Virus record (IMG/VR): IMGVR_UViG_3300017917_003488
Coordinates: 1-43,621 of that record
DNA length: 43,621 nt
Reading direction: 5' to 3' (one strand)
DNA from: a virus
Positions 1 through 43,621 of the stretch are shown here, piece after piece. The position numbers and the translations under genes are program-made. The notes beneath the pieces are model-generated. The model was given only the letters and a program-made list of their open reading frames with translations. It was not told the origin of the DNA and did no database searches. How positions within the stretch are numbered: position 1 is the stretch's first letter; the number at the start of each line of letters is the position of its first letter.

Positions 1-951
1 CGATTGATGGAAATGGGCTACAGCGGATTACAGGCCGCCGGTGTGATTAAAACACCAGCCGCACAAACTGTGTCGGTTGCGAGAGGTACAGTATACACCG
101 GGGGAGCCGAACCTCTTACCGCAGCAACTTCAACTTTGACCAACGGAGTCAATAATCAGATCGGCAGTCTGGTAGCCAATGCCAGCCGATTTGGAACACA
201 GCTTACAGCACAATGGGCACAGGGACTTCCATCGTTGACCAGTCTGACCTCCAACCTTACCAGCATCAATGGCATAGGATCTTTGTCTAATCTTTCGGCA
301 TTTCCTAATCTAGGATCCTTGACCTCGGGTCTGACTCCAAATCTCCCCTCGGTACAAACACTGATGAACAGTCTGGGCAAAGCATCGCAGTTTGCTACAT
401 CAGCGGCCAGCCAGTTGACCAGTGGACTTGGCAATCTTAACCTTGGCAGTCTGACCGGCAACTTGCCTAGCTTATCGTCCATAACCGGGGCCATACAAGG
501 AAAAGTTGGAGCATTGGCTGGACAACTGCAAGGACAAGCTGGAGCACTAGCTGGACAACTGCAAGGACAAGCTAGTGCGTTGGCATCGAATTTCAGTGCG
601 CTGGTTGCTACTGGAGATAAACTGGTAGCATCCGTAGAAAAAGGCGCAGGATTCAGTAACACAGTCAATCGTGCCACAGTAGATGTGGCTATGGTCAAGA
701 TATTTGGCAGCAACAAGGTTCCTGTGCCCAGCCTGGGTCCTGCTGGGCCTGATTCTGCATCGCTTGGTGCCGCACTGGACATAGCCAAAGCACAATCTGT
801 GTTAAAGGATCTACAAGGTGCAGGCAGCAGATTACTGGGCGGCGTGCAGAATGCTCTAGGCTCAAGCCTGGGCGGAATCACATCGCAAGTGACCAATACT
901 GCTCGATCTGCCACTACGGTGTTCAATCCAGGCGCCGGTATCTCAGTCTAG
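1..951 (+). CDS. Low-complexity Leu/Ser/Gly-rich protein, 5' end outside the window (baseplate-region virion protein, function unknown)
   Basis: The reading frame is open from base 1 (first codon CGA), so the 5' end is probably cut by the window. TTG at 4, ATG at 7 or ATG at 13 could be starts, but none has a visible ribosome site. The visible 316 codons are rich in Leu, Ser, Gly, Ala and Asn, with repeated SLTS/NLGSLT-type segments. They include a nearly exact 11-residue tandem repeat, GALAGQLQGQA, about residues 170-191. The last 100 residues are less repetitive and contain KIFGSNKVPVPSLGPAGP. I recognise no enzymatic motif. It lies 14 bases upstream of the gp25-like gene on the same strand, so a tail or baseplate role is inferred from position only. 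Confidence 0.75.
   Translation, partial: RLMEMGYSGLQAAGVIKTPAAQTVSVARGTVYTGGAEPLTAATSTLTNGVNNQIGSLVANASRFGTQLTAQWAQGLPSLTSLTSNLTSINGIGSLSNLSAFPNLGSLTSGLTPNLPSVQTLMNSLGKASQFATSAASQLTSGLGNLNLGSLTGNLPSLSSITGAIQGKVGALAGQLQGQAGALAGQLQGQASALASNFSALVATGDKLVASVEKGAGFSNTVNRATVDVAMVKIFGSNKVPVPSLGPAGPDSASLGAALDIAKAQSVLKDLQGAGSRLLGGVQNALGSSLGGITSQVTNTARSATTVFNPGAGISV
508..573 (+). repeat. 33-bp tandem repeat, two copies, inside the first gene
   Basis: Unit 1 is 508-540 and unit 2 is 541-573. They differ at only two positions (gcattggct versus gcactagct) and each encodes GALAGQLQGQA. A decayed third unit begins at 574 (SALASNF). The 33-base period keeps the frame, so the repeat can expand or contract without breaking the protein. 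Confidence 0.9.
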
Positions 952-965
952 CGAGTAAATAACGT

Positions 966-1340
966 ATGCCTACATTCATCGGATTCAGCACCATAGATCA
1001 AAACAAAAAGTTCACAGCCGTGGACTTTGAGCTGATCAAAATCGATCTGCTCAACGCATTCAACATACGTCAGGGAGAGTTGCCCGGACGTCCAGGTTAT
1101 GGAACCGTGATCTGGAACTATTTGTTTGAAAATCAGACTCAAGAAACACAGGCTGCGCTGTTGCAAGAAATCCAGCGGGTATGTGCCGGAGATCCCAGAG
1201 TCTACATCAGTGGCATACAGATATTTCCCCAGGAAAATGGCATATTATTACAACTAGGCGTGGCCGTGGTTCCCAGCACCGCCGCACAACAACTCAGTAT
1301 ATTTTTTGATCAACAACAACGCTCAGCCACGTATGTTTAA
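966..1340 (+). CDS. 25: T4 gp25-like baseplate wedge protein
   Basis: The product is 124 aa, close to T4 gp25 (132 aa) and the GPW/gp25 family, sometimes called lysozyme-like by domain databases. Gp25 sits in the inner baseplate wedge, where the sheath joins the baseplate, and helps start sheath assembly. The N-terminal half carries the family pattern LLNAFNIRQGELPGRPGYGT (residues 28-47). GDPR (75-78) matches the place of the conserved EPR core motif, with Asp for Glu. The next gene is gp6-like, the usual partner in the T4 wedge core. ATG at 966 follows the previous stop by 14 bases; the ribosome site is weak. No other family fits as well. Confidence 0.93.
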   Translation: MPTFIGFSTIDQNKKFTAVDFELIKIDLLNAFNIRQGELPGRPGYGTVIWNYLFENQTQETQAALLQEIQRVCAGDPRVYISGIQIFPQENGILLQLGVAVVPSTAAQQLSIFFDQQQRSATYV

Positions 1341-1343
1341 CTA

Positions 1344-1378
1344 CCCAGTTTATAATCAAACTAAATATAGAAACTGGG
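1344..1378 (+). promoter_or_regulatory. Inverted repeat bracketing a late promoter and covering the gp6 ribosome site
   Basis: CCCAGTTT (1344-1351) and AAACTGGG (1371-1378) form a perfect 8-bp stem with a 19-base loop. The right arm overlaps the GGGA ribosome site (1376-1379) of the gene starting at 1386. The loop contains the late-promoter-like CTAAATA. RNA read through from gp25 could fold and hide the ribosome site. RNA started at the late promoter would lack the left arm. No U-run follows, so it is not a terminator. Confidence 0.6.
1360..1367 (+). promoter_or_regulatory. T4-type late promoter, ACTAAATA
   Basis: ACTAAATA resembles the T4 late promoter element TATAAATA, which is read by the gp55-type phage sigma factor. 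I also recall CTAAATA as a late motif in cyanophages. If the element occupies about -13 to -6, the transcript starts near 1373, inside the right arm of the surrounding inverted repeat and 12-13 bases before the gp6 start codon. The call rests on sequence similarity and position only. Confidence 0.55.
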
Positions 1379-1385
1379 AACATAT

Positions 1386-4300
1386 ATGGCTACTACATCA
1401 AGACAAACTGCGATATTCGGGGTAGAAGACTGGAAAAGAATCTACCAGACCTACCAAGAAGCCAACTTTCAAAGCTATGACTTTGAGACCCTGCGCAAGA
1501 GTTTTGTAGACTATCTGCGTATATACTACCCTGAAACATTCAATGACTACATTGAATCATCAGAATTCATTGCCTTGCTGGATGTCATGGCATTCATGGG
1601 TCAGGCTCTGGCCTTCCGCACAGACTTAAACACACGCGAAAACTATCTTGACACAGCTGAACGCAGAGATTCAGTGGTGCGTTTGGCCAATCTGGTCAGT
1701 TATTCCCCAAAACGCAACACACAGGCATCAGGGTACCTCAAGGTTTTTAGTGTCACTACCACAGAAAACGTCACAGACTATAACGGCATTAATCTTGCCA
1801 ACATCACAGTGAACTGGGCAGATCCTACCAATCTTGACTGGCAAGAACAGTTTACTACCATACTCAATGCTGCATTGGTCAACACTCAAAAGTTTGGCAA
1901 TCCTGCCAACCGTCAGACCATACTGGGCGTGGACACACAAGAATACACCATAAATCTGGTGCCCGGATTCCTGCCAGTGATTCCTTACACAGCCACCATA
2001 GACACAGTAAACATGCCATTTGAAGTGTGTAACGCTACTTCGGCTGGTGCAAACTTTGTGTACGAACCTCCCCCATTGCCCAACGGACAGTTCAATGTGT
2101 TGTTCCGCAATGATCAGCAGGGATTCCTCAGCGACAACACGGGCTTTTTCTTCCTGTTCAAACAAGGTGTACTACAAAATCAAGATTTTAACTTGGTCGA
2201 GCGTATAGACAATCGAGCAGTGTCTGTCAATATCGAAGGTATCAACAACACCGATGTGTGGTTGTATCAGTTAGATGACGTGGGCCAAGTTTCATTGTAT
2301 TGGGAAAAAGTGCAGAGCGTGTATGCAGCCGCGGTGGAACAACTGGAGCCCGGTACAAGAAATATTTACAGCGTGAGCAGTCGCACCAATGACCAGATCA
2401 CTTTGAACTTTGGCGATGGAATCTTTTCAACCATACCAGTAGGCACATTCAGAACCTATGTGCGTGCATCCAATGGATTGACCTACATTATCAATCCTGT
2501 TGAAATGCAGAGTGTGAGCGTGCCTATCAGTTATGTAAGCCGCACTGGACAGATCGAAACCATTACCTTTACCTGTGGGATCACAGAACCTGTGACTAAT
2601 GCGCAGGCACGTGAGAGCATTCCAGAAATCAAACAACGAGCTCCGGCACAATACTACACACAAAATCGCATGGTCAATGGCGAGGACTACAACAACTTTC
2701 CTTACACACAATACAACAGCATTCTCAAGAGCACGGCTATAAATCGCGCCAGCATCGGAACCAGTCGTTATCTGGATTTAGTGGACAACACTGGCAAATA
2801 TTCCAGCACTGACATTTTTGCCAGCGACGGCGCTTTGTATGAAAGCGATGACCTTTATTCATTCCAGTTTACCTGGCTCACAGCCAATGACATATCAGAC
2901 GCTGTGATCAATCAGATTACTCCTTTGGCTCTACGTGACGGCCTGCAACAATTTTATTATGCCAACTTCCCCAGACCAAATCTAGCGGTGCTGGACTACA
3001 CTTGGATACAGAGCACCAGTCTTGCCAATGAAACCACAGGTTATTTTGAAAATGACCAAGGCAATCCAGCAGCCATTGGTCCCTTTGCCAGCAACAACGG
3101 TAGATACATCACCGAAGGTAGTCTGGTCAAGTTTGCAGCACCCACAGGTGAATACTTTGATGCCAACAATCGATTGGTAATAGGTGTACCCACAAACCCT
3201 GTCGAGAAAACCACAATCTGGGCTAGTCCGACTGCGGTGTATCAGGCAGGAACATCCGAAGGATTTGGAAATCTTCCTTCGGGCGAAGGTCCAGTGGTGT
3301 TTAATAACTATGTTCCAACTCGTGCCATTCCTCAACAGGTAATCCCAGTATTTGCCACAGACATACCTGTGACCGTGCAACAAAGTATAGTGGCACAGAT
3401 AGCTCTCAACCAAAACTTTGGTCTTGGTTATAACAATCTCACTAATACTTGGTATGTGATCACATCAGGCAATCTAGCAGTCAATGCCGATTTTAGTCTT
3501 ACTAATGCTCAAAACACCACAGGTACCAACAGTGATGCTTCTTGGCTGATACAGGCCACATTTGATGGTGCCACATACACCGTGGTTTCACGCAGTCTTG
3601 AATATTACTTTGGCAGCGTATTGCAGACTCGATTCTTTTTCTACACCAGTGATCCTATCTATGACAGCAGATCCGGCACGGTGATACGTGATTATGTCAA
3701 TGTGCTCAAGGTTAACAGCCAACCAGATTCGCCGGCGCCCATGGGATCAGACAATCTGTTGACCATTATAGATCAGCCAGTGTTGCCCGATGGACTAGTA
3801 GACGACTTCCAGGTCTTGGTGAGTTTTGCCCGTGCCGGAGATCTCACACCAGTGAACCCAGATTTCTTCAACGACATCGTGGCACCGTCAGTGGATTCCA
3901 ATGAAAAACTGGTGTTTTTCCAAAATACCGTGGACTTTGATAACCTACAACGTTTTCTTTTAATCAGATCCGGCCAGGTCAATAGCCAGTATCCTACTCT
4001 GACAGCCATACAAGCAGTACAATCACAGTATGTGGTGGGCCAGGTATTCTACGCTTATCAACAAGAAATATTTTATATTTTGGAACTAGACACTCTGGGT
4101 AATCCTGTATTGGTAGTGACCAACGATTATCAAGCCAAGATAGGTCGTCAGAATCTCTACTTCCAATACAGACACAACAGTCCATTGACCAGCAGGATCG
4201 ATCCTGGATCTACCAACATCATTGATGTGTATATTGTGACCAACTCTTACCACACTGCCTATCTCAACTGGTTACAAGACGTCACTGGAGTGGTAACCGA

Positions 4301-4856
4301 ACCTGCTCCACCAACCATTGATGAGCTGACCACAGCCTATCAGGGTTTGCAAAACTTCAAAATGATATCCGACAACATGATTTTGAACAGTGTAGACTTC
4401 CAGCCATTGTTTGGACAAAAAGCCGATCCGGCACTACGAGCCACTATCAAGGTCATACGTGCTTCCAACAGCACCGCCAGTATCAGTGCCATCAAGAACC
4501 TGGTGATAGCCAACATGAACGCTTATTTTGATCTGGCCAACTGGGATTTTGGTGACACATTCTATTTCAGTGAGATGGCGGCCTACATACATCAAAACAT
4601 CGGAGACGTAGTGAGTTCTGTGGTGTTGGTTCCTTTGGCACAAGGACAGACCTTTGGAGATCTTTATGAAATCAGATCTGCTCCTAATCAGATATTTGTC
4701 AACGGAGCGACAGTGAATGATGTAGAGGTCATTACGGCTTTGACCAGCACCAATCTGCGCAGTCAAAGTCCTACTAATGCGCTCAATGTGTTATTGACAC
4801 AGGCCGGCACTAGCACCATAGGCACATCTGGCACAGCCAGTGGAGGAACTCAGTAG
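1386..4856 (+). CDS. 6: T4 gp6-like baseplate wedge protein (baseplate J family), enlarged
   Basis: Gp6 forms the inner ring of the contractile-tail baseplate together with gp7, gp25 and gp53. The N-terminus has the typical wedge signature NTRENYLDTAERRDSVVRLA (82-101). The middle has VNGEDYNNFPYTQYNS (near 427) followed by the STAINRAS segment. The C-terminal 110 residues, with the long helix around NAYFDLANWDFGDTFYFSEM and the F-x-x-LYEIRSAPNQIFVNG segment, also look like gp6. At 1156 aa it is far longer than T4 gp6 (660 aa). The extra sequence lies mainly between about residues 520 and 1000 and is beta-rich with no recognised domain. ATG at 1386 has GGGA six bases upstream. The stop TAG shares one base with the next start (TAGTG at 4854-4858). 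Confidence 0.92.
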   Translation: MATTSRQTAIFGVEDWKRIYQTYQEANFQSYDFETLRKSFVDYLRIYYPETFNDYIESSEFIALLDVMAFMGQALAFRTDLNTRENYLDTAERRDSVVRLANLVSYSPKRNTQASGYLKVFSVTTTENVTDYNGINLANITVNWADPTNLDWQEQFTTILNAALVNTQKFGNPANRQTILGVDTQEYTINLVPGFLPVIPYTATIDTVNMPFEVCNATSAGANFVYEPPPLPNGQFNVLFRNDQQGFLSDNTGFFFLFKQGVLQNQDFNLVERIDNRAVSVNIEGINNTDVWLYQLDDVGQVSLYWEKVQSVYAAAVEQLEPGTRNIYSVSSRTNDQITLNFGDGIFSTIPVGTFRTYVRASNGLTYIINPVEMQSVSVPISYVSRTGQIETITFTCGITEPVTNAQARESIPEIKQRAPAQYYTQNRMVNGEDYNNFPYTQYNSILKSTAINRASIGTSRYLDLVDNTGKYSSTDIFASDGALYESDDLYSFQFTWLTANDISDAVINQITPLALRDGLQQFYYANFPRPNLAVLDYTWIQSTSLANETTGYFENDQGNPAAIGPFASNNGRYITEGSLVKFAAPTGEYFDANNRLVIGVPTNPVEKTTIWASPTAVYQAGTSEGFGNLPSGEGPVVFNNYVPTRAIPQQVIPVFATDIPVTVQQSIVAQIALNQNFGLGYNNLTNTWYVITSGNLAVNADFSLTNAQNTTGTNSDASWLIQATFDGATYTVVSRSLEYYFGSVLQTRFFFYTSDPIYDSRSGTVIRDYVNVLKVNSQPDSPAPMGSDNLLTIIDQPVLPDGLVDDFQVLVSFARAGDLTPVNPDFFNDIVAPSVDSNEKLVFFQNTVDFDNLQRFLLIRSGQVNSQYPTLTAIQAVQSQYVVGQVFYAYQQEIFYILELDTLGNPVLVVTNDYQAKIGRQNLYFQYRHNSPLTSRIDPGSTNIIDVYIVTNSYHTAYLNWLQDVTGVVTEPAPPTIDELTTAYQGLQNFKMISDNMILNSVDFQPLFGQKADPALRATIKVIRASNSTASISAIKNLVIANMNAYFDLANWDFGDTFYFSEMAAYIHQNIGDVVSSVVLVPLAQGQTFGDLYEIRSAPNQIFVNGATVNDVEVITALTSTNLRSQSPTNALNVLLTQAGTSTIGTSGTASGGTQ
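4842..4847 (+). promoter_or_regulatory. Ribosome binding site GGAGGA that fixes the GTG start of the giant gene
   Basis: GGAGGA lies eight bases before GTG at 4856 and inside the last codons of the gp6-like gene. It is one of the strongest Shine-Dalgarno matches in the window and supports GTG, rather than a later ATG, as the start of the 5059-residue protein. Confidence 0.8.
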
Positions 4857-7800
4857 TGCGACAAGTACGTAGCGTTGAATTTCTACCGGAAATATTCCAG
4901 ACGCCCATCAATGATCAGTTTTTAACGGCTACACTGGATCAGTTGATCCAAAATCCTCGATATCAGCAGACTCAAGGATTCATAGGTCGGCGCATCGGCC
5001 CTGGTGTCAACGCCAATGATCGGTATGTGGTAGAACCTACCAAGTCTCGCACTGACTATCAGCTAGAACCAGGAGTGGTGCAGGTCAATCCTGAAGATAC
5101 CAGCCAGGTTGTGGATGCCATCACTTATCCCGGCATCAACGATGCCATGCAACTGCAAGGAGCCTATGTCAACGATGCCGAAAGACTGTACACCAGCGAT
5201 TACTATACCTGGGATCCTTTTGTTGATCTAGACAAGTTTGTAAACTATGCACAGTACTATTGGTTACCAGGAGGTCCATTGGCTGTGGATGTGTTTTCAA
5301 CCACAGTACCACTCACAGACAACTTCGTAGTAACCAGAGCCAACGGAGTCTATACTTTCTCTGGCGTTGAAGGAGAAAATCCAGAGATAACTCTGGTGCG
5401 CGGCGGAACCTATCAGTTCACTGTGGCGCAAAACGACAAAGAAACTGAAACCTTCCGGGTGACCAACAATGACACCAGCAGCTGGAACATTGATTATTCG
5501 CCTAACCCCACACTGACTCTGGTGCGAGGCAACACCTATGTGTTCAATCTTGAACAGTCTTTCCCTTGGGCATTTTATATCAAAACCGCACTGAGCTTTG
5601 GAACCACGGATGTGTATTCACAGGGTGTGTTCAACAATGGTGCCGGTGCAGGCCTTGTGACTTTCACAGTGCCCCAAGATGCTCCGGATACGCTGTATTA
5701 TTGCAATGACGTTGAGTTTAATCTTCGCGGCCAGATCAATGTGATCGATGCTCAGAGCGGAACCGGTCCGGGTTTCTGGATACAGGCTGACCCTGGAGTG
5801 AGTGGCAAGATGATTGCTACTCCTAACATCAGCAGCCGTGACGTGCTGGGTGTGACCAATAATGGTGAAGATCTAGGCACAGTGACCTTTAATGTTCCGT
5901 TGGCCACAGCACAAGATTTTTACTACAACATGGAGAAGTTTGAAACTCCAGTAAACTTAATTTGCAATCTACAGTTTGATCAGATCAATGGTATTTCTGT
6001 GTCTGAGTTTTTGTCTCAATTCCCAGATGGTATAGATGGTATCACTAATATCAATGGGCGTACACTGATTTTTACAGAACCCAATCCAGATCCAGAACAG
6101 GGCGGCTGGTTGATCAACAGTCCGTTTGATCCTTTGGCACAAAACCCCGACAATGACGGCTTGCCTGGATCCTTTGATAGTTTGCCTTATAGTCAGACCA
6201 CCCCTATTACCGATGTTGACGTACAACGCAGCGTGTGGCTTGTTACCTATCAGGGTGACCCGGCCACTGGACAGTTTATCACTCTTTCTACCGTGGCTCC
6301 TGTGCCCGAACTCAATAAGTTCACTGTCAACTTTGGCACAACTTATTCCAGCACCACATGGTTCAAAAACAGCGATGGATATTTTGAAGAATTTCCTTTG
6401 CTGACCGCAGGCCTCAATCGTTTGTGGTATCAAGATGGAACCGATCCAGAGATCTTTGGAAGATTCAATCTCATTCCTGGATCTGACAGTGAAATTTTAG
6501 ATATAAATCAGATCATAGGCGCACAAAACTACGTCAGTCCCAACGGCGTGATATTCAGCAATGGCATGAAAGTGGTGTTCCGAGGCGAAGTGACTCCGTC
6601 CAGTTATGCCAATAATGAATACTATGTTGAAGGAGTGGGCACAGCCATACAGTTATTGCCTGTAGGCAACTATGTCACTCCTGAGACCTACACAGAAAAC
6701 GCCAGCATACCTTATGATAGCACTCCTTATGATGTGGGGAACTATGATGGTGCGTTGAATCAACCATTGACTCCGGATTATCTCACGGTAAATCGTGCCA
6801 GCCCAGATCTTAATGCCTGGGCCAGAAGCAACAGATGGTGCCACATTGATGTGATCACTGCGTCGGCTGAGTACAACAACACATCACCGATCCTGAACAA
6901 TAATTTCCGTGCTCGCCGTCCTATCCTGGAGTTCCGTGCTGGAACCAAACTGTTCAACTCAGGCACCGCGGCCTTGGCGCCAGTGACCGTGATGGACCTC
7001 ACGCAAACAGATGCTTTGAGCAATGTCAACGGTGCCTTGGGCTACAGTGTAGATGGGTATACACTGATCAATGGTAGTACCATTATTTTTGCGGCAGATA
7101 TAGATCCCGAGGTGCGCAAAAATGTCTACCAAGTGCGATTCGTCATTACAGATACCAACGCAGAAGATTCTACCATTCCAGATGTGCCGGTGATCATTCT
7201 GACTCCTATTGCTACAGCAGTGGTTGACAATGTTACAGTGATTCTAGATGGATTGACACAACAAGGCAAGACTTATTACTTTGATGGAGTCAACTGGATA
7301 TTGGCCCAAGAGAAAATCAGCGTGAATCAGCCTCCGAAATTCGATCTCTACGATGCCAACGGCATCAGTTTTGGTGACCAAGACAGATACCCTAGCTCCA
7401 ACTTCACAGGCAGTCCGTTGTTTAGTTACGCCATTGGTGATGCCGAGCCAGATCTGGTGCTAGGATTTCCGTTGACCTATCTCAGTCTGACCAATCTCGG
7501 AGACATTGTTTTTGACAACAACTTGTACAAAGACACGTTTAACTATACTTTGAACAGCCAAGGTTACACCCAGTCGGTCAGCACAGGATTTGTGCGCCAA
7601 TATAGTAATAGAACCGATTATGTCAAAGAGATTGGATGGCAGACAGCAGCCACTCGCAGTTTGATAAGACAACAGTTCCAGTTTACCTATGATGGTTCGC
7701 CATTGTTGTTGGATGTAGCGGTCAATGACAATGATACTGTTCCAGCTATACAGATCTATGCCGATGGACAGTTTCAGGCCTCTAGCAACTACCAATACAC

Positions 7801-10800
7801 TGTTGATACCAATACAACCACTATTAATCTGTTGACTACCTATGTGCCCGGAACTCTTATTGAGGTCGCGGCATTAAGTGATCAAATCAGCCGTCAAGGA
7901 TTTTACGAAGTACCTATCAATCTAGAAAACAATCCTTTAAACGGCAACAGCAGTCAGTTCACTCTAGGCACTATTCGCAATCACTATTCGGGTCTGGCCG
8001 CCAATCTTATTAATCTAGAAGGGCCTCCTATTGGTGCCAACAACACCAGAGACCTTGGTAACATCATACCTTACGGTCTGCAGATACTGCAACAGAGTTC
8101 GCCATTGACGCTGACCGGATATTTCATGCGCGACCCAGACTATGATATCTTTGCTTCGTTGTCCTATAACAGCGCAGAATATATCAAGTTCAAGTCTCAG
8201 TTGTTGAATGCCGTGACTACCTTCAGTATCGAGCAGTATGGAAACTGGACTGTGGCACAGTTGTTGGATGCCAGTGTGCAACAGATAACTGCCGGTAAGA
8301 CAAATATCAATCCATTCTATTGGAGTGATATGTTGCCCACCGGTACCACATTTATTTCTAACTCTTATACTATAAACCCTATTAGCACCAACTCATTCAA
8401 CACAGTGCAGACCTATGATTTTACACAATCAAACTATTTGGGCCTATGTGTTTATCTGAACAATGTATTATTGACTCGAGGATTAGATTATGTGGTCAGT
8501 GAGGACAGCCCAACACTGATCATACTGAGAACTCTGGCAGTGAGCGATATAGTTACCATCAATGAATACTCTGATACTGCTGGCAACTTTGTGCCCAACA
8601 CTCCGACTAAACTGGGTCTGTATCCTAAATATGAACCCAAGATTTTTTATGATACCAGTTATGTAAATCCTACCTTGGTCATACAAGGACACGACGGATC
8701 GATCACCACAGCCTTTGGTGACATACGTGATCAGGTGTTGTTGGAGTTTGAACAACGCATCTATAATAACCTCAAGAATGATGGCAATCCGCCACCTTTG
8801 GTAGCAGAAGATGTAATCCCGGGCTACTTCCGCACTACAGATTACACACAGGCCGAGATCAATCAGATTCTAGGCGAAGATTTTCTGTCCTGGGTAGGAG
8901 CCAACAAGTTAGATTATACTGCACAGACATATATTTCATCCAACGAATTCACCTACAACTACAGCCAGGCCAGCAATAGACTTGACCGAGCAACTTTGTT
9001 AGGAGCTTGGCGTGGCATATATCGTTGGTTCTATGATACTGTATCTCCAGATACCACTCCATGGGAAATGTTGGGATTCAGCGAACAACCAGTCTGGTGG
9101 GCAGATCGTTATGGCCCTATGCCTTATACTAGCGACAACTTGGTGTTGTGGGGAGATCTCGAAGAAGGACTGGTAGCCGATCCAGCAGGATTCTATGTGA
9201 TACCCAAGTATCGTCGCCCAGGGTTGACATCGGTGATTCCGGTAGACAACCAAGGTCAGTTGTTACCACCTTTCTACAGCGTGATGGGAGCATACAATCC
9301 ACAGGGATTTGTCAAGAGTTGGCAAGTAGGTGATGGCGGACCGGTGGAAGCCAGTTGGTGGGCAAGTTCAAGTTATCCATTTGCAATCATGCGTTTGTTA
9401 ATCTTGACACGCCCTGCAGAATTTTTCAGTTTGTTTGCAGATCGTGATCTTTACAGATATAATGTGGAGTTTGATCAATATCTCTACAATGGTCGTTATA
9501 GACTGCGCCCACAAGACGTGCAGGTTTATGGCAATGGAGTCAGTAAAGCCAGTTATATCAACTGGATAGTTGATTATAATCAACAGTCCGGAGTCAATAG
9601 TACCGCTGCGTTGACTATAGATCTGGCCAATCTTGATGTGCGTCTGTGCTATCGTATGGCATCATTTGCGGCCCAACAAAATTTGGTCACTTACTTAGAA
9701 AAGAGCGCACCCAACAGTGAAAACAGCAGCCTAGAGATTCCCCCAGAAAGCTACAATCTGTTGTTGTATAAAAATCAACCTTCCAGCAGCATATCTTACA
9801 GTGCGGTGATTGTTGAAGTAGTAGACGGCGGATACAGTGTGTACGGATACAACTCAGCAGATCCTTATTTTTCTGTGCTGGCCAGCCGTGTCAATGGTGA
9901 ACAACAGACCATAGAAGTAGGCAATGTCACGGTCACTGTGCCCAAATTCTATAACAGTGGCAAGATAGTGCAGGTACCCTATGGTTACACATTCACCAAC
10001 CTAGCAGGAGTAGTAGACTTTTTGTTGAGCTATGGACAGTACCTGGCATCACAAGGTCTGAGTTTTACTGCCAGAGAAAACAACTACACACTGGACTGGT
10101 TCCAAATGGCCCAGGAGTTTTTGTATTTTGCCAACCAAGGTTGGGCATCTGGAACCATTATCAACTTGAATCCGTCGGCCACCCAGGCTGTGTCATTCAA
10201 GCCAGGTGTAGTGGTAGATTCCATAGTTTCTTACACACCAGAGAATCTCATACTGGATCAGAATCGCAAGGCGTTTGATGCCAAGAATCTAGTGATCCGT
10301 AGATCAGGCAACACATTCACGGTGAATCCAGCACCAGGTGGCAGTCAGACCATAAGCTATCTCAAGCTCAAATTCACAGACTATGAAAACATGTTGGTGT
10401 TCGCCAATCGCACCATATTCAATGATTTGATTTTCAACCCCATCACTGGAGAACGTCAAAGCAGACTCAAACTAGTGGCAGCTACCAGCACCGAATGGAA
10501 TGGTGTATTGAATGCACCTGGATTCATATTGAATCAGCCCAATATCAAAGAATGGCAGGCCAATACCAAATACACCAAGGGCGACATCGTTCTATACAAA
10601 AACAACTATTGGCAGGCGTCTACTATTGTGGCACCTAAGACCAAGTTTGAATACAGTGACTGGCTCAAGAGCAACTATGATCGTATCAGCCAAGGCCTGT
10701 TACAAAACTTGGCCACCAAGTCTGATCAGTTGGCCACCAGCTACGACACACAAACAGCTAATCTAAACAGTGACAATGATTTGTTGGCATTTGGTCTGAT

Positions 10801-13800
10801 TGGATTTAGACCTCGCCAGTACATGGTGGACTTGAATCTCAGTGACACCAGCCAAGTCAATCTCTATCAACAGTTTATCAAGACCAAGGGAACCACACGA
10901 GCTACAGATTTGTTTACCCAGGTGGGCTTTGGGCCATTGACAGCACAGTATCGCATCTATGAAAACTGGGGCATATTGGCCGGTACCTATGGTGCCAATG
11001 CTAATCGCAGCTGGTTTGAAGTAGTGTTAGATGAAGCACTGCTGACTGGAAATCCTAGCACTTTACAAATCATACAGCCGGGTGATGCCAGTGTGGCCAA
11101 TCAAACTGTGTTGTTGGAAAATCTCTGGGCAGAAAGCTTCAAGATCCCCAATACCGACATTTTGCCCACTACCTACACAATCAATCCTGATGTAGCTTTG
11201 CCATCAGCAGGGTATGTCAACATCGACGATGTAGATATCACAGTATTCAGCCTCAATGATCCTACCAGCATAGCAAACAACATCAACATTGTTGGCAATG
11301 GCACAAAGATTTGGGTAGCCAAAGACAACAGCTATGACTGGAATGTGTATCAGTGTGCCCAGGTACCAGGGCGATTGACACAACTCACTGACAATCTTAA
11401 TGGCACTAGTCGTGCTCAGTTCAGTTCTGCGGTCAACTTGGCCGTGGGCGATTTGATCATCATACGCTATTTCAGCGACACAGTTGATGGAGTATATCGA
11501 GTACTGAGCGCACCTACCGCAAATACCGTAGTCATACAGTATGAGTTTACCAATAGCAATCAGACTTCTATCACTGGCACTGGACTGGTGTTTTATCTAC
11601 AAACCATGCGAGTAGCACAGGCCAGCGACGTGGCCTCTCTTCCATACGCTTCGCAACTCACACCTGGCGCTACAGCCTGGGTCGACAATGACGGATTTGG
11701 CCACTGGCAGGTACTGGAAAAAACCAACCCATTTGCAACCATTGACACAGTGTCAGCCACTTTGCCCGAAGCCAACTCATTGTTTGGCTCTAGCCTGGCT
11801 CAGAGCAGCAATCACTACGCACTGCTAGTGGGTGCACCAGCTGCCAGCGGCGGCTCAGGTGCTGTGTACACTTTCCGTCTAGGCAATGTAAATGACTACA
11901 TCGAAAATGACGAACTGATCCTGAATGCCACTGGTACCGCCGGCTACGGTAACAGCGTGGATTTTGGAGATAGAACTTGGGCGGTGGCCGGTGCCAGTGC
12001 CAGCAACTCTGGTGCAGGTTATGTGGCCATGCTTTATCTAGTGCCCGGAACCAACGATTATATTACTTCTCAGTTGTTGCTGGAGCCCACACAGGATTTC
12101 AGCTCTATTGGATTTGGAACATCAGTAAAAATGTCGCCCAACGAACGTTGGTGCTATGTCAGTGCGCCTGGGGCCAACCATGTTTATGCCTATGCTCGTG
12201 TGGATGTACCGCCACAGAGTGTGGCCTACACCACTACCGGAACTTCGGCAACATTTACCTATTCCGATGACATCATCATAGATTCTGCATATCCAAATCA
12301 ACTCATAGTGTTGATAGGAAACTTAGAGGCTCGCTATGGCATAGATTATATTATCAATGCCAACCTTGTACAGTTTTTGTACATGCCTACACCGGGCGAG
12401 CAAATAGTTCTCAGTCGTCGCACTGCTGTACAGTTAGATACCGCTACCTACTACAATGTAGTACAGGATTCAACCACTGGATCTGGTTACAGTGCTGCAT
12501 TCACAGTAACCAACACCAGGGGAACATATTCGGTGTCATTGACTCAGCCTGGGTTAGACTACAACGTGGCCGATCAACTCACTATCAGTTATACCCAGAT
12601 TGACCCTACAGGGTCTGTGGCCAACGATATTACCATCACAGTGACCGAAGTCACTGATGGTGGTATCACTGCATTTACATTTACTGGATCCGGAGTCAGC
12701 AACACTTCGGTATTTTCATTGATTGATAGTTTGTATACAGTAGATGGATACGATTCATTCACCGTCACTGTGGATGGCGTATTACAACGTCCCTATCTTG
12801 ATTATACCTACAATACCGGTACAGGCAATATAACATTCTTGACTGTGCCCGGTGCAGGCACCACCATAGTAGTAGATTCAGCTACAGTGGGTGCCTATTG
12901 GCAGTATGTTGACACTATCACTGCCAATGAACTAGATGCCAATGCTGGGTTAGGTACCAGCATTTCAACCGATGTGTTAGGTCGACAAATATTGGCCGGC
13001 GCACCTCAAGACAGTGCTGTGGACGCCGAAGGTGACATCATAGAAAATGCAGGTGCGGTCTATGCGTTTGATCGTGGTACAGTGAAATACATCATTACTG
13101 ATCCTGCACAGTTTACCTATCCAATACCGGGCACAGCTATCGATCCTATAGCTGTGATTCTAAACAATCAATATCTGACCAACACAGATCAATACATCAA
13201 TGGTCAGTTCACAGTTAGTGGCAGCAACATCATATTGTCCAGTGACATTGATTTGACTGTAGGCGATACATTGGAGATTGAAACCAATCAGTTCCAACTA
13301 ATACAACGATTCACTACCAACACAGTGATAGATGAAAGCAAGTTTGGCCAGAGTGTGGCCATCTGTGATAACAGTTGTAGCGTGTATGCTGGCGCACCGT
13401 TTGATTCTTACGCCACTGGTGTGCCACAGGCTGGTTTATTGCAACGTCAAGTCAACCAATCAAGGGTGTACGGAATCATTACCAGCACTGTGGCCAACCC
13501 AGTGTTGACACCCGGAGACACATTGAGAATTAACAACATTGAGGTTGCAGTACCAGATGCTCCTCAAAACACCGTGGCCGGGTTGGTAGCTGCTGTAAAC
13601 AATGCTGGTATACCCAATGTGATAGCTTCAACTACTACTGACGTAACTCTTGTTGGCGATGGTTCTACCAAGATATTTGACATTGGAAGCATTTATTCTT
13701 CTGCCAGTTCTTATACCACAGTGGTCTATGTAGATTCAGTGTTGCAAACCGCTGGAGTTGACTATACCTACAACAACACTACTCAACAACTGTTGTTTGT

Positions 13801-16800
13801 TTCTGCACCAGTATTGGACGCAGAAATTACGGTGATAGGCGGTAGAATGACCGTCAATGTTATAAATTCTCAAGCCGCGGTATTGTTTAACAAACTTACT
13901 GTGTTGCCAGGCCTAACCGCAGATGACAGTTCTATTGGCTCAGCATTCTATGATCTAGGATTTGTTACCTATGCCTACACACAGACCATAGTCAGCCCTA
14001 ATCCCACAGATTTTGCCCAGTTTGGCGCCTCGGTCAGTGTAAACTCCGGATCCACTAACATTGTGGTAGGCGCACCCTATGGCGATGTGTATCAACCCAC
14101 TACTTTTGATGCCGGCGAAACCTATTTTGATGATCGTAGTACCACAGTGTTTAACTCGATTGACAATTCAGGTGTAGTTTATACATTTGACTATTTGCCC
14201 AGCGCCAGCGATAGTGTCACAGATCCGGGACAGTTTGTGTTCGGACAACAAATATATGGCAACGGATTACAGACCAACGATAACTTTGGTATCGCAGTAG
14301 ATTATCGTAACAGTCGATTGCTGGCCGGTGCACCAGGTAGTGATCTGGGAGACAGCAGTGTCAACTACGGCAGCGTGTATGTGTTGGACAACGCAGAAGA
14401 TGCCGCGGTATGGCAAGTGAGATATCAACAACTGCCTATGGTAGATATAAATCTATTGAACAGTGTTTATTCTTATGATAAACTGTTGAACAGCACACAA
14501 ACTTACTTTGATTACATTGATCCATTACAAGGCAAAATCTTGGGCGTGGCTCGCAGAAACATTGACTACATCGGGGCAGTAGATCCGGCCAGTTACAATG
14601 TTGGTACCATACACAACATAGGAACCAGTTGGGGTGCAACTCATGTAGGAGAGATTTGGTGGGATACCAACTCCGTGAGATTCCTAGATGCCAACCAAGA
14701 TGATCTGATCTATGCCAGCCGTAGATGGGGTCAAGTGTTTCCTGGTAGCTCTATTGATTGCTATCAATGGACAGCCAGTGAGGTACCACCAACATCTTAT
14801 GTTGGTCCCGGAACACCTTTCAGCAACACCAGCTACACTGTACGATCATCGGTCAATGATCAAGGACTATTGGTCACTACATATTTCTATTGGGTGCGTG
14901 GTATCAACACCGTGGCCACACAGGCTGGAAAAACTTTGAGCCCTAACGCTGTAGCCAGTTACATACTGAACCCAATCAGCAGCGGTCTACCGTTTATTGC
15001 TGCTCTAGCACCCAACGCTTTGGCTGTTTACAATGCCAGCAGTCTTTTGTCAGGCGATACTACAGTGTTGCATGTGGGATATGATCGCCAGGCACAGGGC
15101 GGATCCTCTGACATACACACAGAATACGAGTTTATTGCCGAAGGCAAACCCGATGCATTCCTAAACGCCAACTTATATCGCAAACTGCTAGACAGTTTCT
15201 GTGGAGTGACCACTACTGGTGCTGCGGTGCCAGATCCGCTGTTGAGTCCAGGCATGCAGTATGGTGTGCAATACCGCCCCAGACAAAGCATGTTTGTCAA
15301 CAGATTCTCGGCTTTGCAAAACTATCTAAGCCGTGCGAACTCAATATTGGCACAGTACCCTATCAGCGAGATTCGCACGTTCAACCTGTTAAACAGCTCT
15401 GAACCAATCCCAACATCAAACTCAGGAGCCTGGGATTTTGAAGTTCCTAACCTTGAGGTGTTGTCTTATCAGAATTTATTGACTGTTCCTCTGGGCTACA
15501 AATATTTGGTGCTCAACGATTCCAGCCAAAACGGCCGCTGGACTATATATCAAGTTGGACTCAGTGGTCTTCCGGGTCAACGAGAACTGAGCTTGATACA
15601 GGTACAATCCTATGACACTCCTCTGTATTGGAACTACATCGACTGGTATCGTCCAGGATACAACAACACCATCCAGCCTGTGGCCACAGTGGCCAATGTG
15701 GCCGGCCTGCAACAGATAAGTTTGACTGATGCTCCGGTGGGTAGCAGCGTCAAAGTTACAGCCAACGGTCAAGGCAAGTTTGAAATATATCTTAGAACTG
15801 ACCTTGGATGGGATCGTGTAGGTCTCCAAGACGGCACTATTGAGTTCAGTGAAGTGCTATGGAACTATGTGGCTGGCGGTTTTGGTTTTGACGCTCAAGT
15901 GTTTGATAGCACCTATTTTGATCAAGAACCCAATGCTGAAACTCGCAACATAATCCGTGCTATCAATGAAGAACTATTCGTAGACGATCTGTTGATTGAA
16001 CGCAATCGATGCCTGATGTTGGTGTTCCAGTATATCTATACCGAGTTTACCAATCCATATTGGTTAATCAAGACCAGCTATATCACTGTTGATCACGTGA
16101 TCCGTGGATTGTTGCCCTATGAGTTATATCAGCCCGACAATCAAACCTTTGTGTTGGATTACTTGAATGAAGTCAAGCCCTATCACGTACAGAATCTGGT
16201 GTTCAATCTGATCTATGACGGCATTGACACCTATCCAGGTGCATTGAGTGACTTTGATTTGCCAGCCTATTGGAATACCAGCCTGGCTCAACCGCAGTTT
16301 ACAAGCCCTATATTGACGCCTTACACCTACAGCAACAGCGTGAACCAGTCATTCCTAAGTGATGCATCACCCGACAGTCAGGTTTGGTTGACTCGTCCGT
16401 GGAGTGAATGGTTCAACAACTACACACTGAGTGTGCAAGGTGTCACGATCAATGACACTACTACCACTTACAGCGATCCTCCAATCATTACCATTGGCAT
16501 GGAATGGACTGCCAACACTACCTATGCTCTAGGCGAGCAGATTTTTTACGGCACTAATCTTTATACAGTGACCACAGCCGGTACCACGGACATAGCTCCT
16601 CCAAGATTCACAATAGGAAGCCTGGCCAATGGCACCGCGGTATTAACCTACGCTGGAACCAGAGCTCAGGCCACTGCGGTGCTTCGTGCTAATCGAACCA
16701 TATCTCAAGTCAATGTAACTGAAAGCGGATCGGGTTACCTGACTACACCATTGATCTCAGTCGCTGATCCCAATGATAGTACCATGAACTATGGTTATGC

Positions 16801-19800
16801 CCTGGTTCCTGTCATGGGCAACAACTTGGTAAGAAGTATCAAAACCACGATCAAATATGACCGTTATGAATACAACAGTGACATAGTAGAATGGAGTGCG
16901 TTGGTACCAGAATATCCAGCTGGTACACGAGTAAGATATCAAAATCAAGTTTGGGAAGCTGATGCCACTGTGACCAATGAACCGATCACAACAACGGCTA
17001 CTGCGCCCATCGGATCGTTTACTATCACAGTGGCCTCAACAACAGGGTTAGTACAAGGAATGTTGGTCACAGCTGCACAGCAGTTACCTCCCAATACTAC
17101 CATTGGAGAGATCAACGGTAATACTATTTTGTTGACCAAGGCCACACTGATTGAAATAAACAACACTGCCTTGAACTTCTACCAGAGTTTTGATCTTGAA
17201 CAATGGACCGCAGTGGAGGCCAGTTCTCTTAGTGGAGTAGATCGTACTATGGGATTCTATGTGCCCACAGTCAACATGCCTGGATTGAGCTTGCCGTTGT
17301 TGATTGATGGAGTAGACTATCCGGGAGTACAGGTCACTGCGCCTTTGTTTAATCAAAACACAGGATTTGACGTTGGTAACTATGATATCAACCCGTTTGA
17401 CAACTTCAGCTATGATGCAGAAGGTCGTCCAACTTATGACCCGGGTATATTAGATGCCAAATATTCCAGCTCCTACCTAGATCTTTATCTAGGTACTCGG
17501 CCCACAGACATCAATGTGGATGGTGGTGCCTACATTGATACCTATTCAAGCCATGCTCCGGAAGAACTGATTCCTGGCAGCGAGTTTGATACCTTGGATC
17601 TCCGAGTATACACACGTCCGGGTAGCGATTGGTTGGAACAAGGCCATGGATTCCCATCCAATGTGCGTTTGTTTGAACTAGACACAACCGAGCCTGTGTT
17701 GAGTTTCGCTGGACTTGAACCCTACACAGCTTTGGTATTTGTGAGCAATCAAACACAAGGTATAGATCTGCATCTAGGTTCAGATTACACTGTGAACTAT
17801 GTGGATCAAACCGTGACCATGATTCCAGGTGGTAATGTTCTCAATGGCGACGTGATCGTGATCACAGCCTATGAACCCGGTGGTGGCAATCAGCTTTACA
17901 AAAATCTTTACAATGGTGCCGATATCGGCAACACTGTGACAGTGCCAGTGTCCTATTACCAAATTGATGGCGTCACTCCTGAAATACTGACTATCGCGGT
18001 CTTTGTCAATGGTGTAGTGACCACCGATTACACCTATGCTCCTCTGGGCAACAGAGAAACCATAATAACATTTGGTACTACCTATACCAGCACCGACAGC
18101 GTGGCCTTGTTTGTGTTGGCACCTACAGTGATCAACATCGACGAACCCCCAATAGATTACAGCTGGAGTATTCCACAAACACAGGCCATCATCAGTGATG
18201 GCACCAGTTTATCATTCCAGCTAGATAACAGTCTCAGCGGATGCAATCCAGATTGTTTGATAGTCACTGTCAATGGTGTGCGTGCCAGAACACCTGCTGG
18301 TATACGCCACATAGCAGATGGCAGTACAGGTTATGATTTACCCGATAGACTGGGATTTAGTCAGAGCTTGATACAAGATAACGAAGTTCGAGTTTATGTA
18401 GATGATGTGCCACAGATTTTGGGTGTGGACTTCACTGTTGAAGCCTGGGCTGGTCCGGTAAGAGAAGTTCTATTTGCCACTGAGCCTCCTGTGGGATCAA
18501 CTATTTTGATCTACGTGACCACTGGAACACAGGCCTATGTCAATGGCGATCAACTGATTTTCAACACCGGCACTGGTATCGTGCCAATAGCTGGTGATAT
18601 CATTGATGTGACTACCTGGAATGATACCAGACAACAAGGTGTGTTGAGCCAGTGTTTTGTGGGCCCGATAACCACAGGTACTTTGATAAACGAACCTTAC
18701 GATTCCACAGACTTTGATGTGGGTACCATAACCGGAGATCCGGGTAGTTTTGACTATACTGCCGGTACCGCGGTCACTTCAAACAGCCTGGATCTAGGAG
18801 TAGAAATCACTGATCCAGACCGTCTGTGGGTATCAAAGAACGGCACACGTCTGTTCAACAATCAAGGCTTTACTGTCAGTGGGACCGAGGTCGTGCTGAC
18901 TTCCGGTATCATGAGTGCGATTGATGTGGTCATGATCACACAGTTTACCAATGCAGTGGTTCCAGAAGCCATGGCATTCCGTATCTTCCAAGACATGCGC
19001 GGAGTACAGGCCGTGTATCGTATTACTGAATCCACTACCACTGTAACAACCTCTGCAGTCGGTATAACCGATGACATCATTTATGTTGAAAATGCCGCGG
19101 CCTTGTCCGAACCAGACTTTGACAATAATATCTGGGGAGTAGTAACCATTAATGCTGAACGCATTATGTATCGTGAACGCAATCTTGTTGACAATACTAT
19201 CAGCAGTTTGTTGCGCGGTACTGCAGGTACTGCCATAGCAGAGCACGAAGCAAACAGTTTGGTCTACAACATGGGCCGTGACAATCTATTGCCAGAGGTC
19301 TACCAAAACTATATCACCAGCAACTCCTACATGGGCGATGATACCACTTTGGAATTTGTTACCGACTTTTCAGTAGACAATCGTCCTATCGTGTACATTG
19401 GTGGTAGCGTACAGGTTTATCTAGATGGTCTAGAGTTGCCAACTTCTACTTACACGATCACACAGGTCGAGCCGGTAGTAGTGGTGCTTGATTTTATACC
19501 CACAGCGGGTAGTATTGTTACTGTGCAAGTCACAGCTCTAGATAGTTCACAGGACAGCGAAATATTCACCAGCACCGGGTCATCTGCTAGATTCGTGACA
19601 ACCATAGACATTGGACTAGAAGAGCAGGATGATTCTACATTTGTTTTGGATGATTTCAACCCTGTGACCATAACATTTGACACTGCACCTCCTTTGGATC
19701 ACATTGTTTACATACGCAATCAACGCGGCGCCGAAGATGAGTTTGATTTCTCTGTGGCCAATGGTATACAGACCACATTCACTACCACTATAGATCTTTC

Positions 19801-20035
19801 ATTGCCAGTAGAAGTGTACGTGGGCGGAATCGTACAGCCCGAAGATACCTATCAGGTTATAAGTTTGGATCCAGTTATAGCTATACTTGATGTTGCTCCG
19901 CCCAGTGGTGTTGAAGTCACTGTGTTAGTGGCCAACGGAGTATCTTGGTATCAACCCGGAATAGACTCTGCCAGCAACGGTGAACCATTACAGATCACCG
20001 AAACCCAGGCAGCAAGGTTCTTGCGTGGGGAATAA
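4856..20035 (+). CDS. Giant 5059-residue multidomain virion structural protein with FG-GAP propeller repeats
   Basis: One uninterrupted frame of 15.2 kb, directly behind gp6, where T4 has gp7. I infer a baseplate, tail-fibre or host-contact component but cannot align it to gp7. Order of visible parts: N-terminal 1-150 with VEFLPEIFQTPINDQFL and WDPFVDLDKFVNYAQYYWLP; degenerate cupredoxin-like domain about 215-297; Trp-rich block about 1381-1440 (GAWRGIYRWFYDT, then QPVWWADRYGPMPYTSDN); CBM5/12-like module about 1896-1935 and weaker copies near 3881 and 4012; seven FG-GAP repeats about 2308-3190; a conserved-looking block 3419-3520 (YRPRQSMFVNRFSALQNYL); then many beta repeats of the type VyVDGvlQ...DYTy...I.F...P..G. 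to about 5050. No transmembrane segment or protease motif was seen. GTG start with GGAGGA. No frameshift or stop interrupts it. Confidence 0.9.
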   Translation: MRQVRSVEFLPEIFQTPINDQFLTATLDQLIQNPRYQQTQGFIGRRIGPGVNANDRYVVEPTKSRTDYQLEPGVVQVNPEDTSQVVDAITYPGINDAMQLQGAYVNDAERLYTSDYYTWDPFVDLDKFVNYAQYYWLPGGPLAVDVFSTTVPLTDNFVVTRANGVYTFSGVEGENPEITLVRGGTYQFTVAQNDKETETFRVTNNDTSSWNIDYSPNPTLTLVRGNTYVFNLEQSFPWAFYIKTALSFGTTDVYSQGVFNNGAGAGLVTFTVPQDAPDTLYYCNDVEFNLRGQINVIDAQSGTGPGFWIQADPGVSGKMIATPNISSRDVLGVTNNGEDLGTVTFNVPLATAQDFYYNMEKFETPVNLICNLQFDQINGISVSEFLSQFPDGIDGITNINGRTLIFTEPNPDPEQGGWLINSPFDPLAQNPDNDGLPGSFDSLPYSQTTPITDVDVQRSVWLVTYQGDPATGQFITLSTVAPVPELNKFTVNFGTTYSSTTWFKNSDGYFEEFPLLTAGLNRLWYQDGTDPEIFGRFNLIPGSDSEILDINQIIGAQNYVSPNGVIFSNGMKVVFRGEVTPSSYANNEYYVEGVGTAIQLLPVGNYVTPETYTENASIPYDSTPYDVGNYDGALNQPLTPDYLTVNRASPDLNAWARSNRWCHIDVITASAEYNNTSPILNNNFRARRPILEFRAGTKLFNSGTAALAPVTVMDLTQTDALSNVNGALGYSVDGYTLINGSTIIFAADIDPEVRKNVYQVRFVITDTNAEDSTIPDVPVIILTPIATAVVDNVTVILDGLTQQGKTYYFDGVNWILAQEKISVNQPPKFDLYDANGISFGDQDRYPSSNFTGSPLFSYAIGDAEPDLVLGFPLTYLSLTNLGDIVFDNNLYKDTFNYTLNSQGYTQSVSTGFVRQYSNRTDYVKEIGWQTAATRSLIRQQFQFTYDGSPLLLDVAVNDNDTVPAIQIYADGQFQASSNYQYTVDTNTTTINLLTTYVPGTLIEVAALSDQISRQGFYEVPINLENNPLNGNSSQFTLGTIRNHYSGLAANLINLEGPPIGANNTRDLGNIIPYGLQILQQSSPLTLTGYFMRDPDYDIFASLSYNSAEYIKFKSQLLNAVTTFSIEQYGNWTVAQLLDASVQQITAGKTNINPFYWSDMLPTGTTFISNSYTINPISTNSFNTVQTYDFTQSNYLGLCVYLNNVLLTRGLDYVVSEDSPTLIILRTLAVSDIVTINEYSDTAGNFVPNTPTKLGLYPKYEPKIFYDTSYVNPTLVIQGHDGSITTAFGDIRDQVLLEFEQRIYNNLKNDGNPPPLVAEDVIPGYFRTTDYTQAEINQILGEDFLSWVGANKLDYTAQTYISSNEFTYNYSQASNRLDRATLLGAWRGIYRWFYDTVSPDTTPWEMLGFSEQPVWWADRYGPMPYTSDNLVLWGDLEEGLVADPAGFYVIPKYRRPGLTSVIPVDNQGQLLPPFYSVMGAYNPQGFVKSWQVGDGGPVEASWWASSSYPFAIMRLLILTRPAEFFSLFADRDLYRYNVEFDQYLYNGRYRLRPQDVQVYGNGVSKASYINWIVDYNQQSGVNSTAALTIDLANLDVRLCYRMASFAAQQNLVTYLEKSAPNSENSSLEIPPESYNLLLYKNQPSSSISYSAVIVEVVDGGYSVYGYNSADPYFSVLASRVNGEQQTIEVGNVTVTVPKFYNSGKIVQVPYGYTFTNLAGVVDFLLSYGQYLASQGLSFTARENNYTLDWFQMAQEFLYFANQGWASGTIINLNPSATQAVSFKPGVVVDSIVSYTPENLILDQNRKAFDAKNLVIRRSGNTFTVNPAPGGSQTISYLKLKFTDYENMLVFANRTIFNDLIFNPITGERQSRLKLVAATSTEWNGVLNAPGFILNQPNIKEWQANTKYTKGDIVLYKNNYWQASTIVAPKTKFEYSDWLKSNYDRISQGLLQNLATKSDQLATSYDTQTANLNSDNDLLAFGLIGFRPRQYMVDLNLSDTSQVNLYQQFIKTKGTTRATDLFTQVGFGPLTAQYRIYENWGILAGTYGANANRSWFEVVLDEALLTGNPSTLQIIQPGDASVANQTVLLENLWAESFKIPNTDILPTTYTINPDVALPSAGYVNIDDVDITVFSLNDPTSIANNINIVGNGTKIWVAKDNSYDWNVYQCAQVPGRLTQLTDNLNGTSRAQFSSAVNLAVGDLIIIRYFSDTVDGVYRVLSAPTANTVVIQYEFTNSNQTSITGTGLVFYLQTMRVAQASDVASLPYASQLTPGATAWVDNDGFGHWQVLEKTNPFATIDTVSATLPEANSLFGSSLAQSSNHYALLVGAPAASGGSGAVYTFRLGNVNDYIENDELILNATGTAGYGNSVDFGDRTWAVAGASASNSGAGYVAMLYLVPGTNDYITSQLLLEPTQDFSSIGFGTSVKMSPNERWCYVSAPGANHVYAYARVDVPPQSVAYTTTGTSATFTYSDDIIIDSAYPNQLIVLIGNLEARYGIDYIINANLVQFLYMPTPGEQIVLSRRTAVQLDTATYYNVVQDSTTGSGYSAAFTVTNTRGTYSVSLTQPGLDYNVADQLTISYTQIDPTGSVANDITITVTEVTDGGITAFTFTGSGVSNTSVFSLIDSLYTVDGYDSFTVTVDGVLQRPYLDYTYNTGTGNITFLTVPGAGTTIVVDSATVGAYWQYVDTITANELDANAGLGTSISTDVLGRQILAGAPQDSAVDAEGDIIENAGAVYAFDRGTVKYIITDPAQFTYPIPGTAIDPIAVILNNQYLTNTDQYINGQFTVSGSNIILSSDIDLTVGDTLEIETNQFQLIQRFTTNTVIDESKFGQSVAICDNSCSVYAGAPFDSYATGVPQAGLLQRQVNQSRVYGIITSTVANPVLTPGDTLRINNIEVAVPDAPQNTVAGLVAAVNNAGIPNVIASTTTDVTLVGDGSTKIFDIGSIYSSASSYTTVVYVDSVLQTAGVDYTYNNTTQQLLFVSAPVLDAEITVIGGRMTVNVINSQAAVLFNKLTVLPGLTADDSSIGSAFYDLGFVTYAYTQTIVSPNPTDFAQFGASVSVNSGSTNIVVGAPYGDVYQPTTFDAGETYFDDRSTTVFNSIDNSGVVYTFDYLPSASDSVTDPGQFVFGQQIYGNGLQTNDNFGIAVDYRNSRLLAGAPGSDLGDSSVNYGSVYVLDNAEDAAVWQVRYQQLPMVDINLLNSVYSYDKLLNSTQTYFDYIDPLQGKILGVARRNIDYIGAVDPASYNVGTIHNIGTSWGATHVGEIWWDTNSVRFLDANQDDLIYASRRWGQVFPGSSIDCYQWTASEVPPTSYVGPGTPFSNTSYTVRSSVNDQGLLVTTYFYWVRGINTVATQAGKTLSPNAVASYILNPISSGLPFIAALAPNALAVYNASSLLSGDTTVLHVGYDRQAQGGSSDIHTEYEFIAEGKPDAFLNANLYRKLLDSFCGVTTTGAAVPDPLLSPGMQYGVQYRPRQSMFVNRFSALQNYLSRANSILAQYPISEIRTFNLLNSSEPIPTSNSGAWDFEVPNLEVLSYQNLLTVPLGYKYLVLNDSSQNGRWTIYQVGLSGLPGQRELSLIQVQSYDTPLYWNYIDWYRPGYNNTIQPVATVANVAGLQQISLTDAPVGSSVKVTANGQGKFEIYLRTDLGWDRVGLQDGTIEFSEVLWNYVAGGFGFDAQVFDSTYFDQEPNAETRNIIRAINEELFVDDLLIERNRCLMLVFQYIYTEFTNPYWLIKTSYITVDHVIRGLLPYELYQPDNQTFVLDYLNEVKPYHVQNLVFNLIYDGIDTYPGALSDFDLPAYWNTSLAQPQFTSPILTPYTYSNSVNQSFLSDASPDSQVWLTRPWSEWFNNYTLSVQGVTINDTTTTYSDPPIITIGMEWTANTTYALGEQIFYGTNLYTVTTAGTTDIAPPRFTIGSLANGTAVLTYAGTRAQATAVLRANRTISQVNVTESGSGYLTTPLISVADPNDSTMNYGYALVPVMGNNLVRSIKTTIKYDRYEYNSDIVEWSALVPEYPAGTRVRYQNQVWEADATVTNEPITTTATAPIGSFTITVASTTGLVQGMLVTAAQQLPPNTTIGEINGNTILLTKATLIEINNTALNFYQSFDLEQWTAVEASSLSGVDRTMGFYVPTVNMPGLSLPLLIDGVDYPGVQVTAPLFNQNTGFDVGNYDINPFDNFSYDAEGRPTYDPGILDAKYSSSYLDLYLGTRPTDINVDGGAYIDTYSSHAPEELIPGSEFDTLDLRVYTRPGSDWLEQGHGFPSNVRLFELDTTEPVLSFAGLEPYTALVFVSNQTQGIDLHLGSDYTVNYVDQTVTMIPGGNVLNGDVIVITAYEPGGGNQLYKNLYNGADIGNTVTVPVSYYQIDGVTPEILTIAVFVNGVVTTDYTYAPLGNRETIITFGTTYTSTDSVALFVLAPTVINIDEPPIDYSWSIPQTQAIISDGTSLSFQLDNSLSGCNPDCLIVTVNGVRARTPAGIRHIADGSTGYDLPDRLGFSQSLIQDNEVRVYVDDVPQILGVDFTVEAWAGPVREVLFATEPPVGSTILIYVTTGTQAYVNGDQLIFNTGTGIVPIAGDIIDVTTWNDTRQQGVLSQCFVGPITTGTLINEPYDSTDFDVGTITGDPGSFDYTAGTAVTSNSLDLGVEITDPDRLWVSKNGTRLFNNQGFTVSGTEVVLTSGIMSAIDVVMITQFTNAVVPEAMAFRIFQDMRGVQAVYRITESTTTVTTSAVGITDDIIYVENAAALSEPDFDNNIWGVVTINAERIMYRERNLVDNTISSLLRGTAGTAIAEHEANSLVYNMGRDNLLPEVYQNYITSNSYMGDDTTLEFVTDFSVDNRPIVYIGGSVQVYLDGLELPTSTYTITQVEPVVVVLDFIPTAGSIVTVQVTALDSSQDSEIFTSTGSSARFVTTIDIGLEEQDDSTFVLDDFNPVTITFDTAPPLDHIVYIRNQRGAEDEFDFSVANGIQTTFTTTIDLSLPVEVYVGGIVQPEDTYQVISLDPVIAILDVAPPSGVEVTVLVANGVSWYQPGIDSASNGEPLQITETQAARFLRGE
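5500..5745 (+). other. Degenerate cupredoxin-like domain within the giant protein
   Basis: Residues about 215-297 have NPTLTLVRGNTYVFNLEQ, then FPWAFYIKT, VTFTVPQDAPDTLYYC and GQINVIDA. This is the strand order and spacing of a plastocyanin-like sandwich as found in many environmental phage and bacterial proteins. The Cys after LYY is kept, but the histidines expected near HPFYIKT and after the Cys are absent, so copper binding is unlikely. An incomplete copy (PEITLVRGGTYQFTV) precedes it near residue 172. It is probably a structural sandwich. Confidence 0.55.
11780..14400 (+). repeat. Seven FG-GAP (integrin-alpha-like) repeats within the giant protein
   Basis: The repeats begin near 11780, 11944, 12113, 12951, 13342, 14021 and 14285. 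Each has a LG/FG-x-S-V/I opening, a hydrophobic strand ending in VGAP or AGAP (AGAS in the second, VSAP in the third), and a closing G-x-VY-x-F/L strand. Examples are FGASVSVNSGSTNIVVGAP and FGQSVAICDNSCSVYAGAP. Seven copies match a seven-bladed propeller. About 250 residues between copies 3 and 4 and about 180 between copies 5 and 6 carry DGVLQ...DYTY-type beta repeats, as if insert domains project from the propeller. Confidence 0.75.
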
Positions 20036-20051
20036 ACAAGGTAAATATATC

Positions 20052-20201
20052 ATGAGTCAAAACAGCATGCCACAACCGCCTAAAACACCGACCAATCTGC
20101 CTGGCAGATCGCCCAACGATACCGGATCTATTTCGGTACAGGGTTTTGTCAAGATATTTGATCCTGTGAGCAAAAAAGTGTACGTGGAGAAACGGGCATG
20201 A
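20052..20201 (+). CDS. 49-aa mini-protein related to the N-terminus of the next gene
   Basis: Start ATG at 20052 has AAGG ten bases upstream, and the stop overlaps the next start (ATGA, 20198-20201). The first half is Pro/Asn-rich. The second half, SVQGFVKIFDPVSKKVYVEK, closely matches NVQGFLKIYDPKSGEIFVDK at the start of the following protein. It therefore looks like a stand-alone copy of that N-terminal beta module. Function is unknown; a virion or assembly role is inferred from its position between virion genes. Confidence 0.7.
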   Translation: MSQNSMPQPPKTPTNLPGRSPNDTGSISVQGFVKIFDPVSKKVYVEKRA

Positions 20202-20806
20202 TTTTTACACCAACGCTGACCAATGTGCAGGGATTCTTGAAAATATACGATCCCAAATCTGGTGAAATATTTGTGGACAAAAAGAATGCTATCCACTATG
20301 AAAACATCAGTATCTGTATGGCCAATACCTTGGCCGACAGAAACAAGGGTTATATCTATAAAATGGCCTTTGGCAACGGTGGTAGTGCAGTGGATCCCAC
20401 AGGCGTGATCACCTATCTACCTCCTAATACCACGGGTCAAAATGCCAGCTTGTACAATGAAACCTACAGCAAGGTAGTTGATGACAACTCGGCATCCAAT
20501 ACTGACCCATCCAACAACTATCTTACAGTGATACACACCTCAGGTCAGGTGTACACTGATATTGTGACTACATGTCTGCTAGACTACGGCGAGCCCGCCG
20601 GGCAACAAGCATTCGATAACAGTACTAATTTCAATGGTGAATATGTGTTTGACGAACTGGGCCTACAGTGCTGGAATGGATCAGCTACGAATTTATTGTT
20701 GATCACCCATGTGATTTTCCACCCTGTCCAAAAGAGCTTGAATCGTCAGATACAAATAGACTATACTTTGCGTATTCAAACGTTGACTAATTTGAGTGCG
20801 ACATAA
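20198..20806 (+). CDS. 202-aa putative virion protein, function unknown
   Basis: ATG at 20198 has GGAG (20186-20189) eight bases upstream and overlaps the preceding stop by four bases. The N-terminus (VQGFLKIYDPKSGEIFVDKK, then NAIHYENIS) resembles N-terminal segments I recall from tail-associated proteins of environmental phages. The C-terminus has a beta-rich FDELGLQCWNG...LLLITHVIFHPVQKSLNRQ stretch. No catalytic motif is seen. Its place between the giant virion gene and a fibre-like gene suggests a tail or fibre component. Its stop TAA lies inside a late-promoter-like CATAAATA, so transcription of the next gene may start at this gene's end. Confidence 0.8.
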   Translation: MIFTPTLTNVQGFLKIYDPKSGEIFVDKKNAIHYENISICMANTLADRNKGYIYKMAFGNGGSAVDPTGVITYLPPNTTGQNASLYNETYSKVVDDNSASNTDPSNNYLTVIHTSGQVYTDIVTTCLLDYGEPAGQQAFDNSTNFNGEYVFDELGLQCWNGSATNLLLITHVIFHPVQKSLNRQIQIDYTLRIQTLTNLSAT

Positions 20807-20809
20807 ATA
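20802..20809 (+). promoter_or_regulatory. T4-type late promoter, CATAAATA (upstream of the pair)
   Basis: CATAAATA differs from the T4 late element TATAAATA by one base and overlaps the stop codon of the 202-aa gene. It is 45 bases before the ATG at 20854, leaving a leader of about 40 bases that could form a short GCATA/TATGC hairpin (20813-20826). Confidence 0.45.
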
Positions 20810-20826
20810 TGAGCATATTACTATGC

Positions 20827-20834
20827 GATAAATA
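20827..20834 (+). promoter_or_regulatory. T4-type late promoter, GATAAATA (downstream of the pair)
   Basis: GATAAATA also differs from TATAAATA by one base. It lies 20 bases before ATG 20854, so a transcript starting near 20840 would begin at the ribosome site AGGGA (20842-20846). Two late elements 25 bases apart in one short gap suggest strong late expression of the appendage gene. Confidence 0.5.
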
Positions 20835-20853
20835 CATGAACAGGGAATAAAAA

Positions 20854-22134
20854 ATGGCATATACAATTAGTTTAACAGACGGTACAGTTTTTGCTACCAT
20901 AGCTGACGGTACTATCAATACCTCCAGCTCGATGATTTTGGTGGGCAAAAACTATGCTGGATATGGCGAATTTCTAGACACTAACTTTATACACCTTCTG
21001 GAAAATGGTTCCAACACCACCGCACCGGGCGCACCCTTGGAGGGGCAACTTTGGTGGGATTCGGGCAACAGCCTGCTCAAAGTGTACAACGGTACCACAT
21101 TCAAAACTATTTCAGCTGCCACGGCTTCGGCCAGCCAACCAACCAGCAACGTGGTTGGTGATCTTTGGTATGACACTGTCAATCAACAGTTAAAAGTCTA
21201 TACTGGTTCTTCATTCCTGTTAGTAGGACCTCAGTTCAGTGCCGGCGAAGGCACCTCGGGTGCTATCGTGGCCACCATCACTGACAACGTCAGCGTTGAA
21301 CACGTAGTGGTACAGCTCTGGGTCAATGATTCCATAGTAGGTATGGTCAGCAAAGATGCCACATTTACACCACAAGTGGCCATTTCCGGATTCACTACCA
21401 TACGTCCTGGTATCACTCTCAGTACTTTGATTGGTGCTCAGATTCCTTTATTCCAAGGCACCGCAACAAATTCTCAGCAGTTAAACAGCTTGACCAGCAC
21501 ACAGTTCATGCGTGCCGATCAAAACACAGCCACTACTGGTACATTGGGTGTGCTCAATGACACAGGCCTGAGCGTGGGTGCAGACAGCGACATGCGAGTC
21601 ACAGTGACTGGCACAGACGTGACTATAAGAAATCAAACTTCGGGTGGCAATCTTTATCTTGGCGTCAACGTAGCCGGTAACGTCACACCATCGTTGACCA
21701 TATTTGGAGCCAACGGCTTTGTGAGTGGTACTCGTATCACAGCACAATACGCTGACATGGCCGAACGTTTTGAAGCAGATACCTATTATGATGCAGGCAC
21801 AGTGGTTGAACTGGGCGGCTCTGCAGAGATTACTTTGGTCGCAGATGATCTCAGCGAAAAAGTATTTGGTGTTATCAGTGATCGCGCTGCCTATCTAATG
21901 AACAGCCATGCTGGATCTGATGTCACGCATCCGGCAGTGGCCATGACCGGTCGAGTCCCAGTCAAGGTCGTCGGTACAGTAAACAAAGGTGATAGATTGG
22001 TGTCAGCCGGTAACGGTGTAGCCAGATCTGCACGACCCGGAGAAGCCACAGCATTCAATGTGATTGGTCGCGCATTACACAGCAAAACAGATACAGGACA
22101 GGGCACAGTAGAAGCCATCGTGACTATCAAGTAA
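20854..22134 (+). CDS. Tail-fibre/appendage-like virion protein with a C-terminal G2-peptidase-like domain
   Basis: 426 aa, ATG with AGGGA seven bases upstream. The N-terminal half has repeated segments typical of phage fibres: PLEGQLWWDSGNSLLKVYNG (about 63-82) and VVGDLWYDTVNQQLKVYTG (about 100-118). The C-terminal 130 residues start at YADMAERFEADTYYDAGTVV and continue through VFGVISDRAAYLMNS and GRVPVKVVGTVNKGDRLVS. This resembles the C-terminal domain of phage appendages related to the self-cleaving intramolecular-chaperone (peptidase G2) class, but I could not identify the catalytic pair. A trimeric fibre or stalk is inferred. Confidence 0.8.
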   Translation: MAYTISLTDGTVFATIADGTINTSSSMILVGKNYAGYGEFLDTNFIHLLENGSNTTAPGAPLEGQLWWDSGNSLLKVYNGTTFKTISAATASASQPTSNVVGDLWYDTVNQQLKVYTGSSFLLVGPQFSAGEGTSGAIVATITDNVSVEHVVVQLWVNDSIVGMVSKDATFTPQVAISGFTTIRPGITLSTLIGAQIPLFQGTATNSQQLNSLTSTQFMRADQNTATTGTLGVLNDTGLSVGADSDMRVTVTGTDVTIRNQTSGGNLYLGVNVAGNVTPSLTIFGANGFVSGTRITAQYADMAERFEADTYYDAGTVVELGGSAEITLVADDLSEKVFGVISDRAAYLMNSHAGSDVTHPAVAMTGRVPVKVVGTVNKGDRLVSAGNGVARSARPGEATAFNVIGRALHSKTDTGQGTVEAIVTIK

Positions 22135-22147
22135 CTAGGAAAAGCAA

Positions 22148-23158
22148 ATGACATATTCAGTAGGCGGACTAATACAAGCATCAGACTACAACGGGTTTGT
22201 GGGGCCCACCGCTTCTGGTGGTACTGCCGGCGCCAACCTCAATGATATCTGGGCCACAGGCGCTACAGACAAAGGTTGGGGGCAGACTGTAGTCAGCAAC
22301 CCTATAGTGGGTGACACAGTCACAGCTACTCAGTGGGCTACCTTGGTCACCAACTTGGCCACTGCTGGAAACCATACTGGAGTAGCAATCACATCAAGAA
22401 CAGCACCGGTGGTGGGTGATACCATCGCTATATTGGCAGCACTCAACACAGACCTTACTAATCTTACCACTTACCGCGGAAATGCTGCTGCCAGCGGTAC
22501 AGAATTTGGTACATTCACTGGAACCACTAGCAAGACCACGGCCACTGGTTCGGGACAGTCAGCTTGGACAATCACGTTCACTCACACTGTGACATTTCCT
22601 AGTGCCGCGCAGGCCAGATATTTCTGGAATGCTGGCGGATTGGTTCGTATCCAGTATGGTAAAACATCAACTGGTACAGATCATGACCAGGACTGGAATG
22701 ATCTCGCAGGGTATTGTGGCAGCATCTTTATTTCCGGCCGTGTCAATGGTGCGGCTCAAACCATAGCAGGCACTGCCTACACAGGAACTACTCGTGTGGG
22801 CGGTACAGGTGGTACACAAACCACACTGGCCACAACCACTGGATGGTATGACCTTACTGGTTCTCCTACCACGATATTCCAACTCAATAACCCTACAGCA
22901 CCTTACACTCCAGAATACATCCGTACCACAGCCACAGCCACCAGTTCTACTGTGTTGACTCTGGTCACAACCTGGGTCGATGATGGTAGTTCAGGAGCAG
23001 GCGTTACTTCGGACATTTCAGGTGGTACGGCAACAACCAGCCCGTCGACCACAATAACTGGTACTGCTCCTACCACCTTGGTTACCTATCGACCGCCCAG
23101 CCAGACTTATCTCAGCAATACCTGGGGAACTCCATCAATCGCAGCTTCAGTGGCCTAA
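22148..23158 (+). CDS. 336-aa Thr/Gly-rich virion protein, function unknown
   Basis: ATG at 22148 has AGGA (22137-22140) seven bases upstream and follows the fibre-like gene by 13 bases. The N-terminus (GGLIQASDYNGFVG, then WATGATDKGWGQ) and the ALNTDLTNLTTYRGN helix resemble small virion proteins of environmental T4-like phages. The middle has FTHTVTFPSAAQARYFWNAGG followed by a strand-rich segment with GSIFISGRVNGAA. Composition is about one-fifth threonine, as in secreted beta-rich fibre proteins. It is the last gene before the strong terminator, so it closes the late virion block. No enzyme motif seen. Confidence 0.8.
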   Translation: MTYSVGGLIQASDYNGFVGPTASGGTAGANLNDIWATGATDKGWGQTVVSNPIVGDTVTATQWATLVTNLATAGNHTGVAITSRTAPVVGDTIAILAALNTDLTNLTTYRGNAAASGTEFGTFTGTTSKTTATGSGQSAWTITFTHTVTFPSAAQARYFWNAGGLVRIQYGKTSTGTDHDQDWNDLAGYCGSIFISGRVNGAAQTIAGTAYTGTTRVGGTGGTQTTLATTTGWYDLTGSPTTIFQLNNPTAPYTPEYIRTTATATSSTVLTLVTTWVDDGSSGAGVTSDISGGTATTSPSTTITGTAPTTLVTYRPPSQTYLSNTWGTPSIAASVA

Positions 23159-23177
23159 CACCCAAAATGCTTTACCA

Positions 23178-23213
23178 AAAGCCCCGCCAGGGGCTTTATT
23201 TTTCTTTCTTTTT
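23178..23213 (+). terminator. Intrinsic terminator closing the virion block
   Basis: AAAGCCCC (23178-23185), loop GCCA, and GGGGCTTT (23190-23197) make an 8-bp GC-rich hairpin followed by a T-rich tract, TTTTTCTTTCTTTTT (23199-23213). It lies 20 bases after the stop of the 336-aa gene and before the accessory operon. Confidence 0.93.
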
Positions 23214-23229
23214 AGTGTAAAATAAACAC

Positions 23230-23538
23230 ATGGATACTGATCAGTTAATCTCTCACAGCCGTGCCAGATTTGAGCACGAAGCCGCACGCAGAACTCTGCG
23301 TGAAAAATATCAGGCCAAAACAACTTTTGCATATCGAGGTGGTATGTGGCGTGCAGGCCCAGATTTGAACTGTGCTATTTTTACCTGTGGTCGCATAGGT
23401 GAAGTGGTGTTGGAAGATCTCTACGGTAATCCGGTACAGATTAATACCACGGAGTTGATGGCACTGAGCCAAGAGCGGTATAACGAACAAATGAACGCTT
23501 GGTTGCTAGAATACAACGAATTAAACAAGAACAGATGA
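23230..23538 (+). CDS. 102-aa conserved-looking phage protein, function unknown
   Basis: First gene after the terminator; ATG at 23230 has no visible ribosome site. The N-terminus is a charged helix (SRARFEHEAARRTLREKYQA, residues 9-28), followed by TTFAYRGGMWRA, a short beta stretch, and a second helix (LMALSQERYNEQMNAWLLEY). The pattern resembles small hypothetical proteins I recall from T4-like cyanophages, but I know no function. The stop overlaps the next start (ATGA at 23535-23538), linking it to the glycosyltransferase that follows. Nothing marks it as secreted or membrane-bound. Confidence 0.72.
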   Translation: MDTDQLISHSRARFEHEAARRTLREKYQAKTTFAYRGGMWRAGPDLNCAIFTCGRIGEVVLEDLYGNPVQINTTELMALSQERYNEQMNAWLLEYNELNKNR

Positions 23539-24290
23539 CCACAGGTGCGTTGATCTTTGCTCGCAACAATGAGCACACGGATTATGTGGCCATGGCTCAC
23601 TGGTCAGCACGCAACATCCAACGGCATCTGGGTATCGAAACACACATCGTCACTGATCAATCAAGAACCGATTCTGGTAGCAGACATTTCAATGACCTGG
23701 GCAACGTAACTTGGCACAACACCAATCGTATGGATGCCTATAGGATTTCTCCATGGGATCGTACTCTGTTATTAGATGCCGACTATGTGGTAGCCAGTGA
23801 CCAGCTGGCCTGTTTGTTGGATTGTGATCAGGATTTTCTAGCCCATAGATGGGCGTTTGATATCACAGGATGCAATGATTTTTCTGGACTGAATCACTTT
23901 GGCTCGCATGCCATGCCGCAATGGTGGGCCACGGTGATCATGTTCCGGCGCAGCAAGACTGCAGAGTTGATATTTGATACCATGACCATGATCCGAGATC
24001 ATTGGACTCATTACAGGAATCTCTATAATGTCAGTGCTGTTACCTACAGGAATGATCTGGCTCTTAGCATAGCATTATTGATAGTTAATGGACACAGTCT
24101 TGAGATTTCTAGCATACCTTGGCAACTGGCCAGTTTGACTCCGGATCATAGGCTCACGCAGACAGATCTGGATCGTTATCGAGTAGAGTTTGTCAATACC
24201 GAAGGTAAACACCGGTGGATAGAACTGCGCCAGGACTTCCATGCCATGGGCAAACAACAACTAGGAGACATAGTTGCCAGTGCTCAATGA
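23535..24290 (+). CDS. GT-A-like glycosyltransferase (nucleotide-sugar transferase fold)
   Basis: Start chosen at ATG 23535 because it makes an ATGA overlap with the upstream gene; a longer GTG form from 23499 would overlap it by 40 bases. The 251-aa product begins with GALIFARNNEHTDYVAMA, as in cytosolic enzymes that bind nucleotide sugars. It carries WDRTLLLDADYVV with a DAD metal-binding motif at residues 81-83, the usual place in GT-A enzymes. The C-terminal part contains ALSIALLIVNGH and a Trp-rich segment. The acceptor is unknown. It starts a run of three GT-A-like genes and probably feeds a glycan pathway shared with the downstream enzymes. Confidence 0.75.
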   Translation: MTTGALIFARNNEHTDYVAMAHWSARNIQRHLGIETHIVTDQSRTDSGSRHFNDLGNVTWHNTNRMDAYRISPWDRTLLLDADYVVASDQLACLLDCDQDFLAHRWAFDITGCNDFSGLNHFGSHAMPQWWATVIMFRRSKTAELIFDTMTMIRDHWTHYRNLYNVSAVTYRNDLALSIALLIVNGHSLEISSIPWQLASLTPDHRLTQTDLDRYRVEFVNTEGKHRWIELRQDFHAMGKQQLGDIVASAQ

Positions 24291-25050
24291 ACGCGGGTAT
24301 CTCATACCAGCCATAGACACACCAACTACAGATTACCTGGGTTGTGCTATACAGTTGGCACGATCTATAAAACACTGGCATCCCACCGCCAATGTTTCTG
24401 TGCTCACTGTAAAGAGATGTAGTGATCCTGTGTTTGATCACGTGATTTCTTTGCCCTATGGCGACCTAGGAGGTTATGCTAATGATTGGCAGGTATTCCG
24501 TGCCAGCCCTTATCGTGAGACCATTAAACTAGAAGCAGACATGCTGGCCGCCAGCCCGATAGACCATTGGTGGTCCATGTTTGAAAATCGTGACGTGGTC
24601 ATAAGCCGAGGTTGCAGAAACTTCTACGATCAGCCGGCCACCAGCAGATATTATAGAAAAGTGTTTGACACCAATGATTTGCCAGATGTTTATAATGCCA
24701 TAACCTACTGGAGACTAAGTACAACTGCTAGAGATTTTTTTGATCTAGTACGATCCATATTTGAACAGTGGAACGAATACAAAAAACTACTGAAATTCCC
24801 CGACGAAATACCCAGCACAGATCTTGTGTATGCTATGGCCGCTCAGATCATGGGTCCTGAGATGGTGACGTTGCCACCAGGATTAGGGCCAACTATTATA
24901 CACATGAAACGTCATATCAACGCCATGCACTCAGAGGATTGGACCAAAGAAATGATTTGGGAATCAAACCCTGTGAGAATAAACACAGTGGCACAGTGGG
25001 GATTACTACATTATCATATCAAAGATTGGAGGATCAATGAGCCGCGATGA
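24274..25050 (+). CDS. GT-A-like glycosyltransferase, TTG start
   Basis: TTG at 24274 is preferred because TAGGAG (24262-24267) lies six bases upstream; GTG at 24280 would put it at 12 bases. The gene overlaps the previous one by 17 bases. The 258-aa product has the pattern YLGCAIQLARSIKHWHP, then VSVLTVKRCSDPVFDHVISL, then YRETIKLEADM. EAD (87-89) stands where the metal-binding DxD lies in nucleotide-sugar transferases, a Glu-for-Asp change. WWSMFENRDVV and a late IIHMKRHINAMH segment follow. It is probably a paralog of the preceding glycosyltransferase, with a different acceptor or donor. Confidence 0.72.
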   Translation: MPVLNERGYLIPAIDTPTTDYLGCAIQLARSIKHWHPTANVSVLTVKRCSDPVFDHVISLPYGDLGGYANDWQVFRASPYRETIKLEADMLAASPIDHWWSMFENRDVVISRGCRNFYDQPATSRYYRKVFDTNDLPDVYNAITYWRLSTTARDFFDLVRSIFEQWNEYKKLLKFPDEIPSTDLVYAMAAQIMGPEMVTLPPGLGPTIIHMKRHINAMHSEDWTKEMIWESNPVRINTVAQWGLLHYHIKDWRINEPR

Positions 25051-25303
25051 AGAAAAAATCAAGCACAGCCGTCGTATCAGCAAAAAGCGCACAGCTATCG
25101 ACAAACAGGTACGAATCGCCAAAGCACACGGAATCACACCCAAACAGGATCATCGTTACAGCAAACACCACAGCATGAACTGTGGTAGGCCACACTGTAT
25201 GTTGTGTGCCAATCCTCGCAGAACCTGGGGCGAAAAGACTTTGCAAGAAAAAAGTTTTGAAGAACAGATACGCACTGATGATCGTAAAGACAACGATGAC
25301 TAA
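25037..25303 (+). CDS. 88-aa basic protein with a possible zinc-binding knuckle
   Basis: ATG at 25037 has an excellent ribosome site (GGAGG, 25028-25032) inside the previous gene, overlapping it by 14 bases. The N-terminal half is strongly basic (KHSRRISKKRTAIDKQ). Residues 44-62 carry HHSMNCGRPHCMLCANPRR, with Cys49, Cys54, Cys57 and nearby His, which could bind one zinc. KTLQEKSFEEQ follows. Small proteins with this NCG-x-P-x-C-x-x-C-x-NPR core occur in phages and bacteria without a known function, as far as I recall. Nucleic-acid or protein binding is possible. Confidence 0.75.
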   Translation: MSRDEEKIKHSRRISKKRTAIDKQVRIAKAHGITPKQDHRYSKHHSMNCGRPHCMLCANPRRTWGEKTLQEKSFEEQIRTDDRKDNDD

Positions 25304-25649
25304 TGCCACCACAGAGAACTTCTGGCAAGCATGGATCGAAACTGATTGGCCCGAAGCCAAGACTATAAGTTATCGCTTGTATTATGACACAGATGGCGTA
25401 CCTACGATGTATACTATGGATGATCTACCAGGTGATTACATAGAAGTTGATGCTGAAACCTATGCTCGAAGTCCGTTCTCGGTGCGGGTAGTTAACCAAC
25501 AGTTGGTGTATGTTCGACCCAAACTTCGTGTACACAAGTTGACCCCAGATACAACAGGCACAGCATGCGATCCTAGAGATGTGTGTGTAGTTGTGACAGA
25601 ACAAAAACCCTATATTAGATGGAAGATGAAAACAAATGAAACAGATTGA
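25296..25649 (+). CDS. 117-aa hypothetical protein
   Basis: ATG at 25296 overlaps the preceding stop by eight bases; ATG at 25278 is an alternative six codons longer, and neither has a strong ribosome site. The sequence begins TENFWQAWIETDWPEAKTIS. It then has YRLYYDTDGVPTMYTMDDLP (about residues 26-45) and GDYIEVDAETYARSPFSVRV, a compact beta-rich pattern. I associate this with hypothetical proteins of environmental T4-like phages, but no function is known. The end overlaps the next glycosyltransferase gene by 14 bases, so the two are probably translated together. Confidence 0.72.
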   Translation: MTNATTENFWQAWIETDWPEAKTISYRLYYDTDGVPTMYTMDDLPGDYIEVDAETYARSPFSVRVVNQQLVYVRPKLRVHKLTPDTTGTACDPRDVCVVVTEQKPYIRWKMKTNETD

Positions 25650-26565
25650 CATAGCAGATCTGGATTGCATATATCTCAGTTACGACGAACCCGAGAAAGA
25701 AGAGTTCTGGGTCCGGATCCGCAATATGGTTCCTTGGGCTAAACGGGTGGACGGAGTCAAAGGATCAGATGCCGCACATAAAGCCGCAGCCGATGTCTCA
25801 GAAACTGAACGCTTTATCTTGATCGACGGTGATAACATACCCAACGAACAGTTCTTCAATCTTACGCTGAAGTTTGCAGATGAGCAATGGGAGCAGGCTG
25901 TGTTCCGTTGGCGTGCCCGTAATCACATCAACGGATTGATGTATGGCAACGGTGGTCTGAGCTCTTGGACTCGTAATTTTGTCAACAACATGAAAACACA
26001 CGAAGCCACAGATGGCCGAGATGAAACACAAGTAGAATTTTGTTTTGATCCCTTGTATTGGGCTATGCATGATTGCTACAGCACCACCTATCCCAATGGA
26101 TCGGCGTTTCATGCCTGGCGTGCTGGATTTAGAGAAGGCGTCAAGATGTGTCTTAACAAAGGAGCCCGTCCCACGTTACAAGAGTTCAAACAGCGGGTGC
26201 ATCATAGAAATCTAGATCACTTGACCATATGGCACAATATAGGTCGCGACGTAGACCATGGAGTCTGGGCTATAGCCGGCGCCAGAATGGGCACATACAT
26301 GACCATGATTACTCCGCAGTGGGATCATCGAGTGGTACAGGATTTCGCCGAACTGGAAAAACTTTGGGACACCGTCAAAGATTCAAACCCGGAAATGTTG
26401 GCCGGACGTGTGGCCGAAGATTTGTCCACACAGTTGGATCTGCCCATGATCACTGTGATGGGACCAGAAAGTTCTTTTTTCAAACAGCACTATAGATCCA
26501 ACTGGCACAATCAAGGTGTAATGATCCGTGAAATCGATGTGATCAGACAACAAGAGGGTTGGTGA
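25636..26565 (+). CDS. GT-A-like glycosyltransferase with DGD motif
   Basis: 309 aa. Core signatures: IYLSYDEPEKEEFW (12-25), RVDGVKGSDAAHKAAADVS (37-55), FILIDGDNI with DGD at 64-66, and NHINGLMYGNGG (96-107). These fit a GT-A fold enzyme that uses a metal-bound nucleotide sugar, although donor and acceptor are unknown. The same signatures, except the acidic motif, occur in the C-terminal part of the gene at 41850, so the two are paralogs. The gene overlaps its upstream neighbour by 14 bases and ends just before the first radical SAM gene, tying sugar transfer to the radical SAM group. Confidence 0.78.
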   Translation: MKQIDIADLDCIYLSYDEPEKEEFWVRIRNMVPWAKRVDGVKGSDAAHKAAADVSETERFILIDGDNIPNEQFFNLTLKFADEQWEQAVFRWRARNHINGLMYGNGGLSSWTRNFVNNMKTHEATDGRDETQVEFCFDPLYWAMHDCYSTTYPNGSAFHAWRAGFREGVKMCLNKGARPTLQEFKQRVHHRNLDHLTIWHNIGRDVDHGVWAIAGARMGTYMTMITPQWDHRVVQDFAELEKLWDTVKDSNPEMLAGRVAEDLSTQLDLPMITVMGPESSFFKQHYRSNWHNQGVMIREIDVIRQQEGW

Positions 26566-26578
26566 TATTATTTCTAAC

Positions 26579-27994
26579 GTGAATAACAAAGGTGACGAAG
26601 TCACTGTTGATGGCAAATCCAAGTTTTTGAGCAACGCTGAGCAAATGAAAGAACTCTTGGGGCCATCTCTCTGCTTGGCCAAATGGAAACAGGTCAGTCT
26701 TCACCTACCCACAGGACTCAACAACAGTTGTTACCATCCACCGTTGCACGAAATACGCATAGAGGACATTGGGCGTGGTGGTACCGGTCTACACAATACC
26801 CAACACAAGAAGCAACAACGCAAAATGATGTTGGCCGGCACCAAACCTGCAGAATGCCAGTACTGCTGGAACATGGAAGTCAATGACAAACTGTCAGATC
26901 GCCACTATAGATCAGGCGAGCCCTGGGCCTCTAAAGATTTTGATAAAATTGTTAACGGAGAATGGGATCATGATATCACACCTAGCTATGTGGAAGTTAA
27001 TTTCAATCATGTTTGTAACCTGGCTTGTAGTTATTGCAGTCCGCAATTTTCAAGCACTTGGCAAGATGAAATCGAGCGTCACGGTGGGTATCCTACATCA
27101 ACTACTCATAATGATCCTAGCCATTTCACCGGTCGTAATAAGCCTATTCCTGTTAGGGAGCATAATCCTTACGTAGAAGCATTTTGGCAATGGTGGCCGG
27201 AACTGTACCCCGAGCTGGAACATTTCCGCATGACCGGTGGCGAGCCCATGCTGGATCGAAATACCTATAGAGTGTTTGAGTATGTGTTGGCCAACCCCAA
27301 ACCTAACTTGCATCTCAATGTGACGTCAAACTTCTCCGTGGATGAAAAAAGTTGGCAAAAGTACAAAGGCTATGTTCAGCGTCTGTGCGAAGGTGAAAAC
27401 ATCGAACATTTTATGCAATACATCAGCCTTGACAGTTTTGGCCCTCAGGCCGAATACATCCGACATGGGCTGGAGTTTGATCTGTTATGGGATCGTGTGA
27501 ATCAGTTCTTGACAGAAATACCGGGCCGAAACAGCATAACATTTATTATAACCATGAACAATCTTTCAGTTACTGGCCTAGGAAACTTGTTTGCTGGCAT
27601 ATTAGGATTACGCAAGGTCTACAGCCAGACCTATCAACGAGTATGGTTTGACACTCCAGTGTTGCGCCAACCTACCTGGCAGAGTCTGCAGATCCTGCCC
27701 GAGAGTTATGTAGAGCAACTGGAATATCTCTGGGCCTGGATGATACGCCAAATCGAAACAGAACAAAACAGATTTCAAGGATTCAAGGATTATGAGATAG
27801 CAAGATTGGATCGTGACATAGCCTGGATGCGAGATGGACAACGACTAGATCCTGCCTATATCCAACGCAACAAAGCAGACTTCTACAGATTTTTTAGTGA
27901 ACACGATCGCCGTCGCGGCACCGATTTCCTAAAGACCTTTCCAGAAATGGCCGCCTGGTGGCAGGAATGCGAGTATTATGCTAAACAATCGTAA
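26579..27994 (+). CDS. Radical SAM enzyme 1 with N-terminal twitch-like cysteines
   Basis: The core CNLACSYC (Cys146, 150, 153) binds the catalytic 4Fe-4S cluster, and TGGEP (219-223) is the SAM-binding motif. A second set, C32-x18-C51 and C93-x2-C96, lies before the core and fits an auxiliary cluster of twitch/SPASM type, here N-terminal rather than the usual C-terminal. Cys51 sits in NSCYHPPLH, shared with radical SAM 2. Length 471 aa. The start is uncertain: GTG 26579 lacks a close ribosome site, while AGAGGG (26553-26558) is eight bases before an ATT at 26567 in the same frame. The substrate is unknown; neighbours suggest a glycan or sugar intermediate. Confidence 0.88.
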   Translation: MNNKGDEVTVDGKSKFLSNAEQMKELLGPSLCLAKWKQVSLHLPTGLNNSCYHPPLHEIRIEDIGRGGTGLHNTQHKKQQRKMMLAGTKPAECQYCWNMEVNDKLSDRHYRSGEPWASKDFDKIVNGEWDHDITPSYVEVNFNHVCNLACSYCSPQFSSTWQDEIERHGGYPTSTTHNDPSHFTGRNKPIPVREHNPYVEAFWQWWPELYPELEHFRMTGGEPMLDRNTYRVFEYVLANPKPNLHLNVTSNFSVDEKSWQKYKGYVQRLCEGENIEHFMQYISLDSFGPQAEYIRHGLEFDLLWDRVNQFLTEIPGRNSITFIITMNNLSVTGLGNLFAGILGLRKVYSQTYQRVWFDTPVLRQPTWQSLQILPESYVEQLEYLWAWMIRQIETEQNRFQGFKDYEIARLDRDIAWMRDGQRLDPAYIQRNKADFYRFFSEHDRRRGTDFLKTFPEMAAWWQECEYYAKQS

Positions 27995-29039
27995 GTTTAT
28001 TGTAGATGAATGTTGTGAAGTCAAAACATTCACAGGAACGTGGCAAGATGACTGGTTCTATGATTTTGAATCACATGAACCGGTACCGGGTGCCATCTAT
28101 CTGATCAGCCGACAACAATTCACAGCCAACGTGGATCGTATCAGGCATTTAGCCACACAAGGTACTATATTACCTATCTTAGGAAATCCTGCCGAAGGCA
28201 GCTCCACGATGTATAAACAAATGCAATATCTGGGCATAGTTGATTTGGTCAAACAAAACCGGATACTGGTTATTACTGGTGGGCACATGCAATCGGATAT
28301 ACCATATCTATATTATGAAAACTATCTACCCAAGATATTAGATTACAGTGAAAATCTACAGGCCATAAAAAACTACAAAGATCTGTGCTCGTTAACTCGG
28401 CCTTTTAAATTTTTGTGTCTAAATGGTCGTGGTCGCCGACATCGTTCTCAACTTTTAGATAGCCTAGGAGACGTATTGCATCAGGCTATATGGACTAACT
28501 TGGATTCATCTATTGGTCCTATTAAAACTCTGGATTCGAGATACGAATTTGATTTCTACAAAAATAATACCAATCTCACGACATCTGGCTATGTTAAACC
28601 AGCATTGTTTAACAATGATTGGGGAGAGATCTATCTCAACGCTGCTCCCTACCTTGATACCTATTTTAGCCTGGTTACAGAAACTGTATTTGATTATCCT
28701 CATAGTTTCCGTACCGAGAAAATATGGAAACCCATAGCCATAGGTCACCCTTTTGTGGTGGTTGCCAATGCAGGTTACTATAGAGATTTGCATAATCTAG
28801 GATTTAGGACATTTGCACACGTGATCGACGAGAGTTTTGACAAAATTGACAATAATCAAGAAAGATTAAGTCGTATAATAACAATAGTGAGAGATCTATG
28901 CCAACGAGATCTGTCTGGATTTATCAGTGCAACGAGAGAAGTTTGTAAATACAATCAGCAACGTCTCTCTGAACTAGCACCACTCGTACGTAGTGAATTC
29001 CCCACTCAACTAGAGAAGTTTATAAATGAACGATCTTGA
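27978..29039 (+). CDS. GT47/exostosin-like glycosyltransferase
   Basis: 353 aa; overlaps radical SAM 1 by 17 bases and radical SAM 2 by 14, so it is embedded between two radical SAM paralogs. The C-terminal half has VTETVFDYPHSFRTEKIWKP, then AIGHPFVVVANAG, then LGFRTFAHVIDESFD. This is the E-K-x-x-K-P...G-x-PF...L-G-F/Y-x-TF...IDESF/YD signature that environmental phages share with exostosin-like (GT-B fold) glycosyltransferases. Two further paralogs lie on the minus strand at 39574 and 40754. AGGA (27963-27966) is 11 bases before the ATG. It is likely cytosolic; acceptor unknown. Confidence 0.72.
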   Translation: MLNNRKFIVDECCEVKTFTGTWQDDWFYDFESHEPVPGAIYLISRQQFTANVDRIRHLATQGTILPILGNPAEGSSTMYKQMQYLGIVDLVKQNRILVITGGHMQSDIPYLYYENYLPKILDYSENLQAIKNYKDLCSLTRPFKFLCLNGRGRRHRSQLLDSLGDVLHQAIWTNLDSSIGPIKTLDSRYEFDFYKNNTNLTTSGYVKPALFNNDWGEIYLNAAPYLDTYFSLVTETVFDYPHSFRTEKIWKPIAIGHPFVVVANAGYYRDLHNLGFRTFAHVIDESFDKIDNNQERLSRIITIVRDLCQRDLSGFISATREVCKYNQQRLSELAPLVRSEFPTQLEKFINERS

Positions 29040-30357
29040 ATTCCGTCGCCAAGTCCTTGACACAAAAAGTGCCAGTTTCTGTGCGGCCAAATGGTACAAT
29101 GCCACTATATGGTTGGGATCTGGACAGACCACGAGCTGTCATCACCCACCGGCACATACCATCGGTGCGGAATTTGAGACTAACCCCAAGGCCATACACA
29201 ACACAACGCAGAAGAAAGAAGATCGTAGAATGATGCAGGCGGGCGAACGTCCGCCTGGCTGTGAATATTGTTGGAAAATCGAAGACATGGGCCGCGATGC
29301 TGCCAGTGATCGGATATATAAGAGTAAGATATATCCCATAGAGGCCCTGGATGAAGCATACCATACTCCGCCAGATCAAGATGTGGATCTCCGGACTTTG
29401 GAGATCGCATTTGATCGTACCTGTCAGTTTGCTTGTTCTTACTGTAATCCCGCTTTTTCTTCCACCTGGGTACGCGACATTCATCGTAATGGTCCTTACG
29501 TGGGTCTTGTTAGCGATGGTCGTAATCATTTCACACATGAACACCGCAGTTCACAACTATATCGATACGGTGAGGAAAATCCGTATGTACAAGCATTCTT
29601 TAAATGGTGGGAATCTGATCTTCACCGAACGTTGCAAGAACTCAGAATAACCGGTGGCGAGCCACTGATGAGTGGCGATACCTGGAAACTGATCAACTGG
29701 TTCCGCGACAATCCAGGAAGATCTACCACACGTCTGGCCATCAACTCAAATCTGGGTATGGAGTGTGATGTGATCGAACGTGCCATAGACAGTTGTGAAG
29801 GTATAGATCTAGACATATACACCAGCATGGAAAGTACAGAATCTCAGGCTGAATACATCCGCGATGGTTTGATCTATGGCCAATGGATCTACAACATGGA
29901 ACGCATCATGAAGGGCAAAAAACTCCGTGCTCTGCATGTGATGTGCACCGTCAATGCCTTGTGTTTGGAAAGCCTTCCCGAGTTTCTGACTCGTCTCATG
30001 ATGTGGAAACAGGAGCACGGCACAGATTTTCCTAACTTTACCTTGAATATCCTGAGATTTCCCAGTTTCCAAAGCCCTTTGGTCTTGCCTGATGATATTC
30101 GTATGCGCCACAGAGATAGATTGCAGACCTGGTTGGATCAATGGAATCACAACATCGCTCTGCAACCGCATGAACGTAATCATGTGCGACGTTTGATCGA
30201 CTATCTTGATGTGGTCAAGACTCCGCACTCTGAAGCATTTGAAATGCCTAAACTGCTGAATGATTTCAAGCAGTTTTACACTCAATATGATCAACGTCGC
30301 GACAAAAACTTTGGCGCTACGTTCCCTAACTTACAACAATGGTATCAAACTCTATGA
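29026..30357 (+). CDS. Radical SAM enzyme 2, paralog of radical SAM 1
   Basis: 443 aa. The core motif is CQFACSYC (Cys133, 137, 140) and the SAM motif is ITGGEP near 207-212. The N-terminal cysteine set is C19-x18-C38 and C79-x2-C82. SCHHPPAH around Cys38 and IHNTTQKKEDRRMMQAGERP before Cys79 align closely with radical SAM 1, and NPAFSSTW after the core matches SPQFSSTW there. The pair forms one subfamily (A), distinct from the three radical SAM proteins that follow. The gap to Cys79 and spacing within each set are conserved, arguing for a functional auxiliary cluster. The start ATG lies within the end of the preceding gene. Confidence 0.9.
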   Translation: MNDLEFRRQVLDTKSASFCAAKWYNATIWLGSGQTTSCHHPPAHTIGAEFETNPKAIHNTTQKKEDRRMMQAGERPPGCEYCWKIEDMGRDAASDRIYKSKIYPIEALDEAYHTPPDQDVDLRTLEIAFDRTCQFACSYCNPAFSSTWVRDIHRNGPYVGLVSDGRNHFTHEHRSSQLYRYGEENPYVQAFFKWWESDLHRTLQELRITGGEPLMSGDTWKLINWFRDNPGRSTTRLAINSNLGMECDVIERAIDSCEGIDLDIYTSMESTESQAEYIRDGLIYGQWIYNMERIMKGKKLRALHVMCTVNALCLESLPEFLTRLMMWKQEHGTDFPNFTLNILRFPSFQSPLVLPDDIRMRHRDRLQTWLDQWNHNIALQPHERNHVRRLIDYLDVVKTPHSEAFEMPKLLNDFKQFYTQYDQRRDKNFGATFPNLQQWYQTL

Positions 30358-31673
30358 CACAAAAAGTTAAAAACTACAACTGGAAAGATCGCAAACCAGT
30401 CTATATCAAATCCGAGGATTTAACCGAAACACAATATCAACGACTGGTTGAAAGTGATCATTTTTGTATGATACCATGGATACACTTACACGGATGGCCC
30501 GACGGCAGAGCATATCCATGTTGTCTGGGAGAGGACAAATATCCTGTTGGCGACCTCAAACAACAAACCATAGAACAAGTCTGGAATGGCGAGGACATGC
30601 GAGAAATGCGTCGTAACATGCTCGAAGATCGTCCCTGCAAACAGTGTGTGAGATGCTATGAACAAGAAAGTGCTGGATTTTCCAGCATGCGAAACAATGC
30701 CAACAAAAACTTTGGACAACACATAGCAGAGGTTGATCAGACTCAGTCCGATGGAACCATGACACCAATGAAACTGCGTTATTGGGACGTAAGATTTTCT
30801 AATATCTGCAATCTAAAATGCCGTAGCTGTGGATCGATTTTCAGCAGCCGCTGGTATGACGATGATGTCAAGCTCAACAACGGTCGTCCCTTACGCCCCA
30901 GAGTACAGTTTGCAGGACGACACGAATTAGATATCTGGGAGCAGATGGAACCACAGATACCCAATCTCGAACAGATTTACTTTGCCGGCGGCGAACCATT
31001 GATTATGGAAGAGCACAATCGAATCTTAAAGAAACTGATCGCCACTGGCAATACCAATGTGCGCCTGATCTACAATACCAATCTGACTGAGCTAAAATTT
31101 AAAAAAGAAAATGTGCTGGATCTCTGGAAACATTTTTCAAATGTGTGTGTGGCAGCCAGCCTGGATGACATGGGGAGTCGGGCCGAAATCATACGATCCG
31201 GCACAGTATGGAGCGAGGTTGAGCAAAACATACGAGATCTCAAGAGAGAATGTCCACACATAGATTTCATGATTTCGCCCACACTGAGCGTGATGAATAT
31301 CTGGAACTTCGTGCCATTCCACCGTTATATGGTAGATCAAGGTTTCATACGACCCAGCGATTTCAATCTCAACATATTACAAAGTCCCCAAGAATATCGC
31401 ATAGACATATTGCCGCTTGAAATCAAACAAGAGTTCAAGCAACAGTTTGAAGATCACATAGCTTGGCTCAATCCTTTGGACAGCCTACAACGGGCCACCG
31501 GTGGATTTGAATCAGCCATCAAATTCATGATGAGCCAAGATCGCACAGATCTCCTGGGAGAATTTTGGGAAACAGCCAGCGATCTAGACTGGAGTCGCAA
31601 CGAGCGCATCATCAATGCTGTGCCAGAACTGGCCCGGATCATCAACTATAAACCTGCGCACACTCGAGTATGA
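30354..31673 (+). CDS. Radical SAM enzyme 3 with N-terminal twitch-like domain
   Basis: Start ATG 30354 is chosen for its ATGA overlap with the preceding stop; ATG 30339 would add five residues and neither has a ribosome site. The 439-aa product has FCMIPWIHLHGWPDGRAYPC (37-56) with Cys38 and Cys56/57, then Cys95, 98 and 101 in CKQCVRC. This is the N-terminal auxiliary-cluster arrangement found in phage twitch-domain radical SAM proteins. The core is CNLKCRSC (152, 156, 159), with FAGGEP near 210-215. It belongs with radical SAM 4 and 5 as subfamily B (CxxPWxx...PCC). The MREMRRNMLEDRPC helix before the CxxC is typical. Confidence 0.92.
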   Translation: MTQKVKNYNWKDRKPVYIKSEDLTETQYQRLVESDHFCMIPWIHLHGWPDGRAYPCCLGEDKYPVGDLKQQTIEQVWNGEDMREMRRNMLEDRPCKQCVRCYEQESAGFSSMRNNANKNFGQHIAEVDQTQSDGTMTPMKLRYWDVRFSNICNLKCRSCGSIFSSRWYDDDVKLNNGRPLRPRVQFAGRHELDIWEQMEPQIPNLEQIYFAGGEPLIMEEHNRILKKLIATGNTNVRLIYNTNLTELKFKKENVLDLWKHFSNVCVAASLDDMGSRAEIIRSGTVWSEVEQNIRDLKRECPHIDFMISPTLSVMNIWNFVPFHRYMVDQGFIRPSDFNLNILQSPQEYRIDILPLEIKQEFKQQFEDHIAWLNPLDSLQRATGGFESAIKFMMSQDRTDLLGEFWETASDLDWSRNERIINAVPELARIINYKPAHTRV

Positions 31674-32887
31674 ACATTCCCCACGACAAATTCTGTGTGT
31701 TGCCCTGGATCAGTCTGGAAACCAGTCCTATTGGCACAGTGCGACCTTGTTGTTTGGCCGAGGAAGAAATCACCGATGACACCGGCCGCAAGTTTGATCT
31801 CAACACTGCCAAGTTTGGAGACATACAACACAGTGGTTACATGCAGGATCTACGCCAGCAGTTCCTTGACAAGAAGCAACCACAGACTTGCCGCAAATGC
31901 TGGCGCGAGGAACGCAGTGGACGCACTAGTAAACGCATGCATACCTTGGACAGGCTCAAACATATGATCCCGGATCAACCTTGGACACAGGATGCTAGGC
32001 CACTTATGTTCCTGGATCTCAAACTGGGAAACATTTGTAATCTAAAATGTCGTATCTGCGGATCGTGGAGCTCCAGTACGTTTGCTGCAGAAGAACTGGC
32101 TTATTTGGAACCAGGCCAAGATAAGAAAACCAATCATCACTACATCATGTTGCGTCAAGGTGCATGGCCTCGAGAGAATCCTACATTCTGGCAAGAGGTA
32201 GAACAGATATCAGATCAGATACGCTACATAGAATTCACTGGTGGTGAGCCATTCATGATTCAAGAGCACTTTGATTTGTTGCAACGCTTGGTGGATCGCG
32301 GTCTGGCTAAGAATATTGAGATACACTACAATACCAACGGAACACAGTGGCCAGAACGCGGACCTGATATCTGGAGGCATTTCCGCACTGTGGAGATTGC
32401 TTTCAGCATCGACGATCTTGGAAAGAGATTTGAATATCAGCGCACCAACTCAGTATGGTCTGAAGTCACAGCCAATCTAGATCGATTCCGTGAGTTGCGT
32501 CACACCAATCCAAACATACAACTGCAATGCTGTAGCACTGTGAATGTGTTCAATGTGTTTTATCTAGAAGATTTAGCCAACTGGATAGATTTACAGGACT
32601 TTGACTTTGTGTATTGGAACATGATGCACGAAGCCTATTATTTCAGTATCAACACCTTGCCAGACACAGCCAAGCAAGAGATCACACAGAGATTACAAAC
32701 AGCCAATGTAAGTCACGAAAACAAACAAGAGTTTGGGCGCATCGCAGATTTTATGAACAATGGAGCCAGCTTGGATGGTTTCATCTTGAGGATGAAAGTG
32801 GCCGATCTGGATCGTAAACGACAACAGAACCTAGCCCAGGTAGAACCTGAATTTGCACAACTTATAGACTATGCCGGCCCCAACTAA
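31670..32887 (+). CDS. Radical SAM enzyme 4 with N-terminal twitch-like domain
   Basis: 405 aa; the ATG forms an ATGA overlap with radical SAM 3. N-terminal set: FCVLPWISLETSPIGTVRPC with Cys9 and Cys27/28, then CRKC (74, 77). Radical SAM core: CNLKCRIC (123, 127, 130). SAM motif: FTGGEPFMIQEH near 188-199. It also shares GSWSSSTF after the core with radical SAM 3 (GSIFSSRW). The closeness of 3 and 4 suggests duplication, yet protein identity looks moderate, so this was not recent. Substrate unknown. Confidence 0.92.
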   Translation: MNIPHDKFCVLPWISLETSPIGTVRPCCLAEEEITDDTGRKFDLNTAKFGDIQHSGYMQDLRQQFLDKKQPQTCRKCWREERSGRTSKRMHTLDRLKHMIPDQPWTQDARPLMFLDLKLGNICNLKCRICGSWSSSTFAAEELAYLEPGQDKKTNHHYIMLRQGAWPRENPTFWQEVEQISDQIRYIEFTGGEPFMIQEHFDLLQRLVDRGLAKNIEIHYNTNGTQWPERGPDIWRHFRTVEIAFSIDDLGKRFEYQRTNSVWSEVTANLDRFRELRHTNPNIQLQCCSTVNVFNVFYLEDLANWIDLQDFDFVYWNMMHEAYYFSINTLPDTAKQEITQRLQTANVSHENKQEFGRIADFMNNGASLDGFILRMKVADLDRKRQQNLAQVEPEFAQLIDYAGPN

Positions 32888-34178
32888 ACGACCTGATACC
32901 TTGTGTATGGCACCATGGACACACACCTATCTTTCACCGCAGACCGAACGGCGCATGTGCTGTGCCAGCCGTGAACCTGCACAGAACTTTGAACAGTATA
33001 TTGATACTGCCATCGGTACAGGTGAATATCGCCCTGTGAGTCTAGAGGAACACTGGAACTCAAAACACATGCGCAACGTGAGGTTGCGTATGATGAAGGG
33101 CGAGACTCTGCCCGAATGCGAAGTGTGTAACAACAAACTGTTGAATACCGATGTCTATAGAGATTACTTCAATCGTTTGTTTGATCACAAGTACGAAGAG
33201 TGTATGCAGGCCACAGATCGACATGGATTTACAAAAGTCAAACCAGTGAGCTGGGACTATAGATTCAGCAATCTCTGCAACTTCAAATGTCGTATGTGCG
33301 GGGACATGTTGAGCAGTGCTTGGGAAAGCGAGCAACGCCAACACAACATGATCGACTGGTCAAATCCTAAAAATGCCTGGATGCGCCCCGGAGTGCGAGA
33401 GGACATCGCATCTTATCAAGACTCACAAATCGAAGCTGAATTTGCATTGGCTGTGGAGCAACACAGAGTGGAAGAAGTATATTGGGTAGGTGGAGAACCT
33501 TTGATGTATAAACAACATTGGAGGTATATGAAAAGGATCATTGAACTAGGAGACGGACCAAATGTTTACGCAAGATACAATACTAACCTATCTCGGGTGG
33601 ATTTCCATGGTTGTAATCTTTATAGTGGTGTGCTGGCACATCTACGTGATTGGCAGATCTGCGCGAGCCTCGACGGAACAGGAGCAACAGGAGAATACAT
33701 CCGGACGGGATTGGCCTTTCCCTCCTGGTTGGTAAACTTCAAACAAGGACTGGAATATGCTCAACATCGCCGACAGATGCGTATAGACTTCACACTGACC
33801 TTGCCCGGCTTGTTCGAAGTTATTAACATACAACGCTTGGCCGATGAGCTGGGAGTAGATATCCTGGCCAAAGTGGTGTTTAGTTTTACTCCGGACATTA
33901 TCTTGAGCCCTTTGGCCTTGCCCAGAGAATTACTAGACAACACCATAGATTGTCTAGTAACACAGCTACCACCGGGTGCCTTACAAGACGTATTACAACA
34001 ACTCAAACAACGGCCTACCTTTGCAGAACAATGGCCGGACTCTTGGCACGCAGGACTAATCAAGGGCAAACAACGTGTACTGAAACTGGAACACATACGC
34101 AATGATTCCTACACCTTGGCCCACATACTGCAATCAAATCAGGAAATACATGACTGGTATCAACAAATCCCTGCTTGA
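32871..34178 (+). CDS. Radical SAM enzyme 5 with N-terminal twitch-like domain
   Basis: 435 aa; overlaps radical SAM 4 by 17 bases. N-terminal set: LCMAPWTHTYLSPQTERRMC with Cys12 and Cys30/31, then CEVC (83, 86). The core CNFKCRMC (136, 140, 143) is followed by GDMLSSAWE, and the SAM motif VGGEPLMYKQHW is near 205-216. SLEEHWNSKHMRNVRLRMMK matches the IEQVWNGEDMREMRRNM helix of radical SAM 3. It is the last of the five radical SAM genes and overlaps the next gene, of unknown function, by 29 bases. Substrate unknown. Confidence 0.92.
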   Translation: MPAPTKRPDTLCMAPWTHTYLSPQTERRMCCASREPAQNFEQYIDTAIGTGEYRPVSLEEHWNSKHMRNVRLRMMKGETLPECEVCNNKLLNTDVYRDYFNRLFDHKYEECMQATDRHGFTKVKPVSWDYRFSNLCNFKCRMCGDMLSSAWESEQRQHNMIDWSNPKNAWMRPGVREDIASYQDSQIEAEFALAVEQHRVEEVYWVGGEPLMYKQHWRYMKRIIELGDGPNVYARYNTNLSRVDFHGCNLYSGVLAHLRDWQICASLDGTGATGEYIRTGLAFPSWLVNFKQGLEYAQHRRQMRIDFTLTLPGLFEVINIQRLADELGVDILAKVVFSFTPDIILSPLALPRELLDNTIDCLVTQLPPGALQDVLQQLKQRPTFAEQWPDSWHAGLIKGKQRVLKLEHIRNDSYTLAHILQSNQEIHDWYQQIPA

Positions 34179-35205
34179 TATCGTAGAAATAACTCTAGGC
34201 GACCCAGACGATCATGTGCGGGTCTATGCCAACATCTACGACAACAGTCTTAGCCGTAAATGGTTGCAACAGTTGAATCAGTTATTGGATCAAGATTATC
34301 ATCTAGAAAAGAATTACTGTTTTTTTGGATTTGCTGACGGTCCTAGAAATGGACCGTACCTGTTGCAACAAATAAATCTCAGCATCCAGGCTATCAATGT
34401 ATCAGGATTGGATTATCATATCACAGATTATTTTGACATGGCCAACAGTGTGGATCAAGAGGGCGGAGTCAATCATGCGCATTTCAATCAACTGCACAGA
34501 TACTTTGAAGATCTACAAGGTGGCAGCGGGCATATCAGTGATCATTATTGGCAGGCTGATACAGAAACACGCTGGCATATACGACAACTGAATCTGTTGT
34601 GCCACGAGTTTGAATCATGGCAGTTATCGTGGCGTAAAAAACACACAGCACCAGAATGGCAAAGACCCAGCCAGCTCATGTGCTGGTTAAACGCACCACG
34701 ATTTGTGTTGGATGAATCAGACTATGAGTTGTTTGGTATAGAAACCATAAATCGCAGTCTAGGCGGAGTGTATGTGGGGGTGAACAAAGCCGTGGGCAAA
34801 CACCACTGGGAAGTGTTTCAAGATGAAGGTCGCGATTCAAGAATAAGTGAACTCACCACTACCAGCCTCAAAGCACAGACTGAAGCTGCTGGAGATTTTG
34901 ACATAGAATGGGCCAACAATCCTGGTACGTTTCCTTGGCAGATTAAACAACTCCAAGAGTTTCGTGAATGGTTAACGGCCAATGGATTTGATCCTGCGGA
35001 CAAGACGTTGACCATTGGGCATCCACAGGTAGGACAAGTAGACTTGAATCGCAGTTTCGGGACGGAAGATTATCGTGAGATTTGGAGCCAGTTAAATACT
35101 CATTTGAACGTGTGGTCGGTATCAACCAGTACAGCTCGCGCCACATATGAATATTCGTGGGCAGATCCTGACTACATGCAACAACAAATAAGGAAACTAG
35201 GATGA
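34150..35205 (+). CDS. 351-aa protein of unknown function in the radical SAM operon
   Basis: ATG 34150 has AGGA (34141-34144) five bases upstream and gives a 29-base overlap with radical SAM 5; a longer reading from 34102 has no such site. Visible features are VYANIYDNSLSRKWLQQLN (about 20-38), CFFGFADGPRNGPYLLQQIN (about 56-75) and HAHFNQLHRYFEDLQGGSG (about 115-133). A strand-rich second half ends with TLTIGHPQVGQVDLNRSFG and TYEYSWADP. There is no signal peptide, membrane segment or known catalytic motif. I recall similar hypothetical proteins in environmental T4-like phages. Its place between the radical SAM genes and the carbamoyltransferase makes it a candidate pathway partner. Confidence 0.78.
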   Translation: MTGINKSLLDIVEITLGDPDDHVRVYANIYDNSLSRKWLQQLNQLLDQDYHLEKNYCFFGFADGPRNGPYLLQQINLSIQAINVSGLDYHITDYFDMANSVDQEGGVNHAHFNQLHRYFEDLQGGSGHISDHYWQADTETRWHIRQLNLLCHEFESWQLSWRKKHTAPEWQRPSQLMCWLNAPRFVLDESDYELFGIETINRSLGGVYVGVNKAVGKHHWEVFQDEGRDSRISELTTTSLKAQTEAAGDFDIEWANNPGTFPWQIKQLQEFREWLTANGFDPADKTLTIGHPQVGQVDLNRSFGTEDYREIWSQLNTHLNVWSVSTSTARATYEYSWADPDYMQQQIRKLG

Positions 35206-35303
35206 AATGGATTCGAAATATCATAGATAAAATACGTTTGGAAATACGTTATCGTAAAAAACTCAAAGAACTTCGCAAACGAGATCCTTTTATCTATAAA
35301 TGA
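35202..35303 (+). CDS. 33-aa very basic micro-protein
   Basis: ATG at 35202 overlaps the previous stop (ATGA) and has AGGA (35191-35194) seven bases upstream. Its own stop overlaps the next start (ATGA, 35300-35303). The peptide begins MKWIRNIIDKIRLEIRYRKK and ends KELRKRDPFIYK. It is a predicted amphipathic helix with 13 Lys/Arg and no Cys. The exact fit between two ATGA junctions and the ribosome site argue that it is real. I recall similar short peptides ending RDPFIYK in environmental phages. A helper or nucleic-acid/membrane-binding peptide is possible; a radical SAM substrate peptide is conceivable but unsupported. Confidence 0.75.
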   Translation: MKWIRNIIDKIRLEIRYRKKLKELRKRDPFIYK

Positions 35304-36769
35304 AACTTCAATACACGCTGGGAATCTCAGCAGGTTTTCATGACGCAGCAGCAACCTTGCTAAGATCAGACGGTCATATCGTTTTCGCTGGCCACAGTGA
35401 ACGCTACAGTGGTGTCAAAAATGACGCTAACATACACCTGGAACTGCTGAGAACTGTTTGGGAACATGCAGGGGGAGATATTGGATGTGTGGCCTACTAT
35501 GAACGCCCCTGGCGCAAACAACTGCGTCAACTCTACAGTGGGCAAGGTATAGAATGGAATCGTCTGACTACTCGGCAAATTCTCATGGAACAGTTTGGAC
35601 CTTGTGTATTGCCCACGCAAGTCAAGAGTTATAATCATCATCTCAGCCATGCCGCAGCAGGATTCCAAACCAGCTCTTATAAAAAAGCCACATGTGTGGT
35701 CATAGATGCTATCGGCGAGTTTGACACAGCTTCAATCTGGGGCGCACACTACGATGAAAAAGGCCAGGCACGATATCACTTGTTATGGCGTCAACGTTAT
35801 CCTCGCAGCATAGGACTTTTTTATAGCGCCATCACTAAACGTCTGGGCCTGCATCCCATGGATGAAGAATACATCACTATGGGCATGGCCGCCTGGGGGA
35901 ACCCCTTGTATGTGGCAGAATGCCGTGAGTTGTTGGATCAAAATCTGCACATTGGTATAGATGATGACTGGTTGCCCTGGGCCAAGGACGAAGACATCGC
36001 AGCGTCGGCCCAGGTTTTAACAGAAGAATTGATATATACGATTATGCGCCGTGCCCAGGCTTTTGGATGGAGCACAAACTTGGTGTACATGGGTGGCGTT
36101 GCACTAAACTGTCTTGCTAATAGAAAACTGGGTGAATATTTTGAAAACATTTGGATCATGCCTTGTCCTGGCGATGCTGGCAGCAGTCTTGGTGCTGCCG
36201 CACTGGCCCTGGGGCGGCCACTCCATTGGAATGATGCGTTCCTTGGTCACGGAATCCCAGGCCCGTATCCTGTGGATGCCGTCGTTGATCATTTACTCCA
36301 ACATCAAATCGTTGGAGTTGCTAGTGGAAGAGCCGAGTTTGGACCGCGTGCCCTTGGCAATCGAAGCTTACTCGCAGACCCGCGAGGACCAGATATAAAG
36401 GATCGTGTGAATGAAATCAAGCGCAGACAAAAATTCCGGCCATTTGCTCCAGTTATATTGGAAGAGGTGGCTGATCAGTACTTTGATTTCGGCTCTGGGC
36501 GGAATCTCAGCCGTTATATGCAGTCAGTCGCTGATTGTCGCGAGCCTGATCGTTTTCCTGCTATATGCCATGTTGATGGCACCAGTCGAGTACAGACTGT
36601 ACCAGCGGATGGTTCTGGCGTCCGGCAACTTTTAGAGGTGTGGTATGCTCGTACTGGATGTCCTTTATTGCTTAATACTAGTCTCAACATTCGTGGCTAT
36701 CCCATGGTCAATGATCGTGCTGGTGCTGATAGATTTGAGCAAGAATACGGAATAAAAGTGTTTTCATGA
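35300..36769 (+). CDS. NodU/CmcH family O-carbamoyltransferase
   Basis: Members transfer a carbamoyl group from carbamoyl phosphate, through a carbamoyl-adenylate, to a hydroxyl of a sugar or other small acceptor. The Kae1-like N-terminal domain has LGISAGFHDAAATLL (7-21) with His14, SERYSGVKND, and NHHLSHAAA (112-120), whose histidines bind metal. VVIDAIGEFDTAS is the next phosphate-binding loop and GGVALNCLANRKL lies further on. The YrdC-like C-terminal domain has GRAEFGPRALGNRSLLADPR and RRQKFRPFAPVILEE. At 489 aa it is somewhat shorter than the usual 550-600. Catalytic motifs look intact. Carbamoylation of an envelope or virion glycan is the likely role here. Confidence 0.93.
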   Translation: MKLQYTLGISAGFHDAAATLLRSDGHIVFAGHSERYSGVKNDANIHLELLRTVWEHAGGDIGCVAYYERPWRKQLRQLYSGQGIEWNRLTTRQILMEQFGPCVLPTQVKSYNHHLSHAAAGFQTSSYKKATCVVIDAIGEFDTASIWGAHYDEKGQARYHLLWRQRYPRSIGLFYSAITKRLGLHPMDEEYITMGMAAWGNPLYVAECRELLDQNLHIGIDDDWLPWAKDEDIAASAQVLTEELIYTIMRRAQAFGWSTNLVYMGGVALNCLANRKLGEYFENIWIMPCPGDAGSSLGAAALALGRPLHWNDAFLGHGIPGPYPVDAVVDHLLQHQIVGVASGRAEFGPRALGNRSLLADPRGPDIKDRVNEIKRRQKFRPFAPVILEEVADQYFDFGSGRNLSRYMQSVADCREPDRFPAICHVDGTSRVQTVPADGSGVRQLLEVWYARTGCPLLLNTSLNIRGYPMVNDRAGADRFEQEYGIKVFS

Positions 36770-37329
36770 TTTTTACTTCGGTGTGTTTTCCGGACAACAA
36801 CAAAGTCTATGTCATAGAAAACTTTTTCGCTGATGATCTGGCCAATCGGTTGTTGGCATGGTTCGCAGATCATGCCATTGAGCCCAGTCACTGGCAATCT
36901 CTAGACAAATTCAGCCATGTTTCTGGAAGATTGGTTCGCAGGGAGCCACACCCATTGTTGGATCAGGCACAGGATCATGCCAGCAGTGATGCTGTGATCT
37001 CATTTCTATCTGATTTGGTACGCCAACCACTAACTCTTAGCAGTGTAGAGGCCTGGGTAGATCTAGAAAACTATGCCATAAGACCACATCTGGATTACAT
37101 GGATCACAGTTTTAAATTCTATGGCCTCCAGGTTTACTTTGCACAGAAGATTGATTTTTCTCAGGGCACCTGTTTTTATCATCGAGATCAACCAATATTG
37201 AATCTTCCACTGAGACAAAATCTAGCCTATTTTCTAGATCGTGGTGACACCGTGAGCCACGGCCTGGCACATCCTGTGCCACCCGGGCAACACCGCTATA
37301 GTTTACATTTCAAATATTCAATCAAATGA
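36766..37329 (+). CDS. 2OG-Fe(II) oxygenase-like protein 1
   Basis: 187 aa; the ATG overlaps the carbamoyltransferase stop (ATGA). The double-stranded beta-helix signature is IRPHLDYMD with His108 and Asp110, then SHGLAHPVPPGQHRYSLHFK with His165 as likely distal iron ligand and Arg177 as 2-oxoglutarate binder. The same 12-residue His-Arg spacing appears in the second oxygenase at 38059. Such enzymes hydroxylate or further oxidise proteins, sugars or small molecules using 2-oxoglutarate and O2. The length fits a minimal prolyl-4-hydroxylase-like domain. Substrate unknown; the operon suggests a glycan-pathway intermediate. Confidence 0.75.
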   Translation: MIFTSVCFPDNNKVYVIENFFADDLANRLLAWFADHAIEPSHWQSLDKFSHVSGRLVRREPHPLLDQAQDHASSDAVISFLSDLVRQPLTLSSVEAWVDLENYAIRPHLDYMDHSFKFYGLQVYFAQKIDFSQGTCFYHRDQPILNLPLRQNLAYFLDRGDTVSHGLAHPVPPGQHRYSLHFKYSIK

Positions 37330-38066
37330 CCATACTGGTACTAGGAGACAGTTGTGCCTTTGGGTTAGAATTGCCTGACTTGCCCACGACCACGGCCGGA
37401 CTTTTGAGCAATGAATATTGGGATCCTGACAAACTCGAATCTGCAACACTAACTCCCAGTCGTTTGTCTTGGCCGCAGTTGGTAGCAGATGCTCTAGGAC
37501 AAGACCTAGACAATTTCAGCGTGATCGGTGGCAACAACCACAAGATACATCGTTCTGCGGTCACACAATCATTGATCAAACAGTATGATCTGGTGATCTG
37601 TGCATGGACTGAAGTGACCAGGTTTGAAATTTCCTGGCGAGGTCGAGAATGTCCAGTATCAGTAAACAATCCCAAATGGACATGGGTAAAGGAGTACTAT
37701 GCTAACCATTTTGATTACGAGCTAGAATTTGAAAGATTCCAGACCAATATTCTTACCTTACAGAGTTTTTTCCAACAACGCAACCAGCCCTACTTGTTTG
37801 TTCGCGCATTTGGCGATCATTGGCATCGTATCGGACGTTCTGGATTGACACGAGCAACTCTGCAGCACACTGCCCGGCACAGAGAATATGAGGCTTTGCA
37901 ATCTTGTTTTGATCTGACCAGATGTGTGTTTTGGGATGAACCTATGGTAGATTATTGTAAAAAAATGAGAGTGGAGTTTGGCCCAGGAGGACATTTCCTG
38001 GCTCAAGGTCACAGATTGGTAGCAGACAAAATACTTGAATTTTTGAAAAGCCCAGGCCATGATTGA
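37326..38066 (+). CDS. SGNH/GDSL-like hydrolase
   Basis: 246 aa; ATGA overlap with the preceding oxygenase gene. Block I is ILVLGDSCAFG with Ser9 as the likely nucleophile. SVIGGNNHKIHRSA around residues 60-73 carries the Gly/Asn oxyanion-hole residues. VICAWTEV is the third strand, and GPGGHFLAQGHRLVADKILE near the C-terminus supplies the catalytic His; the usual Asp three residues before it is replaced by Gly. Family members remove acetyl or acyl esters from sugars or transfer them. No signal peptide, so it is cytosolic unless exported with the virion. It fits de-esterification of a decorated sugar. Confidence 0.75.
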   Translation: MTILVLGDSCAFGLELPDLPTTTAGLLSNEYWDPDKLESATLTPSRLSWPQLVADALGQDLDNFSVIGGNNHKIHRSAVTQSLIKQYDLVICAWTEVTRFEISWRGRECPVSVNNPKWTWVKEYYANHFDYELEFERFQTNILTLQSFFQQRNQPYLFVRAFGDHWHRIGRSGLTRATLQHTARHREYEALQSCFDLTRCVFWDEPMVDYCKKMRVEFGPGGHFLAQGHRLVADKILEFLKSPGHD

Positions 38067-38598
38067 AAAGATTGATGATAGATTGTGGCTGGTGAAACAG
38101 TTGTTGCCACAGGATCAAGTGCAACACATAATGTCTTTGCCCTGGGCCGATTTTGATTGGCAAAAAGAAAATCTACAGGAAACTTGGCCACGCCGTAAAA
38201 TCAATTCAGACATAATGCCAGTATCTCAAGTAACTCAGTACATACGAGATTGTTTGCCTGTTATAAATCAAGCATTGGGTACCAAGTTTGAATCATGTGA
38301 TGGTCATTGGTGGGTAGACTGTGAAGGATTTACCTGTGACATGCACACTGACGGACATTTACCTAACAGCATGCAACTGTATTGGATCGCTCCTGGAACA
38401 CAATATGGCACAGGATTTTATCATTACAAGACTCGTGCCAGCATCAAGTATCAGTTTGACAGCGTGCCCAACTCAGGATATATCATGCTGAATCATTGTG
38501 ATCCAGATGGCAGCCAGCCACTGCAATGGCACGGAATGTTCAATCCTGTACCATCTGGAACCATTAGACTCAGCAGTTATTTTTATTTTTACAAGTAG
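38059..38598 (+). CDS. 2OG-Fe(II) oxygenase-like protein 2
   Basis: 179 aa; overlaps the SGNH gene by eight bases. CDMHTDGHLPNSMQLYWI gives the iron-binding HxD (His96, Asp98). QPLQWHGMFNPVPSGTIRLS gives distal His158 and Arg170 for 2-oxoglutarate. The product ends with SSYFYFYK. It shares the ligand layout of the oxygenase at 36766 but little other sequence, so the pair are distant paralogs or independent gains. This is the last plus-strand gene of the accessory operon; its 3' end overlaps the convergent amidinotransferase gene by ten bases (38589-38598) with no terminator between them. Confidence 0.78.
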   Translation: MIEKIDDRLWLVKQLLPQDQVQHIMSLPWADFDWQKENLQETWPRRKINSDIMPVSQVTQYIRDCLPVINQALGTKFESCDGHWWVDCEGFTCDMHTDGHLPNSMQLYWIAPGTQYGTGFYHYKTRASIKYQFDSVPNSGYIMLNHCDPDGSQPLQWHGMFNPVPSGTIRLSSYFYFYK

Positions 38599-39608
38599 GT
38601 TTCGAGGCCACCGCGTCGACGTAGGTCCTGGGTGCAACAACTGATACCACCATCCCAGAAATAGCTATGACGTAGTTCGCAGATGATGGGATTGATCCTG
38701 TGGCGTTTACAGAAATCAAATACTTGTTTGTTGTAGGCCGAGAATATTACATTCTCTTCATCCAACACCAAGCAGTTGACATCAAACACTGTTTCGGCCA
38801 CAAAGCCAGTCCATTTATTTAGATAGGTATCAACAAAGGCTGTAAACTCAGGAGTAGGCGTTTGTCCTTGCACATACCAAGCTCCCGGCGACTCTTCGTA
38901 CTTGAACTTGCCTACTTCCATAGCGGCCCATATGCTTGAATCCCAAATCTTTAATACTTCCCAGCCGGGAAAATCTCGGGCCAGATCAAGATGCATGTCA
39001 TGTTTGCTTGATAATATAACGCCGGGCTTGAGAATAGCAAACACAGCATCACCATGCCCATCGGTAATGGCTTCGTGTATTCTATATTCTGGTCCCAGCA
39101 CATTGTCTACGATCCAGCGTGTCTGCTCTGGCTTCAAGAAATCTGAGTTGTCAAAGAACACGTCTCGCCCTACACGCACGATACAACTGGCACTGGCACC
39201 ATTTAGGATACAATCTGGGTCCCAACGTCCTTGATGAGGATTCACAACCTGATCGCCAAAATCGGCACATATCTCATCCAGCTCTTCCATGTTAAGCACT
39301 CGCAGAAGTTTTTGGCCCAGGCTGATTTGCCAGTCTCTTGGTGTCAGTGGCGGTAAAGGTGCCCCGCCGCCTTGAGTCTGGAACCACACGAACTGATCCT
39401 TGCTGGGAAGATTGGGTCTGCGCACTCGAGCACCATATTGTTCTATGGTTCGTTGCAAATTATCAAGATCTTCCTGGGTTTCGGCCAGGATCTGTTGTAG
39501 TTGACAGCGTACTTGTGTGTTATCAATAAAGTCAAAGTAGTCGGGACTGTAGGCACGACCCACAATGACTTCTTCAAGTGGTTGCCAGCTGGTATAGGAG
39601 TTTATCAT
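38589..39608 (-). CDS. Glycine-amidinotransferase-like enzyme
   Basis: Amidinotransferases of this fold move the amidino group of arginine to an amine, as in creatine, guanidino-sugar (streptomycin StrB) or toxin synthesis. The 339-aa product starts SYTSWQPLEEVIVGRAYSP, the family N-terminal signature. DGHGDAVF has Asp183 and catalytic-type His185, and WDGGISCCTQDLRRRG has the nucleophilic Cys (Cys324 most likely) followed by the conserved arginines. The residue before that Cys is Ser, where mammalian enzymes have His. It ends an overlapping minus-strand operon with two glycosyltransferases (35-base overlap), so guanidinylation of an amino sugar or aminocyclitol is an attractive role. No free ribosome site is visible. 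Confidence 0.88.
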   Translation of the reverse strand: MINSYTSWQPLEEVIVGRAYSPDYFDFIDNTQVRCQLQQILAETQEDLDNLQRTIEQYGARVRRPNLPSKDQFVWFQTQGGGAPLPPLTPRDWQISLGQKLLRVLNMEELDEICADFGDQVVNPHQGRWDPDCILNGASASCIVRVGRDVFFDNSDFLKPEQTRWIVDNVLGPEYRIHEAITDGHGDAVFAILKPGVILSSKHDMHLDLARDFPGWEVLKIWDSSIWAAMEVGKFKYEESPGAWYVQGQTPTPEFTAFVDTYLNKWTGFVAETVFDVNCLVLDEENVIFSAYNKQVFDFCKRHRINPIICELRHSYFWDGGISCCTQDLRRRGGLETYL

Positions 39609-40764
39609 ATAGGGTATTTAATCTGTGTTTTTTTGACTGCATAAAATGTTGTTGATTGTGATAGATATCCTCCAGGCAACGCGAGAACCAAACTTCAGGA
39701 TCTTGGTTCTGTATGTTTTGTATGGCATCCAGTATTTTTTGCCAACGTAGAGTATTATTGGTTTCTGTGTCATAGCTGTGATCGATCACGTGATCGAATG
39801 TGCGATAGCCCAGCTCGCGCAGAGCCTGTACAGAACCCGGTGCACCCACGATCACAAAAGGTTGTCCATGTTTGATAGGTTTGAAAGTTTTTTCTGTGAG
39901 AAATGCTCCACCCGATTGATCTGCATCAAAATGTGTTTCTATGACCACATGACAGTAGCTCTGTGTGTAGTGTTCGGGCACATGCAGATGATGATCATTG
40001 TGTTGTTCTGATGACATAGTGTCACAAGCATAAGGACCTTGTCGCATGAATTGTCTCACAGCAGTTTTGAGACCAAGACTGTCAACTTCAATAGGATTGT
40101 CTGCAGGATCATCGCCAATGTCGACTTCGGTGTTATAACTCCACTGGCTCATATCCAATATACCTGCACGCTTAAGATCGGCCATGACCGTAGCACGCCA
40201 CCATTTGTGAGTGCGATTTAGTATGGTAAATCTATAGGGCCTGGGTGCGAAATGTACCGAAGATGCTGGTACTTCACGATTCCGATGCCAATACAATAGC
40301 TCGTGATCTGGAAACCACACAAAGTTTTTTTGTAGATCCGCTGCGGTGTTGCCACTCACAAACAGATAGCAGTTGGTGTCCAGCCCGTGCTGAACACAAA
40401 GGCTGTCCAGCCGTTGTTTTATGCGTTGGGGGTTGTCACCTTCGTGATAGTAAAACAACACCCGCAGTTTTTTCTGGAAGACTTCCGGGGGTATCAGCGC
40501 AAAATAATCAATGTCAAAATCAAAAAAACCAATACCAATGGTATAGTAGTTGCCCAGGCCTTGACAAGCACCTACCACATTGATGTCAAAGTCCACGCCG
40601 TGAGTCACACAGTGCTCGTGCAGTTCGCAGGGCACAGTATAGGGCCAATGATATCGAAAACGCCGCCATTCTGCGGTATAAGGCTCGGCCTGCCATTGAG
40701 CCAGAGCAGGATAGGCTTTGTCAGCCACGATGGCATCAGCTGCGAATTTAAATTTATAGTCCAT
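39574..40764 (-). CDS. GT47/exostosin-like glycosyltransferase
   Basis: 396 aa, minus strand, overlapping the upstream paralog by 11 bases and the amidinotransferase by 35. The C-terminal signature is AFLTEKTFKPIKHGQPFVIV, then LRELGYRTFDHVIDHSYD. Upstream parts include RYHWPYTVPCELHEH, FYYHEGDNPQRIKQRL, CYLFVSGNTAA and RFTILNRTHKWWRATVM, the last typical of the NDP-sugar side of this family. The closest relative here by signature is the gene at 27978. A GT-B fold, cytosolic enzyme is inferred; donor and acceptor are unknown. Confidence 0.75.
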   Translation of the reverse strand: MDYKFKFAADAIVADKAYPALAQWQAEPYTAEWRRFRYHWPYTVPCELHEHCVTHGVDFDINVVGACQGLGNYYTIGIGFFDFDIDYFALIPPEVFQKKLRVLFYYHEGDNPQRIKQRLDSLCVQHGLDTNCYLFVSGNTAADLQKNFVWFPDHELLYWHRNREVPASSVHFAPRPYRFTILNRTHKWWRATVMADLKRAGILDMSQWSYNTEVDIGDDPADNPIEVDSLGLKTAVRQFMRQGPYACDTMSSEQHNDHHLHVPEHYTQSYCHVVIETHFDADQSGGAFLTEKTFKPIKHGQPFVIVGAPGSVQALRELGYRTFDHVIDHSYDTETNNTLRWQKILDAIQNIQNQDPEVWFSRCLEDIYHNQQHFMQSKKHRLNTLYDKLLYQLATT

Positions 40765-41851
40765 TTAGCATATTTCCAAGTTCGGTCCATAACGTGGCAG
40801 ATAATCCGCCGCGATAAAAATGATTGTAGTTGTGTTCCACACGAGGCAGGCATGCACGATGTATGTGTTGTCGTTCTTTTAGAGAAAGCCCATCAAGATC
40901 TTTCAACAACTGTACCACACGTTGTACCCTGAGTATGTCATCGGTTTCCTCGTCATAGCTTTCATCCAATATTCCGTGGAATGTTTGGAATCCATATTCT
41001 CTCATGTATTCAAGACTGCCAGCAGGTGCCACTAATACAAAAGGCATCTCTAGGGCTATGGCTTTGAATGTTTTTTCAGTGATGTGTGTACGGCGTCCAA
41101 AATACACAGTTTCAGTGGGCACATACACCAGGCTATCTTGTGCTTCAGCAAAGTTACTGAGCCAACAACTGGTCATTTGTTGGGTTTCTTCGCCCACAAA
41201 AGTCCTTGGCAACTGAGCCCGATCAAACACTTGCTCTATGTCAGGATATGTGTTACAATACTTATGAGCCACGGTACTGATATCCACGTTTTCATAACAA
41301 CACACACGCGGCGCCGAAATATGATTGTGCTCTAGCCCTTGACGAAATACATGATACAGAAACAACACACGATGATCTCTACGACCGGCCACAATGCGAT
41401 TTGGGCTCATAAAGGTGCGACCCGGTGATCTATCTGCTGCACGAGGAATCAGGAAGGCGCGGTCATATCCCCGGAACCAATCTAAACAAGCCCAGCCGTG
41501 ATAAAAATAATAATGGCTGGTCCATTCGTATTTGTCGCACAGTGTTTTTACGCTGTCTCCGCGTTCGCTTACCACTACCTGACCGAATGGCTGTGGTTTT
41601 TTGGGCCACCATAGGTCGGTATTTCTTTTGTGTACTTCATCAAACAGTGCTCCAAAAAGACCCGCATCTACCGGTTCTTGATCATGGAAAAACACATAGT
41701 TGGTTTCTAAGATGTCATCGCGCCCTAGATTAAATAAATGCTCTGGTCCCGAGTGCCCTGGTGGATCACAGAAAAACATCCTGGTGCCAACACGGTTTTT
41801 TCTCAGCCAAGGCCAAAATGTATGGTTGTAAATTTCATCGATTCTAATCAT
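40754..41851 (-). CDS. GT47/exostosin-like glycosyltransferase, first gene of the minus-strand operon
   Basis: 365 aa. The C-terminal signature HITEKTFKAIALEMPFVLVA followed by YGFQTFHGILDESYDEETDD matches its two paralogs. The N-terminal half differs: MFFCDPPGHSGPEHLFNLG, NYVFFHDQEPVD, VVVSERGDSVKTLC and YYFYHGWACLDWFRGYDRAF. FHDQEP and the FYHGWACLDW stretch suggest a Rossmann-like domain for acceptor recognition. Its start codon (CAT read on plus, 41849-41851) overlaps the divergent plus-strand start at 41850, so any promoter must lie inside the opposite gene. No ribosome site is seen. Confidence 0.75.
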   Translation of the reverse strand: MIRIDEIYNHTFWPWLRKNRVGTRMFFCDPPGHSGPEHLFNLGRDDILETNYVFFHDQEPVDAGLFGALFDEVHKRNTDLWWPKKPQPFGQVVVSERGDSVKTLCDKYEWTSHYYFYHGWACLDWFRGYDRAFLIPRAADRSPGRTFMSPNRIVAGRRDHRVLFLYHVFRQGLEHNHISAPRVCCYENVDISTVAHKYCNTYPDIEQVFDRAQLPRTFVGEETQQMTSCWLSNFAEAQDSLVYVPTETVYFGRRTHITEKTFKAIALEMPFVLVAPAGSLEYMREYGFQTFHGILDESYDEETDDILRVQRVVQLLKDLDGLSLKERQHIHRACLPRVEHNYNHFYRGGLSATLWTELGNMLNGL

Positions 41852-43621
41852 GTTTGACGTATTTTATTCAGGAATACCGCCCCGGCTGTTTGCTCACGAG
41901 CAACCTGCTGATTCTATTGAGCATGCACAACAACTCAGTAGGACTAGGTATTTTTGGTGGGTGAATTATTTAACTGATTACACAGACTTTGATTTTTTAT
42001 GGGAACCTGTGCCCTGGCAAAATCAGTATGTGCATGTGTGGCCCAGCGCCTGGGACCAGTTCCATGGTGTGTGTTTGGTGCCAAAACATGCCACAACCCT
42101 GGAATATCACTGCCATGATCAGGCCTTGCCAGCACGTCATTATCCTGAACATTTCAAAAAGTTATTGGATTGTGAATTTGATGATTCTTGGACCCCGCAC
42201 CCATGGGATCCACCTTATATCTATGTGTTTGGCAATCAATGGTGGTCGGCCGTGAAACAACCCACAGTGGAATATCATGTTCCTGGAGCCACCGAACGCA
42301 AATATGTGGCATTTCCACGTGCAGTGTTGCCGGCGTCAATGCAGAATTGGCATGTACCTTCTGATATTGATGTATCTGATTTTGATTTCAGTTGGTGTCC
42401 TGACCCCGGCGATCCTCCTTATGTATATGAATTCGCCACACAACATCAACGCACAGGTGGACCACAATATCGCACTCCAGGAGCCACCAACATCAAATAT
42501 GTGGATCAGATACGAGCACGTACCAACAGCAAAGCCACGGCTGTGTATGAAATAGATCACATGTGCGGCAATGCTGGACAAATCTCTAACACCACACGCA
42601 CAGTGAGATACTTTGACAACTACCTAGACACCTTGCGTAGATTGGCCAAAAGCATCCCTGAAGAACACGAATTTGTTTGGATATGTAGTAGCATCTGTGA
42701 CTACAAAGATTTTGATTTTTCGTGGCATCCAGAACAATGGCAGGCCACTATGTTGCATGTGTTTGCGTCTGATGGAGAAAAGTTCGGAGATACATTCTTC
42801 ATGCATGTGCCCACGTTCCGTCATCGTAGCGAACGACTACAACTATTGGATTGGTACGACATCAATTTTGTTGGAGTCAGTGTGCCACGACGACCCATTC
42901 CTGTTATAAAGCACAGTCATGATACACATGTACAAGCAGTAAAGAACACAGATTGGGCCGGTCCTTTGGCAGTGTTTACCACGGACGCAGTAGAACAAGT
43001 GGTTCCTGTGCCGTTGTGGAGAGAAAAAACCAAGGCCATCGTGCCACTCAGTGCCGGGGCCAGTCAGATCATTGTGCCCAGGACAGCGGTGCCTTATATC
43101 AAAACACAACTGTATGACTATGCTCACATAGATCGAACGCAACGTCATCTCCATGACGAGCAAGCATTAGACATCGTGTTTATTGACAATGGTGAGCCCA
43201 ATGCTGATAACAACTACAACCATTTGATTGAAACAGTCAGTTTGACCCGGCGCAATACTATACGTCGCAGCAGCGGGGTCAAGGGTCGAGTAGCAGCCTA
43301 TCATGCCGCGGCAGAGTTAAGTACCACACCTTGGTTCTTTGCTGTGTTTGCCAAACTGCGTGTGAATACAGACTTTGACTGGGCTTGGCAACCCGACCGT
43401 ATGCAGGAACCCAAGCACTATATCTTTCATGCATTCAATCCCATCAATGGGCTTACATATGGACATCAAGCCATGATTGCCTACAACAAACGGTTGGTGT
43501 TAGCAAATCCTGGAGTGGGCCTAGATTTTACATTGGACAACGCACATGAAGTGGTTCCTGTGCTGTCTGGAACTGCTGAATACTGTGACACACCTTGGTC
43601 AGCCTGGCGCACTGCGTTCCG
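41850..43621 (+). CDS. DFDFSW-repeat protein with glycosyltransferase-like domain, cut by the window end
   Basis: Open from ATG 41850 to the last base (590 complete codons, no stop), so the 3' end is missing. Residues 1-310 hold repeats of the type DFDFSW-x-P-x-P-x-x-PPY-x-Y-x-F at about 46, 109, 177 and 287, with a fifth at about 508. Two are followed by PGATxxKYV. Residues 438-560 have DIVFIDNGEPNADNNYNHLI, SSGVKGRVAAYHAAAEL, PWFFAVFAKL and NPINGLTYGHQAMIAY. They align with the glycosyltransferase at 25636, but FAKL replaces its DGD motif. The domain may therefore be a non-catalytic sugar-binding relative. A large architecture of alternating repeats and GT-like domains is inferred; the function is unknown. 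Confidence 0.85.
   Translation, partial: MFDVFYSGIPPRLFAHEQPADSIEHAQQLSRTRYFWWVNYLTDYTDFDFLWEPVPWQNQYVHVWPSAWDQFHGVCLVPKHATTLEYHCHDQALPARHYPEHFKKLLDCEFDDSWTPHPWDPPYIYVFGNQWWSAVKQPTVEYHVPGATERKYVAFPRAVLPASMQNWHVPSDIDVSDFDFSWCPDPGDPPYVYEFATQHQRTGGPQYRTPGATNIKYVDQIRARTNSKATAVYEIDHMCGNAGQISNTTRTVRYFDNYLDTLRRLAKSIPEEHEFVWICSSICDYKDFDFSWHPEQWQATMLHVFASDGEKFGDTFFMHVPTFRHRSERLQLLDWYDINFVGVSVPRRPIPVIKHSHDTHVQAVKNTDWAGPLAVFTTDAVEQVVPVPLWREKTKAIVPLSAGASQIIVPRTAVPYIKTQLYDYAHIDRTQRHLHDEQALDIVFIDNGEPNADNNYNHLIETVSLTRRNTIRRSSGVKGRVAAYHAAAELSTTPWFFAVFAKLRVNTDFDWAWQPDRMQEPKHYIFHAFNPINGLTYGHQAMIAYNKRLVLANPGVGLDFTLDNAHEVVPVLSGTAEYCDTPWSAWRTAF

Follow-up and report, generated by a model that had tools for sequence, protein, structure and literature searches.

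The window analyzed here is a virus record of 43,621 bases, in which all the features described below lie on the plus strand. A gene for a gp25-like baseplate wedge subunit (positions 966-1340; matches to phrog_261, phrog_975 and phrog_43, with E-values down to 1.7e-9) is followed by a gene for a gp6-like baseplate wedge subunit (1386-4856; phrog_10646, E=1e-277, along with tblastn matches to jumbo-phage proteins annotated as baseplate wedge), the stop of which is overlapped by the GTG start of a giant open reading frame (4856-20035) encoding a protein of 5,059 aa. Both flanks of this protein match phrog_10938 (E=7e-221 and 4e-59); with the gp25-like and gp6-like genes preceding it, this assigns the protein to the phrog_10938 family of giant virion structural proteins. 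Homologs are encoded by phages PA5oct, Atu_ph07, 121Q, SCTP-2 and CBB, and in PA5oct, Atu_ph07, 121Q and CBB the gene lies directly 3' of the gp6-like gene, so that the gp25-gp6-giant order matches that of the jumbo relatives. More generally, the phrog_10938 proteins (Rak2-like phages, PA5oct, Atu_ph07, SCTP-2) have flanks homologous to those of the giant protein and, where annotated, occupy the same position after the gp6-like gene. The members of the family from CBB and PA5oct are found in virions: CBB_236 was detected by mass spectrometry with 21 unique peptides (PMC5259590), and the record of PA5oct gp355 bears an ESI-MS/MS note. Position and homology thus support the identification of the giant protein as a tail or baseplate protein, the narrower, putative label "baseplate" being drawn from gene order and from the annotation of the relatives. 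The bacterial genomes scanned for the flanking region yielded no relative and, accordingly, no hint of a prophage or a host.

In its location, the giant protein resembles T4 gp7, the large wedge protein encoded directly after gene 6. However, hhalign comparisons of the tested segments of the giant protein with T4 gp7 and with an alignment of gp7 from six phages gave probabilities below 1%, so that none of these segments matched significantly. The best local match, on a "KGT" motif chosen by eye (aa about 2006-2024), reached just E=0.17, and homology to gp7 was rejected. Because these profile comparisons were negative, we claim for gp7 only a shared position. The proposal of the sequence-only reading that this is a phage tail or baseplate protein is therefore upheld by position, homology and the annotation of relatives but draws nothing from the comparison with T4 gp7. 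The AlphaFold model of the region that precedes the repeats described next (aa 1740-2290) has a pLDDT of 67.6, dropping below 50 at aa about 1945-2051, and a PDB search with this model returned nothing below E=1e-3.

Within residues 2310-3170 of the giant protein, the pattern FG...(V)GAP...G.VY.(F/Y) occurs seven times in order. The first residue of the "FG" (F, Y or L) is at aa 2310, 2364, 2420, 2699, 2830 and 3056 in repeats 1 to 6, and the FG of repeat 7 is at aa 3144-3145, corresponding to DNA positions 11783, 11945, 12113, 12950, 13343, 14021 and about 14285. A profile derived from the repeats has exactly seven matches in the giant protein and none outside this stretch; because such a profile is partly circular, Pfam was used as well. 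The stretch belongs to the FG-GAP_2 family (PF14312, E=7.1e-14, 52.2 bits against a cut-off of 23), which is detected at E<=1e-3 in 33 of the 34 aligned sequences, including that of the window, whereas the integrin-type FG-GAP family, PF01839, scores 13.1 bits and misses its cut-off of 22.1. The seven ordered repeats recognized by the sequence-only reading are thus genuine, with all seven conserved in relatives, and the span given there (11780-14400) is accurate to about 30 bases, the entire propeller together with its three loop insertions extending over about 11663-14440 (aa 2270-3195). The FG-GAP profile search proposed in that reading succeeds with the former of the two families and fails with the latter.

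To evaluate individual blades, we used leave-one-out profiles, from which both the tested blade and the window were excluded, with 200 shuffles as the control. Blades 1, 3, 5 and 6 scored 13.4, 15.9, 9.7 and 21.5 bits, respectively, the shuffle maximum being at most 8.0; blade 4 was marginal (5.0 versus 5.9), and blades 2 and 7 were not recovered. Blade 7 is nevertheless the strongest single Pfam repeat (PF14312, 27.8 bits), and the assignment of blade 2 is supported by conservation (the G of FG and the A of GA are each present in 35 of 35 sequences) and by the predicted structure. The strands, as delineated by DSSP on the model described below, span 11792-11917 in blade 1, where the FG is conserved as well, 11954-12079 in blade 2, 14030-14254 in blade 6, where loop lengths also contribute, and 14297-14428 in blade 7. 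In the other three blades, strands 1-3 are separated from strand 4 by long loops: 12125-12205 and 12893-12919 in blade 3, 12959-13093 and 13268-13312 in blade 4, and 13352-13456 and 13970-13990 in blade 5. Blade 6 additionally has a loop of 32 aa between strands 2 and 3, of constant length in 34 sequences. Sequence searches of the PDB with the propeller and its flanks gave no usable relative, and tblastn of the propeller in the named phages gave no match.

The AlphaFold2 model of aa 2270-3195 (926 aa), built from an alignment of 34 sequences, has a mean pLDDT of 88.7 and a pTM of 0.86, and its strands form seven blades, each with four of them. In Foldseek searches against the PDB, the matches are mostly integrin alpha heads (probability 1.0, TM about 0.5 by target), in agreement with the integrin-alpha-like propeller of the sequence-only reading. 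These superpositions have a high rmsd, about 20 A, for which the insertions are probably responsible. Against viral models, the matches are FG-GAP proteins with TM of 0.6-0.77 by target: the compact ones reach 0.72-0.77, and a 411-aa FG-GAP protein of Harvfovirus (0.74) superposes on nearly the whole query. Among these viral proteins are a "receptor-like cell wall protein" and a "hemagglutinin", both so labeled by similarity only. The order of the strands, the pTM and the TM-scores strongly suggest that the predicted ring is closed.

An open beta array with a superficial resemblance to the FG-GAP motif accordingly appears very improbable. Such an array would account for the failure of the leave-one-out profiles at blades 2 and 7 and for the high rmsd of the integrin superpositions, but it is at odds with the quality of the model over 926 aa, with the nearly complete match to the Harvfovirus protein and with the conservation of all seven repeats in relatives.

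Integrin alpha propellers (PF01839; PDB 4wk2, 3nid) have the same seven FG-GAP blades and, by Foldseek, the same fold; the propeller described here differs in its insertions into strand 3-4 loops, in its identity of about 10% and in the lack of calcium loops. For integrin aVb3, three calcium sites are listed, with Dx[DN]xDG loops between strands 1 and 2, at the blade tips, that occur also in related calcium blades (PMC3123361). Even the relaxed pattern Dx[DN]x[DNS]G is present in only 2 of 245 blades and in none of those of the window, and the turns between strands 1 and 2 are short (2 residues in blade 7, 4 in blade 2 and 5 in each of the other five blades), with lengths invariant across 34 sequences. 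The missing loops, the short turns and the PF01839 score below the cut-off led us to reject integrin-type calcium binding, and the calcium-binding Asp loops that the sequence-only reading suggested looking for in each blade are not there. Taken together, profiles and modeling show that the predicted fold of aa 2270-3195 is a calcium-free, seven-bladed FG-GAP_2 propeller. Compared with PF14312 repeats elsewhere, this one is distinguished by three large insertions and by its location within a virion protein about 5,000 aa long.

These insertions, of which the sequence-only reading had counted two, all lie in the loops that join strands 3 and 4 of neighboring blades: 229 aa in blade 3 (aa 2451-2679, 12206-12892; two beta modules), 58 aa in blade 4 (aa 2747-2804, 13094-13267) and 171 aa in blade 5 (aa 2868-3038, 13457-13969). 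They were identified from loop lengths in all three blades and, in blades 3 and 5, also from the alignment and the module HMM. Across the 34 sequences, the lengths vary from 138 to 312 aa (blade 3), from 56 to 66 aa (blade 4) and from 98 to 213 aa (blade 5). The blade 3 insertion is dispensable, given that only about 50 aa lie between blades 3 and 4 in three relatives (L115, L116 and L120). The blade 5 insertion contains a domain that in relatives weakly resembles Flagellin_IN (E=1e-3 in L128) and is itself interrupted by a module of the DGVLQ/DYTY type, a nested arrangement from which this module is missing in L042 and L043. The DGVLQ/DYTY repeats that had been placed in the insertions are indeed found there, with three matches of the module HMM in the propeller region, but the module is not confined to it, with 8 matches in the giant protein overall. 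In 4 of the 34 aligned sequences, the propeller region also matches PF03906, Phage_T7_tail (best E=2e-8), the family of the N-terminal, fibre-attachment domain of the T7 tail fibre gp17; the protein of the window itself has no match to PF03906 at E<1. By standard propeller topology, the three insertions would share one face.

The alignments of relatives show that two conserved core domains enclose a variable slot, which here is taken up by the propeller. The upstream core (aa 1400-2076, 9053-11083) is present in all relatives compared, and the last shared segment before the slot, LPSAGYVN...WVAK..DWNVY (aa 2112-2180, 11189-11395), is detected by HMM in SCTP-2, PA5oct, Atu_ph07 and 121Q; the first shared segment after the slot starts near aa 3184 and leads into the downstream core (aa 3190-3800, 14423-16255), found in all the named relatives. 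The length of the slot ranges from about 220 aa (121Q and CBB) to about 2,440 aa. In relatives lacking the propeller, the flanks are conserved and the contents of the slot differ; FG-GAP repeats are absent at this place in all five named phages, and in the known phrog_10938 proteins about 220-1,540 aa of different sequence occupy the slot. Visual inspection had hinted at a lectin-like jelly roll in the slot of SCTP-2, but Pfam gave no match, and the idea was dropped.

Relatives were collected as the best-scoring 80 of each scan and so are a non-random sample. In this sample, all 70 relatives that were selected by a flanking region and have a whole slot contain at least three detectable blades, with seven blades in 56 of them, whereas 30 of 59 more distant relatives have no blade at all. 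In a quick, unrooted tree computed from the upstream core of these 129 relatives, propeller carriers separate from the others at well-supported branches (SH-aLRT 99), all five named phages that are in the tree falling on the side without propellers. Two changes are needed to explain the distribution, and one of them concerns just a single row, in which one blade is detectable. We infer one ancient gain or loss of the propeller followed by vertical inheritance within one large clade, gain and loss being indistinguishable in a tree of this kind.

The median identity to the window is 39-47% in the blades, 56-58% in the flanking cores and 39-41% in the C-terminal part. The loops of the top face are not hypervariable, with a mean entropy of 1.71-1.84 bits compared to 1.25 bits in the strands. 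This pattern of divergence fits an exposed part that is not rapidly exchanged. Swapping or hypervariability between close relatives, a typical, although not obligatory, trait of receptor-binding proteins, was not found. A swappable host-range cassette was rejected as the main reading because the presence of the propeller follows the tree, and the divergence is only moderately raised. That the blades diverge faster than the cores could equally reflect contact with a host, which is a difficulty for the docking role considered next.

The propeller most likely would be a rigid platform protruding from the baseplate wedge. With one propeller per wedge, there would be about six per virion, by analogy with T4-type baseplates. 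The beta-rich insertions of blades 3-5, which in some relatives include a member of a fibre-attachment family, would project from one face and might dock the virion's fibre or rim proteins, and the other face may be in contact with the cell surface. Docking by a calcium-free and presumably closed propeller, placed as a platform at the rim of the baseplate, is the reading we favour, tentatively, with host binding a close second. This preference follows from the projection of fibre-attachment-like modules from one side, and the one-sided distribution in the tree is what a permanent element of the architecture would show. To our knowledge, no solved baseplate shows such a propeller domain.

FG-GAP propellers bind ligands in integrins and adhesins, and the propeller could instead be, as the sequence-only reading suggested, a host-recognition module, the top face of which binds a conserved bacterial glycan or protein during reversible adsorption. 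The fold shared with integrin alpha heads and with the viral "receptor-like cell wall protein" and "hemagglutinin", the faster divergence of the blades and the plausibility of the baseplate rim as a contact site are compatible with this alternative, to which we assign roughly one chance in three; it has to contend, however, with presence throughout the clade, a single inferred gain or loss and no swapping, with the modest variability of the top face, with the lack of calcium sites and with the fact that the viral matches are annotated by similarity only. An adhesin with a conserved target is possible. We regard as rather unlikely a role as internal structural filler with no specific partner, in which the propeller would act just as a spacer or stiffener of the giant protein or as an assembly aid: spacer domains are frequent in long repetitive beta proteins, and relatives such as 121Q and CBB manage with a short slot and no propeller, but seven blades, the blade 6 loop and the tight turns have been kept over deep divergence, suggesting a specific surface, and the variable domains would all lie on one face. 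About as unlikely is the composite scenario in which about six integrin-like propellers define the clade and combine fibre docking with calcium-independent binding of a conserved host structure; such a ring, if real, would be a kind of baseplate adhesin for which no example has been described among cultured phages.

The fold, the kind of protein that carries it and the existence of FG-GAP proteins in viruses are already known. The literature searched appears to contain no description of this setting, in which uncultured jumbo phages carry a conserved propeller within a giant tail protein, and no paper linking FG-GAP repeats with a phage baseplate was found there. In a large group of uncultured phages, an integrin-alpha-type propeller is a permanent component of the tail apparatus, and its carrier is common to cultured jumbo phages without the propeller, which offers a clean with/without comparison of what such a domain contributes to a contractile tail. 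A related jumbo phage, Atu_ph07, has an FG-GAP_2 propeller of its own outside the giant protein: gp320, annotated as "hemagglutinin protein" (A0A2L0UZX4; TM 0.62 by target), is a free-standing protein of 393 aa encoded beside genes annotated as tail sheath.

The slot between the two conserved core domains of the giant protein, filled by the propeller in the window, differs in length and content among relatives. In the giant protein of Agrobacterium phage Atu_ph07, it spans ~1,540 aa (aa ~1657-3200) and contains many glycine-containing beta motifs that are unrelated to FG-GAP; in two other related sequences, L166 and L171, it is ~2,430 aa long. Atu_ph07 also encodes a free-standing FG-GAP_2 protein annotated as hemagglutinin (243018-244199, corresponding to 3019-4200 of L136); this gene adjoins genes annotated as tail sheath.

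Outside the propeller, the giant protein contains two segments resembling the carbohydrate-binding module CBM_5_12 (10550-10615 and ~16502-16594), both with profile matches under the cut-off (E ~2e-4 and ~4e-4). In Pseudomonas phage PAC2, the homologous protein carries the annotation chitin-binding type-3. A virion or fibre-like protein (20854-22134) shows a weak match, slightly under the cut-off, to Peptidase_G2, an autoproteolytic cleavage domain.

Six consecutive, overlapping ORFs occupy 26579-34178; phage radical SAM profiles (PHROGs) match five of them, and those at 30339, 31670 and 32871 additionally carry SPASM domains. It is unusual for radical SAM enzymes to be packed this densely downstream of tail genes. 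Immediately after this row comes a gene for a NodU-like carbamoyltransferase (35300-36769; PF02543, PF16861; phrog_1601, E=7e-89).
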